Shown: in pieces, positions 1 through 64,000 of the stretch
Position numbering within the stretch: position 1 is the stretch's first letter
How the letters are laid out: each line of letters begins with the position of its first letter
DNA from: Ancylostoma caninum
Taxonomy: Eukaryota > Nematoda > Chromadorea > Rhabditida > Ancylostomatidae
Assembly: GCA_037903475.1 (NCBI GenBank)
Contig: JBAJFG010000180.1
Span: 732,091 to 796,090, forward strand
Reading direction: 5' to 3'
DNA length: 64,000 bases
Notes under the pieces: model-generated
Seen by the model: only the letters and a program-made list of their open reading frames with translations
The model's database searches: none
Told to the model about the DNA's origin: nothing
Translations under genes and position numbers: made by a program

Positions 1-715
1 GTTAAACATTTTTAGGCCGTTCTTTTGAGGAAAACAGTCGGAAACCGGCTTGAAGAAGGTCGCAACTATTTTCCGGATTTTTTCTCCTCAAATTTTCTCG
101 CTGCCAAGCGGGGAAAATTCCCTAGCATTTGAATTCTGGACCATTCTGCATGTGGGTGCCTCTGGAAAATCAGTAAAACGTTTTCAGGCCGTTCTTTCGA
201 GGAAAACAGTTGGAAACCGGCTTGAAGAAGGTCGCAACTATTTTCCGGATTTTTTCTCCTCAAATTTTCTCGCTGCCAAGCGGGGAAAATTCCCTAGCAT
301 TTGAATTCTGGACCATTCTGCATGTGGGTGCCTCTGGAAAATCAGTTAAACATTTTTAGGCCGTTCTTTTGAGGAAAACAGTCGGAAACCGACTTGAAGA
401 AGGTCGCAACTATTTCGCGGATTTTTTTTCCTTCTCACAACCTCTCGCTGCCGGAAATAGTTGCGATCTTCTTCAAGCCGGTTTCCAACTATTTTCCTCG
501 AAAGAACGGCCTGAAAACGTTTTACTGATTTTCCAGAGGCACCCACATGCAGAATGGTCCAGAATTCAAATGCTAGGGAATTTTCCCCGCTTGGCAGCGA
601 GAAAATTTGAAGAGAAAAAATCCGAAAAATAGTTGCGACCTTCTTCAAGCCGATATCCAACTATTTTCCTCGAAAGAACAACCTAAAAACTTTTTGCCGA
701 TTTTCTAGGGACACC
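1..715. repeat. 172-bp tandem repeat with inverted copies
   Basis: Direct copies start at about 1, 173 and 345, a period of 172 bp. Shared landmarks are CGGCTTGAAGAAGGTCGCAA and the stretch GGACCATTCTGCATGTGGG. From about 455 to 715 the same unit returns in the opposite orientation, so the block folds back around 430-470. The small open frames here are only repeat sequence: they recur in every copy and on both strands. No transposase is visible. It could be a satellite fragment or the end of a foldback element that begins left of the window. Confidence 0.85.
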
Positions 716-719
716 GATA

Positions 720-2380
720 TGCGGAAATCTCGGCTATTCCCCTGTGCCGCAGGCAGTCCGCTAAAATGGTCGCAACTGCGGAGTTCTTCCCATATCTCCG
801 CTGTATCAAGTGGAAAAAATCCCCAGTTGCTCAATGCTATAATATTTATTTGTGTCGGTCATTCGGAAGAATCAGTAATATAAATTCTGCGCCGACTCAA
901 GGAAATAAGTGAAAAAGCTGGCTTGAAGGTTTTCGTAGTTATTTCCACCACCTTTTTTTCTTAATCTTCCTTCTCACATCCTCTTACACCTATACAGACA
1001 AATCTTCCCCGCATTTGTTTTCCAAAAAAAGACTGCAAGCCGGCGCTTTTTTTTTTCAGGGTTTTTTCAAACTAACTTGACTTAAAAGAAGTGGCGCTCA
1101 GTTCCTTCTTGAACGGTGATGGATGACCAGGAATGGTCAAGGAACAGGGCTTATTGACGCTGGATTTCACTTCGTGGCGCATGTCTTTGTGCATTGATGG
1201 TCATTCGTGGTCTAATCAAAAGGATGACCGAGAATAGTGGTCAAATTCGAGCAGACCACGAAGCGGGTAGGGAATGTTGTGATAAAAGCCGACCTCACTT
1301 AAGAAGCCAATTGTGCTACAGTCATACCGATAATGTGTTCCTGTTATTCATGTCTTTTGACACATTCTAGGAAGATAAAGTTGCGCACACCACTGCATTG
1401 AACTCAAGCCCAATTACAGTGTTATGGCAAAAGTTATTGCACATCGTTAGCTCAATTATTTCTCCACCAGAAACCCATGCTTCCTCGCACTCCCTTCTGT
1501 GCCGAATAGAGGAAGGTTAATTGTAATTATGGGTTAAGACCGGGTTTTTGACGAGGCTTTCGCTTAAGGTAGTACGCCTTTGAACTCACTTTTAAAAAAT
1601 GCGAGCCGACATATATCCCCCAATTGTGGCAATATTTTCTGCTGAATCTTCTAACTGCTAAGTAGTGCCTTACCGCCTACATGATTGATTAAGCGCAGTG
1701 AGTGCTCCTTCCGAATGTAGTTTCTATTCCCGGCGAAAACGTTATATGAGAAACCTGGACCAAAACGCCACAGAGCAATGGCTGAAATTCATGAACAGCC
1801 TTAAGTATGGGCCAAGTTTAATTCTGCGTGATCGCCCAGCTATCGTCAAGGTGAAGAAATATCTTATTCTACCCATAACAGCATTTAAGAACAATTTTTT
1901 TCAGCTGATTTGCTCGGAAACTGCAGACTTAACCAGTGCATTTGACAGTGCCGAAAATTCGTACTAAAACGCGCTTAAATTTACTGGCTATAATGTAAAT
2001 TTCCGAGGAGGCACTGTAACTAAAAAAATAGTTTACGTCCACACTACTGGATAGGATTGAGCACGCGGAAAAAATACATTCCAAGTGGAGGGAAATAAGC
2101 TAGGAAACAGTGTATAGTAGCAAACGATGCACAGCAACTTAAGCAGCCCCCTCCCCTCTTCACCCTCCCGTACAACAACCGCACTTATCGTCCTTCAAGA
2201 CTACAACAGATTTGAGGTGCCACGTCCACTGTTGTTCCTTTGAAGCGCAATTCAATCCCGCGTTGATTTTGTAAATTAATGCTCGACTGTGCACGCAGAC
2301 ACGTAATACCATGGTATTAAAAGGGTTTAAAGGCAGGGGTCCACCTCATTTTCGTAGTTCAGCTAACAGCAGATTCTGCA
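720..2380. other. No recognisable gene
   Basis: AT-rich intergenic sequence with homopolymer runs near 1040-1060. I see no exon chain, repeat array or RNA gene. A 90-codon open frame near 1698-1967 has no supporting feature. Confidence 0.5.
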
Positions 2381-2381
2381 T

Positions 2382-2801
2382 CTACTCGGCGCGATGGTTC
2401 CAATGGTATACATAAATTGTCTCAGAATGGTCTATAAACCCGTCTTCCAGGACGGGGTCTGTAACAGTTTGCCAACCCGAATTGACATGTGAAGCCGTTG
2501 ATCTTATCGATTGGACACGCCCAGACTCGTTGACCGACGCGGCAGCCGTGGCAGGCAGCCAGCACAGCTTGGAGCGATCCGCCTCCGGTCCCCAAATTTT
2601 TATCCAGTTCGAGCCTTTCAAAATGGGGATTTCGTCGCTTCTGTGCCTATTGATGTACATCCCAGGGATCAACATGATGAGAAGGTCTAGGATATGATGG
2701 TAAATCCAACAGGCAGAACGAGGTGGCCCTCTGCCTTTAATGCACATCAAGTTCGGAAAGGAAGCTTGAAGAAGCTCAGTTACACCATATTCACTATACA
2801 C
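2382..2801 (-). CDS. Unrecognised 139-codon open frame
   Basis: Open on the minus strand for 139 codons with a Met near the 5' end, ending at an in-frame stop. The composition looks protein-like, with few low-complexity runs, one hydrophobic patch near residues 35-50 and several Trp. I recognise no domain. The opposite strand is also open for 71 codons, so it may be a decayed repeat rather than a gene. No clean splice sites or polyA signal were found to decide. Confidence 0.2.
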   Translation of the reverse strand: MYSEYGVTELLQASFPNLMCIKGRGPPRSACWIYHHILDLLIMLIPGMYINRHRSDEIPILKGSNWIKIWGPEADRSKLCWLPATAAASVNESGRVQSIRSTASHVNSGWQTVTDPVLEDGFIDHSETIYVYHWNHRAE

Positions 2802-2903
2802 CTTCGTTTCTTACATTGACCGACATGACAACAGTCTTTCTGTAATACTGTAATCGTGACAAGGGTTAACCTCCCAAGCGGTCAAGGCCAATGCAACTTC
2901 GCA

Positions 2904-3044
2904 GAAAATCACTGTCATCCGCGAAGCGCGGCGAAGCTGCGCTTCGTGAGGATGACAGTGATTTTCTTCGGGGTTTACTTGGCCCAAAAGTAACGGGGCA
3001 CACGGGTCCGAGACAAAGCGCCGCGAAGCGGCGCTTTGGCTCGG
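2904..3044. repeat. Two adjacent perfect hairpins
   Basis: Hairpin 1 has perfect 17-bp arms at 2904-2920 and 2950-2966 (GAAAATCACTGTCATCC), with a further inner stem CGAAGCGC/GCGCTTCG at 2922-2929 and 2939-2946. Hairpin 2 has arms AAAGCGCCGC (3015-3024) and GCGGCGCTTT (3028-3037) around a GAA loop, extended by CCGAG/CTCGG. Probably a small foldback (MITE-like) element; no target duplication was identified. Confidence 0.7.
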
Positions 3045-3069
3045 TAATAAATGTTTTAGCAACATTCAT

Positions 3070-3820
3070 GAAAAATCAATTAACGCACATCTGCCCCAAG
3101 AAACGGCTGTATCAAGAAATGGATATTTTGCGAAGCCGTAGTTAGAGATGATTGCAGGTTTGGCAGTTGTGTGGCATGATCCTCTGTCTGTCACTAGAGT
3201 CGGACTGTTAGTAGTAATTAGCGAGCGGTACTGACATGTTGTGTGGTCCACTTGGAAGTTTGCTGTGAAAACAGCGTTGACATAACAATTCACTGTAAAA
3301 TCAAAACAGCAAGTGTTTTGCACAGCTCTATATCAGAACGATTTCAACAACCACCACCAACAGCTTCAACATTCTGATGTGAGGAATGTTAACACATTGC
3401 AGACCGACCCTATTTTTGCATGGGTGGCAATTTAATGTTTCAACATGTCAGGTCAATTTCATTCGTTGTTTTTTTTCTATTTAAAATTAACTTTTCTAAA
3501 TTTTGATTTATTTAAAATGTAGTCCTGGAAAAGGAACATCGTGAAAGAGTGCATGATTTACTATATCCACCAGATGCCCAAAATGGGGCGAAAGGACGCG
3601 ATACACCGAGTGGTCCGCAAAGGGTTAAATTAGAAACAGCATCCGTGATGCTTCAAAAATGAGGAGTCAAACTTGTCGCGGAAGGAAACGATAGCAGTTT
3701 TACGCTAGAGTCAGATAACAAGCCCAACCATGAAGTGAGCGCCCAGCGAAGTCATTCATCCCTCAAGGGAGCAACTTAGTCTGCAACTTTAGCTCCCCAT
3801 TCGCTAGCCCGCCGGATTGC
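3070..3820. other. No recognisable gene
   Basis: AT-rich flank of the LTR element. I see no exon, RNA gene or repeat array here. Confidence 0.5.
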
Positions 3821-3824
3821 TACT

Positions 3825-4376
3825 TGTAACGGGATTAAAGTTTGAGGGGAATTATTGTCCGTTATCAGCTAATCCCATTTGAATCCAGAGTGGTTAGACT
3901 TATTGTCCTGTACCGAATTATCCAAAACTCCTGAGCTTATGTATCCGAAATGTCCTAGTGTTTTAGCCCCTTTTCCCTGGACCGAGTGAACAAGACTTTT
4001 CTGGTTAATTTTATCTCAATGGCGTTAATACATATATGGAAGAGAACACGGAGAATTAGCACATTAAAAAAATGAGGCCTAACAGGTGGCCTTATGGAGC
4101 AGGAGGGAGGCCCCTCCTGCCCCCAACGAGATTAATGGGGAAGGAGAAAAGAAAAGAAAAACGAGAAATGAAAGAGAACAAATAAACACTAAAAGGAGTT
4201 AAAAACGAGCCTCATCGAGTGAGGGGCGGGACGAGTGGCGACGGACCGAGACCAGCCCGAGGGGGTTGGACTTTGGGTTTTTATAGCTCTCAGGGGCGGG
4301 GTTTCGCGGCGACGAATGGCGGAGGGTGAGGAGTACTGTGGCGTTGAATATGCCACATTTTCGCGCTTTTCCTACA
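3825..4376 (-). repeat. 3' LTR of the gypsy element
   Basis: 552 bp, about 99% identical by eye to 23492-24044. Because the element reads on the minus strand, this left copy is the 3' LTR. The duplication TACT lies immediately outside at 3821-3824. The neighbouring polypurine tract is weak: the minus strand reads AGCGGTAAGA just before the LTR. Confidence 0.95.
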
Positions 4377-4408
4377 TCTTACCGCTTAGGAAGTTCCGGT
4401 CCCCGGAA

Positions 4409-5014
4409 CTAGAAAAGTGGAGAGGGTTTTATTGTGCAGAGTACTTGGGGGTGATCGTTCTGTCCGCATTTGCGGCATGGATTAGTGTCTCTGCATACGG
4501 ATATGTGGTGGGGTTTTGCGCACTTTGCACATAGGTTGGCTTCGGTAAGAAGAATGGTGGCTTTGACGCAAAACGGGAGGGATGAGGGGCATGTGTGGGT
4601 AGGGTGGCCTCCACAGCAGAGAAGACACGTAAGCTTGAAGGGTCTTCGATCGGGTATGGGAGGTGGTGGTCCTTGTGGGATGTAGGGAGGTCTGGGTTTT
4701 GGCTGGTAGTGAAGTAGCAGTTCAGGTGCGAGGGGAGAGCGAGTGTCACGGTCCGAAGATGGAGATGAAGAACGGGTTATTTGGCTTCCAGGATTACGAT
4801 ACATACGGATTGGCAAAGGATGTGAGGATACAACGATTTGTGCAACAACTTTAGAAGAAGAGGATGAGGAGGAAGAGGAAGAGGATGACGAAGATGAAGA
4901 TGAACTCGACGAAGTCGCTGACGACGATGACGATGTTGAGTCATGGCGACGTTTTCGGCTAAATCGAAGCGGAGGGGAGTTGTTGCTAGTGGAAGTAGTT
5001 ACGATTTGGGGCAT
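4409..5014 (-). CDS. Serine-rich triple zinc-knuckle accessory protein
   Basis: 201 codons on the minus strand, ending 33 bp before the 3' LTR. The N-terminus is basic, followed by a run of about 28 serines (residues 25-55, a degenerate AGC/TCx tract), then a Pro/Arg-rich linker. The C-terminal 75 residues carry cysteine/histidine clusters: CLLC...H....C, CAKCAKPHHISVC and CRKCGQNDHPQVLC, that is three C-x2-C-x3/4-H-x4-C-like knuckles of the kind seen in BEL/Pao nucleocapsids. The likely role is nucleic-acid binding. The ATG follows directly after TTTTAG, a nematode 3' splice site, so the mRNA is probably spliced or trans-spliced at the start codon. This element's Gag shows no zinc knuckle, so this ORF may supply that function; that is inference. 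Confidence 0.75.
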   Translation of the reverse strand: MPQIVTTSTSNNSPPLRFSRKRRHDSTSSSSSATSSSSSSSSSSSSSSSSSSSSKVVAQIVVSSHPLPIRMYRNPGSQITRSSSPSSDRDTRSPLAPELLLHYQPKPRPPYIPQGPPPPIPDRRPFKLTCLLCCGGHPTHTCPSSLPFCVKATILLTEANLCAKCAKPHHISVCRDTNPCRKCGQNDHPQVLCTIKPSPLF

Positions 5015-5458
5015 CTAAAACGACTAGTGTAGTCTATCCTATCGGATTTCATTCTTAGAAGTTGTTGTTTGGACATTCCTTTGACTACAATAAGCGCGCG
5101 CTGGTGCTTAGGTGGTGTCCGTGGCGCGCGTGCGGTCGCGTCGCGGCTCTTTAAAAATGAGTCAATAACGGCGGCAGCGCTGATATTTTGAACGGCGACG
5201 TTGCGAACTGGTATTCTTTTTGTTCTAATTGCATTATTTTTGATCCTTCTTAATAGTTACTACTTCTAGTATGTGTTTAACGTGGTTTTGGTTAGTTTTG
5301 GTCGTTTTGAATGGGGTTTCTAGGTGAAAATACAACTATTTCACAATGTCGCTACTTTACGGGGTTTTATGATGGTATTTTGTTCATTTGCTTATTCTAC
5401 GCGGATATTGATGCCTAGTTTGGTCGAAATGGTCCTATTTCTAATGTTGTCATTTTAG
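5015..5458. promoter_or_regulatory. Candidate divergent promoter
   Basis: 444 bp between the start of the minus-strand zinc-knuckle ORF and the start of the plus-strand EGF gene. It includes a GC-rich stretch (5090-5150, many GCGCGC), then CTCTTTAAAAATGAGTCA (TATA-like plus an AP-1-type TGAGTCA) and an AT-rich part. The head-to-head arrangement suggests bidirectional transcription. No start site can be proven from sequence. Confidence 0.35.
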
Positions 5459-5910
5459 ATGGCTAGTTCTGTTGATCGTAGCTTTTGCTTGGCTCGTTGT
5501 TCGGATCGCGGCGTGTGTTTTGCCAGTGCTGAGGAGCATTTTTGTGTCTGTTATGACGATGATGTGGATCCGTCGGATTGTTCGCCATTGTCTACTAGTA
5601 CTACTATTCCTGATTCTTCGGAGGGTTTCTGGATTAGTTGGCTGTTGCTTTGCTTGGGTGAGTGATTTTATTTTTAACTTACTTACTTTGTCATTTACAT
5701 TGTTACTTAAAGTACTTATTTCATGGGGTTATTAGTGTTTTGTTTCTAGTTGGCACCGCTTTGCTCGGTGCGTTTTGGGCTGTTGGTTGGCTGGTAGTTC
5801 GTTTTCGTCGTCGCTACCGTGTGGTTTTGGTTCGTGAGGGCTCGGAGGGGCGTGTTGCAGCGGGTCGTGTGGTGCCTAATGCGCCACCTCTGGAGATCGC
5901 GGATCCTTAG
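5459..5910 (+). CDS. EGF-like single-pass membrane protein 1 (antisense in the retrotransposon)
   Basis: Two exons, 5459-5657 and 5750-5910, with donor G|GTGAGT, acceptor TTTCTAG|TT and a phase-1 intron; 119 aa. Residues 8-45 have six cysteines spaced C-x3-C-x5-C-x8-C-x-C-x9-C with a CSDRGVC core, which fits a short EGF domain. A Thr/Ser stalk follows. Splicing joins a hydrophobic segment (residues about 60-82, WISWLLLCLVGTALLG then WAVGWLVV), then the stop-transfer RFRRRYR and a cytoplasmic tail of about 30 aa. There is no classical signal peptide, so a type III or signal-anchor topology is likely. The ATG abuts the acceptor CATTTTAG, consistent with spliced-leader or cis splicing. It is antisense to the retroelement and paralogous to the gene at 6181-6631. 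Confidence 0.75.
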
Positions 5911-6180
5911 GCGATCATCTTGTTGTTTTCTTGTATGATACTCTGTATATTTACTCGCATATATTTGTACAGTAGTTAGTTGTTGATATTCCTACTTGTT
6001 ATGTACAGTACGCTTTTTCTAGTTGTTATTTTCCTATTGAAGTTACAATGAATGTTATTTATTTGGATTGCTTACTGACTAATGGACATGGTAGTACGGT
6101 GGATACTGGATAACTTTATTTTTTTTCTTTCGATTATGGGTCGTTATCTCCTTTTTTTTTGTTCTTTTTTTTTTGTTTAG

Positions 6181-6631
6181 ATGGTGAGGTCCGTAGATCG
6201 CAGTTTTTGTCCGTCTCGCTGTTCTGACAGCGGTGTTTGCTTTTTGAGGGACAGAGAGTTTCTCTGCGTTTGCTACGAGGTGGAAGTGGATCCTACGGAC
6301 TGTGCGCCTATTACTACGACGACTATCAGTTCTGGAGTGGATGATGCTGACTGGCATTCTTTGTGGCCAGTTCTGGTGGCGCTAGTGATAGGTCGGTTTT
6401 TTTTTGGTTTTTTTTCAATTACTTGTTTTGCTCTAATTTCATTCTTCTTTCTATCATAGTCAGTCGTCTTTCTTTCATTTTTAAGCGTGTGCCGTGTTTT
6501 GTGGGCTGAATTTCGTTATGTGCTGGTTCGTTAGATGTTATCGTCGTACTCGTGAAACTAACATTGTGGAGTGCGAAGATGGTGGGAAGCGCGAGGAAGT
6601 GCTTGAGGCAATTCCTCTCGACTCAGAGTGA
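6181..6631 (+). CDS. EGF-like single-pass membrane protein 2 (antisense in the retrotransposon)
   Basis: Two exons, 6181-6391 and 6486-6631; 118 aa. The intron sits at the same place and phase (1) as in the upstream paralogue. The acceptor chosen is TTTTTAAG|CG: it keeps the frame and aligns the tail with gene 1, whereas the nearer CATAG would hit a stop soon. The six cysteines have exactly the same spacing as gene 1 (SFC...RC...VC...LCVC...DC), followed by VDPTDC, a Thr-rich stalk, a membrane helix (residues about 62-85), a basic stop (CYRR) and an acidic tail ending in IPLDSE. The ATG follows GTTTAG directly. AATAAA occurs at 6851-6856, about 220 bp after the stop. It lies 270 bp downstream of gene 1, so the two could be co-transcribed. 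Confidence 0.75.
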
Positions 6632-6921
6632 GGCGATAATTAGAAGTGTGAGCTGAGGGGCGGGGAGTGTTAGGGGACAGTTGTTGAGTTTACTTGGTTA
6701 TTCTTGCCTATATCTTTCTTTTAGTGGTCTCATTTATGGGTGCTTACGATATATGAGGGTTATTAAGAGCTTTAGCTATTGTTTTGTGAAGCATATCTCA
6801 AAAGGGTGCTATGAAGTGCAATTTTCTTCCGGTTTCTCATGCATGTTTACAATAAATGTTGAAGTTAACCAGAGTGATACTAACTAATACTTGTACTCTA
6901 GTGAATATTTCGGTTTTTTCT

Positions 6922-9900
6922 CTATTCTTGTTCGTTATTGGTAATCTCAGTTGCAGGGATGTAAGGCTTTAGACGATTGAAGTGGACTGTGCGGAGGCGG
7001 CGACCGTCTTTCACGGTGGCATTCGGTCGTTCGATGTCTACGATTGGGAATGGACCCTCGAATTTAGGTGCGATTTTCGATCCTACATCTTTTCTTATTA
7101 ATACTTGTTGACCTATGTTGAAGTCGGTTGGGGTTACTCTTTTCCTTAGATCGTAGTGATGTTTTTGAGTTTGCTGGGTGGTGGCGATGTTGTGCTCGAC
7201 GTCTTTCCATACATTTTGGAGGGTTGATATTAGTTGTTCTACGTAGTCATCTTCGCTTATGAAGGTTTTTGATGGTAGTTGCAAGGCTAGTCGAAATGCG
7301 TTATTGGGTTCGCGACCGTGTATAACGAAATACGGGGAATATTTTGTAGAAGTGTTATCTGTGGAATTATAGGCGTGGGTCATTAGATGAATGACATCGT
7401 CCCATTGGTCATTTTTCTGATCAACAGCGATGGAAATGAGTTCTTCAATGGTTCTGTTGGCTCGTTCTACCTGACCATTGCTTTCATGATGGTAGGGGGT
7501 GCTCGTTCTATGAGTGACGTTAAGGGTTTTGAGGGTATTGCGGAATATGTCGCTCATGTAATTAGTGCCTTGGTCAGTTACGAGAGTTTCGGGTGGTCCA
7601 AAACGGGATACTACTCGGTTTACAAAAATATCTGCGGTAGTAGTAGCTTTCTGATCTGGGATTGGTTCAGCAATTATAAATTTTGAGAATGCATCTACGA
7701 ATACTATGATGAATCTATTTCCGGTAAGGGTTTGAGGAAGTGGGCCTACTACGTCAGAATGTAGGCGTTGCCAAGGTCGTTTTGGGATTTCGAAGCGATC
7801 GAGGGGTTCGCTAGTGCGATAAGCGCTAGGATTTTTCCTCAGTTGGCATAAAGGGCATGATCTTACGAATTCGGCTATATCTGTTGACATTTTATTCCAA
7901 ATTGCTAATTTGGCAATGGCAGCATGGGTCTTTTGAATGCCTAGATGTGCTGTACCGAAGTTAGATTCGTGAACTTGCTTGATCAGTTCGTGCTTGATCT
8001 TAGAGTTTTCCGGTAAGACTATTTGTGGGTCTTGATATAGTCGTTCTGGTAACTTACACAGAATGCCATTCAGTATGATATAGTTGGCTGTTTCTGGGCT
8101 TGGCTCTTCACTTTCGAGATCATCTTTATATGAGACGATCCAGGGACATTCATCTTGTTCTTTACGGATAGACTCAAGACGAAGGGATGGATGCGGATTA
8201 GTTGAGCTTTCGTCTGCGTTTCTTACAGCGTTGACGTCAGGAGGGTGGCGTGAAAGTGTGTCGCAAACGACGTTAGCTTTTCCAGGTCTGTAGGTTATGA
8301 TGATGTCGAATTCTTGCAAGACCATCTGGTATTTCGCTAATCTTCCTGTTAGGTCTTTTCGGTGGAGAAGGGCTTTTAACGGAGCGTGGTCTGTTATTAC
8401 GGTGCATTTAGCTCCGTCTATATATGGACGAAACTTTTGTACGGCGTACACTAAACCTAGTGCTTCCAGTTCGATAGCTGGATAGCGAGATTCATGGATG
8501 GTAAGGGTTCTACTAGCATATGCAATTACTCTGAGGGTGCCATCTTGTTCTTGTTTAAGCACTCCTGCTACCGCTTTCCCTGAACTGTCGGTTTCGGTAA
8601 TAAATGGGGATCCTAGCTTAGGCGCGACGAGGATTGGGGCAGTTGTCAAAGCTTTCTTTAATAAGTTCATGGCTGTTTCGCATTCTGAAGTCCAGATGAA
8701 TGGTGCGTCTTTTTTGGTCAGTGCCGTTAAGGGTGAAGCAATTGAGGCAAAGTTGTGAACAAATCTACGAAAGAAAGAACACATTCCTAGAAAGGCTTTA
8801 ATGTCCATTGGGCTCTTTGGTGTCGGATATTCGTCGATAGCTTTAGTCTTTTCGGGGTTAGGTTTTATTCCGTCTTTGCTTAGTATGAAGCCGAGAAATT
8901 TGATTTCTTCTCGCGCAAATTCACATTTAGAGGCTTTGAGCTTCATTCCAATCTGCTCAATCTTCGTGAGTACTTCGTCGATATCGACAAGATGTTCTTC
9001 TGGTGTCTCGGAAGTAATTATCAGGTCGTCTATGTATATAAAGACACGGGCTCGCAGATGTTTCTTGAAGTTGTCCATAATTCGTTGGAATGTCGCGGGG
9101 GCTCCCTTTAATCCCATAGGCATTCGGATGTATTCAAAGGCTCCAAGGAAGCATGCAAAGGCTGTTCTTTCACAGTGCGTTTCCTCTAGGGGAATCTGGT
9201 GGAATCCTTGTTGGAAATCAAGGGAAGAATACAGACATTTGTTAGCGCAGAGATCGATTATGTCTTGGATATTTGGTAAAATGGATTGTTGTGGTTTCGT
9301 AATAGCATTGAGTCCTCTAAAATCTATGGTGAATCTCCATGAGTTAGCTTCTCGCTTGCGAACTAAGACTATAGGTGAGCAAAATGGAGAAGTGGACTCG
9401 CGAATTATTCCGTCTTCGATCATTTGCGTGATTTGTCGCTCAATTTCCATCCTTTTCTCGAGAGGGACTCGATAGATTTTTCTTGTTGGGATGGCTGCGT
9501 TTTCTATCAAGTCTATTCGATGTTTGATGGGTCCGTTGTAATGTCCTAGATGACCGTCGGGTCCTACAAAAGCGTTAGAGTGGAGTCTTACTAGGTCTCT
9601 AAGTTGTTCCTTTTGATGATCTGTTATGGCGGATTTGGACAGATCTATTTCATTAGCGACGTCATAGGGAGTCTTTGGTTGCATAGGGAACAGTGGGATT
9701 CTGTCTTCCCACCTAGCTTCAGGAGGTATATACGATGGTGAGTTTTGGACAGCAAATATTCGCTCTTGTGGGAAGCAAATTGGTGTGGCATGAGCGATTT
9801 TCATCTTCTCGTACAGCTGTATGTCAGTGTACGATGGGTTAAGGATAGTTATTACACAAATGCCATTGCCATTTGGTGTGGATAATGATCTACCTACGAT

Positions 9901-10450
9901 ATACATTGGTTCCGAATCTCTTTCGTTATCTTCAATGATAAAGTCAAGGGGTGCGGAAGAAAAGTAACCATCTATATGCGCTGGTACGATGCTGGTCGAT
10001 CTTTTGGGTAGTGTTGTGGTTTCTATGAGACGTACGTCATATGGTAATGGGGAGATAGGCATGATACTGTTCACTTGTATCATGCTATGAGTGTCATCGC
10101 CAATGGTCAATAGATGTGCGTGTAAATCAAAAGTTACTTTCAGACCGGCTTCGTTCAATTTCCGTATGAAGTCGGATCCGAGCAGAACCGGAGCGGGACA
10201 TTGAGGATCGGGAGAAACAAGGAATTTATGATGTAAGAGGTGAGTTCCAATTTGTACTGATAGAGTCACTGTGGCTAACAATTCTACCGTTGTTCCGTTA
10301 GCTGCTTGAGCATTCGTTACGTTAGTATTAACTTGTAAATTTGGTCCGAGGGTTTTGAGGGTGGTTATTCTCATGTAGGATATGGAAGCGCCACTGTCTA
10401 CCAGGGCTGTGGTAGGAGTGTTGTTTAACGTGATTTGTACGTAAGGTAAT
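6922..10450 (-). CDS. pol: Gypsy Pol: protease, reverse transcriptase, RNase H, integrase
   Basis: This is the C-terminal half of the long frame ending at 6922 (numbered from 14100 as residue 1). The retropepsin motif LVDSGAS is near residue 1230. RT spans about 1480-1720, with FTIDFRGLN and the catalytic YIDD (about 1684). RNase H follows (about 1830-1960; TDSS, DHAPLKALL). Integrase has an H-H-C-C zinc domain (about 2043-2090, ending CPLCQL) and a D-D-E core (HSDVVG about 2115, TDQGTNY about 2172, then NGQVERANRTIEE). No chromodomain is seen. All catalytic residues are present and the frame is uninterrupted, so the enzyme set looks functional. It is fused in frame to the glycoprotein upstream, so it must be released by proteolysis or internal processing. 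Confidence 0.95.
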
Positions 10451-13400
10451 GGAGTTCGAGCGGAAGTAATGGACGATATAACGGAGTAGATGCGGGGTAC
10501 GAAGAGTGATTCTTCAGGGGCGTTTGGATAAATTCCTTCTTCTACTAGGGCGTTGACTTCTTGACGGACTTTCCTTGCGCGTTTCTTGGTGGTGAAGTTG
10601 CTTGCTAGTTGGAACATTGCTGAGGCGGCGGTGTTTGAGGCTCTACGAATAAACCATATTTTTACGGCGCATATGCATAAGCCAATAAGTAGCAGTAGGA
10701 CAATAGCGGGAATGGTTATCCAAAGTAATAGGTTGATCAAGGACCATCTGATAGTTTCAACGCCTGCGGAAAGTTTCTCGGTAGTCTTATTGTAGATGGA
10801 AGACAATGAATTTCCTACGGCTGCTCCAGCATTTTTCAGTTGCAAGAGGGTGTTTTCCAAAATTCCTCTTTTGTGCAATTTGTTCTGCAAAGCACTGTAT
10901 TCCTGTTGTAGGTGCTGGATTTGGAATCGCATAGTGGGAGCAGAGTTGAGAGAGAGGTGTTGGTAGAGGGGCGGTGCGTCAAACAGGAATGGTTTAGCGT
11001 TTTCACTGTTTAGCATATTCGGTGGAAGTAACGGTTGAGTCTGCTTTGGGTGTAGGATGGAAATGTATGGACACGATGTTTCTGTAGCAGTTTGAACTAG
11101 ATCCAATGTGCCTGGGATGGAGAACCATAGCTGTTCATCGATTTGTACTGGTAAGAGGTTATAGCATGTTTCATTGACTTTATGGTCTAGATAGACATGC
11201 GTGGCTTCCATTCTTCTGCAACGTGTTACTAGGAGTTCATCATTGGCTAAAGTGGCAGATACGTCGGATTTTCCAAGGAGAGTCCGTGCTGCCCAGGTCG
11301 GATCAGCACGGCTAAGCTCATGAATCTTCTGGTTGTTCAGGTATTGACGAATGCAAATGTTATTGAAGGTGCGACGCATATTCTTTAGGCTTGGGACGCG
11401 GGGAGGCATATCTTCGCGTGCATTTGAGATGGATTTCTTGATCATAACTAGTGATTTCCGAGGAGTTAACATTGCATTCTGGGGGAAGTCTTCGTAATAA
11501 TCGGGAAATCCTTCTGAGGTAAGAACGTAGTTTAAGGGAGAAATTTGCTCTTTCAGTGACTGTTGCTTGGCGCTTTTCATTGTGGTGGAAATGGTAGAAG
11601 TAGCTAAAGTGGTAACACGAGGAATGATGGTCGTTGGTGGGATCGTGCTCGTTGGAGGAGAGGGGGGTGTTGATGTTACGCTTGGTTTAAGAGTAGTTGG
11701 CGCCGAAGTTGGCTTAGAAGTTGTTGTGGTTGGCTGTGAAGTGGTCTTTAGCGATGTTCTAGGTGTCGACTGTACGACTGGCTCTGGTTTTCGCGACTCT
11801 ACTGGCGGAGGAACGTAAGCTGGTACAAGAGTGGTTGCCTTCGTGGTTGTAATTGACGAGGTTAGCGGTGGTATGGGCGTTGTAAATAGAGTCGGGGTGG
11901 TTTTAGTAGTATATACGACTCTCGTTGTGGGGGTAGGCGTTATTGTGGTTGTGGTGGTTGGTCGGAGGGTGGTGATTATTGACGCCTTCGTCGTAGTTGT
12001 AGTAGGAGGTGTTTTCATAGTGGTTGTCGTCTGAATTTTAACCGTGGATAAGGGTACTGCGGTAATCTTCTGGGTTTTAGTTGTAGATGGTGGTGGCACG
12101 CTAGTTGTTGGAAGTGGCGTGGTGGAAAGGTCCAACTTAAGAAGATCTTCATCTTGGAAGAACGGTATTATTCTATTGGGTTGCTTACCAGCTGTAGGAA
12201 TATCTATCTCTAGCACTCCAAATTCCTGCGCTAAGTACTCATCAAAAATATCGGTGGTCCCTTGCTCTAGATCTTGTTTTATTGAGAGTTCGGCATAATT
12301 CAACGGTCTTTTAGAAGGAATGGATCGGAGCCATGACAGTTGTCGGAAGCGGTATTCGCCGTAACGTATGGTTCGCAATGCGCTTATGCGGACGTCTTCA
12401 GACGCATACAATTGGCTTCGTCGGTAGAAATCCTGGTTGGTTACGTTCCATTGCTTAATTTCACGAAGAAGTCTTGGATCTTTTATAGGCAGCGTTTCTA
12501 CATGAGGAAGTTTAGATAGTTCGGTAATGCCGAATAGTCTTTGGATTAGCGGGAGTGTCTGATACGGAACTTGATCATAACGGGACTGTCTGTTTTCGTT
12601 GTCGGTGAGATAGCGAGCGTCACGTTTCCATCGTTTCCCAGGGGTATTATCCATGATGAAATCTTGGACCATGATATTAGGTGATATGTTCGGAAATGAC
12701 ACTAGGTGCTTGGAGGTAGTGAGGTAGCTATTATAGATGTTACACTGTCGCATCAGGTTGGTTCTAAGGAGATGGTCGAAATTGAATTCAAAAGCGAGCT
12801 CCTGTTCTGGTAGGAGGATGTATTTCATGCTAACAAGGGCATCATATTCACCTATTTCTCCAAATCTGCACCAGGGGGTGATCTGGACTGGTTCCCAAAT
12901 GACAGTTTCCTGAGGGGTTTGACAGTTTCCCATCGAGAGTGAGCAATTATCCAGGTTAGCTAGAGTGCTTAGGATCGATTCGCCGTCAAATGATGCTATT
13001 TCTCCTTGTTCGATCGAGTATACGCTACGTAGATATAGATTTGTGCCCCAGAGCGGCAATTTCGCGTTTTCGTCTTCTATTCCGTTGGTGGTTTTTAGGC
13101 CAGGAGAAATCTCAGTCAATGAGTGACCGTGTATAGTTCCGGCGGCTGCGGCGGAACGGCATTCTTCTGGCGAAATTGAAATGCGTTGGCGATCTACCAC
13201 AGTGCGGCGCGTGCGAATGTAAAGAAAGTTATGAACAGATACTTTAATAAGGTCTCTGTAGCATCTGTGGGCTGTCATTCGCAGTGGATTGCTGTTTTCG
13301 GCGTATAACTTTATCGTGGTCTCTATCATAGGTTCTTCCGTGTTTACGCTACATTCGACGAGCTTAGGAAGTGAGAGTACATTGGGAAATGGGCTATTTC

Positions 13401-13490
13401 CACAAATTTGGAATGCTTGAGTCGCTGCGCCTGGTACGCAAAGGGTGGCGACCATGGCGATTATACAGAGAAAATTGACGTTTTGCGCTG
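10451..13490 (-). CDS. Envelope-like glycoprotein domain inside the Gag-Pol frame
   Basis: Between Gag and protease, in the same open frame, lies a region of about 1000 residues built like a viral surface glycoprotein. It has a hydrophobic signal-like segment (residues about 208-226, FLCIIAMVATLCV), a Cys-containing ectodomain with N-x-S/T sites, and a dibasic furin-type site RWKRD near residue 490. A Thr/Pro-rich mucin-like stalk runs from about 663 to 850. A second Cys-containing domain follows, then a helical stretch and one strong membrane helix (about 1118-1146, LLLWITIPAIVLLLLIG) ahead of a basic tail. I cannot assign a fusion-protein class from sequence. Env normally lies downstream of pol; here it interrupts Gag-Pol. 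No stop or frameshift is visible. Confidence 0.75.
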
Positions 13491-14045
13491 CGGTGGGAAA
13501 TCTTGATGGTTGGTTGTATGGCTGGGCACCTTGTGCGCCCGATGCAATCGCTGGTTGTGGATTGTTGGGGTTGAGAGGAGTTTGTTGCGGATATTGCGGA
13601 AACATGAAGTTGAATGGGTTATACCCTTGGTTCTGGAAGCGAGATGGGTTGTAGAAGTTGCGGCTATTCCAGAAGTTTCGGAAGGTATTCCCGAAGAACC
13701 GGCGAGTGTTTGGAAGGTTTCTACGATTGGCGGGATTGAAGCGAGACATGAAATTTGGTCCTCTGTTGAATCTTGGGTTGTATTGCTGTCGTGGAGGAGG
13801 AGGTTTACCGCGTTGGGGTATTCGGGCGACTTGCTTTGGCGGCTGATTTCGTTGTTGTAGGAAGTTGACTTGTTTTTGCAGTTCTTCGACTTTATCGTCC
13901 AACACGAGAGCATTGATGCTTTCTAAGATCTCTCGTTCTTCACGACGTTCTTGTTCGAGGATCCTTTGCTCTTTTTCAGCGTTAGCGACTGCAGTTTCGA
14001 AATCTGGTGGGTCTGGCAACCTTCTTATTGCTTTCCTGATATCTG
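13491..14045 (-). CDS. gag: C-terminal Gag part (basic, no zinc knuckle)
   Basis: First part of the long frame, separated from the rest of Gag by the nested DNA transposon. Residues 30-85 form a charged coiled coil (EKEQRILEQERREEREI). Residues 90-200 are an Arg/Asn/Pro/Phe/Gln-rich basic segment such as RFNRGPNF and NPSRFQNQGYN. It has no cysteines, so no CCHC nucleocapsid knuckle; RNA binding would have to rely on the basic segment. The first 18 codons of the open frame (14046-14100) come from the transposon's terminal repeat, not from Gag. Removing the insertion and one copy of its 3-bp duplication leaves the Gag frame in phase. Confidence 0.8.
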
Positions 14046-14075
14046 TGCCCGTAGTAATCCCCCCCTCAGCCCAGC
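14046..14075 (+). repeat. Left terminal inverted repeat of the DNA transposon
   Basis: 30 bp beginning TGCCCGTAGTAATCC, a perfect inverted match to 20292-20321. Followed by the hairpin CTCGGTTGG...CCAACCGAG (about 14080-14105). Confidence 0.9.
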
Positions 14076-14255
14076 CGAACTCGGTTGGCTGGCATCCCAA
14101 CCGAGCTGGGATCAGGGCAGACCCAGCCGAGCGGCAGCCGATAGCATCGATTGCTCAGGCAGCTGATCTCCGGTGTGGATCACTGCCTGTCCAATCGATG
14201 CATCATGGCACATTGCTGTAAAGGGAACGACTGCTCGCACTTGTGAACACTGTGA

Positions 14256-14320
14256 CCGACTGGATAGTGCAGTGGTGATGTGAAGCAAACAACGGAGGTT
14301 CGAATCCCCTTGAAGGATGC
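14256..14320 (+). ncRNA. tRNA-like sequence with Pol III A and B boxes
   Basis: TAGTGCAGTGG (14263-14273) matches the A-box consensus TRGYNNARNGG, and GGTTCGAATCC (14297-14307) matches the B box. The 23-bp gap is shorter than in a normal tRNA, and acceptor and anticodon stems do not form convincingly, so this is a tRNA relic or SINE-like promoter, not a functional tRNA. A hairpin AGCAGTGA...TCACTGCT follows at 14515-14550. Confidence 0.3.
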
Positions 14321-15157
14321 GCTTTTGCAATGCCGTTTTCCTGCTGCATTTGCTTCGCAAACTCAAACCACTTGGATGTCTCATACTGTGTTGCAAAGGG
14401 GTTGAAGACAATTAGTGATGCATATAGTAAAATGCAATAATTCCCCCCTGCAGGTGTGTCAGAATTTACGGTAGTCACGTTATCTATCCAGCGAAGATCT
14501 TTTATATGTGACAGAGCAGTGAACCCTAAACGGGAGGTCGAATCACTGCTACTTTTATTGGTATTGAATTGATTTCGGCATCCTAATCCAGCACTCTACT
14601 TTCCTTCAAGTCACTTCAGATATAAAAGATTTTCAATTGTTCACTCAATCAGAACACTGATTTTTTTGTTCTTGTACATATTTGCTGCGCTTCCATTTCC
14701 TGAGGCAGGTCGACCGAAGCACATTCATTGTCATCGTACGCTCGCAAAGCTTCGCTTCTGTAGTTCTGCCCTACAACGAATGTCTACGAATCCCAGTCTT
14801 CCATGTTGTTACTGCTACTGAGCCAATGTGATGATGAATATGACGTGTATCGTGTGGAACAAATCCGTTGATTTCATCATAATTTCACTTCATGATAAAT
14901 TCACAACAGTCAACACGCAAGGACATCCGAAAGAGTCAAAACTGCAGTAGCAAACACAAAGTACCAACGACACCAACTTAACGAAAACTTCAACACTAAC
15001 TGTAACTGGGTATGTATGCCAAAAAACAATGATAACTGACTCGTATCCAATATAAATAGATCATTTGTAAGAAGCAAAGATTAAGATAAACATAACCAAA
15101 AAAAAAGAACAGAATGTCTACATGCACCCCTTGTGAGTATAGCTGTCGTACTTCAGA

Positions 15158-16578
15158 TCAGCGGTTGCCATTCGCAGCCTTGGTGCCAGGCTGACCAGCG
15201 CCTCCTTGTTGTTGCTGCCAGTAGCTGAAATTAATTGTCAAACAGCTACACAAACACGATGTACGAACTGAAATGTAGGTAACAATCTTACTTCGCCCAC
15301 TGCTACATAACCTGTGGATTGATGTAGTACTGTGCATAGTAATTGTAATACTGTTGTTGAGCCTGAGCAGCAGCAGCTGCTGCTGCTCCACCTGGTCCAC
15401 CAGTGGCAGGAGGGCCATAACCACTGCTACCAGTAGCCAGTCCTCCGTAACCATAGGCGCCTTGCCCATAATTACTGTAACCTTGCTGACGTTTCTCCGA
15501 CTGAAACAATACGTGAATTAAAAGCATGAATACGAGCACTCCTATCTAACTTACATCACTCGTCTTTCCCCATGAACAACGGATAGTATTGCAAGATCAC
15601 CACCGTTCATCCTTAGAATCGCTCGACAAGCACACTCCTTTGAGTCGAATTTCACGAAAGCGTAGCCTTGCACTTTGAAAATTCGCACTTCAAGGATGCG
15701 GCCAAACTGTCCAAACGCCTCTCGATCGTCTTCTTCTGAAAAAAACTACTGACGTACGCCACATCTAGAGTTCTGTTGGAAGCAACTATCATAACGGGAT
15801 TAAATTACGTTCGTACCTCATGTTTTGGGTACAACCACAACACAAAACCGTATCCCTTCGACTTCAGTGTAGTCATATCGCGAATAACTTTCGCATCACT
15901 GGAACAAATATAATAGTAGAGAACAATGAAGTTTTGTAAAGAAGTAGACCAGTAATGGAGTGCATTTCGGTTTGAACGTAGAAGTCCCATGGACAATTTA
16001 TACCGGATGCGTACGATTGACGTGCGCCAGACGCGCATAGACGAAGATTTCGCAAACATGTGACTCTAGGCTGCGTCCGGGTCCTATTCTTCATCCTATA
16101 GAAGCACGCGCGTCGGTTGCACGCATCCGGTATAAGTTGCACCTTAGGGTTTACTGCAGTCTAGAAATGGGAAGAGGGAAGAGAACATACCTGACGTCTC
16201 CAAATGGTGCAAACGCTTCCTTGAGCGCTTTATTATCAATTTCAGGTGAGAGATCACCAACAAACACATGGAAATGTTCTGAAAAATATTTTTGCAATAC
16301 ATTCTATTTGTCTCAAAATGATCTTCATGTCAAGAAAATACCTATTGCTAGCATGCAAATAATTTATGAACGGAACTTACTGCTAGTATCCACTTTTAGT
16401 TGTTGCTGTCCTGGCTCAACTGCCCAATTGACTTTCATTTCCTACAGAGCATTGTGAAACCACTGCTTTAAATGACAAGCAATCTGTTTGAGAAGAAGTA
16501 ATATGCATCTTATCAAGCAGCTTATGCAGCCATATTGTGGTCCGAAAACTCAACAAACGCATAGGGATCATTGGTGCC
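15158..16578 (-). pseudogene. Broken TIA-1/ROX-8-type RNA-binding protein gene copy
   Basis: Exons on the minus strand, in order: 16578 to about 16490 (RRM1, GTNDPYAFVEF), 16441-16381 (EMKVNWAVEPGQQQ), 16278-16191 (RRM2 start, [15 protein letters not shown]), 15898-15817 (SDAKVIRDM...KGYGFV), 15735-15555 (RRM3, AFGQFGRILEVRIF), 15500-15292 (Gln/Tyr/Gly/Ala-rich C-terminus) and 15224-15158 (WQQQQGG to the stop). Splice signals are mostly preserved. These are hallmarks of the TIA-1/TIAR family, which binds U-rich RNA and acts in splicing and stress granules. Defects: several stops in the RRM1 exon, a stop at 15303-15305 where Gln is expected, a 1-nt deletion late in RRM3, the end of RRM2 missing, and no first RRM1 exon found. 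Lies wholly within the DNA transposon. Confidence 0.85.
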
Positions 16579-17294
16579 CTGAAATGAGACTGGATAAGAT
16601 TCCGGGAAGTGCACAGATTGCTACACACTTGGAAGATCCAGGGTTTCCCCTCTCTAGGTGAACTCTCAAAGACGTGATGGCTAACTTAACTCATGCGCGT
16701 CGCAAAAACTACAAAAAGAAGAATGGAAAAAGAACGGAGAAATAATAAAGAAAATCATAATGAAAGCGTATGTGGTAAATGGATACTCTTCGAGGCTGCA
16801 GTTTGCGACGAGGTCGAAACTACAAGTACGTACGCTGGTTACCCATGCAGTCGGCGCACCTGCGAAGGGGACTCATTGTGGAAAGCCGGCAAATGACATG
16901 AGCAATCTAATGAAAGTGAAAACAGCAAAAGTGCGCAGAGCGCTATGCCGAAAACAAAAGTTAGGGAAGACCAAGTTACTTACCACCAGACCCGCTCGTT
17001 AGAAAAAGAGAAAAATAAAAGAAAAAAGAAACTCGCTTCTCGCAAGAAGAGCACGCTATAACGGGCGGCAAGGTGAAGGTCCCCCCCCTGGCTCGGGTAA
17101 AAGTGAAGGTTGCGTGAGCAGGATACTCAGGGTATTCCACTTATGCGGCAATGACAAGGAAAACCATTTGGCACGAATGTATTCAAAAACGGATTACTAC
17201 GAAAATGTATAAGGACTAGGCGAACGGGGAAACAAAAAACACCAGCAAATTTGCTAAAGATCACGGAAAGCGTAAGCATGGACAGACCACAGAC

Positions 17295-17429
17295 CTGCTC
17301 TGTTAACTTGTCAGGATTCTCTGTGACCTTCTTGACACCGGCGACAATGTGTTCGGGGTATGTTTGTCGTTCGCTTCCATTGAAAAGTGTTCGACGCATA
17401 CTAGCAAATTGAACTCCTGTGTGCAAAAT
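17295..17429 (-). pseudogene. Isolated exportin-7-like exon
   Basis: A 135-nt open exon (45 codons) with a perfect acceptor (CATTTCAG) and donor (CAG|GTCTGT) on the minus strand. The peptide contains SMRRTLFNGSER and EHIVAGVKKVTENPDKLTEQ, which resembles the exportin-7/RanBP16 segment I remember as SER...HLV.GVK.ILENP; this is recognition from memory, not a search. No flanking exportin exons were found, so it is a fragment carried in the DNA transposon. It could instead belong to another karyopherin. Confidence 0.5.
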
Positions 17430-18173
17430 CTGAAATGATCCGATGTAGACGTAGAGCGGAGATCAAGAATAACTATTAGGATTTGTACCTTTTCAAAAGC
17501 AAAAGCCAAAAGAACCAAGCACGTATTGAGGCGTGCGCTGTTTTGTGGGAAATATAACATGGAGGAGTATTATAGTATGAGGGAATAATAGTAATAGTAT
17601 GGAATAGAAAGTGATAGTGATAGTAACTACCCTTCTGCTCCTGTCCTCCCCTCCCATCACTCCTCAAACAATGTATGCTCAGCAACTATGTAGCTTTACT
17701 TTACCGTAAGGAAGTGGAAAATGCGTAATACGCTAAGGAGTAGTTATCGACAGGAAGGAACAGGTGCATACTTAAAAGTGTAAGCATTATCGTCACGAAA
17801 AAAAAAAAAAACAAGAAGAAAGCATTGGGATAAAAAGTTGAGGGAAAAACAGAAAAAAAAAACAAAAAAAGTCGAACCAAACAAGAAGAATAAACTGACT
17901 ACAGCAGGAGGATTACTCGTAGTAGTATACGGCGATGAAGTATGAGCTTGCGATGAGCACCCGTTGCTGGATGAGAATGTCGTACAACGGGGATGGCGGC
18001 GTCCTTTTGTTTCTAGCCAGTAGTTCAGATGATCCTGCCAGTTGTGCGCGATCAGCGCGGAGGTGAGCACTCAATGAAGTTGAAGGCAGGTACCTGAAGA
18101 ACCCAATCATTAGCAACAAAAGCAACAAGTGCATCTGAGATCAACTCAATTTTCAGGGGGAACTGAACAGAGG

Positions 18174-18404
18174 CAGTGAGCGTCGATGGCAGTGGCCTTT
18201 CCGCGGCCTCGAGAAGGACGCCGTCCGCCAGGATTGATGTCGTCTGCCGCCGTTCCCGGTTTTGAGGATTTTCGATTAAATCGGGAAGAAAATCGCTTAG
18301 AAATAGCATTCTGGCGGCAGAAGACATCGATTCCGGCGCGCATGGAGCGGTTGCGCTGCGTCCTTCGCAAGCCGGGGAAAGGCCACAGCCATCGACGCTC
18401 ACTG
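18174..18404. mobile_element. 231-bp foldback MITE
   Basis: Terminal inverted repeats CAGTGAGCGTCGATGGC (18174-18190) and its complement (18388-18404), followed by imperfect arms (GTGGCCTTTCC...AAGGACGC on both sides). It has no coding capacity. No target duplication is clear. It splits an open minus-strand segment (about 18065-18180) that may have been an exon. Confidence 0.65.
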
Positions 18405-18832
18405 TACCTAAATTTGTGAAAAGTCCATAAAATCAATTTCATCACGTCGAATGCGTAACATATTCAAGATCAGCGCGTTCCACTATCCCTGTACGCAAGC
18501 CTTCGGGGGTCGTTTATTTTTCAAGTTCGGTGTGGATAGCATCAGACCACTGAGCTATGACAGCACCGATTTCCAGGCAGATAACCGACCTTTTTGCTGC
18601 TGTGGTCCATTTTTTTTGCTTAAGGCCTTCCGAAAAAAAACTTCCAAATAAAATATTAAACCTGACAAAACCTTTAGGACTAAAATCGAACGAAATAGTC
18701 AATCACCTTGACTTTCATATTATTTCACGACAAAACACAACGTCGCGAATGAAAAACCACATCCTCGGGGTAAGTAAAAGCAATTGTTAGCAACACTGCA
18801 CACCCTTTCCATAACACTACAAATGAACCCAC

Positions 18833-19691
18833 CTGCTTTTTCGTGAACCCAAGCGACTTTAGATTCTTAGAAATGAAATTTTGCTTCAATTCAGGGTGCG
18901 CTTCGTCGGGTTCTTTGCACGGCTGAGCTTCTCCTAAAACAATGGAGATGAAATTAACGGAGTACCTGAGTAGACATGCTGGCCTGTTATGACAGACTTA
19001 GATATCTGCTAGTTTTCATATTGGCACACCGACTGAGATCAGATCAGTTACTATATCACTTAATGCTAGCACCCGAAGACAGCCACCAACAGTGAGTAAA
19101 GTTTCATACTGATTATGGTAAAACGCAGTATTTTGTCTCATAGGTGGAAAGTCAATAAACAAGTGGACGGCACAGAAAAAAAAAACAGGAATTTTCACTC
19201 AGGCATGATAGTCGCCCTCATTTCTGGGCAGAATACATAATTCCAGCAATCTCAAACGTTAGTGATTTCGTTACCGTCAAAGAATGTTTCCATGGTGTAC
19301 AGGAATAAAACAAGGAGGAGAAATGAAAGTATTCGGTAATTTTTGTGAATCAAGCGTCTGAGCATTTTTTGACTTTGGTAGTTAAAGCCAAAACTTCTAA
19401 CGAATGATATTTATCACTAGATATAGGAGCGAAATACATAGGATATGGATGGATGAATTGAAGACGATACGCTCGCAACTCACAAACGAATTAAATCAAG
19501 TCACAACATTGCTGAATGTCAACCAAACCGAGCATAGCAAAAGCTTCAGGACTCGTAACTCACAAAAATGTGCCTAGAACCCGCGTGAAATCGAGAACAC
19601 AACAAAAGACCGCTCACCAGGTGTGGGAGGCTTGATAGCTGGACAAGTGACCGCTGCCGGCTCAACTTCTGGATGTGCACGTTGATCAACT
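18833..19691 (-). pseudogene. Two exons of an unrecognised captured gene
   Basis: Exons 19691-19617 and 18933-18833 (minus) have good splice sites and join in phase: the first ends in IKPPTP and the second begins GEAQPCKEPDEAHPELK and ends SLGFTKKQ. A third possible piece lies at about 18180-18065 (IELISDALVAFVANDW), interrupted upstream by the foldback MITE. I do not recognise the protein. It is in the same orientation as the TIA-like and exportin-like fragments. Confidence 0.4.
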
Positions 19692-20028
19692 CTAGAACAT
19701 CACATGTTCAAATGGCAGAACAAATTAGAGGAATGGAAACCGATATCATATTTCGGGTGATGTCAGAACGCTGCAAACATCCTGCGCAGCAAAAAATGTG
19801 GTAGTGAACGTCGAGAATAACAAACCCTGAGCAAAACTATTTTGGAGAATCAAGACAATGGAACAGGTTCAAGAAAATCCAAGCACCAAGTTCAAAGTCG
19901 GCAAATACAGCAGCCCGATGAATTGCATCATCGGCCTAAAATTCTCTTTGCGCGGAAAACTCGTCCAAACGGAATTTTCACGCCTAAATGTTGTGAGCCC
20001 ACACTACGCAATTTTACACGGGCTGACC

Positions 20029-20110
20029 GAAATAGTGGGTCAGCCGAGGAGAGTCACGTAAGTTGCTCACGAGCAACTTACGCGCGCCTACTCGGCTGAC
20101 CCACTATTTC
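20029..20110. repeat. 82-bp double palindrome near the transposon end
   Basis: Outer perfect 20-bp arms at 20029-20048 (GAAATAGTGGGTCAGCCGAG) and 20091-20110. Inner perfect 12-bp arms CGTAAGTTGCTC (20057-20068) and GAGCAACTTACG (20071-20082) around AC. An alternative stem GGCTGACC/GGTCAGCC begins at 20021. Confidence 0.85.
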
Positions 20111-20291
20111 TTCTTTTCTTTGGCAGCCGAGCCGGAAGCCGAGCTGGGCTGGGCCTCAGCTAAGCTGGGATGGGAAATAGGCATCCGATCACGCTCGGCT
20201 TACCCCTCGGCTGCCTATCCTACAACATGGGAAGGCAGCTGAGCTGCTTTTGGACGAGTTTTTTGGCAGTCGACTGGGTCATCCCAGCTCA

Positions 20292-20321
20292 GCTGGGCTG
20301 AGGGGGGGATTACTACGGGCA
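20292..20321 (-). repeat. Right terminal inverted repeat of the DNA transposon
   Basis: Perfect 30-bp inverted copy of 14046-14075; the target duplication CTG follows at 20322-20324. Confidence 0.9.
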
Positions 20322-20324
20322 CTG

Positions 20325-21162
20325 GTCGTAGTCCTTTAATGAAGAAGTCGATTGCGAGCTTGTTAGGTACGGTTTTATCTTCTCCTTGGAACGCTATCTT
20401 TGTTTTAGCGAGGATCTTCTTGGCAAATTCGCCTACTGAGTCCTGGCGCATATTATGGAGTTCATCGCGGATGTTACTAAGCATTGCCTGGTTCTTAAAC
20501 TTCTTAGCGAGAGCGGTTACTGTCGTTTCCCAATTTGATTTTTCGTCGTCGGTGAGGCTTTGATACTTGAGTTTCGCTCCGCCGGTGAGGTACAACGGGA
20601 GTAAGCTTCTAGCATGATGGTGTGGGATGTTTAGACTTTCCACTAAGTCCTTAAATTCGTCCAGGAATTCCTCAAAGGTCTTATCCGTATCTCCCGAGAA
20701 TTTCTCTACTCTATTTCCCAGTAGCTTGCATGAAGCATATAAGGTTGGTACATCCGGGTTGAACATTGCGGATCTCCTAGGGGTCTCTTCCAATTTAGCA
20801 AGGGTTTCTTTTGATCTGTTTACACTTGCTCTTAAGTTTTCTATGAGCGTTCTCACAGGAGACTTACTTTCCGGGGTCTCAATCTTGCTAGGGGGTGGAG
20901 ACTCCGTCTTGGCAGTTGTTGGTTTCCTTAGGCTTACTCTACTAGTGCGCGGAGTTTCAGCAGGCTCCAGACTTCTGTTCAGATATTTTTCTCTGGCTTC
21001 GTCGTATCGAAGTCTGCGTTGTGTTCTAGAGGAGGGTTCTCTGCTTTCTGGTGGAGTTCGAGACAGTTTGGTAGGGCTAAGTTTGAAGAATAAAGGAAAT
21101 ATTTTTTTTGATTTTAGAGCGACTGCGCTATCCGGAAGATGGTGGATTGGAAGATTTGAAGC
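20325..21162 (-). CDS. gag: Gag N-terminal and capsid-like region
   Basis: Open on the minus strand from just after a stop at 21163-21165 down to the DNA transposon. The first about 100 codons are Ser/Pro/Arg-rich. Then comes a capsid-like helical region with the retrotransposon Gag signature FSGDTDKTFEEFLDEF, and later TVTALAKKFKN and DSVGEFAKKI. Its last residues before the insertion are FFIKGLRP. There is no ATG in the first 130 codons: the first in-frame Met is near 20766. The true start is therefore probably in an upstream exon (the minus strand reads CAATCTAAG just before the open frame) or the N-terminal part is untranslated. The frame continues for 36 codons into the transposon terminal repeat before a stop. 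Confidence 0.75.
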
Positions 21163-21889
21163 TTAGATTGCCTAATCAGGAGCGTTTCTACGGTTACAAG
21201 GATAAGTCTTTACTTTATTGTGTTGTCGTAAGTTTTGTTAACTTGTTTTCGTTAAGTTTATTATTATTTTTGTATTAGTTTTGTTTTTGTTAGCAATAAA
21301 TGAGATGAGATGAGTATACGGATTGAGAATGAGGAGGAATAAACACAGAATAGAATAAAAAAAATAAAAAGCAAAATAAAATTTTGGAACTTACGTTGGT
21401 GTATGCTTGCTCTTATTGAGCTTTGTTACTCAATGTTTCTATGTTAGATCAAAATTTGTTATATGCTTTTGAAACTCAAGTGCTAATACTACACTAAGTT
21501 TTATAAAAGAGAAAAGACTCACTTGGTTGTAGAGTATTGTTGACTTGGCAAGAATATCGCTTTGGCAGTTGAGGCTAGAGCGAAGTGGTGGGGCAGCTGT
21601 AAGAGCTGTCTGGTTATATAGTAGTCGAAGGGGCGGAGCAACTACAGTAGGCTTATGATCTGTGGTTCTAGTCTCTAGCTCAGTCTGTCTTTTGGTCCCT
21701 CTGGTTTCTAGTTCCCTTACAGTAGGTTGGTCTCCGGACAGATCCCTCTTCCGACCGAGGGTCGGCGGTGATTTATTCTACGCGGCGGCCTCGGGGGATC
21801 ATTAGCGTAAACTCTCTCTTGGCCGTTGGTCTGCATTTTACACATGGCCGCATAACAAATTGCTGTGCGTGGCCGGAGTTTTTGGTCGC

Positions 21890-22030
21890 TGGTCGAAAGT
21901 TGTGCGGACGCTCTAAATAACCAATGGGTCCGCGGCGGTCGGTCGTCGACCACGCATTTTTTTTTCCGCGCGCGTGCGTTGTTATAAATAATTGGCGTCG
22001 GCGCGCGAGCCATGTTGCAAAGATCAACGC
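21890..22030. promoter_or_regulatory. Candidate internal promoter
   Basis: A TATA-like palindrome TTATAAATAA (about 21982-21991) inside a GC-rich, CGCG-containing stretch, between the 273-aa ORF and Gag. It could serve as a Gag promoter on the minus strand, but the sequence alone does not show it is used. Confidence 0.25.
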
Positions 22031-22158
22031 GAGCAACTACGGTACTCCTACTTCATAGGAGTGAACTTGAAAAACGCTATGTACCTTACTGGAGCAGAAA
22101 ATGACAACAAAAAAAGGAAAAAAGGTATACTCACTGAGTAAAAAAAAATGAAGTCGAT

Positions 22159-22980
22159 CTAAGCTTGGCTGGTGACGTTGCGTGGAGAGGGTGAGCTGGG
22201 ATAGAAAGGGGCATCATCTTCTTCGTCATCCGTCGACCATGGACTGAAGGCTTCTGGGGTCTTGGGTTCCCAGGTGCTGTCGTTATTGCCATGACGCAGT
22301 GAGACAGGTGAGAACGAGGCATTTTCGTCCTCATCGGAGCTCCATACTCCGTCTTGGTAGGGGTCGGTGGAGTCTGAGTAGCTGGAGCTCGCCTCATCGT
22401 CTGTCGGTGTTATCGGACGATTTGGGATATACTGCGGCTCGGCGTTAACCAGCTCCCATGGGTTTAGGCCCCGCACGGGTTCTTTCTCCAGTACAAACCA
22501 TATTTGTTCCAAGACGTAGAAGGTGTCGACGTCTCCAAAATCGAGCTGGACAAGAGGGGCGTGCGGATTGTCCAAACCCGTTTTCATCCTTGAAGCCAGT
22601 GTATAGAAGATGGTGTCATCGTTGGTAGGGAGCATGGAGGTTGAATCTAGGTCTGTCCGAACTATGGCAGACCGATGATCCATTACTGGTTGTCCATCTT
22701 CCCCATCGATGATGAATTTCGCCGCAAATAGGGTATCGTAGCAGTATGCCAAGAGTCTATGGGAGGGGATTTGGTGGACGGGTTTCCTGTCGAGTATCTC
22801 CAGGCTTGTTGTCAGTCTCATGACATGGTGGCTGTCCATCCACTCATTGATGTAGATAGGCATGGAATCAAGGTGATGTCGTGCGTTCGGAATGTGGCTC
22901 GTATTACGGTATGCGAGGTGGGCTTCTGCAGACACGGCATGATGTAATTTGGCGATCAGGGCGCTTGCGTCTGGGCTCAT
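22159..22980 (-). CDS. 273-aa accessory ORF between 5' LTR and Gag
   Basis: A complete frame from ATG (22980) to stop on the minus strand, intact in an otherwise young element. Residues 1-185 look globular (His-, Asp- and aromatic-containing, such as PIYINEWMDSHHVMRL and DVDTFYVLEQIWFVLE). Residues 190-273 are disordered and strongly acidic/serine-rich (DDEASSSYSDSTD, TDDEEDDAPFYPSSPSP). It has no cysteine cluster, signal peptide or membrane helix. I recognise no family. By position it could be an extra N-terminal Gag (matrix-like) exon or a separate regulatory protein with an acidic tail. Confidence 0.6.
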   Translation of the reverse strand: MSPDASALIAKLHHAVSAEAHLAYRNTSHIPNARHHLDSMPIYINEWMDSHHVMRLTTSLEILDRKPVHQIPSHRLLAYCYDTLFAAKFIIDGEDGQPVMDHRSAIVRTDLDSTSMLPTNDDTIFYTLASRMKTGLDNPHAPLVQLDFGDVDTFYVLEQIWFVLEKEPVRGLNPWELVNAEPQYIPNRPITPTDDEASSSYSDSTDPYQDGVWSSDEDENASFSPVSLRHGNNDSTWEPKTPEAFSPWSTDDEEDDAPFYPSSPSPRNVTSQA

Positions 22981-23481
22981 TGTTTTTTTTTTTGGGATGC
23001 TTGAAATTGATCTGGAATAGTCAGTTCGAAATTCGGAATTATTTCATACTTTCACTTATACTGTACGGAGAATTGTGAAGCGGGGCTGTACGATAGCTAC
23101 TAGTTATAAGAGCAGGAGAGGATGATTAGTGTTATTGTTACTGTTACTGCGCGTTTTCTGAAGCGATTTCTGGTGTTAAATATTACTCTATGTAATGCGA
23201 GGGAATCGCTTGCCTGGCCAGGGCTTTTCCTACGCTTAGAAAGGTTACCCGTTGGAGCTATGCTCCTGTCACTTTCATTAGGAGTTATTATAGCCTCGCA
23301 TTTAGAGAGCGTAGTCGTGACTTGCGCTTATATGAAGAGAAAATGCTAGTTTTATATAGTTAATAATTGGAGGAGAAATTGAGAGAAGTTGTGTGAAGGA
23401 GGAGAAATGGGAAGGAGTTTTGTTTAAATAATAGAGAGAAAGAGTTCTTTTGCCGGGATTCTATAGATAGAATCCTGGTCC

Positions 23482-23491
23482 GGAACCTCCA
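23482..23491 (-). promoter_or_regulatory. Primer binding site (tRNA-Gln-like)
   Basis: Directly next to the 5' LTR the minus strand reads TGGAGGTTCC, complementary to the 3' end of tRNA-Gln (GGAACCTCCA) over 10 nt. The following GGACCAGGATTC does not continue the match, although CAGGATTC resembles the complement of a tRNA-Gln anticodon arm. Confidence 0.55.
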
Positions 23492-24044
23492 TGTAACGGG
23501 ATTAAAGTTTGAGGGGAATTATTGTCCGTTATCAGCTAATCCCATTTGAATCCAGAGCGGTTAGACTTATTGTCCTGTACCGAATTATCCAAAACTCCTG
23601 AGCTTATGTATCCGAAATGTCCTAGTGTTTTAGCCCCTTTTCCCTGGACCGAGTGAACAAGACTTTTCTGGTTAATTTTATCTCAATGGCATTAATACAT
23701 ATATGGAAGAGAACACGGAGAATTAGCACATTAAAAAAAATGAGGCCTAACAGGTGGCCTTATGGGGCAGGAGGGAGGCCCCTCCTGCCCCCAACGAGAT
23801 TAATGGGGAAGGAGAAAAGAAAAGAAAAACGAGAAATGAAAGAGAACAAATAAACACTAAAAGGAGTTAAAAACGAGCCTCATCGAGTGAGGGGCGGGAC
23901 GAGTGGCGACGGACCGAGACCAGCCCGAGGGGGTTGGACTTTGGGTTTTTATAGCTCTCAGCGGCGGGGTTTCGCGGCGACGAATGGCGGAGGGTGAGGA
24001 GTACTGTGGCGTTGAATATGCCACATTTTCGCGCTTTTCCTACA
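23492..24044 (-). repeat. 5' LTR of the gypsy element
   Basis: 553 bp, the partner of 3825-4376, followed by the duplication TACT (24045-24048). It contains a TTTTTATAGCTC stretch and GC-rich blocks. A 66-codon open frame seen in this copy is not a gene. Confidence 0.95.
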
Positions 24045-24504
24045 TACTCCTCTAGGTATAGCACCACAACACTTAAACACATAGACTGCTTTATGCCCAG
24101 TTATGCATTCGCTGGGGTTGCTTTACGAAACGTTTCCAATATTTTCGTGGTTTCCATGTCTGCGAGAAGCATCAGAGGCTGTGCTTCATGCACAAGAAAA
24201 TGGATGCATCAAACTCACGGCAGAATGTCAAAGGGCCACAGTTCCTCCTCACGGCCATTCAAAAATTTCACACGCTGCAACAATTTACTTACGAGGGAGT
24301 ACGAACAACTGTGCTGTGCTAGCTGACACCTGTTTTTCACAGTTCTGATCAGCAACCACTTGAAAGGCGATATCCCGCCTATCATTAGAAGAGTGATGTT
24401 GGTCAATAACAAAGCCGTAATTCCTTATGAACAAGCTGAAACAACGCATAGTTTCGTGATAAACATGACAGCACTTCAACATTTAGAAAAAAAACTGAAC
24501 TTAC

Positions 24505-25322
24505 CGCTTGTAGGCTGGATGAGGCATGATGTCAAAAAGTAAGCATTCTTCTTCACCAAGATTTCTCACCTAGACAAGAGTCATACAAATAAGTAAATAA
24601 CAAGTAAAGGGTATTTCTGAACAACTCACAGAGTTCTCTTTTCGTTCAAACCATAAGACGATACAAGAACGCTCGGAACGGTTCGTGGAAAGTATCAGCC
24701 CAAATGTAGACTCTTAAATTATATATTACAAAAATATGTGTCAGTTACCTTCTTAAGGAAAAAGAATTTGCATTACTGATTACCAGCATTCTGCACGTCT
24801 TTCCGAGCAACAATAACCCCTGGTAAATGATCTTGTTGATCAAGATCAGGATCATGGGCTATCAACAAGTACCGAGGAATTTGGCGCTCGATATTGCCAT
24901 CCATCCACTGCACATCCACTAACGTATTCGAAAGCAAAACCTGTAAGAAACAACAATAAATTAGAGTGGTAAAAAACGCTCATCGTCAAAGTTATTAGAT
25001 ATGGTAAGATTGGTAAGCTAAAATATGGCTTATGACTCGTAAAATGGTGTGTTCAAAGATTCTCAGTGTGATAAGGAAGGGTCTGAACGAACAATGAAGA
25101 AATGAAATGAATTGGCACGCTAGCAACATTGCAAAGCCTTACAGCGAAGGAAAAAACACTTGTAACAACCAAAGGATAACAAATGACTGCACGCTTTGGC
25201 GGATTAACTCTGAACAACGAACGTCGCCTATGAAACCATCACCAAGAATGTCTTTGGCAAGGCGAGAACACCCGACTGGTAGAGACGGTGTACATCTCCG
25301 ACGTCTATTTGGATATTTCCGC
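24505..25322 (-). pseudogene. Exon remnants of a host gene, possibly UBE2O-like
   Basis: Minus-strand exons at about 25322-25215 (reads GNIQIDVGDVHRLYQSG, then an apparent frameshift), 24940-24784 (TLVDVQWMDGNIERQIP and HDPDLDQQDHLPGVIV) and 24569-24505 (GEEECLLFDIMPHPAYKR). The last two have clean acceptors and donors. The pattern V-x-W-x-D-G-x-I-E-x-x-I-P followed by an acidic HLPG-like segment resembles the conserved regions of UBE2O-type E2/E3 ubiquitin enzymes as I remember them. An acidic segment near 25520-25440 could be further upstream coding. The gypsy element lies directly downstream (left), so the gene is cut at 24044. It may be a pseudogene. Confidence 0.4.
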
Positions 25323-25829
25323 CTGAAAATGTAGGCTACACAAATGTGTCGTGCTCCGATTAAAAATGTTGGAGGAACAGCCTCGTCATACGTTCTTTTC
25401 TGCTGGACTATCCTGCGACACACAGAAACTCGTCATTTTCCACGATTCGACAAGTCGTTCTCTTCGCTACTATCATGCGATGAATCCGTAGTACCATCTA
25501 CAACCACTGCATCTTCTTAAGCCTTCTTAACGGCTACAATCAATGAATAGGGTAGAAAAAGACCAAGAAGAATCATAATATCCGATCGTGCCTTAAGCAA
25601 TACGTTAAATAATATTTCTCGATTCAAGCAATACGTCAAATAAGCTAGTGGCAAGAAAAGAAAAGCGTTTCATCAAAGTCAAAGCTAGTCATGGGACGCG
25701 CATTTTGAATTTGGGCGCGTAAAAGCCGCGAGAGAGTATGAGACAGTGGGAGGGTACAGAGATCGGTGAAAAGGGCTCAACATGAATGCAAGTTTAACAA
25801 GTGGAGAAACGATTTTTGACATGTCATTA

Positions 25830-26055
25830 TTCGTTTCCTGGCCAGGCAACGGGCTATACCCGTGATCTGGTCAGGCAACACCCGTTTCCTGGCCACGAAA
25901 CAGCGAGTCCGGGAAACTGATCAGACAACACCCGTAAATTGAGCCGTATCGGATGTTGACCCATAAAATGTTCAGGCAACATCTGAAAACGTTAGTTAAG
26001 CCGTAAACTGGCCAGGCAAACTTCAGTTCTCCCGTTTCCTGGTAAGGCACATCCC
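25830..26055. repeat. Degenerate short interspersed repeat CTGGCCAGGCAAC
   Basis: About seven variants of GTTTCCTGGCCAGGCAACACCCG occur at irregular spacing (near 25836, 25869, 25889, 25913, 25965, 26001 and 26031). Confidence 0.6.
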
Positions 26056-26326
26056 TTCTCCCACCTGCTGGTCCGGCGGCGGACTTCAGAGTAATAGCAA
26101 GCGTGGCGAACTCATTCGATGAGATGATTTGAAATATCAACTTGAATGGAGGAGTCATGAGCGAGGACCATTCGAGCTTGGGCGCAGGCGTGATTTGCCA
26201 GTTGTTCTTTTTATCCGAATTTGTATGACAGCCCTCAGGCAATGGTCTGACCCACAGTCGGGTCCTCTCATTGCGCGAACATCCTTGAGTGATGACATGA
26301 AGCCCGGACTGGTCAGCACGTAGTCT

Positions 26327-26640
26327 AGAACGTTGAGTCATGTCCCACTGCATTCCGCCATGTCATCTGATGCTTCTTTGGATGCTGAAAGTAGCTATTT
26401 CCAATCACCGGCTTATTGGTAGTTGCGAAAGATGGCAATCGTACTTCGTTGTCGTTTACCTCTCCTACGCCGGACCTGCCAAGTGTTTCTTCCCATCCTT
26501 GCCTGTTAGCACCGATGTGTGCGTTGAAGTCTCCACCAATTACTATCAGCTCCGTCTGAGGGACTGCTTTCACCACACATTGGAGTGGTCCGTAGAATTC
26601 ATCCTTTACCGAATTCGGGCCGGATGCTGTGAAGGCCAGG
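26327..26640 (-). pseudogene. RTE-type LINE endonuclease fragment
   Basis: The minus frame reads DEFYGPLQC, then IVIGGDFNAHIGANRQGW and later VIGNSYFQHPKKHQMTWRN. This is the APE-type endonuclease of RTE LINEs; the GGDFNAHIG motif holds catalytic residues. The frame stops at 26327. Degraded homologous sequence may continue a little further, but RT is absent. Confidence 0.75.
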
Positions 26641-26922
26641 CCCCAGCACAGGTCTCCGCGGGGGCAAGCTGGGCTTCGTAAAAGGGCCGAAAAGCAAAGG
26701 GGGCTTCGTACTGGAAAAAATTGCGTTTGTTACTTCTAAGGGAAGCATCACGTTCATCAGGCGAGGTAGGGGCATTGAATAAGTTAAGTGACCTCATCGT
26801 TGAGCGTGGAGAGGCTGCTCGTGCTTTCAGCGGCGCAAGAGGGGCGACCGATGCCGAAAAATGGCTTGCAACGAGGCTGTTCGCTCTTTGAGCGGCTAGG
26901 CGACTGTCCGGTCCAAGTATTC

Positions 26923-27640
26923 CGATTGGAGCACATATTCTACATACACCGTAGGATTTAAGAATTCCTGCGCAGTCTAAACGCAACCAAATGACATGAT
27001 ATCTTCACTAACAAAAGAACTAAGGGAACACTACAGCTGTTTCAACGGACGATCAAAACTTATGTACCGCACGAAAGATATACGCGAAAAACCCTTCTCC
27101 GGAAATTTCGTGGAGCTGCTGCGAAGTCCAGACTTTAAGATTATGCTTAAAAATTGGAGTGTGGGGAGAACTAAGAGGGCACTACAACTGTATGCTCAGT
27201 ATTGCCACAACCGATGTACGGCGCAAAGAATATATGTGAGGGAGACCTCAGGTCGCCCCCCCCAGGTCGCTCAGGGCGACCTAATTCACTTACTGAGCAT
27301 ACACTTTTTTATTTCACATGATTTTTGGGCTTTTGCAGCATACACTTTTTCTTCAAGGTCCGCTTCATCATTCAAGCACCTGATGGATTCGATCCATGAA
27401 GTATAGAATTCATAGGAGTTCTCGGAGTTTTGCTAACTTGAGGTAATTTGGCGTTCGAAATACATAATGAGCATGCACTTTTTTTTATTTCACATAATTT
27501 TCGGGCTTTCGCAGTGAACAGTTGTAGTACCCCTTTAGTTCTTTTGTTACTGAAGATATCAAATCATTCCGTTGCGTTTACACTGCGCAGAAATCCTTGG
27601 AATCCTACGCAATCCAAGCCTGTAGAATATGTGCTCCAAT
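26923..27640. mobile_element. Foldback element with about 120-bp inverted arms
   Basis: The left arm (from GATTGGAGCACATATTCTACA at 26925) and right arm (TGTAGAATATGTGCTCCAATC at 27621-27641) are inverted copies. The match continues inward through CTGCGCAGT..AAACGCAAC and ATCTTCA.TAACAAAAGAACTAA. Internal repeats (GAGCATACACTTTTTTATTTCACAT twice) and a central stem AGGTCGCCC/GGGCGACCT (27249-27282) add structure. No coding. Confidence 0.7.
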
Positions 27641-27659
27641 CAAACGCCGCCGCGGACTA

Positions 27660-28160
27660 GTTCCAACGCGTTCTCCCTTGTAACAAGAATCACCTGTTCA
27701 TCCTCACACGTTCCAGTGACCGTTCCATTTCCTTCCATTATCGTTTATAGGGTAATTTACACCAGCTGCGTGCGTCAGACGCACACATCAACTTGCGAAG
27801 GATCGTCCATGAGGACCGTTTGACATTTACATCCCCAATGAAAAGAATGTACGGCCGCCTCGAGGCCGTAAGGCGGTATTTATGGTTGATGCGCGTCAAA
27901 TTTGACGCGGCGATGCATAGTGCAAAACGAAGAGGAGAAGAGAATGCGCAGCAGGATGCGAATGTTCCTGGCTTTGCAGCGAACAAACTGCGTTCTGATC
28001 TTTGCCGCATCGACTCATCGCGAAAACTTCGTGAAATTTCAGGCCGACGCGTCAGATTTGACGCTCATCAACCAAAATAGCGTCTAAACGCGTGCCCCTG
28101 AGCCGCGTCAGCGATGCGACTGGCCCTATCTTCATCATATAGACGCACGCGCGTCAAACC
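27660..28160. repeat. Sequence rich in GCGTCAAATTTGACGC palindromes
   Basis: An 18-bp perfect palindrome CGCGTCAAATTTGACGCG lies at 27892-27909. It is part of an inverted pair with 28045-28080 (GCGTCAGATTTGACGCTCATCAACC). Probably a small foldback element; no gene seen. Confidence 0.5.
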
Positions 28161-28925
28161 ATTTTGCGCCAAATCATCGACTTATTGATTTTATTGATTT
28201 TTCGCCATCTTTGCCCACGGGGTGGTAAAGACATGTCTACTGGGGTATCTCAATGCGCTGAACACGAATATGGCAACCATTTTGTATGACACCATCGATC
28301 TATCGATTTTATTGATTTTTCGTTATCTTTGCCCACGGGGTGGTAAAGACATGCCTACTGGGGTACCTCAATGCGCTGAACACGAATATGACAACCATTT
28401 TGCGCCAAATCATCGATTTATTGATTTTATTGATTTTTCGCTATCTTTGCCCACGGGGTGCTAAAGACAAGTCTACTGGGGTATCTCAATGCGCTGAACA
28501 CGAATATGGCAACCATTTTGTATGACACCATCGATCTATCGATTTTATTGATTTTTCGTTATCTTTGCCCACGGGGTGGTAAAGACATGCCTACTGGGGT
28601 ACCTCAATGCGCTGAACACGAATATGACAACCATTTTGCGCCAAATCATCGATTTATTGATTTTATTGATTTTTCGCTATCTTTGCCCACGGGGTGCTAA
28701 AGACAAGTCTACTGGGGTATCTCAATGCGCTGAACACGAATATGGCAACCATTTTGTATGACACCATCGATCTATCGATTTTATTGATTTTTCGTTATCT
28801 TTGCCCACGGGGTGGTAAAGACATGCCTACTGGGGTACCTCAATGCGCTGAACACGAATATGACAACCATTTTGTATGACACTATCGATTTATCGATTTT
28901 ATTGATTTTTCGCCATCCTTGCCCA
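28160..28925. repeat. 118-bp tandem array with 236-bp higher-order unit
   Basis: The landmark GCCCACGGGG recurs at 28213, 28331, 28449, 28567, 28685 and 28803, then GCCCAGGAGG at 28921: a strict 118-bp period over about 6.5 units. Two variants alternate: ATGACACCATCGATCTATCG with GGTGGTAAAGACATG, and GCGCCAAATCATCG with GGTGCTAAAGACAAG. The true unit is therefore a 236-bp dimer, nearly identical between copies. Open frames through it are repeat artefacts. Confidence 0.9.
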
Positions 28926-30550
28926 GGAGGCGATGATGGCCTTCAGCATGGTTTTCTCGCAAAACGGTCAACAACCTCCGCTTTACTGGCAACAATTCCA
29001 GTTTGGCAAAGGGAACTTGATAGAGGAAACTTCATCTCCATCTGTTACATTAACTATCGAAAAGCATTCGACTCTGTCTCCATACCTTTATTGCTCAAGA
29101 AAATCGGATCACTGGGCATAACAGGCAGTTTGCTTCGTTTTCTTAGAGCATTTCTCAGTGATAGAGTTCAAGCTGTCACTATTAATAACTCCAGTCCCGG
29201 ATCTACCCTACTACCAGCGGTGTTCCGCAGGGCACTTGTCTTGGTCCTTTATTGTTTCTTATGTTTATTAACGACCTTCCTAAAGCCCTACCACCTCATG
29301 TTTTTTGCTCCATTTATGCTGACGATTGCAAAATTTACACTATCAACAATGTAAAGCTTCTACAATCAGCCCTGGATGCCGTAGCAGAGTGGTCACGGAA
29401 GTGGGATCTCGATATTTCCACAGAAAAAATGCTAACAATGTCCAATGTCTATTGGCAAGAACCATCCAAAAACAGCCTTCACCTTGAACGGAGTTACGCT
29501 TACTGGCGCAAACTCAGTTCGTGACCTTGGGTTAGTGTACAGCGATAAGTTGGAATTCAATGATTACATCTCTGACATAGCTCTAAGGGCACAATATCGC
29601 TCCAATTTCATTCTGAAAGCCTTTAGGACACGTAACCCGACCATCCTTTTCAAATTATTTGTGGCCTATGTCAGGCCATTGTTAGAGTACTGCTCATGCA
29701 TCTGGTCCCCTTCAAAAACTTCGCAGATAGAAGAAATCGAAAAAGTACAAAAGTCGTTCACGTATAGGTGCTTTGCTAGAAGAGGTATGTTCAGAATATC
29801 GTATAAGGATAGACTCAGAAAGCTCGGTGAATTATCTCTAAAAGACCGGCGTTTGGTCGCGGATATTACACTCATGTATAAACTGACCACTGGTGAAATG
29901 CATCTCAAAATCTCTGATCTCTTCAAAATGTCTCCTTTCAATAACCTAACCAGAGGTCACATTTTCAGAGTTCAAATTGATAAGGCCCCCACATACATGT
30001 ATGAAAATTCTTTTCTTTGCAGAGTCCAGACGTTGGTGGAACAGTTTAGATCCTATGCTATTCAGATACAGCAATGCATCGGCATTTCAGCTTCATGTGG
30101 AGCGACATCTGCAGTCTTGCAATCTTATAAGATGCTTTAGATAACATAGATTTGAATTTTGAATGTTTTGCCTCTAACTTATCTGAACTTCTATTTCCTT
30201 CTTACTGAGTTGCCTTCTAGTTCAACAACAGCTTTCATTGCTCTGTCGCACTTGTTTGATACGTTAAATGGTGAGGTGCCACGCAGCACCTGAATAACTG
30301 GTTTTTTTTTAAGTTGTTGATCCACTCTGAAGCGCTGCAACTACCTCCAAAAATGGGTCACAGGCCAGCTAACCTCCGCCCGTAGGTTCGCTGACCCCTC
30401 AATTCTTGGGGCTAATATCACGCCACGCTTCATTTTGATCATCAACCATCATCACATTTCCTTCAACGAATCCTTGTCAATTATAATGTGTTCCAATTCT
30501 TTTTAACAGAATAGTCTTAATGTTATATTAACGAAATAAATCAAATCAAA
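28926..30550 (+). mobile_element. Truncated CR1/Jockey-like LINE (reverse transcriptase part)
   Basis: Plus-strand RT starting near GLQHGFLAKRSTTSALL. Motif A reads YINYRKAFDS (Asp to Asn at the catalytic position), motif B SGVPQGTCLGPLLF is in a shifted frame, and motif C IYADDCKIY is intact. The thumb/C-terminal part (FVAYVRPLLEYCS..W, RCFARRG) continues to 30140. At least two frameshifts break it. The 3' UTR runs to a terminal AAATAAATCAAATCAAATC repeat near 30535-30552, typical of a LINE tail. The 5' side is cut off exactly at the 118-bp array. Confidence 0.85.
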
Positions 30551-30552
30551 TC

Positions 30553-30910
30553 AATAACTTGCGCACCCACCCCGTGTGTCTCGTCAACCCTGTGGATTAC
30601 CTCCCTTTTCAGAATTTCAGGCAAAAGCCTAGACAATAACTTGCGCACCCACCCCATGTATCTCACAAACGCCGTGGATCACCTCCCTTTCCAATGTCTA
30701 GCCAGTAAATTGCGCACTCACCACATGTATCTCACAAACGCCGCGGATCACCCCCTTTTCAGAGCTTTGGCAAAAGCCTAGCAAATAACTTGCGCACCCA
30801 TTCCATGTATCTCACAAACCCCGTGGATCACCTCCCTTTCCAAAGCCTAGCCAGTAACTTGCGTACCCACTCCATGTATCTCACATACCCCGGGGATCAC
30901 CTCCCTGAAG
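30553..30910. repeat. Minisatellite with alternating 82- and 70-bp units
   Basis: The landmark AATAACTTGCGCACCCAC starts units at about 30553, 30635, 30704, 30784 and 30853. Long units contain TTTTCAG..TT..GGCAAAAGCC; short ones lack it. It begins directly at the LINE tail. Confidence 0.85.
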
Positions 30911-31300
30911 AAGTATTTTGTTTATTCCAAAGCGATGGTTTCTCTTGTCATGCAGGTGAAGTAGTGGTATTATATAGTCATCAGTTAGAACTTTTTCTGT
31001 TTAGTAGAAATGAGCCGTGTCGTGTCGGTGAAAGTCGACGAGGAAAGAGAGAGAAGATTGGTGGGAAAAGATGCTCGTGATACTTATTCTCTTTTCACAA
31101 TAATTTTTGTCAGTTTTTGTTCAGAGCTTTGGAAAAGTATGAAATTTTTAGAATAAGTTTGGTTTGAACTATGTAGAAGGATGGGATAGTCGCACATGGC
31201 GGCAACGCTGAGGGTGTGTTTGTGTGATTGATTTACAGAGTTATTGACTAAGTGATTTGTACAAAAGCGGTTGTGTTCTGTATTTCATGCAGTCTTAGGT

Positions 31301-31543
31301 ATGTTGGCTGCTCGCGAAAAACAGATACAAAGAACAAGACTTGATCCGCGAATTAAGTGAGTTATTATCTCACTTTCGCTTCGCGATGCTCTTTTTCGAC
31401 TGAATAACTCTGGTAACAATGCAGCACGAACGCAGCAACTGGGAACTATTGCTGCTAGGGTTTCTACTCGAACCATCACGCCGTTTGGGATGCTTCCATG
31501 CTGCACAGTTATCCGAGAATGTTATAGATATATGCAATTGTGA
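31301..31543 (+). CDS. Possible small plus-strand gene, weak
   Basis: ATG at 31301 opens 18 codons ending at the donor-like AA|GTGAGT (31357). A further open stretch at 31381-31543 reads LNNSGNNAARTQQLGTIAAR and ends in TGA. No convincing acceptor lies between them, and no family is recognised. Confidence 0.2.
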
Positions 31544-31559
31544 AGTAGTGTAGCCCAAG

Positions 31560-32470
31560 TCGAAGAAGTGAATCCTTCACACCCTGTTGGAACGCACAAA
31601 AGGCCACACTAGGACAATACTGTCACACCCTCTGAAAATAGCGCACTAACGCGGCTTACGGGGCCACTAGTTACATAGTCAAATAGTGGCATTATCAAAG
31701 TACCACATGCTCCTGTCGATGAAGCGTTCCTTGGCGGAGAAAAACTTAAGAAACTGCGATGCAGTCAAAATTTAGGTGGCTCGCTACGGCGTCTCACAGC
31801 GTAGCGATTTCTTTGAAGAAAATGCTCATTCCTAATATGGAAAAAAATACAAGAACCACAGATCAATCAAGAATTTATCTCTTGTACGTGGCTGTTAAAC
31901 TCTTCTCTTTGTAGCAACTTTTCCTTTCGCTCAAACGGACGTTCATAATTCCTCAACCTAATAAAACAACCCTACTAGGAGATTGGAAGCGAAAATTTCT
32001 AGGGAAAATCCATCCAAAGACAAGCAACGTTTTACACTCGTGGTAGAAATGCAATGCCAATCTTCCAAAATAAAGTTGGAATCGACGAACAAAACATGGC
32101 CGCACCCCGATTTCAAAGCGAAAAAACCTCAAAATGATCTGCAGCAAACCAAAAATCGCTTCGGTGCTAACGTAAGAGACTCATCACCTTTATATTTCAC
32201 CCTTACTTTCAGACTTTGAGGAACAAAACACACCTGCATGCGAATGGATAATGGACCATGTGAGAGAAGGTGATAAAAGGCTATCATGCCAAAAGCTGTG
32301 GATGAAGTTCTTGATATGAATTTGCAGACGGCGGTCTAGTGGGGACGGAACTGAGAAAGCTTCGATCATCCTTATGACCAGTTAAATATGATTCTACGGA
32401 ACAAATTGCGTGCATAATATCTTTTTGAATGATCGGTGCCGCACCTGCTCGAAAAGGATTTTAAATCAAA
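31560..32470. other. No recognisable gene
   Basis: AT-rich sequence flanking the BEL element. No exon chain or repeat is visible. Confidence 0.45.
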
Positions 32471-32481
32471 AACGATAGCTG

Positions 32482-32773
32482 TATGTGGACGCTTAAAGAC
32501 TGGGGATGAGACCCTTTCAAAAGTGTCCGCGAAGTGGACAGCCGGATGACAACAGACAGGGTTTTGAAGCCCTGGATCAATAACAGTAACGGTGGTTCAG
32601 ACTTTTTATAGCAATTACGGCACAGAGGTCGGGAGGTGGCAAGCGCTCCCTAGACGTACGGATATGTCTCTAATGGCCCTACCCCCCTACTCGAGATAGG
32701 GGTACTGGCCACGCCCCCTATGGAGGGAGCGTGGCTTACAATAATTACTTAGGGGATCATCGATTCGATGATA
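32482..32773 (-). repeat. 3' LTR of the BEL element
   Basis: 292 bp. The minus strand starts TATCATCGAATCGATGATCC, itself a hairpin. A G-run (minus GCGGGGG, 32774-32780) next to it is the likely polypurine tract. Confidence 0.9.
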
Positions 32774-32962
32774 CCCCCGCGACACGACAAAATTAATATA
32801 CAGCGAGAAAAAAGGGATTTGCCGCGGCGTTGGCGGCTTGATTGAGTGGAGGTGAAGAGGGCAGGTACGGTGTCGTCGAGGCTGGCATCTGGCGGTCGGC
32901 GGCTTCAGTTCTGTGGTCTCTTGTTCGGGAAGTATGGAAGCTTGCTGTGGCATAACAGCTGG

Positions 32963-33373
32963 TTATGGCCGAGGCCACAACCACCGCATATCACTTTGCA
33001 ATCGTCCTCTCCCGTAGGACGGTTTCAAACACTTGAGGCACAGGCCAAGCTTAGAGGCCTGAACCGTCCGGGAAACGGGGTCCACAAAAGTACAGCACCG
33101 GCTCGAATAGTGGGAATCCTTGTTTTTATTCACAGAGCACAACACACAGTTGGATTTTGGCGCTGTGCGCGTCACAATCAACCCTGTGCGCTTTAGGAGG
33201 AGCTCGTTGTCGAGCTCAAGGCGTTCCAGCCTGGACGAGATCTGACGCAGGAGGGAAATAACGGTCGACTGGTCTGGCATGTCGAGGTCCTCCATGGCTT
33301 GCAGAAGATCTGACGAGCTGGAAAGGGACATGTTGGTGATGTCTGACGAGATCATTGCTGCTTTTATATGCAA
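32963..33373 (-). pseudogene. 3' zinc-knuckle accessory ORF of the BEL element
   Basis: 136 codons on the minus strand between env and the 3' LTR. An N-terminal Ser-rich/coiled-coil segment (SLSSSSDLLQAMEDLDM, then ISSRLERLELDNELLLKR) precedes knuckle-like clusters: CVLCSVNKNKDSHYSSRCC and LCLKCLKP. A last C-x2-C-x4-H-x4-C knuckle (CGGCGLGHNQLLC, near 32990-32945) is present in another frame, so the ORF has a frameshift. It is separate from the Gag knuckles at 39705-40421. Position and motif order parallel the 3' ORF of the gypsy element at 4409-5014. Probable RNA-binding accessory protein. Confidence 0.65.
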
Positions 33374-33782
33374 ATTTTCATGGCCCGCCTATTTTTTTCT
33401 TGCGGGGAACTATTTTTGCCTGCAGGGATCAACACCTTGCCTACTTTTTATGAGGTAATTAACTGATGAGATGATTTGCACTTGAGTTGGGGTGCGATAC
33501 TAGGAAAGTAGTCCGTGTGGAGTGCGAAATGACCGCGATGATATCCAATCAGTGATAGGTGCGAGAGAGAATCAGCCAATCATTTGCATAATACTTACAT
33601 GCCGAACGCCGGTATTCTTATTCACTAGAGCTAGTTCTCTTTTTTGATTTTTTTGGTTTCTTTTTCACGACATCTTTAACAAAGTAGTTTTGCACTATTC
33701 ATTGAAAATTTTGCCTTCTATTTGACATGTGTGCTTATATACATCTGGACTACTGTGATGATTTTTTCATAATAGTACATAG

Positions 33783-34053
33783 CAGTGGCGGACGCAGGGG
33801 GGGGGGCGGGGGGGGCCCCGAGAATGGGTCGCCAAATTTTCGAAATTACTTTACAATACAAATAAAAATCTTGTGTTAGTTTATTTTTAATTGTTTATTT
33901 TTATTATTATTTTTAATATATTTTTTATTTATTGTTTATTATTATAATTAATATTATTATTAATTTTATTTTCCGTCTGGGTCCCCAAAACGGCGGAGAC
34001 CCCACTTTTCTTCCCACGCCCCCCCTCCCGCCCACTTTCTGCGTCCGCCACTG
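33783..34053. mobile_element. hAT-type MITE (copy 1)
   Basis: 271 bp. Terminal inverted repeats CAGTGGCGGACGCAG/CTGCGTCCGCCACTG and an 8-bp duplication GTACATAG (33775-33782 and 34054-34061), as in the hAT superfamily. The interior is AT-rich and non-coding. It cuts the env membrane-anchor reading frame of the BEL element. Confidence 0.93.
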
Positions 34054-34061
34054 GTACATAG

Positions 34062-35665
34062 TAGTGATGTGAGACTAGAAACTATTGCGAATGCCATTTT
34101 TGCTAGGCTTGTGAGTACAGAGATAGCTATTTTTGTAACATAAATCAGTACTATAGGGCCAGCAATGTATGTAATGGCTGCTAGCCCCAGTGCGGAACCG
34201 AGGGCACCGAAAGCGAGTTTCCAGTGGTTTTTCACTGTTTTTATGAAAGGTTCAGAATCAGGTAGCGAAACATCAGTGAACCATTGATGTGTTAATGGAA
34301 CTCCATGAACATCATTTTCAAAAATTGATATGTTTGGAGTGGAAATATACTAGAGTTCCTTCCAAGAGTATATGTTCTGGATTTTCAGCGCGATGAACAG
34401 CGCACCTTTCGTGAATATTCGCCTTTTCGAAGTTGAGAAGGTTTATAACTGCGTTCGAAGGTTTTTGCAGGGAAATGGCCGTAATGTTCACGAGATCAAT
34501 ATCTTCTTTTAGATGTGGCCTTAAATTTTTGAAGATAGTCTTGTTTTTTCCAAGAATTGTAAGCTCTATGTCCAAGGAAATTGCTGGGGTCCAATGGGGA
34601 CATTTAACGATTTCAAAAATTCTTTTAGAAACTGGTTTATGAGCGACTTTATAAAAAGTGCAAGCCGGTAGTGGTAAGAAACAACCACATGCGATTCCAC
34701 CGCAGCTACTGAAACAGCCCGCATACCCGGGATATTTCCTCGAAAGTTGCAGCTCTGGGATTGTTTCGTTTGATTTCATTTTTAGGCATTTGCTTTCTAT
34801 GCATGATCCTGCTCGCACACAGCGGGTGACGTGATGAATTTCCACGCGCGTAGATCTTGTAAAACTTTCGATGATTTTCATGCACTTGAATTCTACTGGC
34901 CTTTTGAATATTTTAATTGCACCGATAGTTTTGTTCAAACACGTGAGTTCGATACACAGTTCTGAGTGAACTTTATTAAACAGTAGTTCGCGGCTATACT
35001 CATAGTGACAAGTGTTTTGCTCGTTGCATACAAGATCCGCTGTGTGCCTGGTGTATCCATGCTGGCAAGCACTTGTCACTGATATAATTGTGCATAGTGT
35101 TGCAACCGTAGAAATGGATGTGGATCCAGGTAGCGGTATAAGTTCAAATGAACATATTCCTCCTTGCGGATGAGGAAGTGATGCGGTTTTTCGCTTTGAA
35201 CCTAGTGTGTGTTTTTGACACTTCCTGATCGATTTCATCAGTACAAAGGAAATTAGGAGCGTGATAATAAGCGTTGCATAAACCAGAAATGCTGCTTTTC
35301 CAACGGCTCCAATCGGCCAACAGTGGGGGTTGCCCAGCAAACTTTTTGATAGCAGATATTGATGGTCATAGTACTGTGGCCTCTCACAGTTCGTGATTTG
35401 CGCGCTAGCATTATTTCGGATTAGAGGTTCTATTCTCACTGTAACCATTCCGTCATCGGGAGCAACACATAATTAAGCGAGTGATTGGTCTGAGAGAAAG
35501 TGCGGCACTGCTCCTCAAAGAAAAGTTCAAAGGGACCGCTTGGGTATGCAATGTCTACTTTTCCTTTTGAACATGTTATCCCTTGTGTCACATTCCCAGC
35601 TAAGGACGGTGAAATCAAAGGAAGTATTGTGACAAGCATCATTGAAGTTGACAGGGACATTGATC
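34062..35665 (-). pseudogene. env: Env glycoprotein of the BEL element (phlebovirus Gc-like)
   Basis: Begins with a signal-like segment in the tail of the integrase frame (LVTILPLISPSLAG, about 35640), shifts frame near 35440, and continues with a membrane segment (FLVYATLIITLLISFVL). A cysteine-rich ectodomain includes CFSSCGGIACGCFLPLPAC, the pattern of the class II fusion domain of phlebovirus Gc-type envelopes known from nematode BEL elements such as Cer7 and Tas. Another stop lies at 34318, after which a C-terminal anchor (ITYIAGPIVLIYVTKIAISV) is in another frame. The hAT MITE has inserted near its end. Broken by at least two frame changes. Confidence 0.75.
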
Positions 35666-36857
35666 CCTGAGAACTTTCTAAGTCAGACTCGAAGTCTCTT
35701 ATGACTTCATATGCCTTGGTTTTTGAAATTCGGCTTAAAATTTGTCGCCTTTGCTTCATAGTAGGAGGATCGTTCATGATTTGAACTGTTGGGGATGTCT
35801 CCTCCGGAAAACTGCGAATCTCCAAGGGGAAGATTTTGTTTAATGGCCTGTGTATGACATTATGGTTTGGCATTGGAACTTTGGCAGATCTTATCATGCC
35901 GTCAGTTGACGTTATTATCTCCGTGACCTTACCATAGGGCCAATTTCTTCTTGGGATGAGGTCCTGCTCTATCAGAACTATCTCACCAACAACTGGAATG
36001 GATCTTTTTAGATGTCTAGGTTGTTTCAAGTTCATTTTCTGACTTTCTCGTAAAGATACAAGGTACTGGGTTCTCCAGCTCTCCCAAAACTTATTAGCAA
36101 TCGCTTCGGGAAATCGAATGGCTTCCAACGACTGCTTTCTTGACTGTATAAAGACCGGATCAAACGAAGGATCCTCAAATTCTTCCGTTGTATGGCCAAC
36201 AGGAAGGGAAAATTTGACGTTTCCTTGTAGGAAATCGATAGGTCGTAATGGAATTTCCGTAAGATCGTCTAAGCTTACTTTCGTTAGAGGTCTAGTATTA
36301 ATTATTGCCTCAATTCTCGTTATCACTGTGGACATTTCGGTGAAATCTAACCTTTTACGTCCAGTGGATTTGTTCAGGGCTCTTTTTACTGCTCCAACAA
36401 GTCTTTCCCATGCGCCACCCATCCAGGGTGCGCCTGGAGGATTGAATATCCACCTTATTCTTTCGGAGGCACTGTAGGACATTAAGGAATTTCCTGTACT
36501 GTCATCCTTCTCAAAGATAGCAGCAATAATTCTTTCGCCGTGCTTGAAATTTGTACCACAGTCTGTCCGTACAATTTTTGGAACACCTCGACGTGATGTG
36601 AACCTTATAAAACTGCTTAGAAATGCACTTGTGGACATATTTTCTACCACTTCGAGGTGCACACCTCTAGTATTAAGACAAGTATAGAGGCATACGTAGA
36701 ATTTTTCTTGTGATTTCGAGGTGAATGGTCCCATAAAATCACAACCGACATTTTCGAACGGTTTTGAAGAAATTACCCTATCAGCAGGTAAAGATGGCAT
36801 GATTGGAGCTCCCAAAGGTAGACCCTGGTACTTTTTACAAGTAGCACAAGTTTTCAC
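35666..36857 (-). CDS. BEL/Pao integrase and C-terminal domain
   Basis: Minus frame beginning at the zinc-domain end CATCKKYQG. The catalytic core holds GCDFMGPF, RTDCGTNF and PPGAPWMGGAWERLV (D, D, E), and a C-terminal Pao-type domain contains PVVGEIVLIEQD and RRNWPYGKV. Upstream zinc-binding sequence is in the separate piece 36984-37322, divided from it by a stop. The frame runs on into the env signal segment. Confidence 0.85.
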
Positions 36858-37314
36858 AAATTTTTTGAACGCATTGGAAGCGCGAGGAATCCCAAATTTT
36901 TGCCGTGCTACTGCAAGAACGTGATCTTTGCCACAACGGGCATTATCGATGTGAATTTTCTGGACTATTAAGCGAATTAGCTCTCAGCCTTCTGGTATAA
37001 AAATAGGCGATTTTGTATCATACGGTATTGCAGCGTTTTGTAGACGAGATTCATGTCGAATTACACCGTTGTTGTCGCAAATGATATGTTTGTCTCGGAA
37101 ACGTTTTTGCAATTCAAGCAAATCCACATCTTTTTGCTCTTGAATTATGATAATATGTTCTGAGATTTCGATGTCGTTGGACGTTATCTCCGAAGTAGAG
37201 TCGTACTTGGAAGCAACCTCAAGACTAATTGGTTTCGACTTCGCCTGGTTTTTGTTTGTTAGTGACACCCAGTTTTTCACTGTTTTTCCCACTACAGATT
37301 GTACCCGCAGGGCT

Positions 37315-38849
37315 TTATTCATGCGAGAAAATCAGGATAAGTCCAGAACTCTTTTTCGAAGCAGTTATTTTTGGCTTCTCAATATTTGCTGCTGATATTA
37401 TCTGGATTGGTACCTCTTCAATGCAGGACTCTTCTACAGCGTCCATTGATTTTATTGGCCATGTCTGGGGACCCATTTCAAGCCATCGTGGTCCATTTAT
37501 CCAGTCATGGTGGTTTATCTCTTTAGCGGTAAGACCTCGAGTGTTTGCATCTGGAGGATTGTGATCTGTATCGACATGGAAAAAATTGAGAGGAATTCCA
37601 TTTTCCTGGATTTGACTTTTAATCGCAAGAATTCGTTCGCGTCGGTTTCCCACAAATATAAGTAATTTTTTAGGTGACTTGAGCCACCATAACGCTATTT
37701 CGCTGTCTGAGACAATCGATATCTGTGCTATTCTTGACTTCATAGTAGACAAGATAGACCAACATAATCTTGTGGCCATGAGCATTCCGAATAATTCAAG
37801 TCTGGGTATCGTATGACGGGTTTTCTTCGGAGTTAATCTAGTTTTACCACTAATTAAAGTGGAGATTGATGCCGAAGCTGTGCACTGAACTTATGCACAT
37901 GCTGCAATCGCGAATTTACTAGCATCTGCAAATATCCACATGCGTAATTTTGAATCGGAATTTATCGGTATTGGACGTGGGACTAATAGGATCGCGTTGT
38001 TGACCTTCGCGCACAGTTGCTTCCATTTTAGGCAAACTTCTGAGCTCAAATGAGTCTTCCAGTCGGCACCAGTGTCGAAAATTTCTCGCATCATAGATTT
38101 TAATTCGACTAATAGTGGACCGGCGAATCCTATAGGATCGAATACGGAATTGATTTGGCTAACAACATCTTTCTTTGTGAAAATATCGAACGATGAAAAT
38201 TGCGTTACTGTTTTGAACAAGTCGGTTTTGACATTATAGTTCACTCCGAGAAGTTTCAGAGAGCTTGATTCGAGTTTATCGCTCTCTTTTATTCGTTCGT
38301 TAATTTCCGTACAATTAGAGATATATTCGCGTAAATTCATTCATACTTTTTTTGGAAAAGTGCCTTAGATGCATGGTATTTTTCCATGGCTTCGGCAGTA
38401 CTTTCGGCGCACATTAGTATGTTGTCCACATAGATATTACTCATGATTTCGTTGGCTAAATCTGTGCCCTGCTCTTTTAGATAAGTTATTAGTGCCATAT
38501 TTAATATGCTTGGGCAAGCAGTAACTCCGAAAGGTAGTCTGCGAAATCGATAGCAATCTAGGTTGTCTTTAGTGGGAGGAAGATGCACGTTTTTTACCCA
38601 TAAAAACCTGCATAGATCCTTGTGTGAGTTTACAAGGCGAATTTGCGTGAAAGCTGCTTCTATATCGCACATTAGGACTATTTTGGTCATGCGAGATGTA
38701 AAAAGAATATCATGAATCTTGTTCACAAATGATTCTCCTTTATGTATGACATCATTGAGCGACGATTTACCCTTCCTTTTTGAGGAGGCATCGAACACTA
38801 TCCAAAGAGGGACTTTTTTACTTGGTTTCCATACTCCTGAGTGAGGCAT
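37315..38849 (-). pseudogene. BEL/Pao reverse transcriptase and RNase H
   Basis: RT (38849-38337): [38 protein letters not shown] and the catalytic-site variant YVDN. The connection piece (38340-37891) has FDPIGFAGPL and WIFADASKFA. RNase H (37785-37315) has SDSEIALWWLKS and NPPDANTRGLTAKE. The pieces are divided by stops and frame shifts. Confidence 0.85.
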
Positions 38850-38942
38850 GTATTATGTTCCAACTGCCTGTTTCCCAGCAACATTGAACGTTTCGATCAT
38901 GCCTTCTTGCTCATATTTTTGAAGTATTTTGCAGTACCACTG

Positions 38943-39700
38943 TCATTGCTCTGAGTTTTCTCGCAGTACTTTTTGAAGCGATTCAAGCCTGCGTATGGCA
39001 ACACTGCGGTTATCTTCTAGGTCGGAAATGTTATACTTTAGAGGGAACGCTGCTGTGATACAGCCATTTTCGTAAGAGATTCGTTTGAAGTATTGCTCCA
39101 AATATTCGTAGGCTTTGTCTTCTTTTTGACATTCCTGCGAGGATATGCCCAGTCCTTCAAGTTCGAATATTTTGTGTAAGATTTCTTGCTCACTACTTTC
39201 GTAAACAGCAGTGAGTCCAAAACATAATGGTTCTCTTGCATTTTGTTGGCTCATTGCCCCTTTAACGTATACAGTGGGACCAAATATTGTTCCTGCAATG
39301 TGAAGACCTGTAGGAGTCTTAATTACATTGTTTGGACCACCAACAAGTCCATGGTAGTAGTCTAGTCCAACAAGAATATGTGGTTTTTGATGTTCTCCAC
39401 GCAATTTCGAATTTGCTAAGCAAATATTGCTGGACTTCAAGAATGTAATGTCCTCCTTGCTGAGTTTCACGCTTGGAAAACCATTGGTGATGATAGGCTT
39501 TGTTTGGATGTTTAGCTCTACCTCTTCTTCAAACGCTGTGCTTAATTTGATGCCAACAATATGACTTCGGAAATTCTCGATGTGGCCTCCTATGCCAGAC
39601 ATTGTGCAAATTTCTGTAGATGTTTTTGGTAGACCAAGATGATCCGCCAAAGATTCTTCGATAACCGTTTTGTGAGCGCCAGAATCGAAGGAAAACAGAA
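38943..39700 (-). pseudogene. BEL/Pao aspartic protease region
   Basis: A retropepsin-like motif FDSGAHKTVIEESLA appears just past the Gag stop near 39700-39650, followed by LGLPKTSTEICTMSGIGG and LVGLDYYHGLVGG, as in Pao proteases. It lies in the same frame as the downstream about 235 codons. Confidence 0.75.
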
Positions 39701-39704
39701 CTTT

Positions 39705-41402
39705 TTATAACTCTTCCTTGTTGTAATTCCAAACATTCCCCTCAGCTGTCATGAGTACCAGCCGTGAGGCGGCGATATTTTGCTTAAGACCTACTCCGGA
39801 AGCTTCGGTGGCCATATGTGTACTATTAGTAGTCACCCTTCTGCGGTCATTCTGACCGTTTGAGTTTCTTTGGTCTCTATGAGTGGTATTTGGGAATCTT
39901 GTGTTAGATTGACCCATGTTGTTCCGTGATGGTTGGTTCCAGGAACTTGCCTGTGTTCGTGGCTGAAAGCCTTCCTTTTTCGAACAGATACTGCTATGAT
40001 GTTTTTGTCCGCATTGTGAACAATCAGGTTTTCGGCAGTCGAAACTGTTATGATTAGCCGATCCACATTTCCAGCACCTATTTTGATCTCTTAGCAGCTT
40101 CCGGCGACTGTTTTGATCGGTGACAGTTCTGCATGCCCATGATGAGTGATTAGGCCTTTGGCAGAAAAGGCATTGGTCATTATAATGGATCCGTGGGAGA
40201 GTACTCTTCTCCTTTGTAATTGTGACCCTATTGTTAATTGAGGATCCTAATCGGTTCTCCACAATGTCTTTAGCTGCGATCTCGCACTTGAGATTGGTCA
40301 TGACATCTTCTACTGTTTGTCCGGATTCCATTTGGCCTGAGACTAATACCGGCTTAACAATGTCTCGAGGGAACTTTGCCAGGATTGTCTCGCACCACAT
40401 GAGATCGCTGGTATTTCGCACGTCATATCCTGCGGATTAGCATGTGAAATACCAGCGATCATATAATTGATTAGCATGTGGATCTGGTCATATACAGCCA
40501 TGCAACTGTCAGCGGAGTCGTAGGCTGGTTTCAAATTTACTAGTTTTTGAACTATTTGCGACCTATTTGTAGGCTGGTTGCAGAAGTTTTGTTGTAAAGT
40601 TTTGATTATCCAGTCATAGTTTTCTGGAACAAGCCTTATTCCTTCTATCGCCGTTTGCGCACGGCCTCTTAGGCTCTCTTTCAGTAATAGAATTTTTTCC
40701 ATCACGTCCAATTCTTTGCACTTGTGGACGAGTGTTTCGAATATAGCCCAGTATTCTGGGAGATCCTCCGCATTACCATGAAATTTTGGTAGTGATGCTT
40801 TCGGGGGTTTGATAGATCGATGATGATTTTGGACTGAATCATGTCTTTCTTGATTTACAGAACTTGATGTTGTTTGTGACTCAATGCATTCTGATTAGTT
40901 GCTTGCGCTGATTTGGACAGGTACCGTCATCTTGACCGTTTTGCGTGTCTGTGTTCTCGGAAACGGTAATTTCGTTTCTCTGGGATTTTTGCGTGACATA
41001 GCCAAGTTTGACATCCATTTTGTCGCGCATTCTTTTTGCATCATCCAGCCTAGCTGTCAACATGAAGATCAATTCGTTCGCGTCACCAATGGCGACCTGT
41101 AGTTGTGAGTCTTCTTCAATCTGCTCTATTTCAAGCATCAGATCCTTCCTTTCTGATTTGTATTTACAGTTTTTGTATTCATCTCTGATTTCGTCATACA
41201 GATTTTCTAGCTTATCTCTCCCTTCTCTGATTTGCCGTATGCCGCTTTGTATTAATGAGATGGTATACCTACAGTTTTCATAGCTATCCTCGTCTATCGT
41301 TGGATAGTCTACCTTTGTTGTGTAGTCTTTGTATCGTGCTGTCAGATTCTTCAGCGTAGTTGAGTTCATCATGATGGGTTTTTTGTGAAAGTGGAGCGCC
41401 AT
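39705..41402 (-). pseudogene. BEL/Pao Gag with zinc knuckles
   Basis: Starts at ATG 41402 with a charged coiled-coil N-terminus (IRQIREGRDKLENLYDEIRDEY) that stops at 40881. It resumes at 40711 (SLRGRAQTAIEGIRL, a Pao Gag signature) and, after another frame change near 40421, ends in a nucleocapsid with CLFCQRPNHSSWAC, CWKCGSANHNSFDC and CSQCGQKHHSSIC. At least two breaks separate the parts. Confidence 0.8.
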
Positions 41403-41627
41403 TTTGCTTCAACACTTCAGTCCCTTTCTAGTTCAAAATTAACTCTGTGTTTGGCTTGTGGCCGAGAGTTGACTCCAGGTACTTTCGTACGGGACTGGGC
41501 TTCCCTGTTATCGGAATGAACCAAATTGATTCGCGGTCTTGTAATCAGACCGTAGGATTGTTCTGGTATGAGCTGTTTTTACTCCTGGTCCCAAAGTTGT
41601 TACGCTTTGACACGGGATGGCTGTTTA

Positions 41628-41640
41628 GGCCGATGCACCA
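41628..41640 (-). promoter_or_regulatory. Primer binding site (tRNA-Gly)
   Basis: The minus strand reads TGGTGCATCGGCC three bases inside the 5' LTR, complementary to the 3' end of tRNA-Gly (GGCCGATGCACCA) over 13 nt. Confidence 0.75.
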
Positions 41641-41643
41641 AAA

Positions 41644-41935
41644 TATGTAGGCGCTTGAAGACTGGGGATGAGACCCTTTCAAAAGTGTCCCCGAAGTGGA
41701 CAGCCGGATGACAACAGACAGGGTTTTGAAGCCCTGGACCAATAACAGTAACGGTGGTTCAGACTTTTTATAGCAATTACGGCACAGAGGTCGGGAGGTG
41801 GCAAGCGCTCCCTAGACGTACGGATATGTCTCTAATGGCCCTACTCCCCTACTCGAGGTAGGGGTACTGGCCACGCCCCCTATGGAGGGAGCGTGGCTTA
41901 CAATAATTACTTAGGGGATCATCGATTCGATGATA
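41644..41935 (-). repeat. 5' LTR of the BEL element
   Basis: 292 bp, the partner of 32482-32773; AGCTG follows at 41936-41940. Confidence 0.9.
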
Positions 41936-42119
41936 AGCTGTGAATGATGCTCAGGTTCAGTACTACATATACACTGTAAAAATTGGACGAACTATTAGGT
42001 GTTACCCAATAAGCCGACTTAAGAAAATAGCAATGTCAGTTCGTTAAAATGAAATGGTGGTCTCAGTTTTGTCGTTTTTGCTCATGCCAACAGAATTTTG
42101 ACCATTCTCAGATTAACTA

Positions 42120-43405
42120 TTAGGTTGTTGCGAAATTAATTGCCGAAATGGACACACCAGTTCAAAGTGTTGTAACTCGGCTCAAACACAACTTTTTTCA
42201 TCAATTTAGCAACCGTTCAATTCGCTAGGCCCTCCTCGACAATATAGCTAGGATTGCATGCTTCTGCAACTAAAGCTGAGGTCACAAGGATTCGCAAACT
42301 TTTGGAAGGCGATTTCAGCATGCTCCAGATCAGCAATCTGCATCTGTCGCAGGATTGCATCTGGAGCTCTAAAAAAGGATATGCAGTAAGTTAATGGTCT
42401 GAGGAATGAGGGCATTGAGTGAGAACCTCGATGTTTTACTGCATCAGTTTTTGCCGGGTGAATTCTGGAATGTGAGACTTCACGCTACCCTGGAGCAGGG
42501 GAAACCAGCTTTTGTTCACCACTGCCGACCACATCTATAGTAGTTTTGAGGAAATTAACATGAAATTACAATGGCAGGACTCTGCTGTCCATGACTGACT
42601 AGGCTGGAGAAGGCTGCAGTGGATCATACTCTTACAGCATCACCAGATTCCTGACACAACCTCCCTGAGGTGAAGATCTGGTTTTGGGAAACTCAGAGAA
42701 GGGAGGACGAGTCTACCGATACAAATTCACCCTTCTTCTTATAGTTCAGGAACGGAGCTCCTTCTGTAGCTATTACGCGTTCTAGAAATGGGTAGTATTT
42801 GGGGCGAAAAATTAAGTTAGAAAGGATGTCGCAGCGGGTGTGACTCTTGTCATTTGTCAGATCGTGGGGTGTATGCTTCAGCACCTTTCTTGCAATGTCG
42901 ATTGAAGTCAAATGTTTTGAACCTGTAGTATAGTGAGCCCCCATCCCTGCCCTCAACGTCCAAGTGGTTGGACCCGGTTTAGGTTCCACGACTGTTCTCA
43001 ACGCTTGATCGTCATGGAACAACATGTGGTCACGACCATGGTTGTTTTGGGGATCAAATTCGATGGAAGGAAAATTCGCGACCGAATAGCTCACTGCCCA
43101 TTGGGAAGGCGATTCCAAGCCAAAACAAAAGCAAGAATAGCACTCACCTCCAACAAAGAATGATCGGGTTTCAAGTCATTATCTACAATCACCCGAAAAT
43201 CGCATCAGCTCATCATTTGTTCGCGAGTTCATAAAAAACCTCAGGTAAGAGCTAACCAGAATATTCAAGCAGCATTCGAAAGAGGAGGAAAAGCTCTACC
43301 AAAAGCTCACATAAGTTGGGCGGGCTGGAGCTGCTCAAACTCGGCAGAAAAGAAAAGTTTATTTGTACGTACCCCGAAACGGCAATTAATTTCGCAACAA
43401 CCTGA
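42120..43405 (-). mobile_element. Dead mariner transposon
   Basis: 1286 bp. Terminal inverted repeats TTAGGTTGTTGCGAAATTAA... and its complement (ending CGCAACAACCTGA) are flanked by TA at 42118-42119 and 43406-43407. The transposase is on the minus strand, recognisable by PHDLTNDKSHTRCDI and FRPKYYPFLERVIAT (a mariner core). The usual catalytic D-E after the TxDE motif has changed (ATEGAPF), and the downstream half is full of stops. Confidence 0.85.
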
Positions 43406-43409
43406 TACT

Positions 43410-45025
43410 ACTAAGCAATGGTAAGCGATATTCAGAGGACCATCAGAAACGACAGTACAGCCACTCAGCCAAACGCATCCACTCTTCAAAAAATTGAAAG
43501 ACAAAGTCTGAGAACCTTCAGCATCCGCTTCTTTCTTTCTTTCTTTCTTTCCCTTGTACTTGTACCGCAAAAGCTGAAAGGCTCTCTGTCTATGCGGAAT
43601 TTAAAATGAATCAACGAGGCTATCTTGGCCTTATACAATCATATTGAGAGATTGACTACCCCAGGATGACCGAAAAGGGACTTGAGAGTGTGCAACAGAT
43701 CCTACCGCCATACGGTGCCTTAGGGCCGTCCGGACTTCATCCAACCAAATGTGCAGTGCAGCCGGATGATCCTCCGGTGGGGCAAAAGATGTTGTACAGT
43801 GGTTATCCTGCTCCGTATATTATACTACCTTAAAGTCTTGCTGTCACACAACGCTGCCTCACCCGAAACTGCCAGCGAAGAAGACGGGTTCTGCCTCGAA
43901 ACCTCGAAAACACCGTCTAAGTTTCTCGCTTTCATCATTGGAGGCCAATGTCCATCATTCTGTCATTGAGGGTATGAACCACTCACTATGCAAAGATGCC
44001 AAAAGTGCGGGTAAGATCTAGCTCCATGAATCGGTATTTCCTCTGATGTCCTTGCGTATCTCTCCAGCATTGCCTATGCGCTGCAGTGCTTTTGACTCTC
44101 TGAACTTTCTGCCCGAGGTGGATCCGCGGTACGAGGTCATTCCGCGGTGTATCCGCGGTTGCCCGCGATAAATCCGCACGTGCTCCAAATGCCCGAATGT
44201 CTGACTATGTTGAAATGTCTACCAAATAATGACCATTTGAGCTTCAAAATTCTTACTCACCCCGTGTATTCGGCAGTTCCCTCCCCCTCCAGTAGTTTAC
44301 CATCTACTCAATCACCTAAGGCTGAATATTCGCTGTAAAACTTATAGTGAACAGACACTGACGAGAAGTCGCTAGTAGGCACCCTACTGGCAACGTTCTA
44401 GCGATGCTAATGAGTGGTTCTTATTCCGAGTGAAAATGTCGGTTCTGACCTGAGTCATGGCGTTTTGAAAAAGTAGGTGCAACTGCCCTAGAACTCTTTC
44501 ACACGTCTTATAGTTTAGTATGTCAATATTTTTGTATATCAATGTATGTATAAGAATCCTATCATAAACTAATAGGGTCTTGGAAAAGAGATATAGGTCG
44601 ACTGAAAGAAAAATTTATTGCGAAACTTTGGACAACATGTGAGGAAATAAAGCGCAAAATGATATGTTGCTCAACGAAATTCTTATTCTTTATACAGTGA
44701 CTAGATTCATTCAGCAGCTGCCGTAATGACTTATCTAACAAAAAAGCGTAACAAGCCTGGAACCAAAAATACATAATAGTCGAAATATCACAAAAATAAA
44801 GAACAAGAAAAGAAGTGAAATGAGGCAAAACACACACTCCGCTCCAGCAAACTCTAACTACAAAGTGTCGCTGCTTGTTAATATTTCGCACAAAAAAAAA
44901 AACTACGTGGCGGATATGCAAACAGGGTAGGAGCTGAGCATTTGCGGCAGTAAAAATGACACTTAGATAGCAAACATTAGCGAATCTGAGTGTGTATATT
45001 AGAAAATATGATGAAATTTCTGAAA
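43410..45025. other. No gene recognised; short TTTC microsatellite
   Basis: A (CTTT)n run lies at about 43529-43551. A GC-rich patch with CCGCGGT repeats lies near 44120-44180. No exon chain is seen. Confidence 0.4.
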
Positions 45026-45030
45026 CAAGC

Positions 45031-46222
45031 TCACAGGGAAAAGAAAAGCTTCTTAAAAACATCTGACTCTGTATTCTCATACAAGGGAAGATCCTTCTCC
45101 AGGCCAAGGCGTTGTAGGGCAGTCTAGTCATCAAGCCTTGGGTCCTCATAGTCTTCAAAGTCTGGATCCACATATTCAGTAAATCGATTTGGCACCGGGC
45201 GGTTTCTGGAAGTCGAAAAGAATAATACTAAAGTGACATCCACGCTAAGGAGTGTTTCCGACTTGGGAAGAGTCAGAGGTATTTGCGTTGGTCTGATGCA
45301 TCTTGATTAAATGGTACTTCCCAACTAAAGTGCCTACGTAAATGATTACGGTAACGTTTCGTTGCTTCGCGCTTCACCAGCTTAAACGCGTATTTAGTTG
45401 AGACAAATGGGAAGTTATGGCGCACCTGAGCTGTCCAAACGTATCTGCCCCATTACCGTCCATGTTCTTAGTAACCTACGAAAAGGAAGATGCCGCAGAT
45501 ACCTTTTCAATTTTAAATGTGTAGGGGGGTGAGGAGGGGGGGGGATAGTTTCGAGCTGTGCCTAAACGTTGAAAGTGAATAGGCGGTGCACCGAAGAATA
45601 ATGCCAATGAGGTGCTTGCGCGTATTCGTTTCTAGCACTGTAGCTTATTAATTTCACATAAATATTACAGTCATGAAGTACACACTTTGAATGACGATGC
45701 CTTATCTTGTTCAGATGCCAATCTAGCACACTCAATGACGCATAGGTTCAATGTTACAACAATTCGTGAGCGGTACTTTCAACACTTTTCAATAACACAT
45801 TGTAAGCGTGAATCCTATTGATGGAAATGAGGGGGGAGGGGGGGGGGGTGGGGAAGGTAGGGATTTTTGTTGCACCGTGACCAGGGCACATCTATGTACG
45901 TCCGTACGTCTCTGTTCTCAAATTTTTTGTCGTCTGCTGCGCTGAACGAGCGAACGGTTATTGAGGAATGTAAAAGGATTTGTGTGGGTGTAAAAGTGCA
46001 TAATTCGTGTGGGTAACACGCAAGCACATTACATGCTTTCTCACATTCGCCTATCCTTGATCTCGCGTCTTCTCCTAAACGGATACCAACTGACAGTAAA
46101 TGTAACAATCAGGACACTAACACTATCAATTCGCCTACTTAGACATAAGTACCACATTAAACCGGACAAACATTGATGCCTATACAACACATAAGTGAGT
46201 GTGTGAGAAGCAAAGAAAGCAA

Positions 46223-46263
<41 letters not shown>

Positions 46264-49200
46264 TGGCGGACGCAGGGGGGGGGCGCGCCCCCCCCCCGAG
46301 AATGGGTCGCCAAATTTTCGAAATTACTTTACAATACAAATAAAAATCTTGTGTTAGTTTATTTTTAATTGTTTATTTTTATTATTATTTTTAATATATT
46401 TTTATTTATTGTTTATTATTATAATTAATATTATTATTAATTTTATTTTCCGTCTGGGTCCCCAAAACGGCGGAGACCCCACTTTTCTTCCCACGCCCCC
46501 CCTCCCGCCCACTTTCTGCGTCCGCCACTGATATATATATATATATATGGATGCTTAAAATTGATCGTCTAACCTGTTGATGCTGTCAAGACTGATCGGG
46601 TTGCTGTCCCTCACTTGCTTCCCCAGGCTTTCAAATCTTTGCTCCCAGAACTTCGGTGTGCGCAAGGCGGCACTCAGGTATGACGAACCGTTGGTGCGCC
46701 AGTCTGGATCTCCCTGAGAGGTACGAGTTCACAGGTAAGCAATATCACAAGAAGTGTTAGAAGCCGTTACCTTCGTGAACATGTATCCAGAAACAGGAGC
46801 AGATCCCTTGACGCTGACCTCGCCTAACAGCTTTGTTTCCCACTCCTGAGGTCTGAAACGTCGCTCATGTATAAAAGGAGGAGTCCGTCAAAGTATATGA
46901 GACATACACTTCTTTCTTCCAATATTTGAGGAGTCGTACATCATATGCGTATGTCATTTATTACTTACTATTTTTCACTAACACTACTCTATTAATCATC
47001 TTTTAGGGTGGAAGCTGGGTGAGGAAGAACAAATAACGAAGCTACAGCAAGCCTTGTTTCGTTATAGCGAACGTCAGAATATTGAACAGACGGCCCGTGC
47101 AGACATTAAGATAGGTGGAAGCAGATCTATGGAAGGTCTAGAAAGGGCGATGGAATTGTTAGAGAGCAAGGATTTGAGTGCTACATTGCGATTGCTTTAA
47201 TAAATCTACGCTGCATTAACACTGCTAACCATAAAGAGACAATTCATGTAAAAGCACTAATAAAAACGTCGAACGAAAGCAATCCTGATGAAATCAATTC
47301 TGCACACTCCAAACTCAAAAGTAGTAGACGCGGTTTTGTAAAGTTCATAACTGAAATCCCATTGTTGTAATGAGTGAATAATTATTGTAAACTACAACGC
47401 TAGCTTTGAGCAGCCATTCAAAGGAATGCTTGAAAGGTGAGTTGAGAGCCCATTCACGAATAAGTATGTAGGTCGAAAAATTCTGTGTGATTGCTTTAAT
47501 AAATGAGCAAGACCATGCAGCGGATTTGTCATATTTTTATAAGTACCTAGTTCATAATGCGTTTCTCTCTCAAATTTCTAGTCATAGGCAATTCGTAAAG
47601 TGTCACCAATACTGAATTCGAACAAAAACACAATTTTTAATTTGATACCATTTTCGAAAAAAGACGTTTATTTCATGGAGGGACGGAATTACATGTATAT
47701 CCGAGAAAAATTTGCTTCTCCATCACGATGGAATCATCGTGGTGGAGATGACCCATCTCCACTCATCCACAAGCACCTCAATATTTTTTGTGTTCTCAGT
47801 GCGTTTTCTAACAGAGAAAGCTAACGAAATCCTTTGAGGTTATGTTGGGCTTCGTCTGTAGCCTGATACAGAACTCATAACTGGAGGATACTTGGTCGAA
47901 GTGGCCCTTCGTCATAGGATATGTGTTACCATGTGCAGTTTTCTGGGCTAATCTTGAATCCGCGCCCAATTTCCTGTGCGGTCTTCCGCACTGAACATTT
48001 TACACCGATTTCTTTCAGTTCAGATGTAAGATAATGCATGCATGTAAGAATCGTGCATAGTAGCTGAAGTATTGAAATCACTGAATGTTTGTTGGAAGAA
48101 GCAAAGCCTTGTTAGGGTACCGCCGATGCAGCTGCCTAACCTCCATTCGACGTAACTCGCACATTAAACTCGTATTCTGAATCATTTTAGGAAGAAAATA
48201 GCTGTCGTTCATTATATAGAAGAGCTTATATACTTAGACGACAGATTCCAGATCATCACTGAAGGCTGCATATTGTAATACATGTAGCATAAAACTAGAA
48301 ACTGTACCTTGCTACCTGAAGTAGTGTTACTAATCTTCTTTGCTTTACGCAGCCATTAACCGATGACTTATTGTGTTCGGTTCACATATGTTGATGGTGC
48401 ACCTTGAGTGCATCGAAATGAATAAGGAAATGGGCCGCTCCGATCTGCCCTAGTCAGCTCCAGCTGTGAACGCTCATGTCTCACACGCATATGGTGTTCT
48501 TGTATGTCAAGCCACTCTTAAACGTACTTTAAAGCTGAAAGACCTGTTGCTTTGTGCAGGCAAGCACAAATACAAGCAAGAATAAGTGAGGTAGTTGGCA
48601 AAATTTATGGAAAGACAAGACAAGACCGCGCCCTAAGGCGGTGAACAGCTTTGACTATTGTCTTGCGGTGGTTTTTTTCTTCAATGGAGCGGGTGGATGG
48701 TCAAAGCAACAGCTGTGTCGTAATGTATCGTGCGTCGGCTGCAGTATGAAAGCATTCTTCCATAAGGCGGATTTACTTTTGATTTATCATGGGCGTATGG
48801 AATATCCATCGGGATGTTATTCAGGGATCTGGTTAATCTGACACGGTTGTAAATGTTCAGAAGCAAAGTTCGTGAGATGTCGTACATGCACAGTAGTGCC
48901 GTCTAAATGTGAACATTCAAAACTTGTCCCGCCCTATCCGATATGGGTTGGATTGGCAGAGGATCATGAGTATGGAAATGAGGGCATAAGGGCGGCGCGA
49001 ACAGGCCATCTGCGACTAATAATCGAAATAGTCAGAAGGAAGCGTGTGAGACAGTGGCAACCGTGTCCTCTACCAATATCCGACGGCGATTTCCTGAATG
49101 TCGGTCTGGTTGTCAAGAAAAAACTGGCGGGACTCCGTATGCACGCAATGAAAGACTTACTTACTTAGACGCTTAGATGGCCCGTTGCAACTTGTTGTGC

Positions 49201-52200
49201 GGGCTGCAGCATCGCTTTCATTCGGTTCGTTCTTGCGGCATCGTCATCCAGAAGCATCGTAGACAACGTTGGCAAGAGTTCTGATTCGTTCCCAGCTGAA
49301 AGGTCAGCTGGCCCATCCGTACTGTGAACACATCCGCCCATCTCGTTGGTGGTCTCCCTCGAGGTCGTTTTGTTTCTCTTGGGATCCATTCCAAAGTTCT
49401 TTTTATCCATCTATCGTCTTCTCTTCTCATTATATGATCAACCCATCTATGTTTAGCCTTCGATACGTATTCCACAGGGTAACGAAGGCGAGACATTTGT
49501 TGTAGATTGGAGCTGCGAAGCCCGGCTTGATGTTTGTACGCTGGTTGTACCTCAAAAGACAACGTTCGAGGGCTCTGTACATGGCACATAGCGCTTTCAA
49601 CGTGGACGTAGTTTCCGCCCACGTCTCCGCAGCATAACAGAGCGCTGGAAAATTTGTAGAATCGAAAAAGTGAGCACAGAGGTCGGGGTCCGCCAGTTGG
49701 TCTGTGGGTTCCCTGAGAGGCCCAAACGCGGCCCATGCGACTCTTTTTCTTCGATCCAGCTTTTCTATGAGGTTGTTCATCATATTCATTGATCGCCTGA
49801 GGTACACATTGGACGACGTCTCCTTTATATCAGACCCATCCAGTCCTATTCGCTCTTTTTCGCAGTACGCATTCTTCATGAACAGGGTCTTCACCCTATT
49901 TATTCGCAGTCCTATTCTTTTCCCTACTTCGTTTAGTTCACAAAGCATCGCCTCAGCTTCACTGGTACTTTTCGTCGCCCGCAAAACGAAGATTTGAAAG
50001 GAACCGTCCATCAACCCGGATGCCTTTCTCCTCCCATTCGAGTGACTTCATTGTCCACTGCAATGCGGCAGTAGACAGTTTTGGCGATATAACATCGCCC
50101 GGTTGTATCCCTTTCGCAATCGGAATGGTTAAGGAGCGTTGAAGGAGCTGTATCGGGGTATAGCATCCAAGATAGCAGTCGGCTAATGTTCTAACATATG
50201 ACGCGTCTACTCCCTGGTCGACTAGTGCTGTCAATATAGCGTTTGTTTCTACGGTGTCGAACGCTTTTTCGTAGTCAGTAAAGATTAGGATGAGGGGAAC
50301 GCGATATTTCCGACAAATCTCTATGACCCTTAAAACGGTTTGGATGTTGCCCATGTAGCTGAATCCCTAACGGAAATCAGTCTGTTCGTGGGGTTGAGCT
50401 TCATCCAAGGTCCTTGATATGCGTGTGTGAATAATCTTTCTAAAAAGCTTATAAAGCACACTCAGCAAACATATCGGACGATAGTTTCGAAGATCTTCTC
50501 TGTTTTCCTTCTCGTGAAGGGGAACGGTGCGTGAAGTTCTCCACTGGTTCTGAATTCTTTCCTTCTGAAGATAAGATGAGAAATGTGCTGCGAAAATAAC
50601 GTGAAGATGATCCCCCCCTGCTCGCAAAAGATCAGACGATATACGGTCCGGTCCAGGGGCGGCGCCGGGTTTCATGCTTCTTATCGCAACACAGACTTCC
50701 GAAGGAAGAGTCTGAAGTGGTCTGTCTCCAGCAGGGACATTTGGGCTTCACACTGCTGTTGAAGAAGGAGTATATTCGTATAGAACCTTTCCATGGTTGA
50801 TTCTATCTCACGATGGGAAAACGTGGCAATCCCACCTTCGTTCTTCAGAGCTGCCAACGGAACATTACAATGGCGAAAATTCTTCAGACTCCTTCTCCCT
50901 TCTGCTGCTTCCAAAACCTTCTTCTGCCTAAACTTCTGCGGATCCTCCTGCAATGCTCTTCAGCAGCTGGCATTGGCTATCAGCTCTCAGTGTGGGATGC
51001 ATTCGGATCGAGCATCAAGACCCTTCTTTTAAAGAGCAGTTTCTTGGTAGCCTTTGAAATGCATTCCAAGTTCCTTGCTCGGGGTTTTGAGGCGAGTTCA
51101 GCACAGATTCTTAGTTTTTCTAGCAGCGTCTGGTAGTCTTCCGTGGGGTCTTCCACAATATGCCAGTCGTATTCTAGAGACTCAGCAAGGACGGTATCGT
51201 CATGTACGACTTCTTTTCTTCCTCCGCGGTGACAGGTGTTCTTTTCCATCTTGCAGCTGAATCGGACTTTTGCACGGAGGAGACAATGATCGGATCCATA
51301 GTCGAATGATGGCACTTGTGAAACATGAAATAGACACCACCTTCGGTTTGGGAGTATGTGGTCGACCTCCGTGAGGTCGCACCGTTGGGTGATTCCCATG
51401 CCCACCGGCGGTGGTCCTTCTTCATGAAAATAGAATTCCCATGGAAGAGGCGTGCAGAGGACAGAAGCCCAGCCAGATGACCACCGTTTTCGTTTCGGTC
51501 TCCTAATCCGAACTTTCCTATCCTGTACTCGTCTCCTTCAGCCTTCCTAGGTTTAGCGCTGAAGTCCCCAATAACGAATCTTTAGAGGGACTTTTCGTTG
51601 TGGATGACTTCTTCCAACCTCTCCTAAAAACTGTCGAACTCCGGCTCATGAGCTGCGAGTGTTGGTGAGTAACAGTTGATGATACTGACGGACTTGTGAC
51701 GAGGAAGGTTAAGACGGAGAATTGCCAGGCGAGGTGACAGGATTTCGTTTTAGTCGACGAGATGGACGACAGATGGATGCACGACGAAGCCAAAGCCTTC
51801 AACATTCCTTGAAGGAACCTTTTCTCTATGGATGAGCAGTGTTCCGTCGCGCAGCTGTCGAACGTCGCTCTTTCTGTTCTTAGTCTCCTGTATTACATGG
51901 AATTTGATTCGTCCTGCAGCTTGGAGAAGAGCGTGAAGCTCGGCGTCTGTAGAGACTGTTCTGACGTCATAGGTGCAAAACATGAAACAGTCTCCGTGGC
52001 GTGTTATGTTCGTGTCATCTTGGTCCAAAAATCAAAGACGTCTTGCGTAACCCGAGATTTGATGGCCTCTCACCCTTTGCCGTGCCGTCCGACGTCTGAG
52101 ACGGCAAAGCGTGGTGTGCGGGGTACTGAGGCAGAAAGTGTGCTCGACAGGCAAGTAGAAGTTTTCCCCATACTGAGCAGCCCTACCGCGGCGAGCTCAG

Positions 52201-53818
52201 CTGTCACCACAAGTAGTCGCCGACCCAACTAGATCAGGGAAGCCAACTTGCGACTGATACTGCCAAGACGGTGGAGACTCCTGACCTGACAGTGGTTTAC
52301 TCTTAGCTAGGCTTCCAGTTGCCTGGAAGGGTCGAACCCCTTCTCAGCTTGGGAGACCCTACCGGAGATGTACCTCCGCTGTGCATCGTACGACACCCAG
52401 TGTCACCTCCGCGCCCCTGTGAGGCGGTAAACCTTCGCAGCGATGAAAGAGACACAAGTTATTAATGAATGTAAAACAAAACCAACAGTGACATGGACCG
52501 AAACTTATTGCTATTTCAGAATGTTGTATTGCAAGGACATGAATTTTCTGTCCTAGACAGATAGGTCATGATTAATGATCTTGTTTGTTCTATGCAGAGT
52601 TGTGAAATGTAACTGTTGAAGACAACTTGCACGTAGAAACTATCGTGATAGTTACCAGTACAATTAAGACACGAGCCGAAAAGAAAAGTCATTTTGTCAG
52701 CAAGTCATGCCATGAGAACAAAATAGTCAGTTGACTACCCAACATACCCTCTGGGCGTATATTTTCCCTCTGGACGTTTGAATAAATCCACGGAATGTTG
52801 GAGATCGAAATCAAAGTAGTCGGGATCGTCTCGGTTTGGTCGCGAGTAGTATGGTTTCGGGCAGTACCTCTAAAAACAACCGATCACGATTGAAAATAGT
52901 TTGTTATTCAGCTGTTTCTATATTGTTCAGGGCTAGCGGAATGGAACAAATCGGTTAAGAATACAGAGAAGTCATAGTCGTCCAGGTCCGATGCAGATCC
53001 AGCCGACGGTGCAGGAGCGTTGCGAAACTCCTTCGCTGTGATAACCTTCATGTGCGCAGGAAGTGGCGTGGTTTTCAATAACCTTAAAGTTCATGTCCTC
53101 TGAGTGACAAATGCTTATTGAAACAAAGCAGATTCATAGGAATAAAACAGATGAAAGGTTATTTGTAAGATGATGATTTAGTACGCACATAGCTTCAACA
53201 TCATTCGCTCTTCGTTCGTATCGGGATTCACTTCCTTGGGATGATGAGACCGCAGGCGCTGCATAGGGTCCCGAACCACCTTAATAGCACGCCTACCGTT
53301 TTTTTTTCTGGGGGAATTAAATTGTAATTGTAAAAATCCCGGGACGAACCGGCCAAAATGTGGCACGTGGAGGATGAGACGAAATGCGAGCGGTCTGATA
53401 ATGACGGCATCGTAAGGCTACTTTGTGATCTGAATCGACAACATTTCAAGGGCTTCGAGAGAAGTAAAATTATTTAGAAACTACCCTACCTAACACTGGG
53501 AATGAAGCCAGTGCTCGTGTCGAGTTGCCTAAATGGGCTTTCTCCTCTGCTCCTCCTAGTTCTAGTGAACGTAGACTCGAGAAATTGTGTTTCATCTTTG
53601 CTCATTTCGACAGACTTTTTGGCCTAAAACGAGATTTGTACCTTAACGGTGACGAAAAGCGGCTCAATTTGTGCAACTTTGTTACCTTGTGATAGGATTC
53701 TTTAACACTTTCCTGCCATGTTTTCCACGCTGGTTTCTTATCATCGCAAAGGTGTTCCAACCTATCGTCGAAGTCGATTCTGGGGAACCGTGGTGGTGCT
53801 TTTGGTATCCTAAACAGA
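45031..53818 (-). CDS. Multi-exon host gene, unrecognised, with an LINE in one intron
   Basis: Minus-strand exons with good splice sites: 53818-53686, 53623-53490, 53307-53189, 53082-52965, 52869-52748, 46845-46771, 46713-46574, 45475-45426 and 45205-45031. Sample peptides: [93 protein letters not shown] and [15 protein letters not shown]. The protein is charged, Pro/Asp/Tyr-rich, without signal peptide or membrane helix; I know no family. Exons B and A and exons D and C join in phase. The last exon has an in-frame TAG at 45124-45126, after which the frame stays open ([15 protein letters not shown]) to 45031. This is either the true end, a nonsense mutation or a sequencing error. A 5.9-kb intron (46846-52747) holds an RTE LINE. 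The 5' end is not located. Confidence 0.55.
46224..46548. repeat. (AT)n microsatellite split by a MITE
   Basis: An AT run at 46224-46260 continues at 46531-46548; the hAT MITE sits in the middle. Confidence 0.9.
46261..46530. mobile_element. hAT-type MITE (copy 2)
   Basis: 270 bp, nearly identical to 33783-34053, with the same CAGTGGCGGACGCAG ends. The duplicated target is part of the (AT)n run (ATATATAT on both sides). The two copies differ mainly in the G/C homopolymers near the left end. Confidence 0.92.
47007..47198 (+). CDS. Possible plus-strand terminal exon, unrecognised
   Basis: Begins after ATCTTTTAG and is open for 63 codons ([20 protein letters not shown], then [16 protein letters not shown]), ending in TAA with AATAAA overlapping the stop (47197-47202). 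Codon content looks protein-like and helical. No upstream plus-strand exon was found, and it lies inside an intron of the minus-strand gene. Family unknown. Confidence 0.3.
47200..49150. other. No recognisable gene
   Basis: Intronic or intergenic AT-rich sequence. Scattered short open frames lack splice sites or motifs. Confidence 0.4.
49157..52445 (-). mobile_element. RTE-type LINE, near full length but decayed
   Basis: Minus strand. The endonuclease begins near 52028 ([20 protein letters not shown]) and goes on through shifted frames to [17 protein letters not shown] runs from about 50675: [65 protein letters not shown] and FAGDE where FADD is expected. The C-terminal part ends with [14 protein letters not shown] and [12 protein letters not shown]. 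Many frameshifts. The minus strand ends in TAAGTAAGTAAG (49157-49168), a typical RTE tail. A likely 5' UTR extends to about 52445. It sits in an intron of the host gene. Confidence 0.88.
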
Positions 53819-53824
53819 CTGAAA

Positions 53825-55660
53825 CATTTAGTTTCACTTTCTAGTCTTTTTCAAGCATATCAATTAGTTAAACAAGAATTCATTCTGGGAAAATCTCCAG
53901 ACTACTTGTTCAAACCAATTTGAAAGCATAGTAACCCAGCTAGGAAAAAGAACTTTCGTCCTTTACTAAGGTGCGAACTATCGAGTGAGTACCTGAGAGA
54001 AAAGAACTTATTTTTCTCCCTTTTTGTTCTAATTCATTCAAATTTAAATAATATGAAACTAGTATTACTAATAAATATGATATTAATAATATTTCCACAA
54101 TTTCTTCGGAAAGAAGGATCTAAAATGATTATAGTAGAGAGAACTTTGGAAAAGACAGGTGAGAAATCTTCATCCCTCTCGCAGCATATTACGTCATATA
54201 AATAAATGGAAAACAGAACACCGGTTTTCCTATTTCCTACCTTGGATTCATAATAAGATTTAGACTCTGACACTTTGAAATCATAAATTGTGAGCTTCCT
54301 CACGTATTTTTGATGTTCTCCCTTATCAATGTTTCTTTATAGAGCAAGCAGGAGAAGGAGAGGTAGCATAGGGTATCGAACGCAGAGCAGCGCCGCTGAA
54401 AAGTCTTTGGTAATTATGTCTGAAAATGGGGTTATCGAACTGCCGTGATGATGCTTCAAAATTCATCAAAAATTAAATTGAAGCCCTCCCGAAATGTAGT
54501 GAGCACTCCAAATTAAGTGGGCAAAGTTGACAAATCCAGATGAGATCTTGAGGGAGGCAATGAAAACAACGCTGACTTTTAATTTGGGAAGATGTTTTCC
54601 TTTTGTAAGGAAAGAGCGATGGTAGTCTGCACCTCGACTCTTGCACATAGATGTGTTTAAACAGTTCACTCATGTAAAGGTAAACTAAAAAAAGATACGT
54701 CACTAACGTAAAAGTAAAGTTAAAAAAAGAGACAAGTTCCAATGTGGCTGCATTATACAGAATGTCTAGGTAAATTAAATTAGCTAAATTATCAAGTAGT
54801 AGATAAAATTTCAACGCTTGCTTATAGTTAAACATGAAAATGTAGTGAATTAAAACAAATGCGCTTCGCACCAACGTCTTTGACGACAAATTGGTGACCA
54901 GAGCAGGGAAATAAGTTTCTCGGCCGTTGGAGATTTGACGTCATTCCAACGGTGTCTCTGTGCTAGTAGACGTCGCTTTTTTAAAGATTGTGCGTCCCCT
55001 CTCCCCAGGAGTGGTCAGAAGCAAGCGTACCTATGCGTAGGAGCTGCTTGATGGGGTCCTTGCTGTAGCTTCACGTGAAAAAACTCAATTCTGGATTAGC
55101 GCACCGAAGACTCGGTTACGTTTGAATTCACATATGTATTTTGTCCAGCATTTTCCTATCGAGCTATGGCTAAAAGAATGTGGTAAATAATGAAGATTCT
55201 TCTTGTACTGTACCCTCCTAATTGACCAGAAACACGTCAGCTTACGTGGCTCTAAGCTAACAACTTGCTCACAAGCTCATTTTATTACCTCCAAAAACAA
55301 CGACGACCCCAAAAATTTTCAGCGAGTACGGAATACGGAATCCCATAACTGATATCGGAGGGAATTTCCATACAGTGTCGGAAGAGAAGTGTTTCCTTGA
55401 GACTGGTGCAAATCCTTTCTTACGCAACATTTCTGGGCCTTTTGTCAATTCAGAACAACTGCGGAACACGAATCATGTATCAAGTATTATATGTTACTAG
55501 ACGTACACCCTTCCGGGATCAGCAGTCTGATATTAGAGGGGTCTGTGAGGACGAAACGCTGGCTAGGTAGGCACACCGGGTGCCCATCGTAACTGTGTGC
55601 ACAAAGTGCGGCAAAAGTCTTTGGACAAGCATAATAAATAGTCCGCTAAAAATATGAGGA
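53825..55660. other. No recognisable gene
   Basis: AT-rich sequence that may include intron of the minus-strand host gene. A 138-codon minus open frame (54473-54889) is hydrophobic and AT-driven, without recognisable motifs. Confidence 0.4.
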
Positions 55661-55670
55661 AGAGTCTGCT

Positions 55671-56264
55671 GAGGCCGAATTCCGGCGTGGCCGTGGCCAG
55701 CCATATTTGCCCAGCCAAAAGTCGGAGGGAAATGCTGATTTCAGCAGGAAAACGGCAATATCGTGCAAAATGACATTCATAATCGTGCTCAGCACCTCAA
55801 ACAACAGGCTATGTAAAGTTTCAGAAGGTTCTGTAAGATGCGATACCTACCGTACACCTACCGTAATCCTACTAAAATGGGGTTATTATACGAATTGGAT
55901 GCGATTTCAGTGTACAGCACCTAAAATAACCACTCTATGCGAAGTTTCATCAAAATTTTTCCTGAAGATTCTGGCCACATTTGGCCGCCTTTCAAAACGC
56001 GGCCAAATGTGGTCGCTTTCGTAGCCATTAATGGCTGGCTACATGGCACCGGAATTATGTACGTTTTCCACCACCCACCGTAATTTCCCCATAACGGAGG
56101 TATGATACAAAATGAATGCGATATTCGTGTTCAGCACATCGAATAACCTCTACATGCGAAATTTGAGGGAATTCGGTGAGATACCTCATAAACAGTATAT
56201 ATGTCGGTGGCCAAATCCGACCGGCCAAAGGTCGCTGGCCGCGGCCACGCCGGAATTCGGCCTC
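55671..56264. mobile_element. Foldback DNA element with 30-bp inverted ends
   Basis: Ends GAGGCCGAATTCCGGCGTGG... (55671-55701) and the inverted copy at 56234-56264 differ at one or two bases. A central perfect hairpin CCACATTTGGCCGC/GCGGCCAAATGTGG lies at 55975-55988 and 55999-56012. The interior has two diverged direct repeats (landmarks CGTGCTCAGCAC/CGTGTTCAGCAC and ATGCGAAATTT/ATGCGAAGTTT). Non-coding. No target duplication is clear. Confidence 0.8.
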
Positions 56265-56269
56265 TGGAA

Positions 56270-57865
56270 AAACAAATGTTAAATGTTTGTTCGCAGTTCA
56301 GCTGTGAATATAAAAACAATTTCTAAAATCGAAGGCACCTCCAGTGGTAGTGGTAGTGACTTGCAAAAGCAAGTTGTCAAGTAGACTCATGCGCGCAGGT
56401 ATTCTTTGCCATCACTGCTCTAACACTAAGCGGACAGGCTCCAAATTCCAGTGTTGTGTAGGGGGAGCTTTCTACAATAGAATGTAGAAGAAACCTTGGA
56501 AAATTTTAGAGACTAGCCTAGTACCACTAGAGTTATCTTTCGTCTTCCATCAGGCCGTGGTCGGAAATGTGTGGAAATCACACTATAGGGATGGCACGAC
56601 CTCTATGGCCACACTAAGCCAACCCAATAGCAACTTAAATAACCTATAAAATCGGGAATTTGTCAACATCTGCTTTTGTAACAGCTTAAAGTCGAGGGGG
56701 AGGCGCACCCATCGTGGCACGGTGGTATTCCTTGTATGAATCCTTCCAAAGCTTCTACTCAGCTTTATGGTACGCGCTCAAACTTTTATGTAATATAGCT
56801 TATGATTTGCGCTTTAACGTCGTTAGCATGCACCAGTCCATGATATTCAGATTAATGCTGCATGGGAGTTAGATTTCAGCAAAGGACTTCCTCCGCGCAC
56901 CATTCCACGACACGCAGTTGTTCCATTAGCAGATTTTGAGTCTTACTGAAACATCCTAGTGGCTTCCAATATAAATTTAATGCAGCAAGGTCTCTTCTCA
57001 TCTATAATGTTGTTCAAATAAGACTGAGCGTGACATTGATGTTGTGAATCACAAAAATCTAGGAAAATTTGCTCTAACCAGGCATCTTTACAAAAGCATG
57101 ATGAAATTCTCAAAGGAAGAGAGAAAACGGAATTCCGTTCCTATCCCAGAATTCTCCAGTGCTTCTTACATCTACGCAATTTTTCTGATGAGAATAAAAC
57201 AGCTTTGTCTTTGCAAAAGACTCAAGTTCTAAGATGAGACGGATGCTACGTGCCGCGATGGGTGCGCCTCCCACACGACTTTGAGCTATTACAAAGGTAA
57301 CTGGCGACATACTCTCGATCTGCTAGGTTGTATGAGTCACTATCGAGTAGATTTAGTGCAGCCATAGAGACCATAGAGATCATGCCATTGCGTTGAATTC
57401 TGCTGCTGTTATGGTAGTAAATACGGTGTGCAAGAGCTTATGGCGCAACCTGAATAATCGTTCCTTTCTCTCACTTTAGGGCAGCAAAAATTGAGATAAA
57501 CAGTCAGCTGATGTGGTCTTACACTTACCTTAGAAAATTTCCATGTGTTTTTCAGAATCTAGGTACTAGGGCCTTTCCAAGGCTCCAAAGAAATTTGGAT
57601 TCTGTTTGGAAAGGTCAGAGAATGCACGAGATGCATTTTCTTCCACTTTGTGCGCGCCAGCGCCACTGGCTCACCACCGGTTCTCCAGGCCAGTGCGCTA
57701 GTGAAGGAAGAATACTTGCATCTAAAAGTAGAATTTATGGTTGCGAGTAAATCGCAAACATTTATCAACTATCAATTTCAACTTTCTTCCCTTCTTGCTT
57801 TAGCGAGAGATTATTTTTGTTCAAAGATTTTTGCCGTACCCTGTACATACATATAATGCCCGTAC
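56270..57865. other. No recognisable gene
   Basis: AT-rich. Short open frames near 57044-57310 on both strands lack a recognisable domain. Confidence 0.4.
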
Positions 57866-57869
57866 ACAT

Positions 57870-58732
57870 TCAATGCCTCTGCGATTCTAAGATGAAATCG
57901 AGTGCGTCCTCGTCCTTGAAAAAGGACTGACTAACTCCGATCACTCCACACTTCTCTCTTCGGCATATACACAAATATTTCCAGTTGTAGTTGAAGTAAG
58001 GTGGAGTAAGGAAAAGGGAACATCCAGGAAATCGCTGAGTTTGTAGCTTTGAATGCAGCACTTCGTTCAGAAGAGTTTGCTGACAATGAGCTAAGGGATG
58101 GCAGAACAAATAACTCGTAGTCACATCCCTGGGTTTCATTCTGATTACTCACTCTGAACTAGAGCTGAAGATTTTATGTCTTCAGGACTCGGATTCCATA
58201 ACGTATGATGCACTGATACGTGGCGGCCGTGGGAGGGACTAGTACCACTTAGATGCAATCCTATTTTGTTTGACATCTTGTACGTTAGTTGGTCCTTCTA
58301 ACTTTTTGCACCGCAAGACAGTAGCAGTAGTAGAAGCCCTTATAAATGTTGGAGAGACAGAGATGGCCAACAATAGTAACTACATCATTTGAAGGTGTAA
58401 AAGCTGCCAGATGGCAGCGTCCCGTTCCTTCTTCATTTGCGTCGACGTTCAGCACATGTGGTTGCAGTAATTCAGACACTACTTTTCTAGAAGCACGAAG
58501 ATCTCTGGAGGTGCATATGTCAGTATACGGTTCTTCTACGCTGTAAAAAGGTCGTAAAAGGAGGATTACGTACTTGTTCTGAGGATCTCAAAGGTCTAGA
58601 AGAAAAAGGCTTGATAAACTTCAGGAACATATTCATTCCACAGGCTGCAATGCGGTGGAAGAAAAGCCCGAAAATTGGAGATATACGCTATTAGAAGCTC
58701 ACTTGGAGGAAAGATCGGGATCTTAATTTCAT
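57870..58732 (-). CDS. Host gene exons, possibly ankyrin-repeat protein
   Basis: Minus-strand candidate exons: 58732-58620 (IPIFPPSELLIAYISNFRAF, donor GAA|GTTTAT), 58540-58372 (acceptor TTTTTACAG; VVSELLQPHVLNVDANEEGT then HLAAF, an ankyrin-like pattern), and a terminal exon ending at 57870 (FKDEDALDFILESQRH then stop). The first two do not join in phase with the boundaries I chose, so an exon or boundary is missing. I cannot name the gene. The N-terminal exons at 60978-61348 may belong to it. Confidence 0.35.
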
Positions 58733-58999
58733 CTGGCTGAAAATGGTTACAGTAGCGGTCGCAGAGGGGTAGAGATGGTCTAAAGCAGGATTTCTACCAA
58801 AAATGAAATCCGTACGGGCGAAATAGCGAAATCCAGGCTGGTAAGGGAATGGTTCCAAACTTTAACAAATAAAGGCAAATATCTAGCACAAAAAAACAGT
58901 AAAAAATGAGCTGATACAAAAATTTCATAGAGTATTTCTGAAAAATTCGCAAACTATCCTCGGTAGGCCCCCTTTGCTATCGCTACTTGTGATCGCCCT

Positions 59000-60970
59000 G
59001 TTCCTGAGTGTCAAATCAGCTTGCGCCAGAACTCCGGAAACTTGGAGTGGTTCGGATATCGATTATTTCTATCCGTTCACATTGATACGCCGTCATGTGG
59101 CAGACGTGCTCCCCTGGCTGCCCGGGTCAGGTCGGGTGACACGGCAAATCAGAGGGATTTAGAGCGTAACCGCAATTGCTCATTCCTAGCTACACTGAGA
59201 AACAAGTCAGATACACGTGCCTCATTCCTCATTTAGAAGTTCATCTCACATTAATAGGGCCGGATTAAATATGGTCGTGCATCCGTCATGGCTGTCCCGT
59301 CCAAGAAGGCACATCACTACATGGCCTTGCAAAATCGTTGAAAAACAAGCGGTTGTACTGCGAAGAGACTTGGCAGCGAAGTGAATAGAATTGCTTAGTT
59401 GCTCTTTGATCTTCAAGGGTATTAGGTTGGTGCATAATCATCCAGCGCTTTCTTAATTCACATTTTTGTGTATCGAAATTGCCGTACTCATCTATCTCTT
59501 CAGAATCATCTCTGTTTTTCACGTTATTCTCCACCATTGCTTGGCACTCGAAAAGTATGACAAATGGTGAGAATCACTTGATATACCCTTCGTCTGTCAT
59601 CGCAACACAGCCAGAGAGACTGAATATTCGCCGAATCGCAGAGGAGAAAGAAAATCCCGGATAATTCGCATCATCCTAATAACTGCACTAACACCCCACA
59701 CATTTATTCACAGTAGCAACTTGAAGCATTGTGCTGGTATAACCCTTCAATATCTGTCCTATTGATATAGCTCATGAACAAATGTATCAAAAGGTAATTA
59801 GAGGGGAGAAACAGTAAAAAAGGGAACCAACTTCTCATTTTTGCTCTTAATTTGATTACTCGAAATAAACAAAACACTACGAAACATGTGCCCGAGGGAA
59901 TTATCGATTTTGGACGGACACCACGTCAGCGTTAAAAAAATATATATATGCGTGCTACGTAATATGCTAACAACATACGTACATGCAGATTACCAAGAAT
60001 AACTTATTTTGCTTTTGCCCACAGTGCAATCCTACGTAGGTACAGCACATTTGTTGTCCAAGCAGACTTGCAGCAGCTAGTATTGCCGAATAGTGGAAGA
60101 CTTAGCAAGATAGATTACGTTTTGCCCCTGAAAACCGCCCACTCTGGACACGGGGGAGGCCTTGAACCTTCTCGGATAGTTTCATGAATCCCACCACAGG
60201 CCAGCACTTCATCGCTTTTCATCTCTGCTCTATCACGGTAGCCAGAGCCAGTGTTTCAGAGAAACAAAAACAGCACTTGAGAATGGACGGAAACCTCAAA
60301 ACATGTCTTGGATGGCGCGCAAAGTTCAACATCAAATCAATATACTGTAATAGGTTTTAAACTACTGAAACAAGCCAGCTGATACATCTTCTCTCTATAT
60401 CTTGAAGCCACTACGTACTATTGTTTGGCATTCCAAAAACTACGACAAGTTGTCGAAAATAGTCTGGTATTCTCTATGAAAAAGATGCTATATGCACAGA
60501 AGAAAAGAAATGACTGATAACCTGGCATGGAACAAACTTCTTCTGCAGAAATGTTTTCTTGTGTGCTAGGCCCTCTACGTAGACCGCTTATGCCTAGCTC
60601 TGCGATTTTTTATTTTTTCTCTCATTTGCCTAGAAAAATTGACGGAATGGACAGACGGCGACAGCCCAGTGCATTTTCGCGCTCATAACACCTTCTTCGC
60701 TTAACTTGCTCTGCGTATTGTTCGTTACTCCACTAGAAGTTTACGACCTCTCAAAATACAAGCACTGGCAGCCGTTGTGAAGTGTGGGCTGACGTTACGC
60801 TCTGTAGAGGGATGAGCACACAAAAAAATCTTAAGGAGATCTCGAACATACGACTGGCATGGGCGACAACTGTTTTCACAGCAAAGAATGAAAGCACTTG
60901 AAAAAGAAATAAAACGATGATGTCAGAATAATCAAAGACTCAAAAAAAAAAACGACAACTTTTGTGTGGA
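59000..60970. other. No gene recognised; possible mariner-end relic
   Basis: TTAGGTTGGTGCATAATCAT at about 59422-59441 resembles a mariner end. Next to it is a minus-strand open frame starting at 59537 (MVENNVKNRDDSEEIDEYGN). No complete element or exon chain is seen. Confidence 0.3.
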
Positions 60971-60977
60971 CACGAAC

Positions 60978-61348
60978 CTGTACTTTGAGGATATTGTATC
61001 TAATGGTCCTATGGGCCCTTCTGTCGATAGCGTTTCTGCAGAAATTGTTGGAGGAACCGATGGTTTGAGCCCCAAAAGCCTCATGGACTCCTCGATCAGA
61101 GAAGATGATGCGCCGGACATTTCATTCTGCGAAAAGCAATTCGTTAATACCAGAACATGTTAGCAGGTGCAAGGGCGAATATAATAATGAATCCATAATG
61201 GTCTACAATGAATCCATAATGGTCCGTACTGGACTGCATGATTATTATGTACCTTTGGTGCTGAGGCTACTGTGGATGTAGCAACCAAATCACCACTGTG
61301 GCTCGACTGCCCCGATTTGTCCTCTTTATCTTCCTCCTGGTCTGCCAT
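60978..61348 (-). CDS. First two coding exons of a host gene
   Basis: Exon 1: 61348-61253, ATG then ADQEEDKEDKSGQSSHSGD, with donor AAG|GTACAT. Exon 2: 61126-60978, acceptor TTTTCGCAG, reading NEMSGASSSLIEESMRLLGL and ending SSKYR, donor CAG|GTTCGT. They join in phase 0. The N-terminus is acidic and Ser-rich with no signal peptide, so a cytoplasmic or nuclear protein is likely. Downstream exons should lie to the left; candidates are those at 57870-58732 or the exons from 53818 down. Confidence 0.5.
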
Positions 61349-61349
61349 C

Positions 61350-63690
61350 ACGCAAATTACCTTTCAAGACGAATTTCGTTAAAGCAAATATGTTCAAAAT
61401 GGGCAAAAAATGAGCAACCACGCCTAATTCTGCGATTAACATTCGCATGCGAGGTTAGAATTAACTCAAGATGGGAAATGCCCAACAAGAGGGTGCATTC
61501 AGGTAGCTACATCAACGAAAAGAATGCAGTGGATGTAGGGGTTATTCATGACTTGAGCAGAATAGAAAAAGGGCTGAGGAAAAGGTGCTGAATATGAAAA
61601 TCAAAATCAACACGGCTTGGTGGGTCTTGAAAAACGGATTGGAAGAAATGTAAACTCTCAGGATACCGACGGTGAATCTACTGAAATCCCAATCATTAAG
61701 AATATAGAATGAAACTGGTTTTTCGCATTAAGCGCGCTACTACGGAGACGTTAATATGCAAAGATCTGAAACAAATAGCCGATTATGGACTGAGCTTGAA
61801 ACTGCGTTTGTGAGAGTGAAGAACGTAAGCGTGGGGGTGTGTTGTGCGTCGCTCTTTCGCGAGCACTGTGTAAAGCTAAGACGGAGTGTGAGGAAGCGAG
61901 CGGGAGAGGGAAAAGAGGAGAGCATCCCGCAAGTCCACGGAGCTCGTTCCTCTCAATCCGATCCAACAGTCGGGGCCGTCACTTCACATCGCACATAGTG
62001 CAGCAAATCCAGAAAACGTGCCATGCCGCAGAAAGTGAAATCACAAGAGATGACATTTGACAATTTCAGCAATATGCTCTAAGTGGTCCAAAATATTGAG
62101 TCAAGAATACTCCTCGAGATTAAAAATTCTCGTATGATCAAACCGGGGTACGGGTCCTAGACATAAATATACTTTATTAACGGGTTATGGCCGAGCTATT
62201 GCTATGCTTAGGATATATGTACTGCTATTCAATGGAAACTTGTCCGCTGTATGCACTCGTTTCATTGAAGGGTCTCTTTATCCGACTGAGATCCCATTGA
62301 TAGAGACCCATTGTCTGCTTCTCTAGCTATTCGTGTGGTCTCTCGCTGACCTAGCGAAGAGAACGAGTACATGGATGGATTAATTGTAATGGATAGCAAA
62401 GTGAATAAGAAGAGATGGGAACGAATATATAGCCGCTATGTTACTGTTATACTTCGCTGTCGGACATATTAGGCATGGCCAACGTTCTGCTTCCCTGGGC
62501 TCATATCCGATGTATTTCACCGTGGCAGGAAAAACGCAGCGACTTTATATTCGTTTCTCACCTACGCTATTCAATATGATTTGTATCTCTTTTTCATGGG
62601 ACAAATGCCTGCTGGTGTGTTGGGCATGGAACAACACTAACGGATGAAGCAGATAGTGGGGCTTAACCAGTCGGATATCAAAAGTACAAAGATGTCCCGT
62701 AATGAAAAGAATGGATACACATATCCAAAGATGAGGTTTTTTTTGTATTTCTTATAAGTTCCTATTGGACATTATTCGTCAAAAAAATCATACCGATATA
62801 TAAGTTGGAGCCCGTTTGTCTGAGTGGACAAAATATATTGGATACGCGCCTATATCAGATGCCAAGCACTTCCTATCGAATTAGATAGTGACCCTTAAAT
62901 CTTATTGAATAACCTCCGTTGTGTTACCTATTACTTAATTTCGGCTTCAAACCTTCATTTCGTCTTCAGATGGCTTTAACTTTTTCAAATTTCCAATACC
63001 TCCAATATTTCAGCACCAGGTGGGAGCTGCCTCTACAAATGACATTAACAGAACTAGATACGTAGATGTATGAGAAATCTCACGTACACACTTTGTTAGA
63101 AGTGGCCGAGCTTAAAATAAGAGTCACTCTTGAGGGAAGCGGAATGGAACTGCATAACTTTGTGGGACAGTGCTGTTAGAGAAACCTTGTGCATTTGCAG
63201 AACTATGTTTTATTCAAACAACACATTATTTAGGAGCGAGCGTTCAGTGCTTAGGAGGGGGGGGGGGAGGGGAAGCAGCAGCAGCATCAGCAGCAGCAAA
63301 TGATCCTTTATTTCCGAAGATTTAAGTACAAGTCCGACTTCACAAGAGTGGTGAATGCATCTGCCATATGGAATTGTAATCAAGGAGAGTACATAGCCTT
63401 TCGCTTCCAATCATGAAGAAGTGCTAGCTGCTGTGCTTTCTGGCAGTAAGAGATTAAGCAAATGATGGTGAATGAGTGATTTTATCGGTAAACTATGCCA
63501 TCTTCCTCAGCGCAAAAAAAGAAATGCTTTTTGGGTGGTTAACAACGCTGATTCATACAAGATCAGAGGAGCCTGCTATCACATATCCAACATACTGTCT
63601 CACTCAACTACGGAAAGATTGATTGTGATTGCAACAATGTTTTTGCACCAGGCAATTGCTCCATGGAGGTAGGTAGTAGACACTTGACTC
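61350..63690. other. No recognisable gene; some hairpins and low complexity
   Basis: Upstream region of the gene starting at 61348, moderately GC-rich at 61800-61960. GGGTCTCT/AGAGACCC arms lie near 62269-62311. A poly-G and AGCAGCAGC run lies at about 63258-63300. No exon chain is seen. Confidence 0.4.
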
Positions 63691-63699
63691 GATGGGAAT

Positions 63700-63835
63700 T
63701 TTTTTCGAATAGTCGATATTTCGAATAATTCGATTTTGCGACATTCTCGAATTGTCGACTTTTCGAATAACTCGGTTTTCCAGCTTCTAAGAATAGTCGA
63801 TATTTCGAATAACTCGATTTTTAGACTTTTCGTAT
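63700..63835. repeat. 42-bp tandem repeat, three copies
   Basis: CGAATAGTCGATATTTCGAATAA... recurs at about 63706, 63748 and 63790. The unit itself is built of TTCGAA/TCGA palindromes. Confidence 0.8.
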
Positions 63836-64000
63836 CGATATTTGATCGAGTCAACATTATTAACTACGGAACTTGATAACTACATGCCATAGATTTCAGT
63901 CCAGAATCTATTTTCTATTTATTAAATTATTCAAGGTATGCACCTAAGTGGTGTATAATCTGTTAGCTCAGAGATGGCACCTGGTTGACTTTGTGTGCAA

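What the first reader, a model, noticed from the sequence alone, without database searches (positions are those of the whole stretch)
5459..6631. Pair of antisense EGF-like transmembrane genes inside a gypsy retrotransposon
Two adjacent plus-strand genes lie between integrase and the 3' LTR of a minus-strand element. Both have six cysteines with identical spacing, a Thr-rich stalk, one membrane helix, a basic stop-transfer and a short tail. Both have one intron at the same position and phase, and both start at an ATG directly after a splice acceptor. Two diverged copies that keep cysteines, frame and splice sites imply protein-level selection. I know of no LTR element carrying EGF-type membrane proteins in antisense. 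They might act on host cells (adhesion, receptor signalling, germline entry) or modulate the element's glycoprotein.
Basis: partly seen in the sequence, partly recalled or inferred. Interest (0 to 1): 0.93.

Follow-up and report, generated by a model that had tools for sequence, protein, structure and literature searches.

The report
Backward EGF genes in hookworm retroelements
A family of virus-like jumping genes in a hookworm carries, written on the opposite strand beside its integrase gene, small genes for EGF-like proteins whose reading frame selection has kept; they are predicted to sit in the membrane with a tail that likely recruits the cell's own budding machinery.

Summary
The window (very likely Ancylostoma caninum) holds a 20.2-kb minus-strand Ty3/gypsy element (LTRs 99.1% identical, TSD TACT). 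On its plus strand, between integrase and the 3' LTR, lie gene A (5459-5910) and gene B (6181-6631). Each has a six-cysteine EGF-like spacing, a Thr-rich stalk, one hydrophobic helix, one phase-1 intron and an ATG right after a splice-acceptor-like sequence. I fetched all 20 other loci that one search of the genome found. In 18 of 20 the EGF exon is antisense to the neighbouring integrase and/or zinc-knuckle gene; in 12 of 20 it lies between both. Over the cysteine-rich head, seven diverged lineages keep the frame (pN/pS 0.23-0.57 in 21 of 21 pairs). Two genes were seen in 3 loci of this subfamily, one in 13 others. New here: many tails end in a PxAP motif, canonical PTAP in one lineage and PSAP in another, the ESCRT-I 'late domain' (recalled). 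Best mechanism: an antisense-coded EGF-headed membrane protein that recruits ESCRT for particle or vesicle release. Expression, topology and binding are untested. The share of integrase copies without the gene is unknown: that search did not complete.

The parts
3825..24044 (-). Whole Ty3/gypsy element with 4-bp target-site duplication TACT
   Evidence: LTR pair 99.1% identical, TG...CA ends, TACT on both sides
3825..4376 (-). 3' LTR
4409..5014 (-). Zinc-knuckle ORF, 201 aa, Ser-rich; its ATG directly follows TTTTAG on the minus strand
   Evidence: ORF list, sequence and pattern scan; matched beside the EGF exon in 15 of 20 loci
5015..5458 (.). Divergent region between the zinc-knuckle ORF and gene A; CpG-rich at 5015-5240; proposed (untested) promoter and outron
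   Evidence: CpG observed/expected 1.79
5459..5657 (+). Gene A exon 1: EGF-like head, stalk, start of the helix
5750..5910 (+). Gene A exon 2: helix, basic flank, tail ending VPNAPPLEIADP
5911..6180 (+). Intercistronic stretch: AATGAA at 6047, then T-rich to the acceptor at 6180; operon-like spacing (inferred)
6181..6391 (+). Gene B exon 1: EGF-like head, stalk, start of the helix
6486..6631 (+). Gene B exon 2: helix, basic flank, tail without PxAP
6851..6856 (+). AATAAA, possible poly(A) signal of gene B
6922..14154 (-). Open frame: end of gag, fusion-glycoprotein-like region, PR, RT, RNase H, IN
   Evidence: Pfam; same order in P0006, P0007, P0008
14045..20322 (.). Nested insertion with inverted ends inside gag
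   Evidence: 43-bp ends 90.7% alike, ends placed
20215..21162 (-). 5' part of gag
   Evidence: Retrotrans_gag 33.4 bits, cut-off 24.1
22159..22980 (-). 5' ORF from its first ATG, 273 aa
   Evidence: relatives in A. duodenale and A. ceylanicum
23492..24044 (-). 5' LTR

Best explanation
A hookworm Ty3/gypsy family carries, antisense to gag-env-pol and between integrase and the 3' LTR, one or two small genes for EGF-like proteins whose heads are under protein-level selection, and these proteins are predicted to span the membrane with the head outside and a PxAP tail inside that likely recruits the ESCRT-I budding machinery. Shown by calls or sequence: position, strand, recurrence, frame conservation, six cysteines, hydrophobic helix with basic flank, and PTAP, PSAP, PNAP or PAAP near the C-terminus in 13 of 19 loci. 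Inferred: a promoter in the divergent region beside the zinc-knuckle ORF or in the 3' LTR; trans-splicing at the acceptor before the ATG; an A-B operon; head-out insertion without a signal peptide. Inferred too: the tail draws TSG101 to release particles or vesicles, while the fast-changing head contacts the next cell or the element's own glycoprotein.
For: Antisense position in 18 of 20 other loci, between IN and the zinc-knuckle ORF in 12 of 20. pN/pS below 1 in 21 of 21 lineage pairs over the head. Acceptor-like sequence at the ATG in all seven lineages used. Tails: PTAP in L018-L021, PSAP in L022 and L024-L026, PNAP in L009-L011 and the window, PAAP in L013 and L017. Control: P[TS]AP in the last 15 residues of 0 of 1321 ORF tails of the window, PxAP in 4, a count that takes in A's own tail frame. 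The glycoprotein tail also has PxAP in the window, L009, L010, L013 and L017 and in P0006, P0008 and P0009.
Against: No RNA, topology or binding data. B-type tails lack the motif, and none was found at the homologous place in L012, L014, L016, L023 and L028; L015 has CSAP. The window's own form is PNAP, not canonical. The glycoprotein tail lacks PxAP in L015, L018-L023, L026, P0007 and P0010. The motif was noticed after the fact. Gag parts show no late motif, but other late signals (PPxY in the glycoprotein region) could serve instead. A similar motif could mark a protease site.
Confidence: 0.4

Rival explanations
1. Entry or adhesion accessory: the EGF-like head is the working part, displayed beside the glycoprotein on cells or particles to aid attachment to the next cell, as proposed for HIV-1 ASP; the tail motif is only a sorting signal.
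For: Extracellular-type six-cysteine head and stalk; the element also has a fusion-glycoprotein-like region; heads differ by 38% where RT differs by 4% (L018 against L022), as expected of a contact surface; ASP precedent (abstract).
Against: Does not explain PTAP or PSAP at the same place in two lineages. No receptor is known.
Confidence: 0.3
2. Growth-factor mimic: a membrane-tethered EGF-type ligand that stimulates a worm receptor and so enlarges the germ-cell pool open to the element.
For: EGF-like cysteine order; one helix after a short stalk, as in tethered ligands (recalled).
Against: Last loop lacks the usual Gly; Pfam cut-offs and the recalled PROSITE patterns are not met; heads diverge fast.
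Confidence: 0.12
3. Regulatory antisense transcription: the plus-strand RNA controls the sense genome or small RNAs, and the protein matters little.
For: Antisense genes in plant Retand elements are suggested to be regulatory (passages).
Against: Selection acts on the plus reading frame: pN/pS 0.23-0.57; third-position excess between A and B, P 1.1e-4.
Confidence: 0.1
4. A host EGF gene captured once, or an element gene now kept for the worm's benefit only.
For: The A. ceylanicum pair is annotated while no A. ceylanicum polyprotein came up in a capped, length-limited search; L027 is an EGF exon with no element gene matched.
Against: Unrelated flanks of four copies, 18 of 20 loci in the same antisense order, and the A. 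ceylanicum pair lies within four gene numbers of a relative of the element's 5' ORF.
Confidence: 0.03

Closest known systems
Retand plant Ty3/gypsy elements (PMC11963269; abstract parts and passages seen)
   Same: Ty3/gypsy elements with conserved antisense ORFs between pol and 3' LTR.
   Different: Their antisense ORFs mostly encode TRP28 and other domains linked to DNA; here a small cysteine-rich membrane protein with an intron, in an animal.
HIV-1 antisense protein ASP (PMC12568219; outline and abstract seen)
   Same: Retroviral antisense gene for a membrane-associated protein proposed to act at the viral surface.
   Different: ASP overlaps env and has no known homologues; here the genes lie beyond integrase, overlap no large sense gene, and have an EGF-like head.
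HTLV-type antisense genes such as HBZ (search listing only; rest recalled)
   Same: Antisense gene near the 3' end of a retrovirus, made from a spliced RNA.
   Different: HBZ is a nuclear regulator, not a membrane protein.
Bdelloid rotifer LTR elements with captured ORF3 (PMC5408684; passages seen)
   Same: Animal LTR elements with extra small cysteine-bearing transmembrane ORFs.
   Different: No opposite orientation and no EGF-type protein is described in the passages seen.
Cer1 of C. elegans (PMC3315495 and PMC10309623; passages seen)
   Same: Nematode Ty3/gypsy element with spliced and SL1 trans-spliced messages and an accessory protein.
   Different: The accessory protein CERV is sense-coded and nuclear; no antisense gene in the passages seen.
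Atlas virus of A. ceylanicum (PMC9094657; passages seen)
   Same: Hookworm endogenous element with a functional-looking envelope.
   Different: [quoted passage not shown] no antisense or EGF term in the text.
Viral P(T/S)AP late domains, e.g. HIV-1 Gag p6 (recalled)
   Same: Short PTAP or PSAP string in a cytoplasmic context that recruits TSG101.
   Different: Usually in Gag or matrix proteins; here on an antisense-coded membrane protein, and degenerate (PNAP, PAAP) in some lineages.

Membership tests
Ty3/gypsy (Metaviridae) element | LTR pair with TSD; gag; PR-RT-RNase H-IN order | tested here: met
EGF domain family | Six cysteines in EGF order and spacing | tested here: met
   same spacing in A, B and five relatives
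EGF domain family | Score above the Pfam cut-off for an EGF model | tested here: not met
   EGF_Teneurin 12.1 of 24.3; EGF 8.1 of 21.5, EGF_2 11.5 of 22.1
EGF domain family | PROSITE EGF_1 or EGF_2 pattern (recalled) | tested here: not met
EGF domain family | EGF fold and disulphides | tested here: inconclusive
   AF2 mean pLDDT 62, strands 19-23 and 26-30; Foldseek best row an EGF domain at E 5.3; PDB sequence search best E 0.11, not EGF
P(T/S)AP late-domain proteins | PTAP or PSAP in the tail | tested here: met
   8 of 19 loci, in two lineages; the window's own genes: PNAP (A), none (B)
P(T/S)AP late-domain proteins | Binding to TSG101 and budding activity | not testable with these tools
   needs bench work
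Retand-type antisense ORFs | TRP28 domain | tested here: not met
   no such match for A exon 1 or B nor P0001-P0005
HIV-1 ASP | Gene overlaps env on the other strand | tested here: not met
   genes at 5459-6631, outside the sense ORFs 4409-5014 and 6922-14154
Nematode SL operon | About 100 nt from upstream poly(A) site to downstream acceptor; SL2 leader (recalled) | tested here: inconclusive
   AATGAA at 6047, acceptor at 6180, T-rich between; the leader needs RNA data

The most novel reading that the evidence does not exclude
Hookworm gypsy elements with a fusion glycoprotein run a second, backward-coded gene system: a self-promoted, trans-spliced EGF-headed membrane adaptor with a PTAP/PSAP tail that drives ESCRT-dependent release and cell-to-cell (germline) transfer of element particles, a budding factor on the antisense strand of a retroelement.
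Probability: 0.25. Interest if true: 0.93.

Novelty: new variant of a known kind. Interest (0 to 1): 0.8.

Why it matters
Antisense genes of retroelements are known in plants and in some vertebrate retroviruses. A conserved antisense membrane protein with an adhesion-type head and a budding-type tail, in an animal element that also has a fusion-glycoprotein-like region, would bear on how endogenous elements stay infectious between cells. It makes that question testable with RNA data and a peptide-binding assay. It also means that some hookworm gene records (e.g. ANCCAN_14534) are element genes and not worm genes.

Tried and rejected
Capture in a single copy was rejected after the genome search. 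Minus-strand coding of the block was rejected: of six frames of the A/B alignment only the plus frame has no stops and pN below pS. Defensin-like fold: 13.9 bits, cut-off 25.1. Viral contigs, prokaryote genome contigs and plasmids gave no relative. Gene identifiers in papers: none. EGF and RT distances over six lineages: r 0.30, P 0.18, not significant. The zinc-knuckle half of the stacked query gave no homologue among 7988 scored candidates; serine runs may have crowded the list, so this is inconclusive. Gene order in A. ceylanicum (5' ORF relative g2988, A-type g2990, B-type g2991) does not fit one collinear copy of the window's layout; tandem copies or rearrangement are possible, strands are unknown. 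Splice modelling failed or was ambiguous in some lineages: none found in L016, ambiguous in L013 and L022, weak donor in L015.

Full report
What the window holds. The window lies at G000:C212:732091-796090 of a 348-Mb assembly in 638 contigs. The modelled A protein of another copy in that assembly (L010) reads letter for letter as the A. caninum record ANCCAN_14534 (P0002), so the genome is very likely the dog hookworm. At 3825-24044 lies one minus-strand LTR element: LTRs with 4 mismatches and 1 gap in 552 columns, TSD TACT. From its 5' end it has an ORF of 273 aa (22159-22980), the first part of gag (20215-21162) and a nested insertion of about 6.3 kb with inverted ends (14045-20322). Then follows one open frame (6922-14154) with the end of gag, a fusion-glycoprotein-like region (PF24664, 26.6 bits, just under its cut-off of 27), protease, RT, RNase H and integrase. 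Next come the antisense genes and a separate zinc-knuckle ORF (4409-5014) beside the 3' LTR. The order gag, glycoprotein, protease, RT recurs in P0006 (A. duodenale), P0007 and P0008.

The two genes. A (5459-5657, 5750-5910) and B (6181-6391, 6486-6631) read as 119 and 118 aa. Both have the spacing C-x3-C-x5-C-x8-C-x-C-x9-C, a Thr-rich stalk, one hydrophobic helix (best 19-residue mean hydropathy 2.06 and 2.68), a basic flank and a short tail. Both introns are phase 1 and AT-rich. Over the first 53 codons pS is 0.78 and pN 0.25, and 34 of 59 differences are at third positions (P 1.1e-4). Over all 115 aligned codons the ratio is weaker, pN 0.40 to pS 0.66, so the clear signal is in the head. 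The AF2 model, made on P0002 with three relatives, is weak (mean pLDDT 62). It has strands 19-23 and 26-30, where EGF has its hairpin, and a helix 53-94, confident in its middle. Foldseek found nothing with E under 0.001; its top row, E 5.3, is an EGF domain. A PDB sequence search gave three rows, best E 0.11, not significant.

They recur in the element family. A search of the window's own genome with A's first exon gave 25 matches, two of them the window's own A and B. The other 23 fall in 20 loci, all fetched as 10-kb stretches. In 12 of 20 (L009, L011, L013, L017-L022, L024-L026) the EGF exon lies between integrase and the zinc-knuckle ORF, on the strand opposite to both. In L010, L015 and L016 it is antisense to integrase, with no zinc-knuckle match. 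In L014, L023 and L028 it is antisense to the zinc-knuckle ORF, with integrase missing. L012 is rearranged, and L027 has no element gene matched. So 18 of 20 keep the order. These loci were found through the EGF exon; how many integrase copies lack it is unknown, because that search did not complete (last try). Flanks of the window copy, L009, L011 and L012 show no similarity in 1.5 kb, so these are independent insertions. Near-identical copies among L018-L021 and among L022-L026 were not tested for independence. Two cysteine-patterned ORFs were seen in L009, L010 and L011, one in 13 loci (L013, L015, L016, L018-L026, L028), none by the pattern in L012, L014 and L017.

Age and selection. Seven lineages (A, B, L013, L015, L016, L018, L022) keep the frame over 41-42 codons of the head. 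pN/pS is 0.23-0.57 in all 21 pairs, synonymous sites are near saturation, and not every pair has a significant third-position excess. In these seven the ATG directly follows an acceptor-like sequence, with one extra G in L018 and L022. Between the window and L010 or L011, A and B exons differ by 1.0-4.3%, introns by 1.1-7.4%, the intercistronic stretch by 5.5-6.6%, the 3' flank by 7.0-7.5% and the divergent region by about 14%. Six synonymous and three non-synonymous changes in each comparison give pN/pS 0.16 on small counts. A's introns are thus no more diverged than its exons. L009 differs from the window in the block only in B's intron and one intercistronic gap. Decay is visible too: B of L010 loses its frame in exon 1, and A of L011 has a stop in exon 2. 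Heads of L018 and L022 differ by 38% while their RT segments differ by 4%: fast change, or exchange of the gene between elements. EGF and RT distances over six lineages correlate only weakly (r 0.30, P 0.18).

Other species. The protein search found five relatives, in A. caninum and A. ceylanicum only. The A. ceylanicum records Y032_0035g2990 (A-type, 99 of 119 identical) and g2991 (B-type, 94 of 118) sit near g2988, which matches the element's 5' ORF at 155 of 219. The order g2988, g2990, g2991 is not that of one collinear copy, and strands are unknown. No A. duodenale EGF protein appeared, although A. duodenale relatives of the polyprotein and of the 5' ORF did (the last two scored only the best 7960 and 7988 candidates).

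Tail motif. The A tail ends VPNAPPLEIADP. At the same place L018-L021 have PTAP, L022 and L024-L026 PSAP, L009-L011 PNAP, L013 and L017 PAAP, and L015 CSAP. That is PxAP in 13 of 19 loci examined; L012 has a pattern hit in unrelated sequence, and L014, L016, L023 and L028 have none. B lacks it. In a control of 1321 ORF tails of the window, P[TS]AP occurred in 0 and PxAP in 4, with A's own frame among the tails counted. The glycoprotein's tail shows PNAP in the window, L009, L010, L013 and P0006, PKAP in L017, PTAP in P0008 and P0009, and none in L015, L018-L023, L026, P0007 and P0010; L011 and L024 could not be read there. PTAP and PSAP are, from recall, TSG101-binding late domains. The motif was noticed after the fact and is a lead, not a test.

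How it most likely works. Shown: anatomy, recurrence, selection on the head, motif. Inferred: a promoter in the CpG-rich divergent region (5015-5240) or in the 3' LTR; trans-splicing to the acceptors at the ATGs; an A-B operon (AATGAA at 6047, acceptor at 6180); head-out insertion, because acidic residues precede and basic residues follow the helix; ESCRT recruitment by the tail; contact with the next cell or with the element's glycoprotein by the head.

What is known. Paper searches for EGF-type genes in LTR elements returned one unrelated listing and none. A search on hookworm LTR elements and envelopes listed 20 of 25 papers; passages of the Atlas and Cer1 papers seen mention no antisense gene or EGF-type gene of an element. 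The library holds open-licence papers only. Antisense ORFs between pol and 3' LTR are established in plant Retand elements (PMC11963269, passages), and an antisense membrane protein in HIV-1 (PMC12568219, abstract). I rate this a new variant of a known kind: antisense accessory genes are known as a principle; the protein type, its tail and its home in an animal gypsy family are new as far as these searches reach.

Noticed in passing
window 6922-14154 (-): A fusion-glycoprotein-like region (PF24664, 26.6 bits, cut-off 27) lies in frame between gag and protease; the same order is seen in P0006, P0007 and P0008.
   Followed up: partly
window 4409-5014 (-): Zinc-knuckle ORF separate from gag, beside the 3' LTR, with three CCHC-like knuckles and a Ser run; its ATG directly follows TTTTAG on the minus strand.
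   Followed up: partly
window 22159-22980 (-): 5' ORF of 273 aa without Pfam match; relatives in A. duodenale and A. ceylanicum, one of which shares mainly the C-terminal part.
   Followed up: partly
window 14045-20322: Insertion of about 6.3 kb with 43-bp inverted ends (90.7% alike) splits gag.
   Followed up: no
L018 and L022: EGF-like heads differ by 38% while RT segments differ by 4%: fast change or exchange between elements.
   Followed up: no
P0001 (ANCCAN_12853): Public gene model fuses A's first part to B through B's acceptor; probably a prediction artefact of two adjacent genes.
   Followed up: partly
L027 (C439:54000-63999): Isolated EGF-type exon fragment with no element gene matched.
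   Followed up: partly
window 1-726 and 28157-28925: Direct repeats of 172 bp with a large inverted repeat at 1-726, and a tandem-like repeat block at 28157-28925.
   Followed up: no
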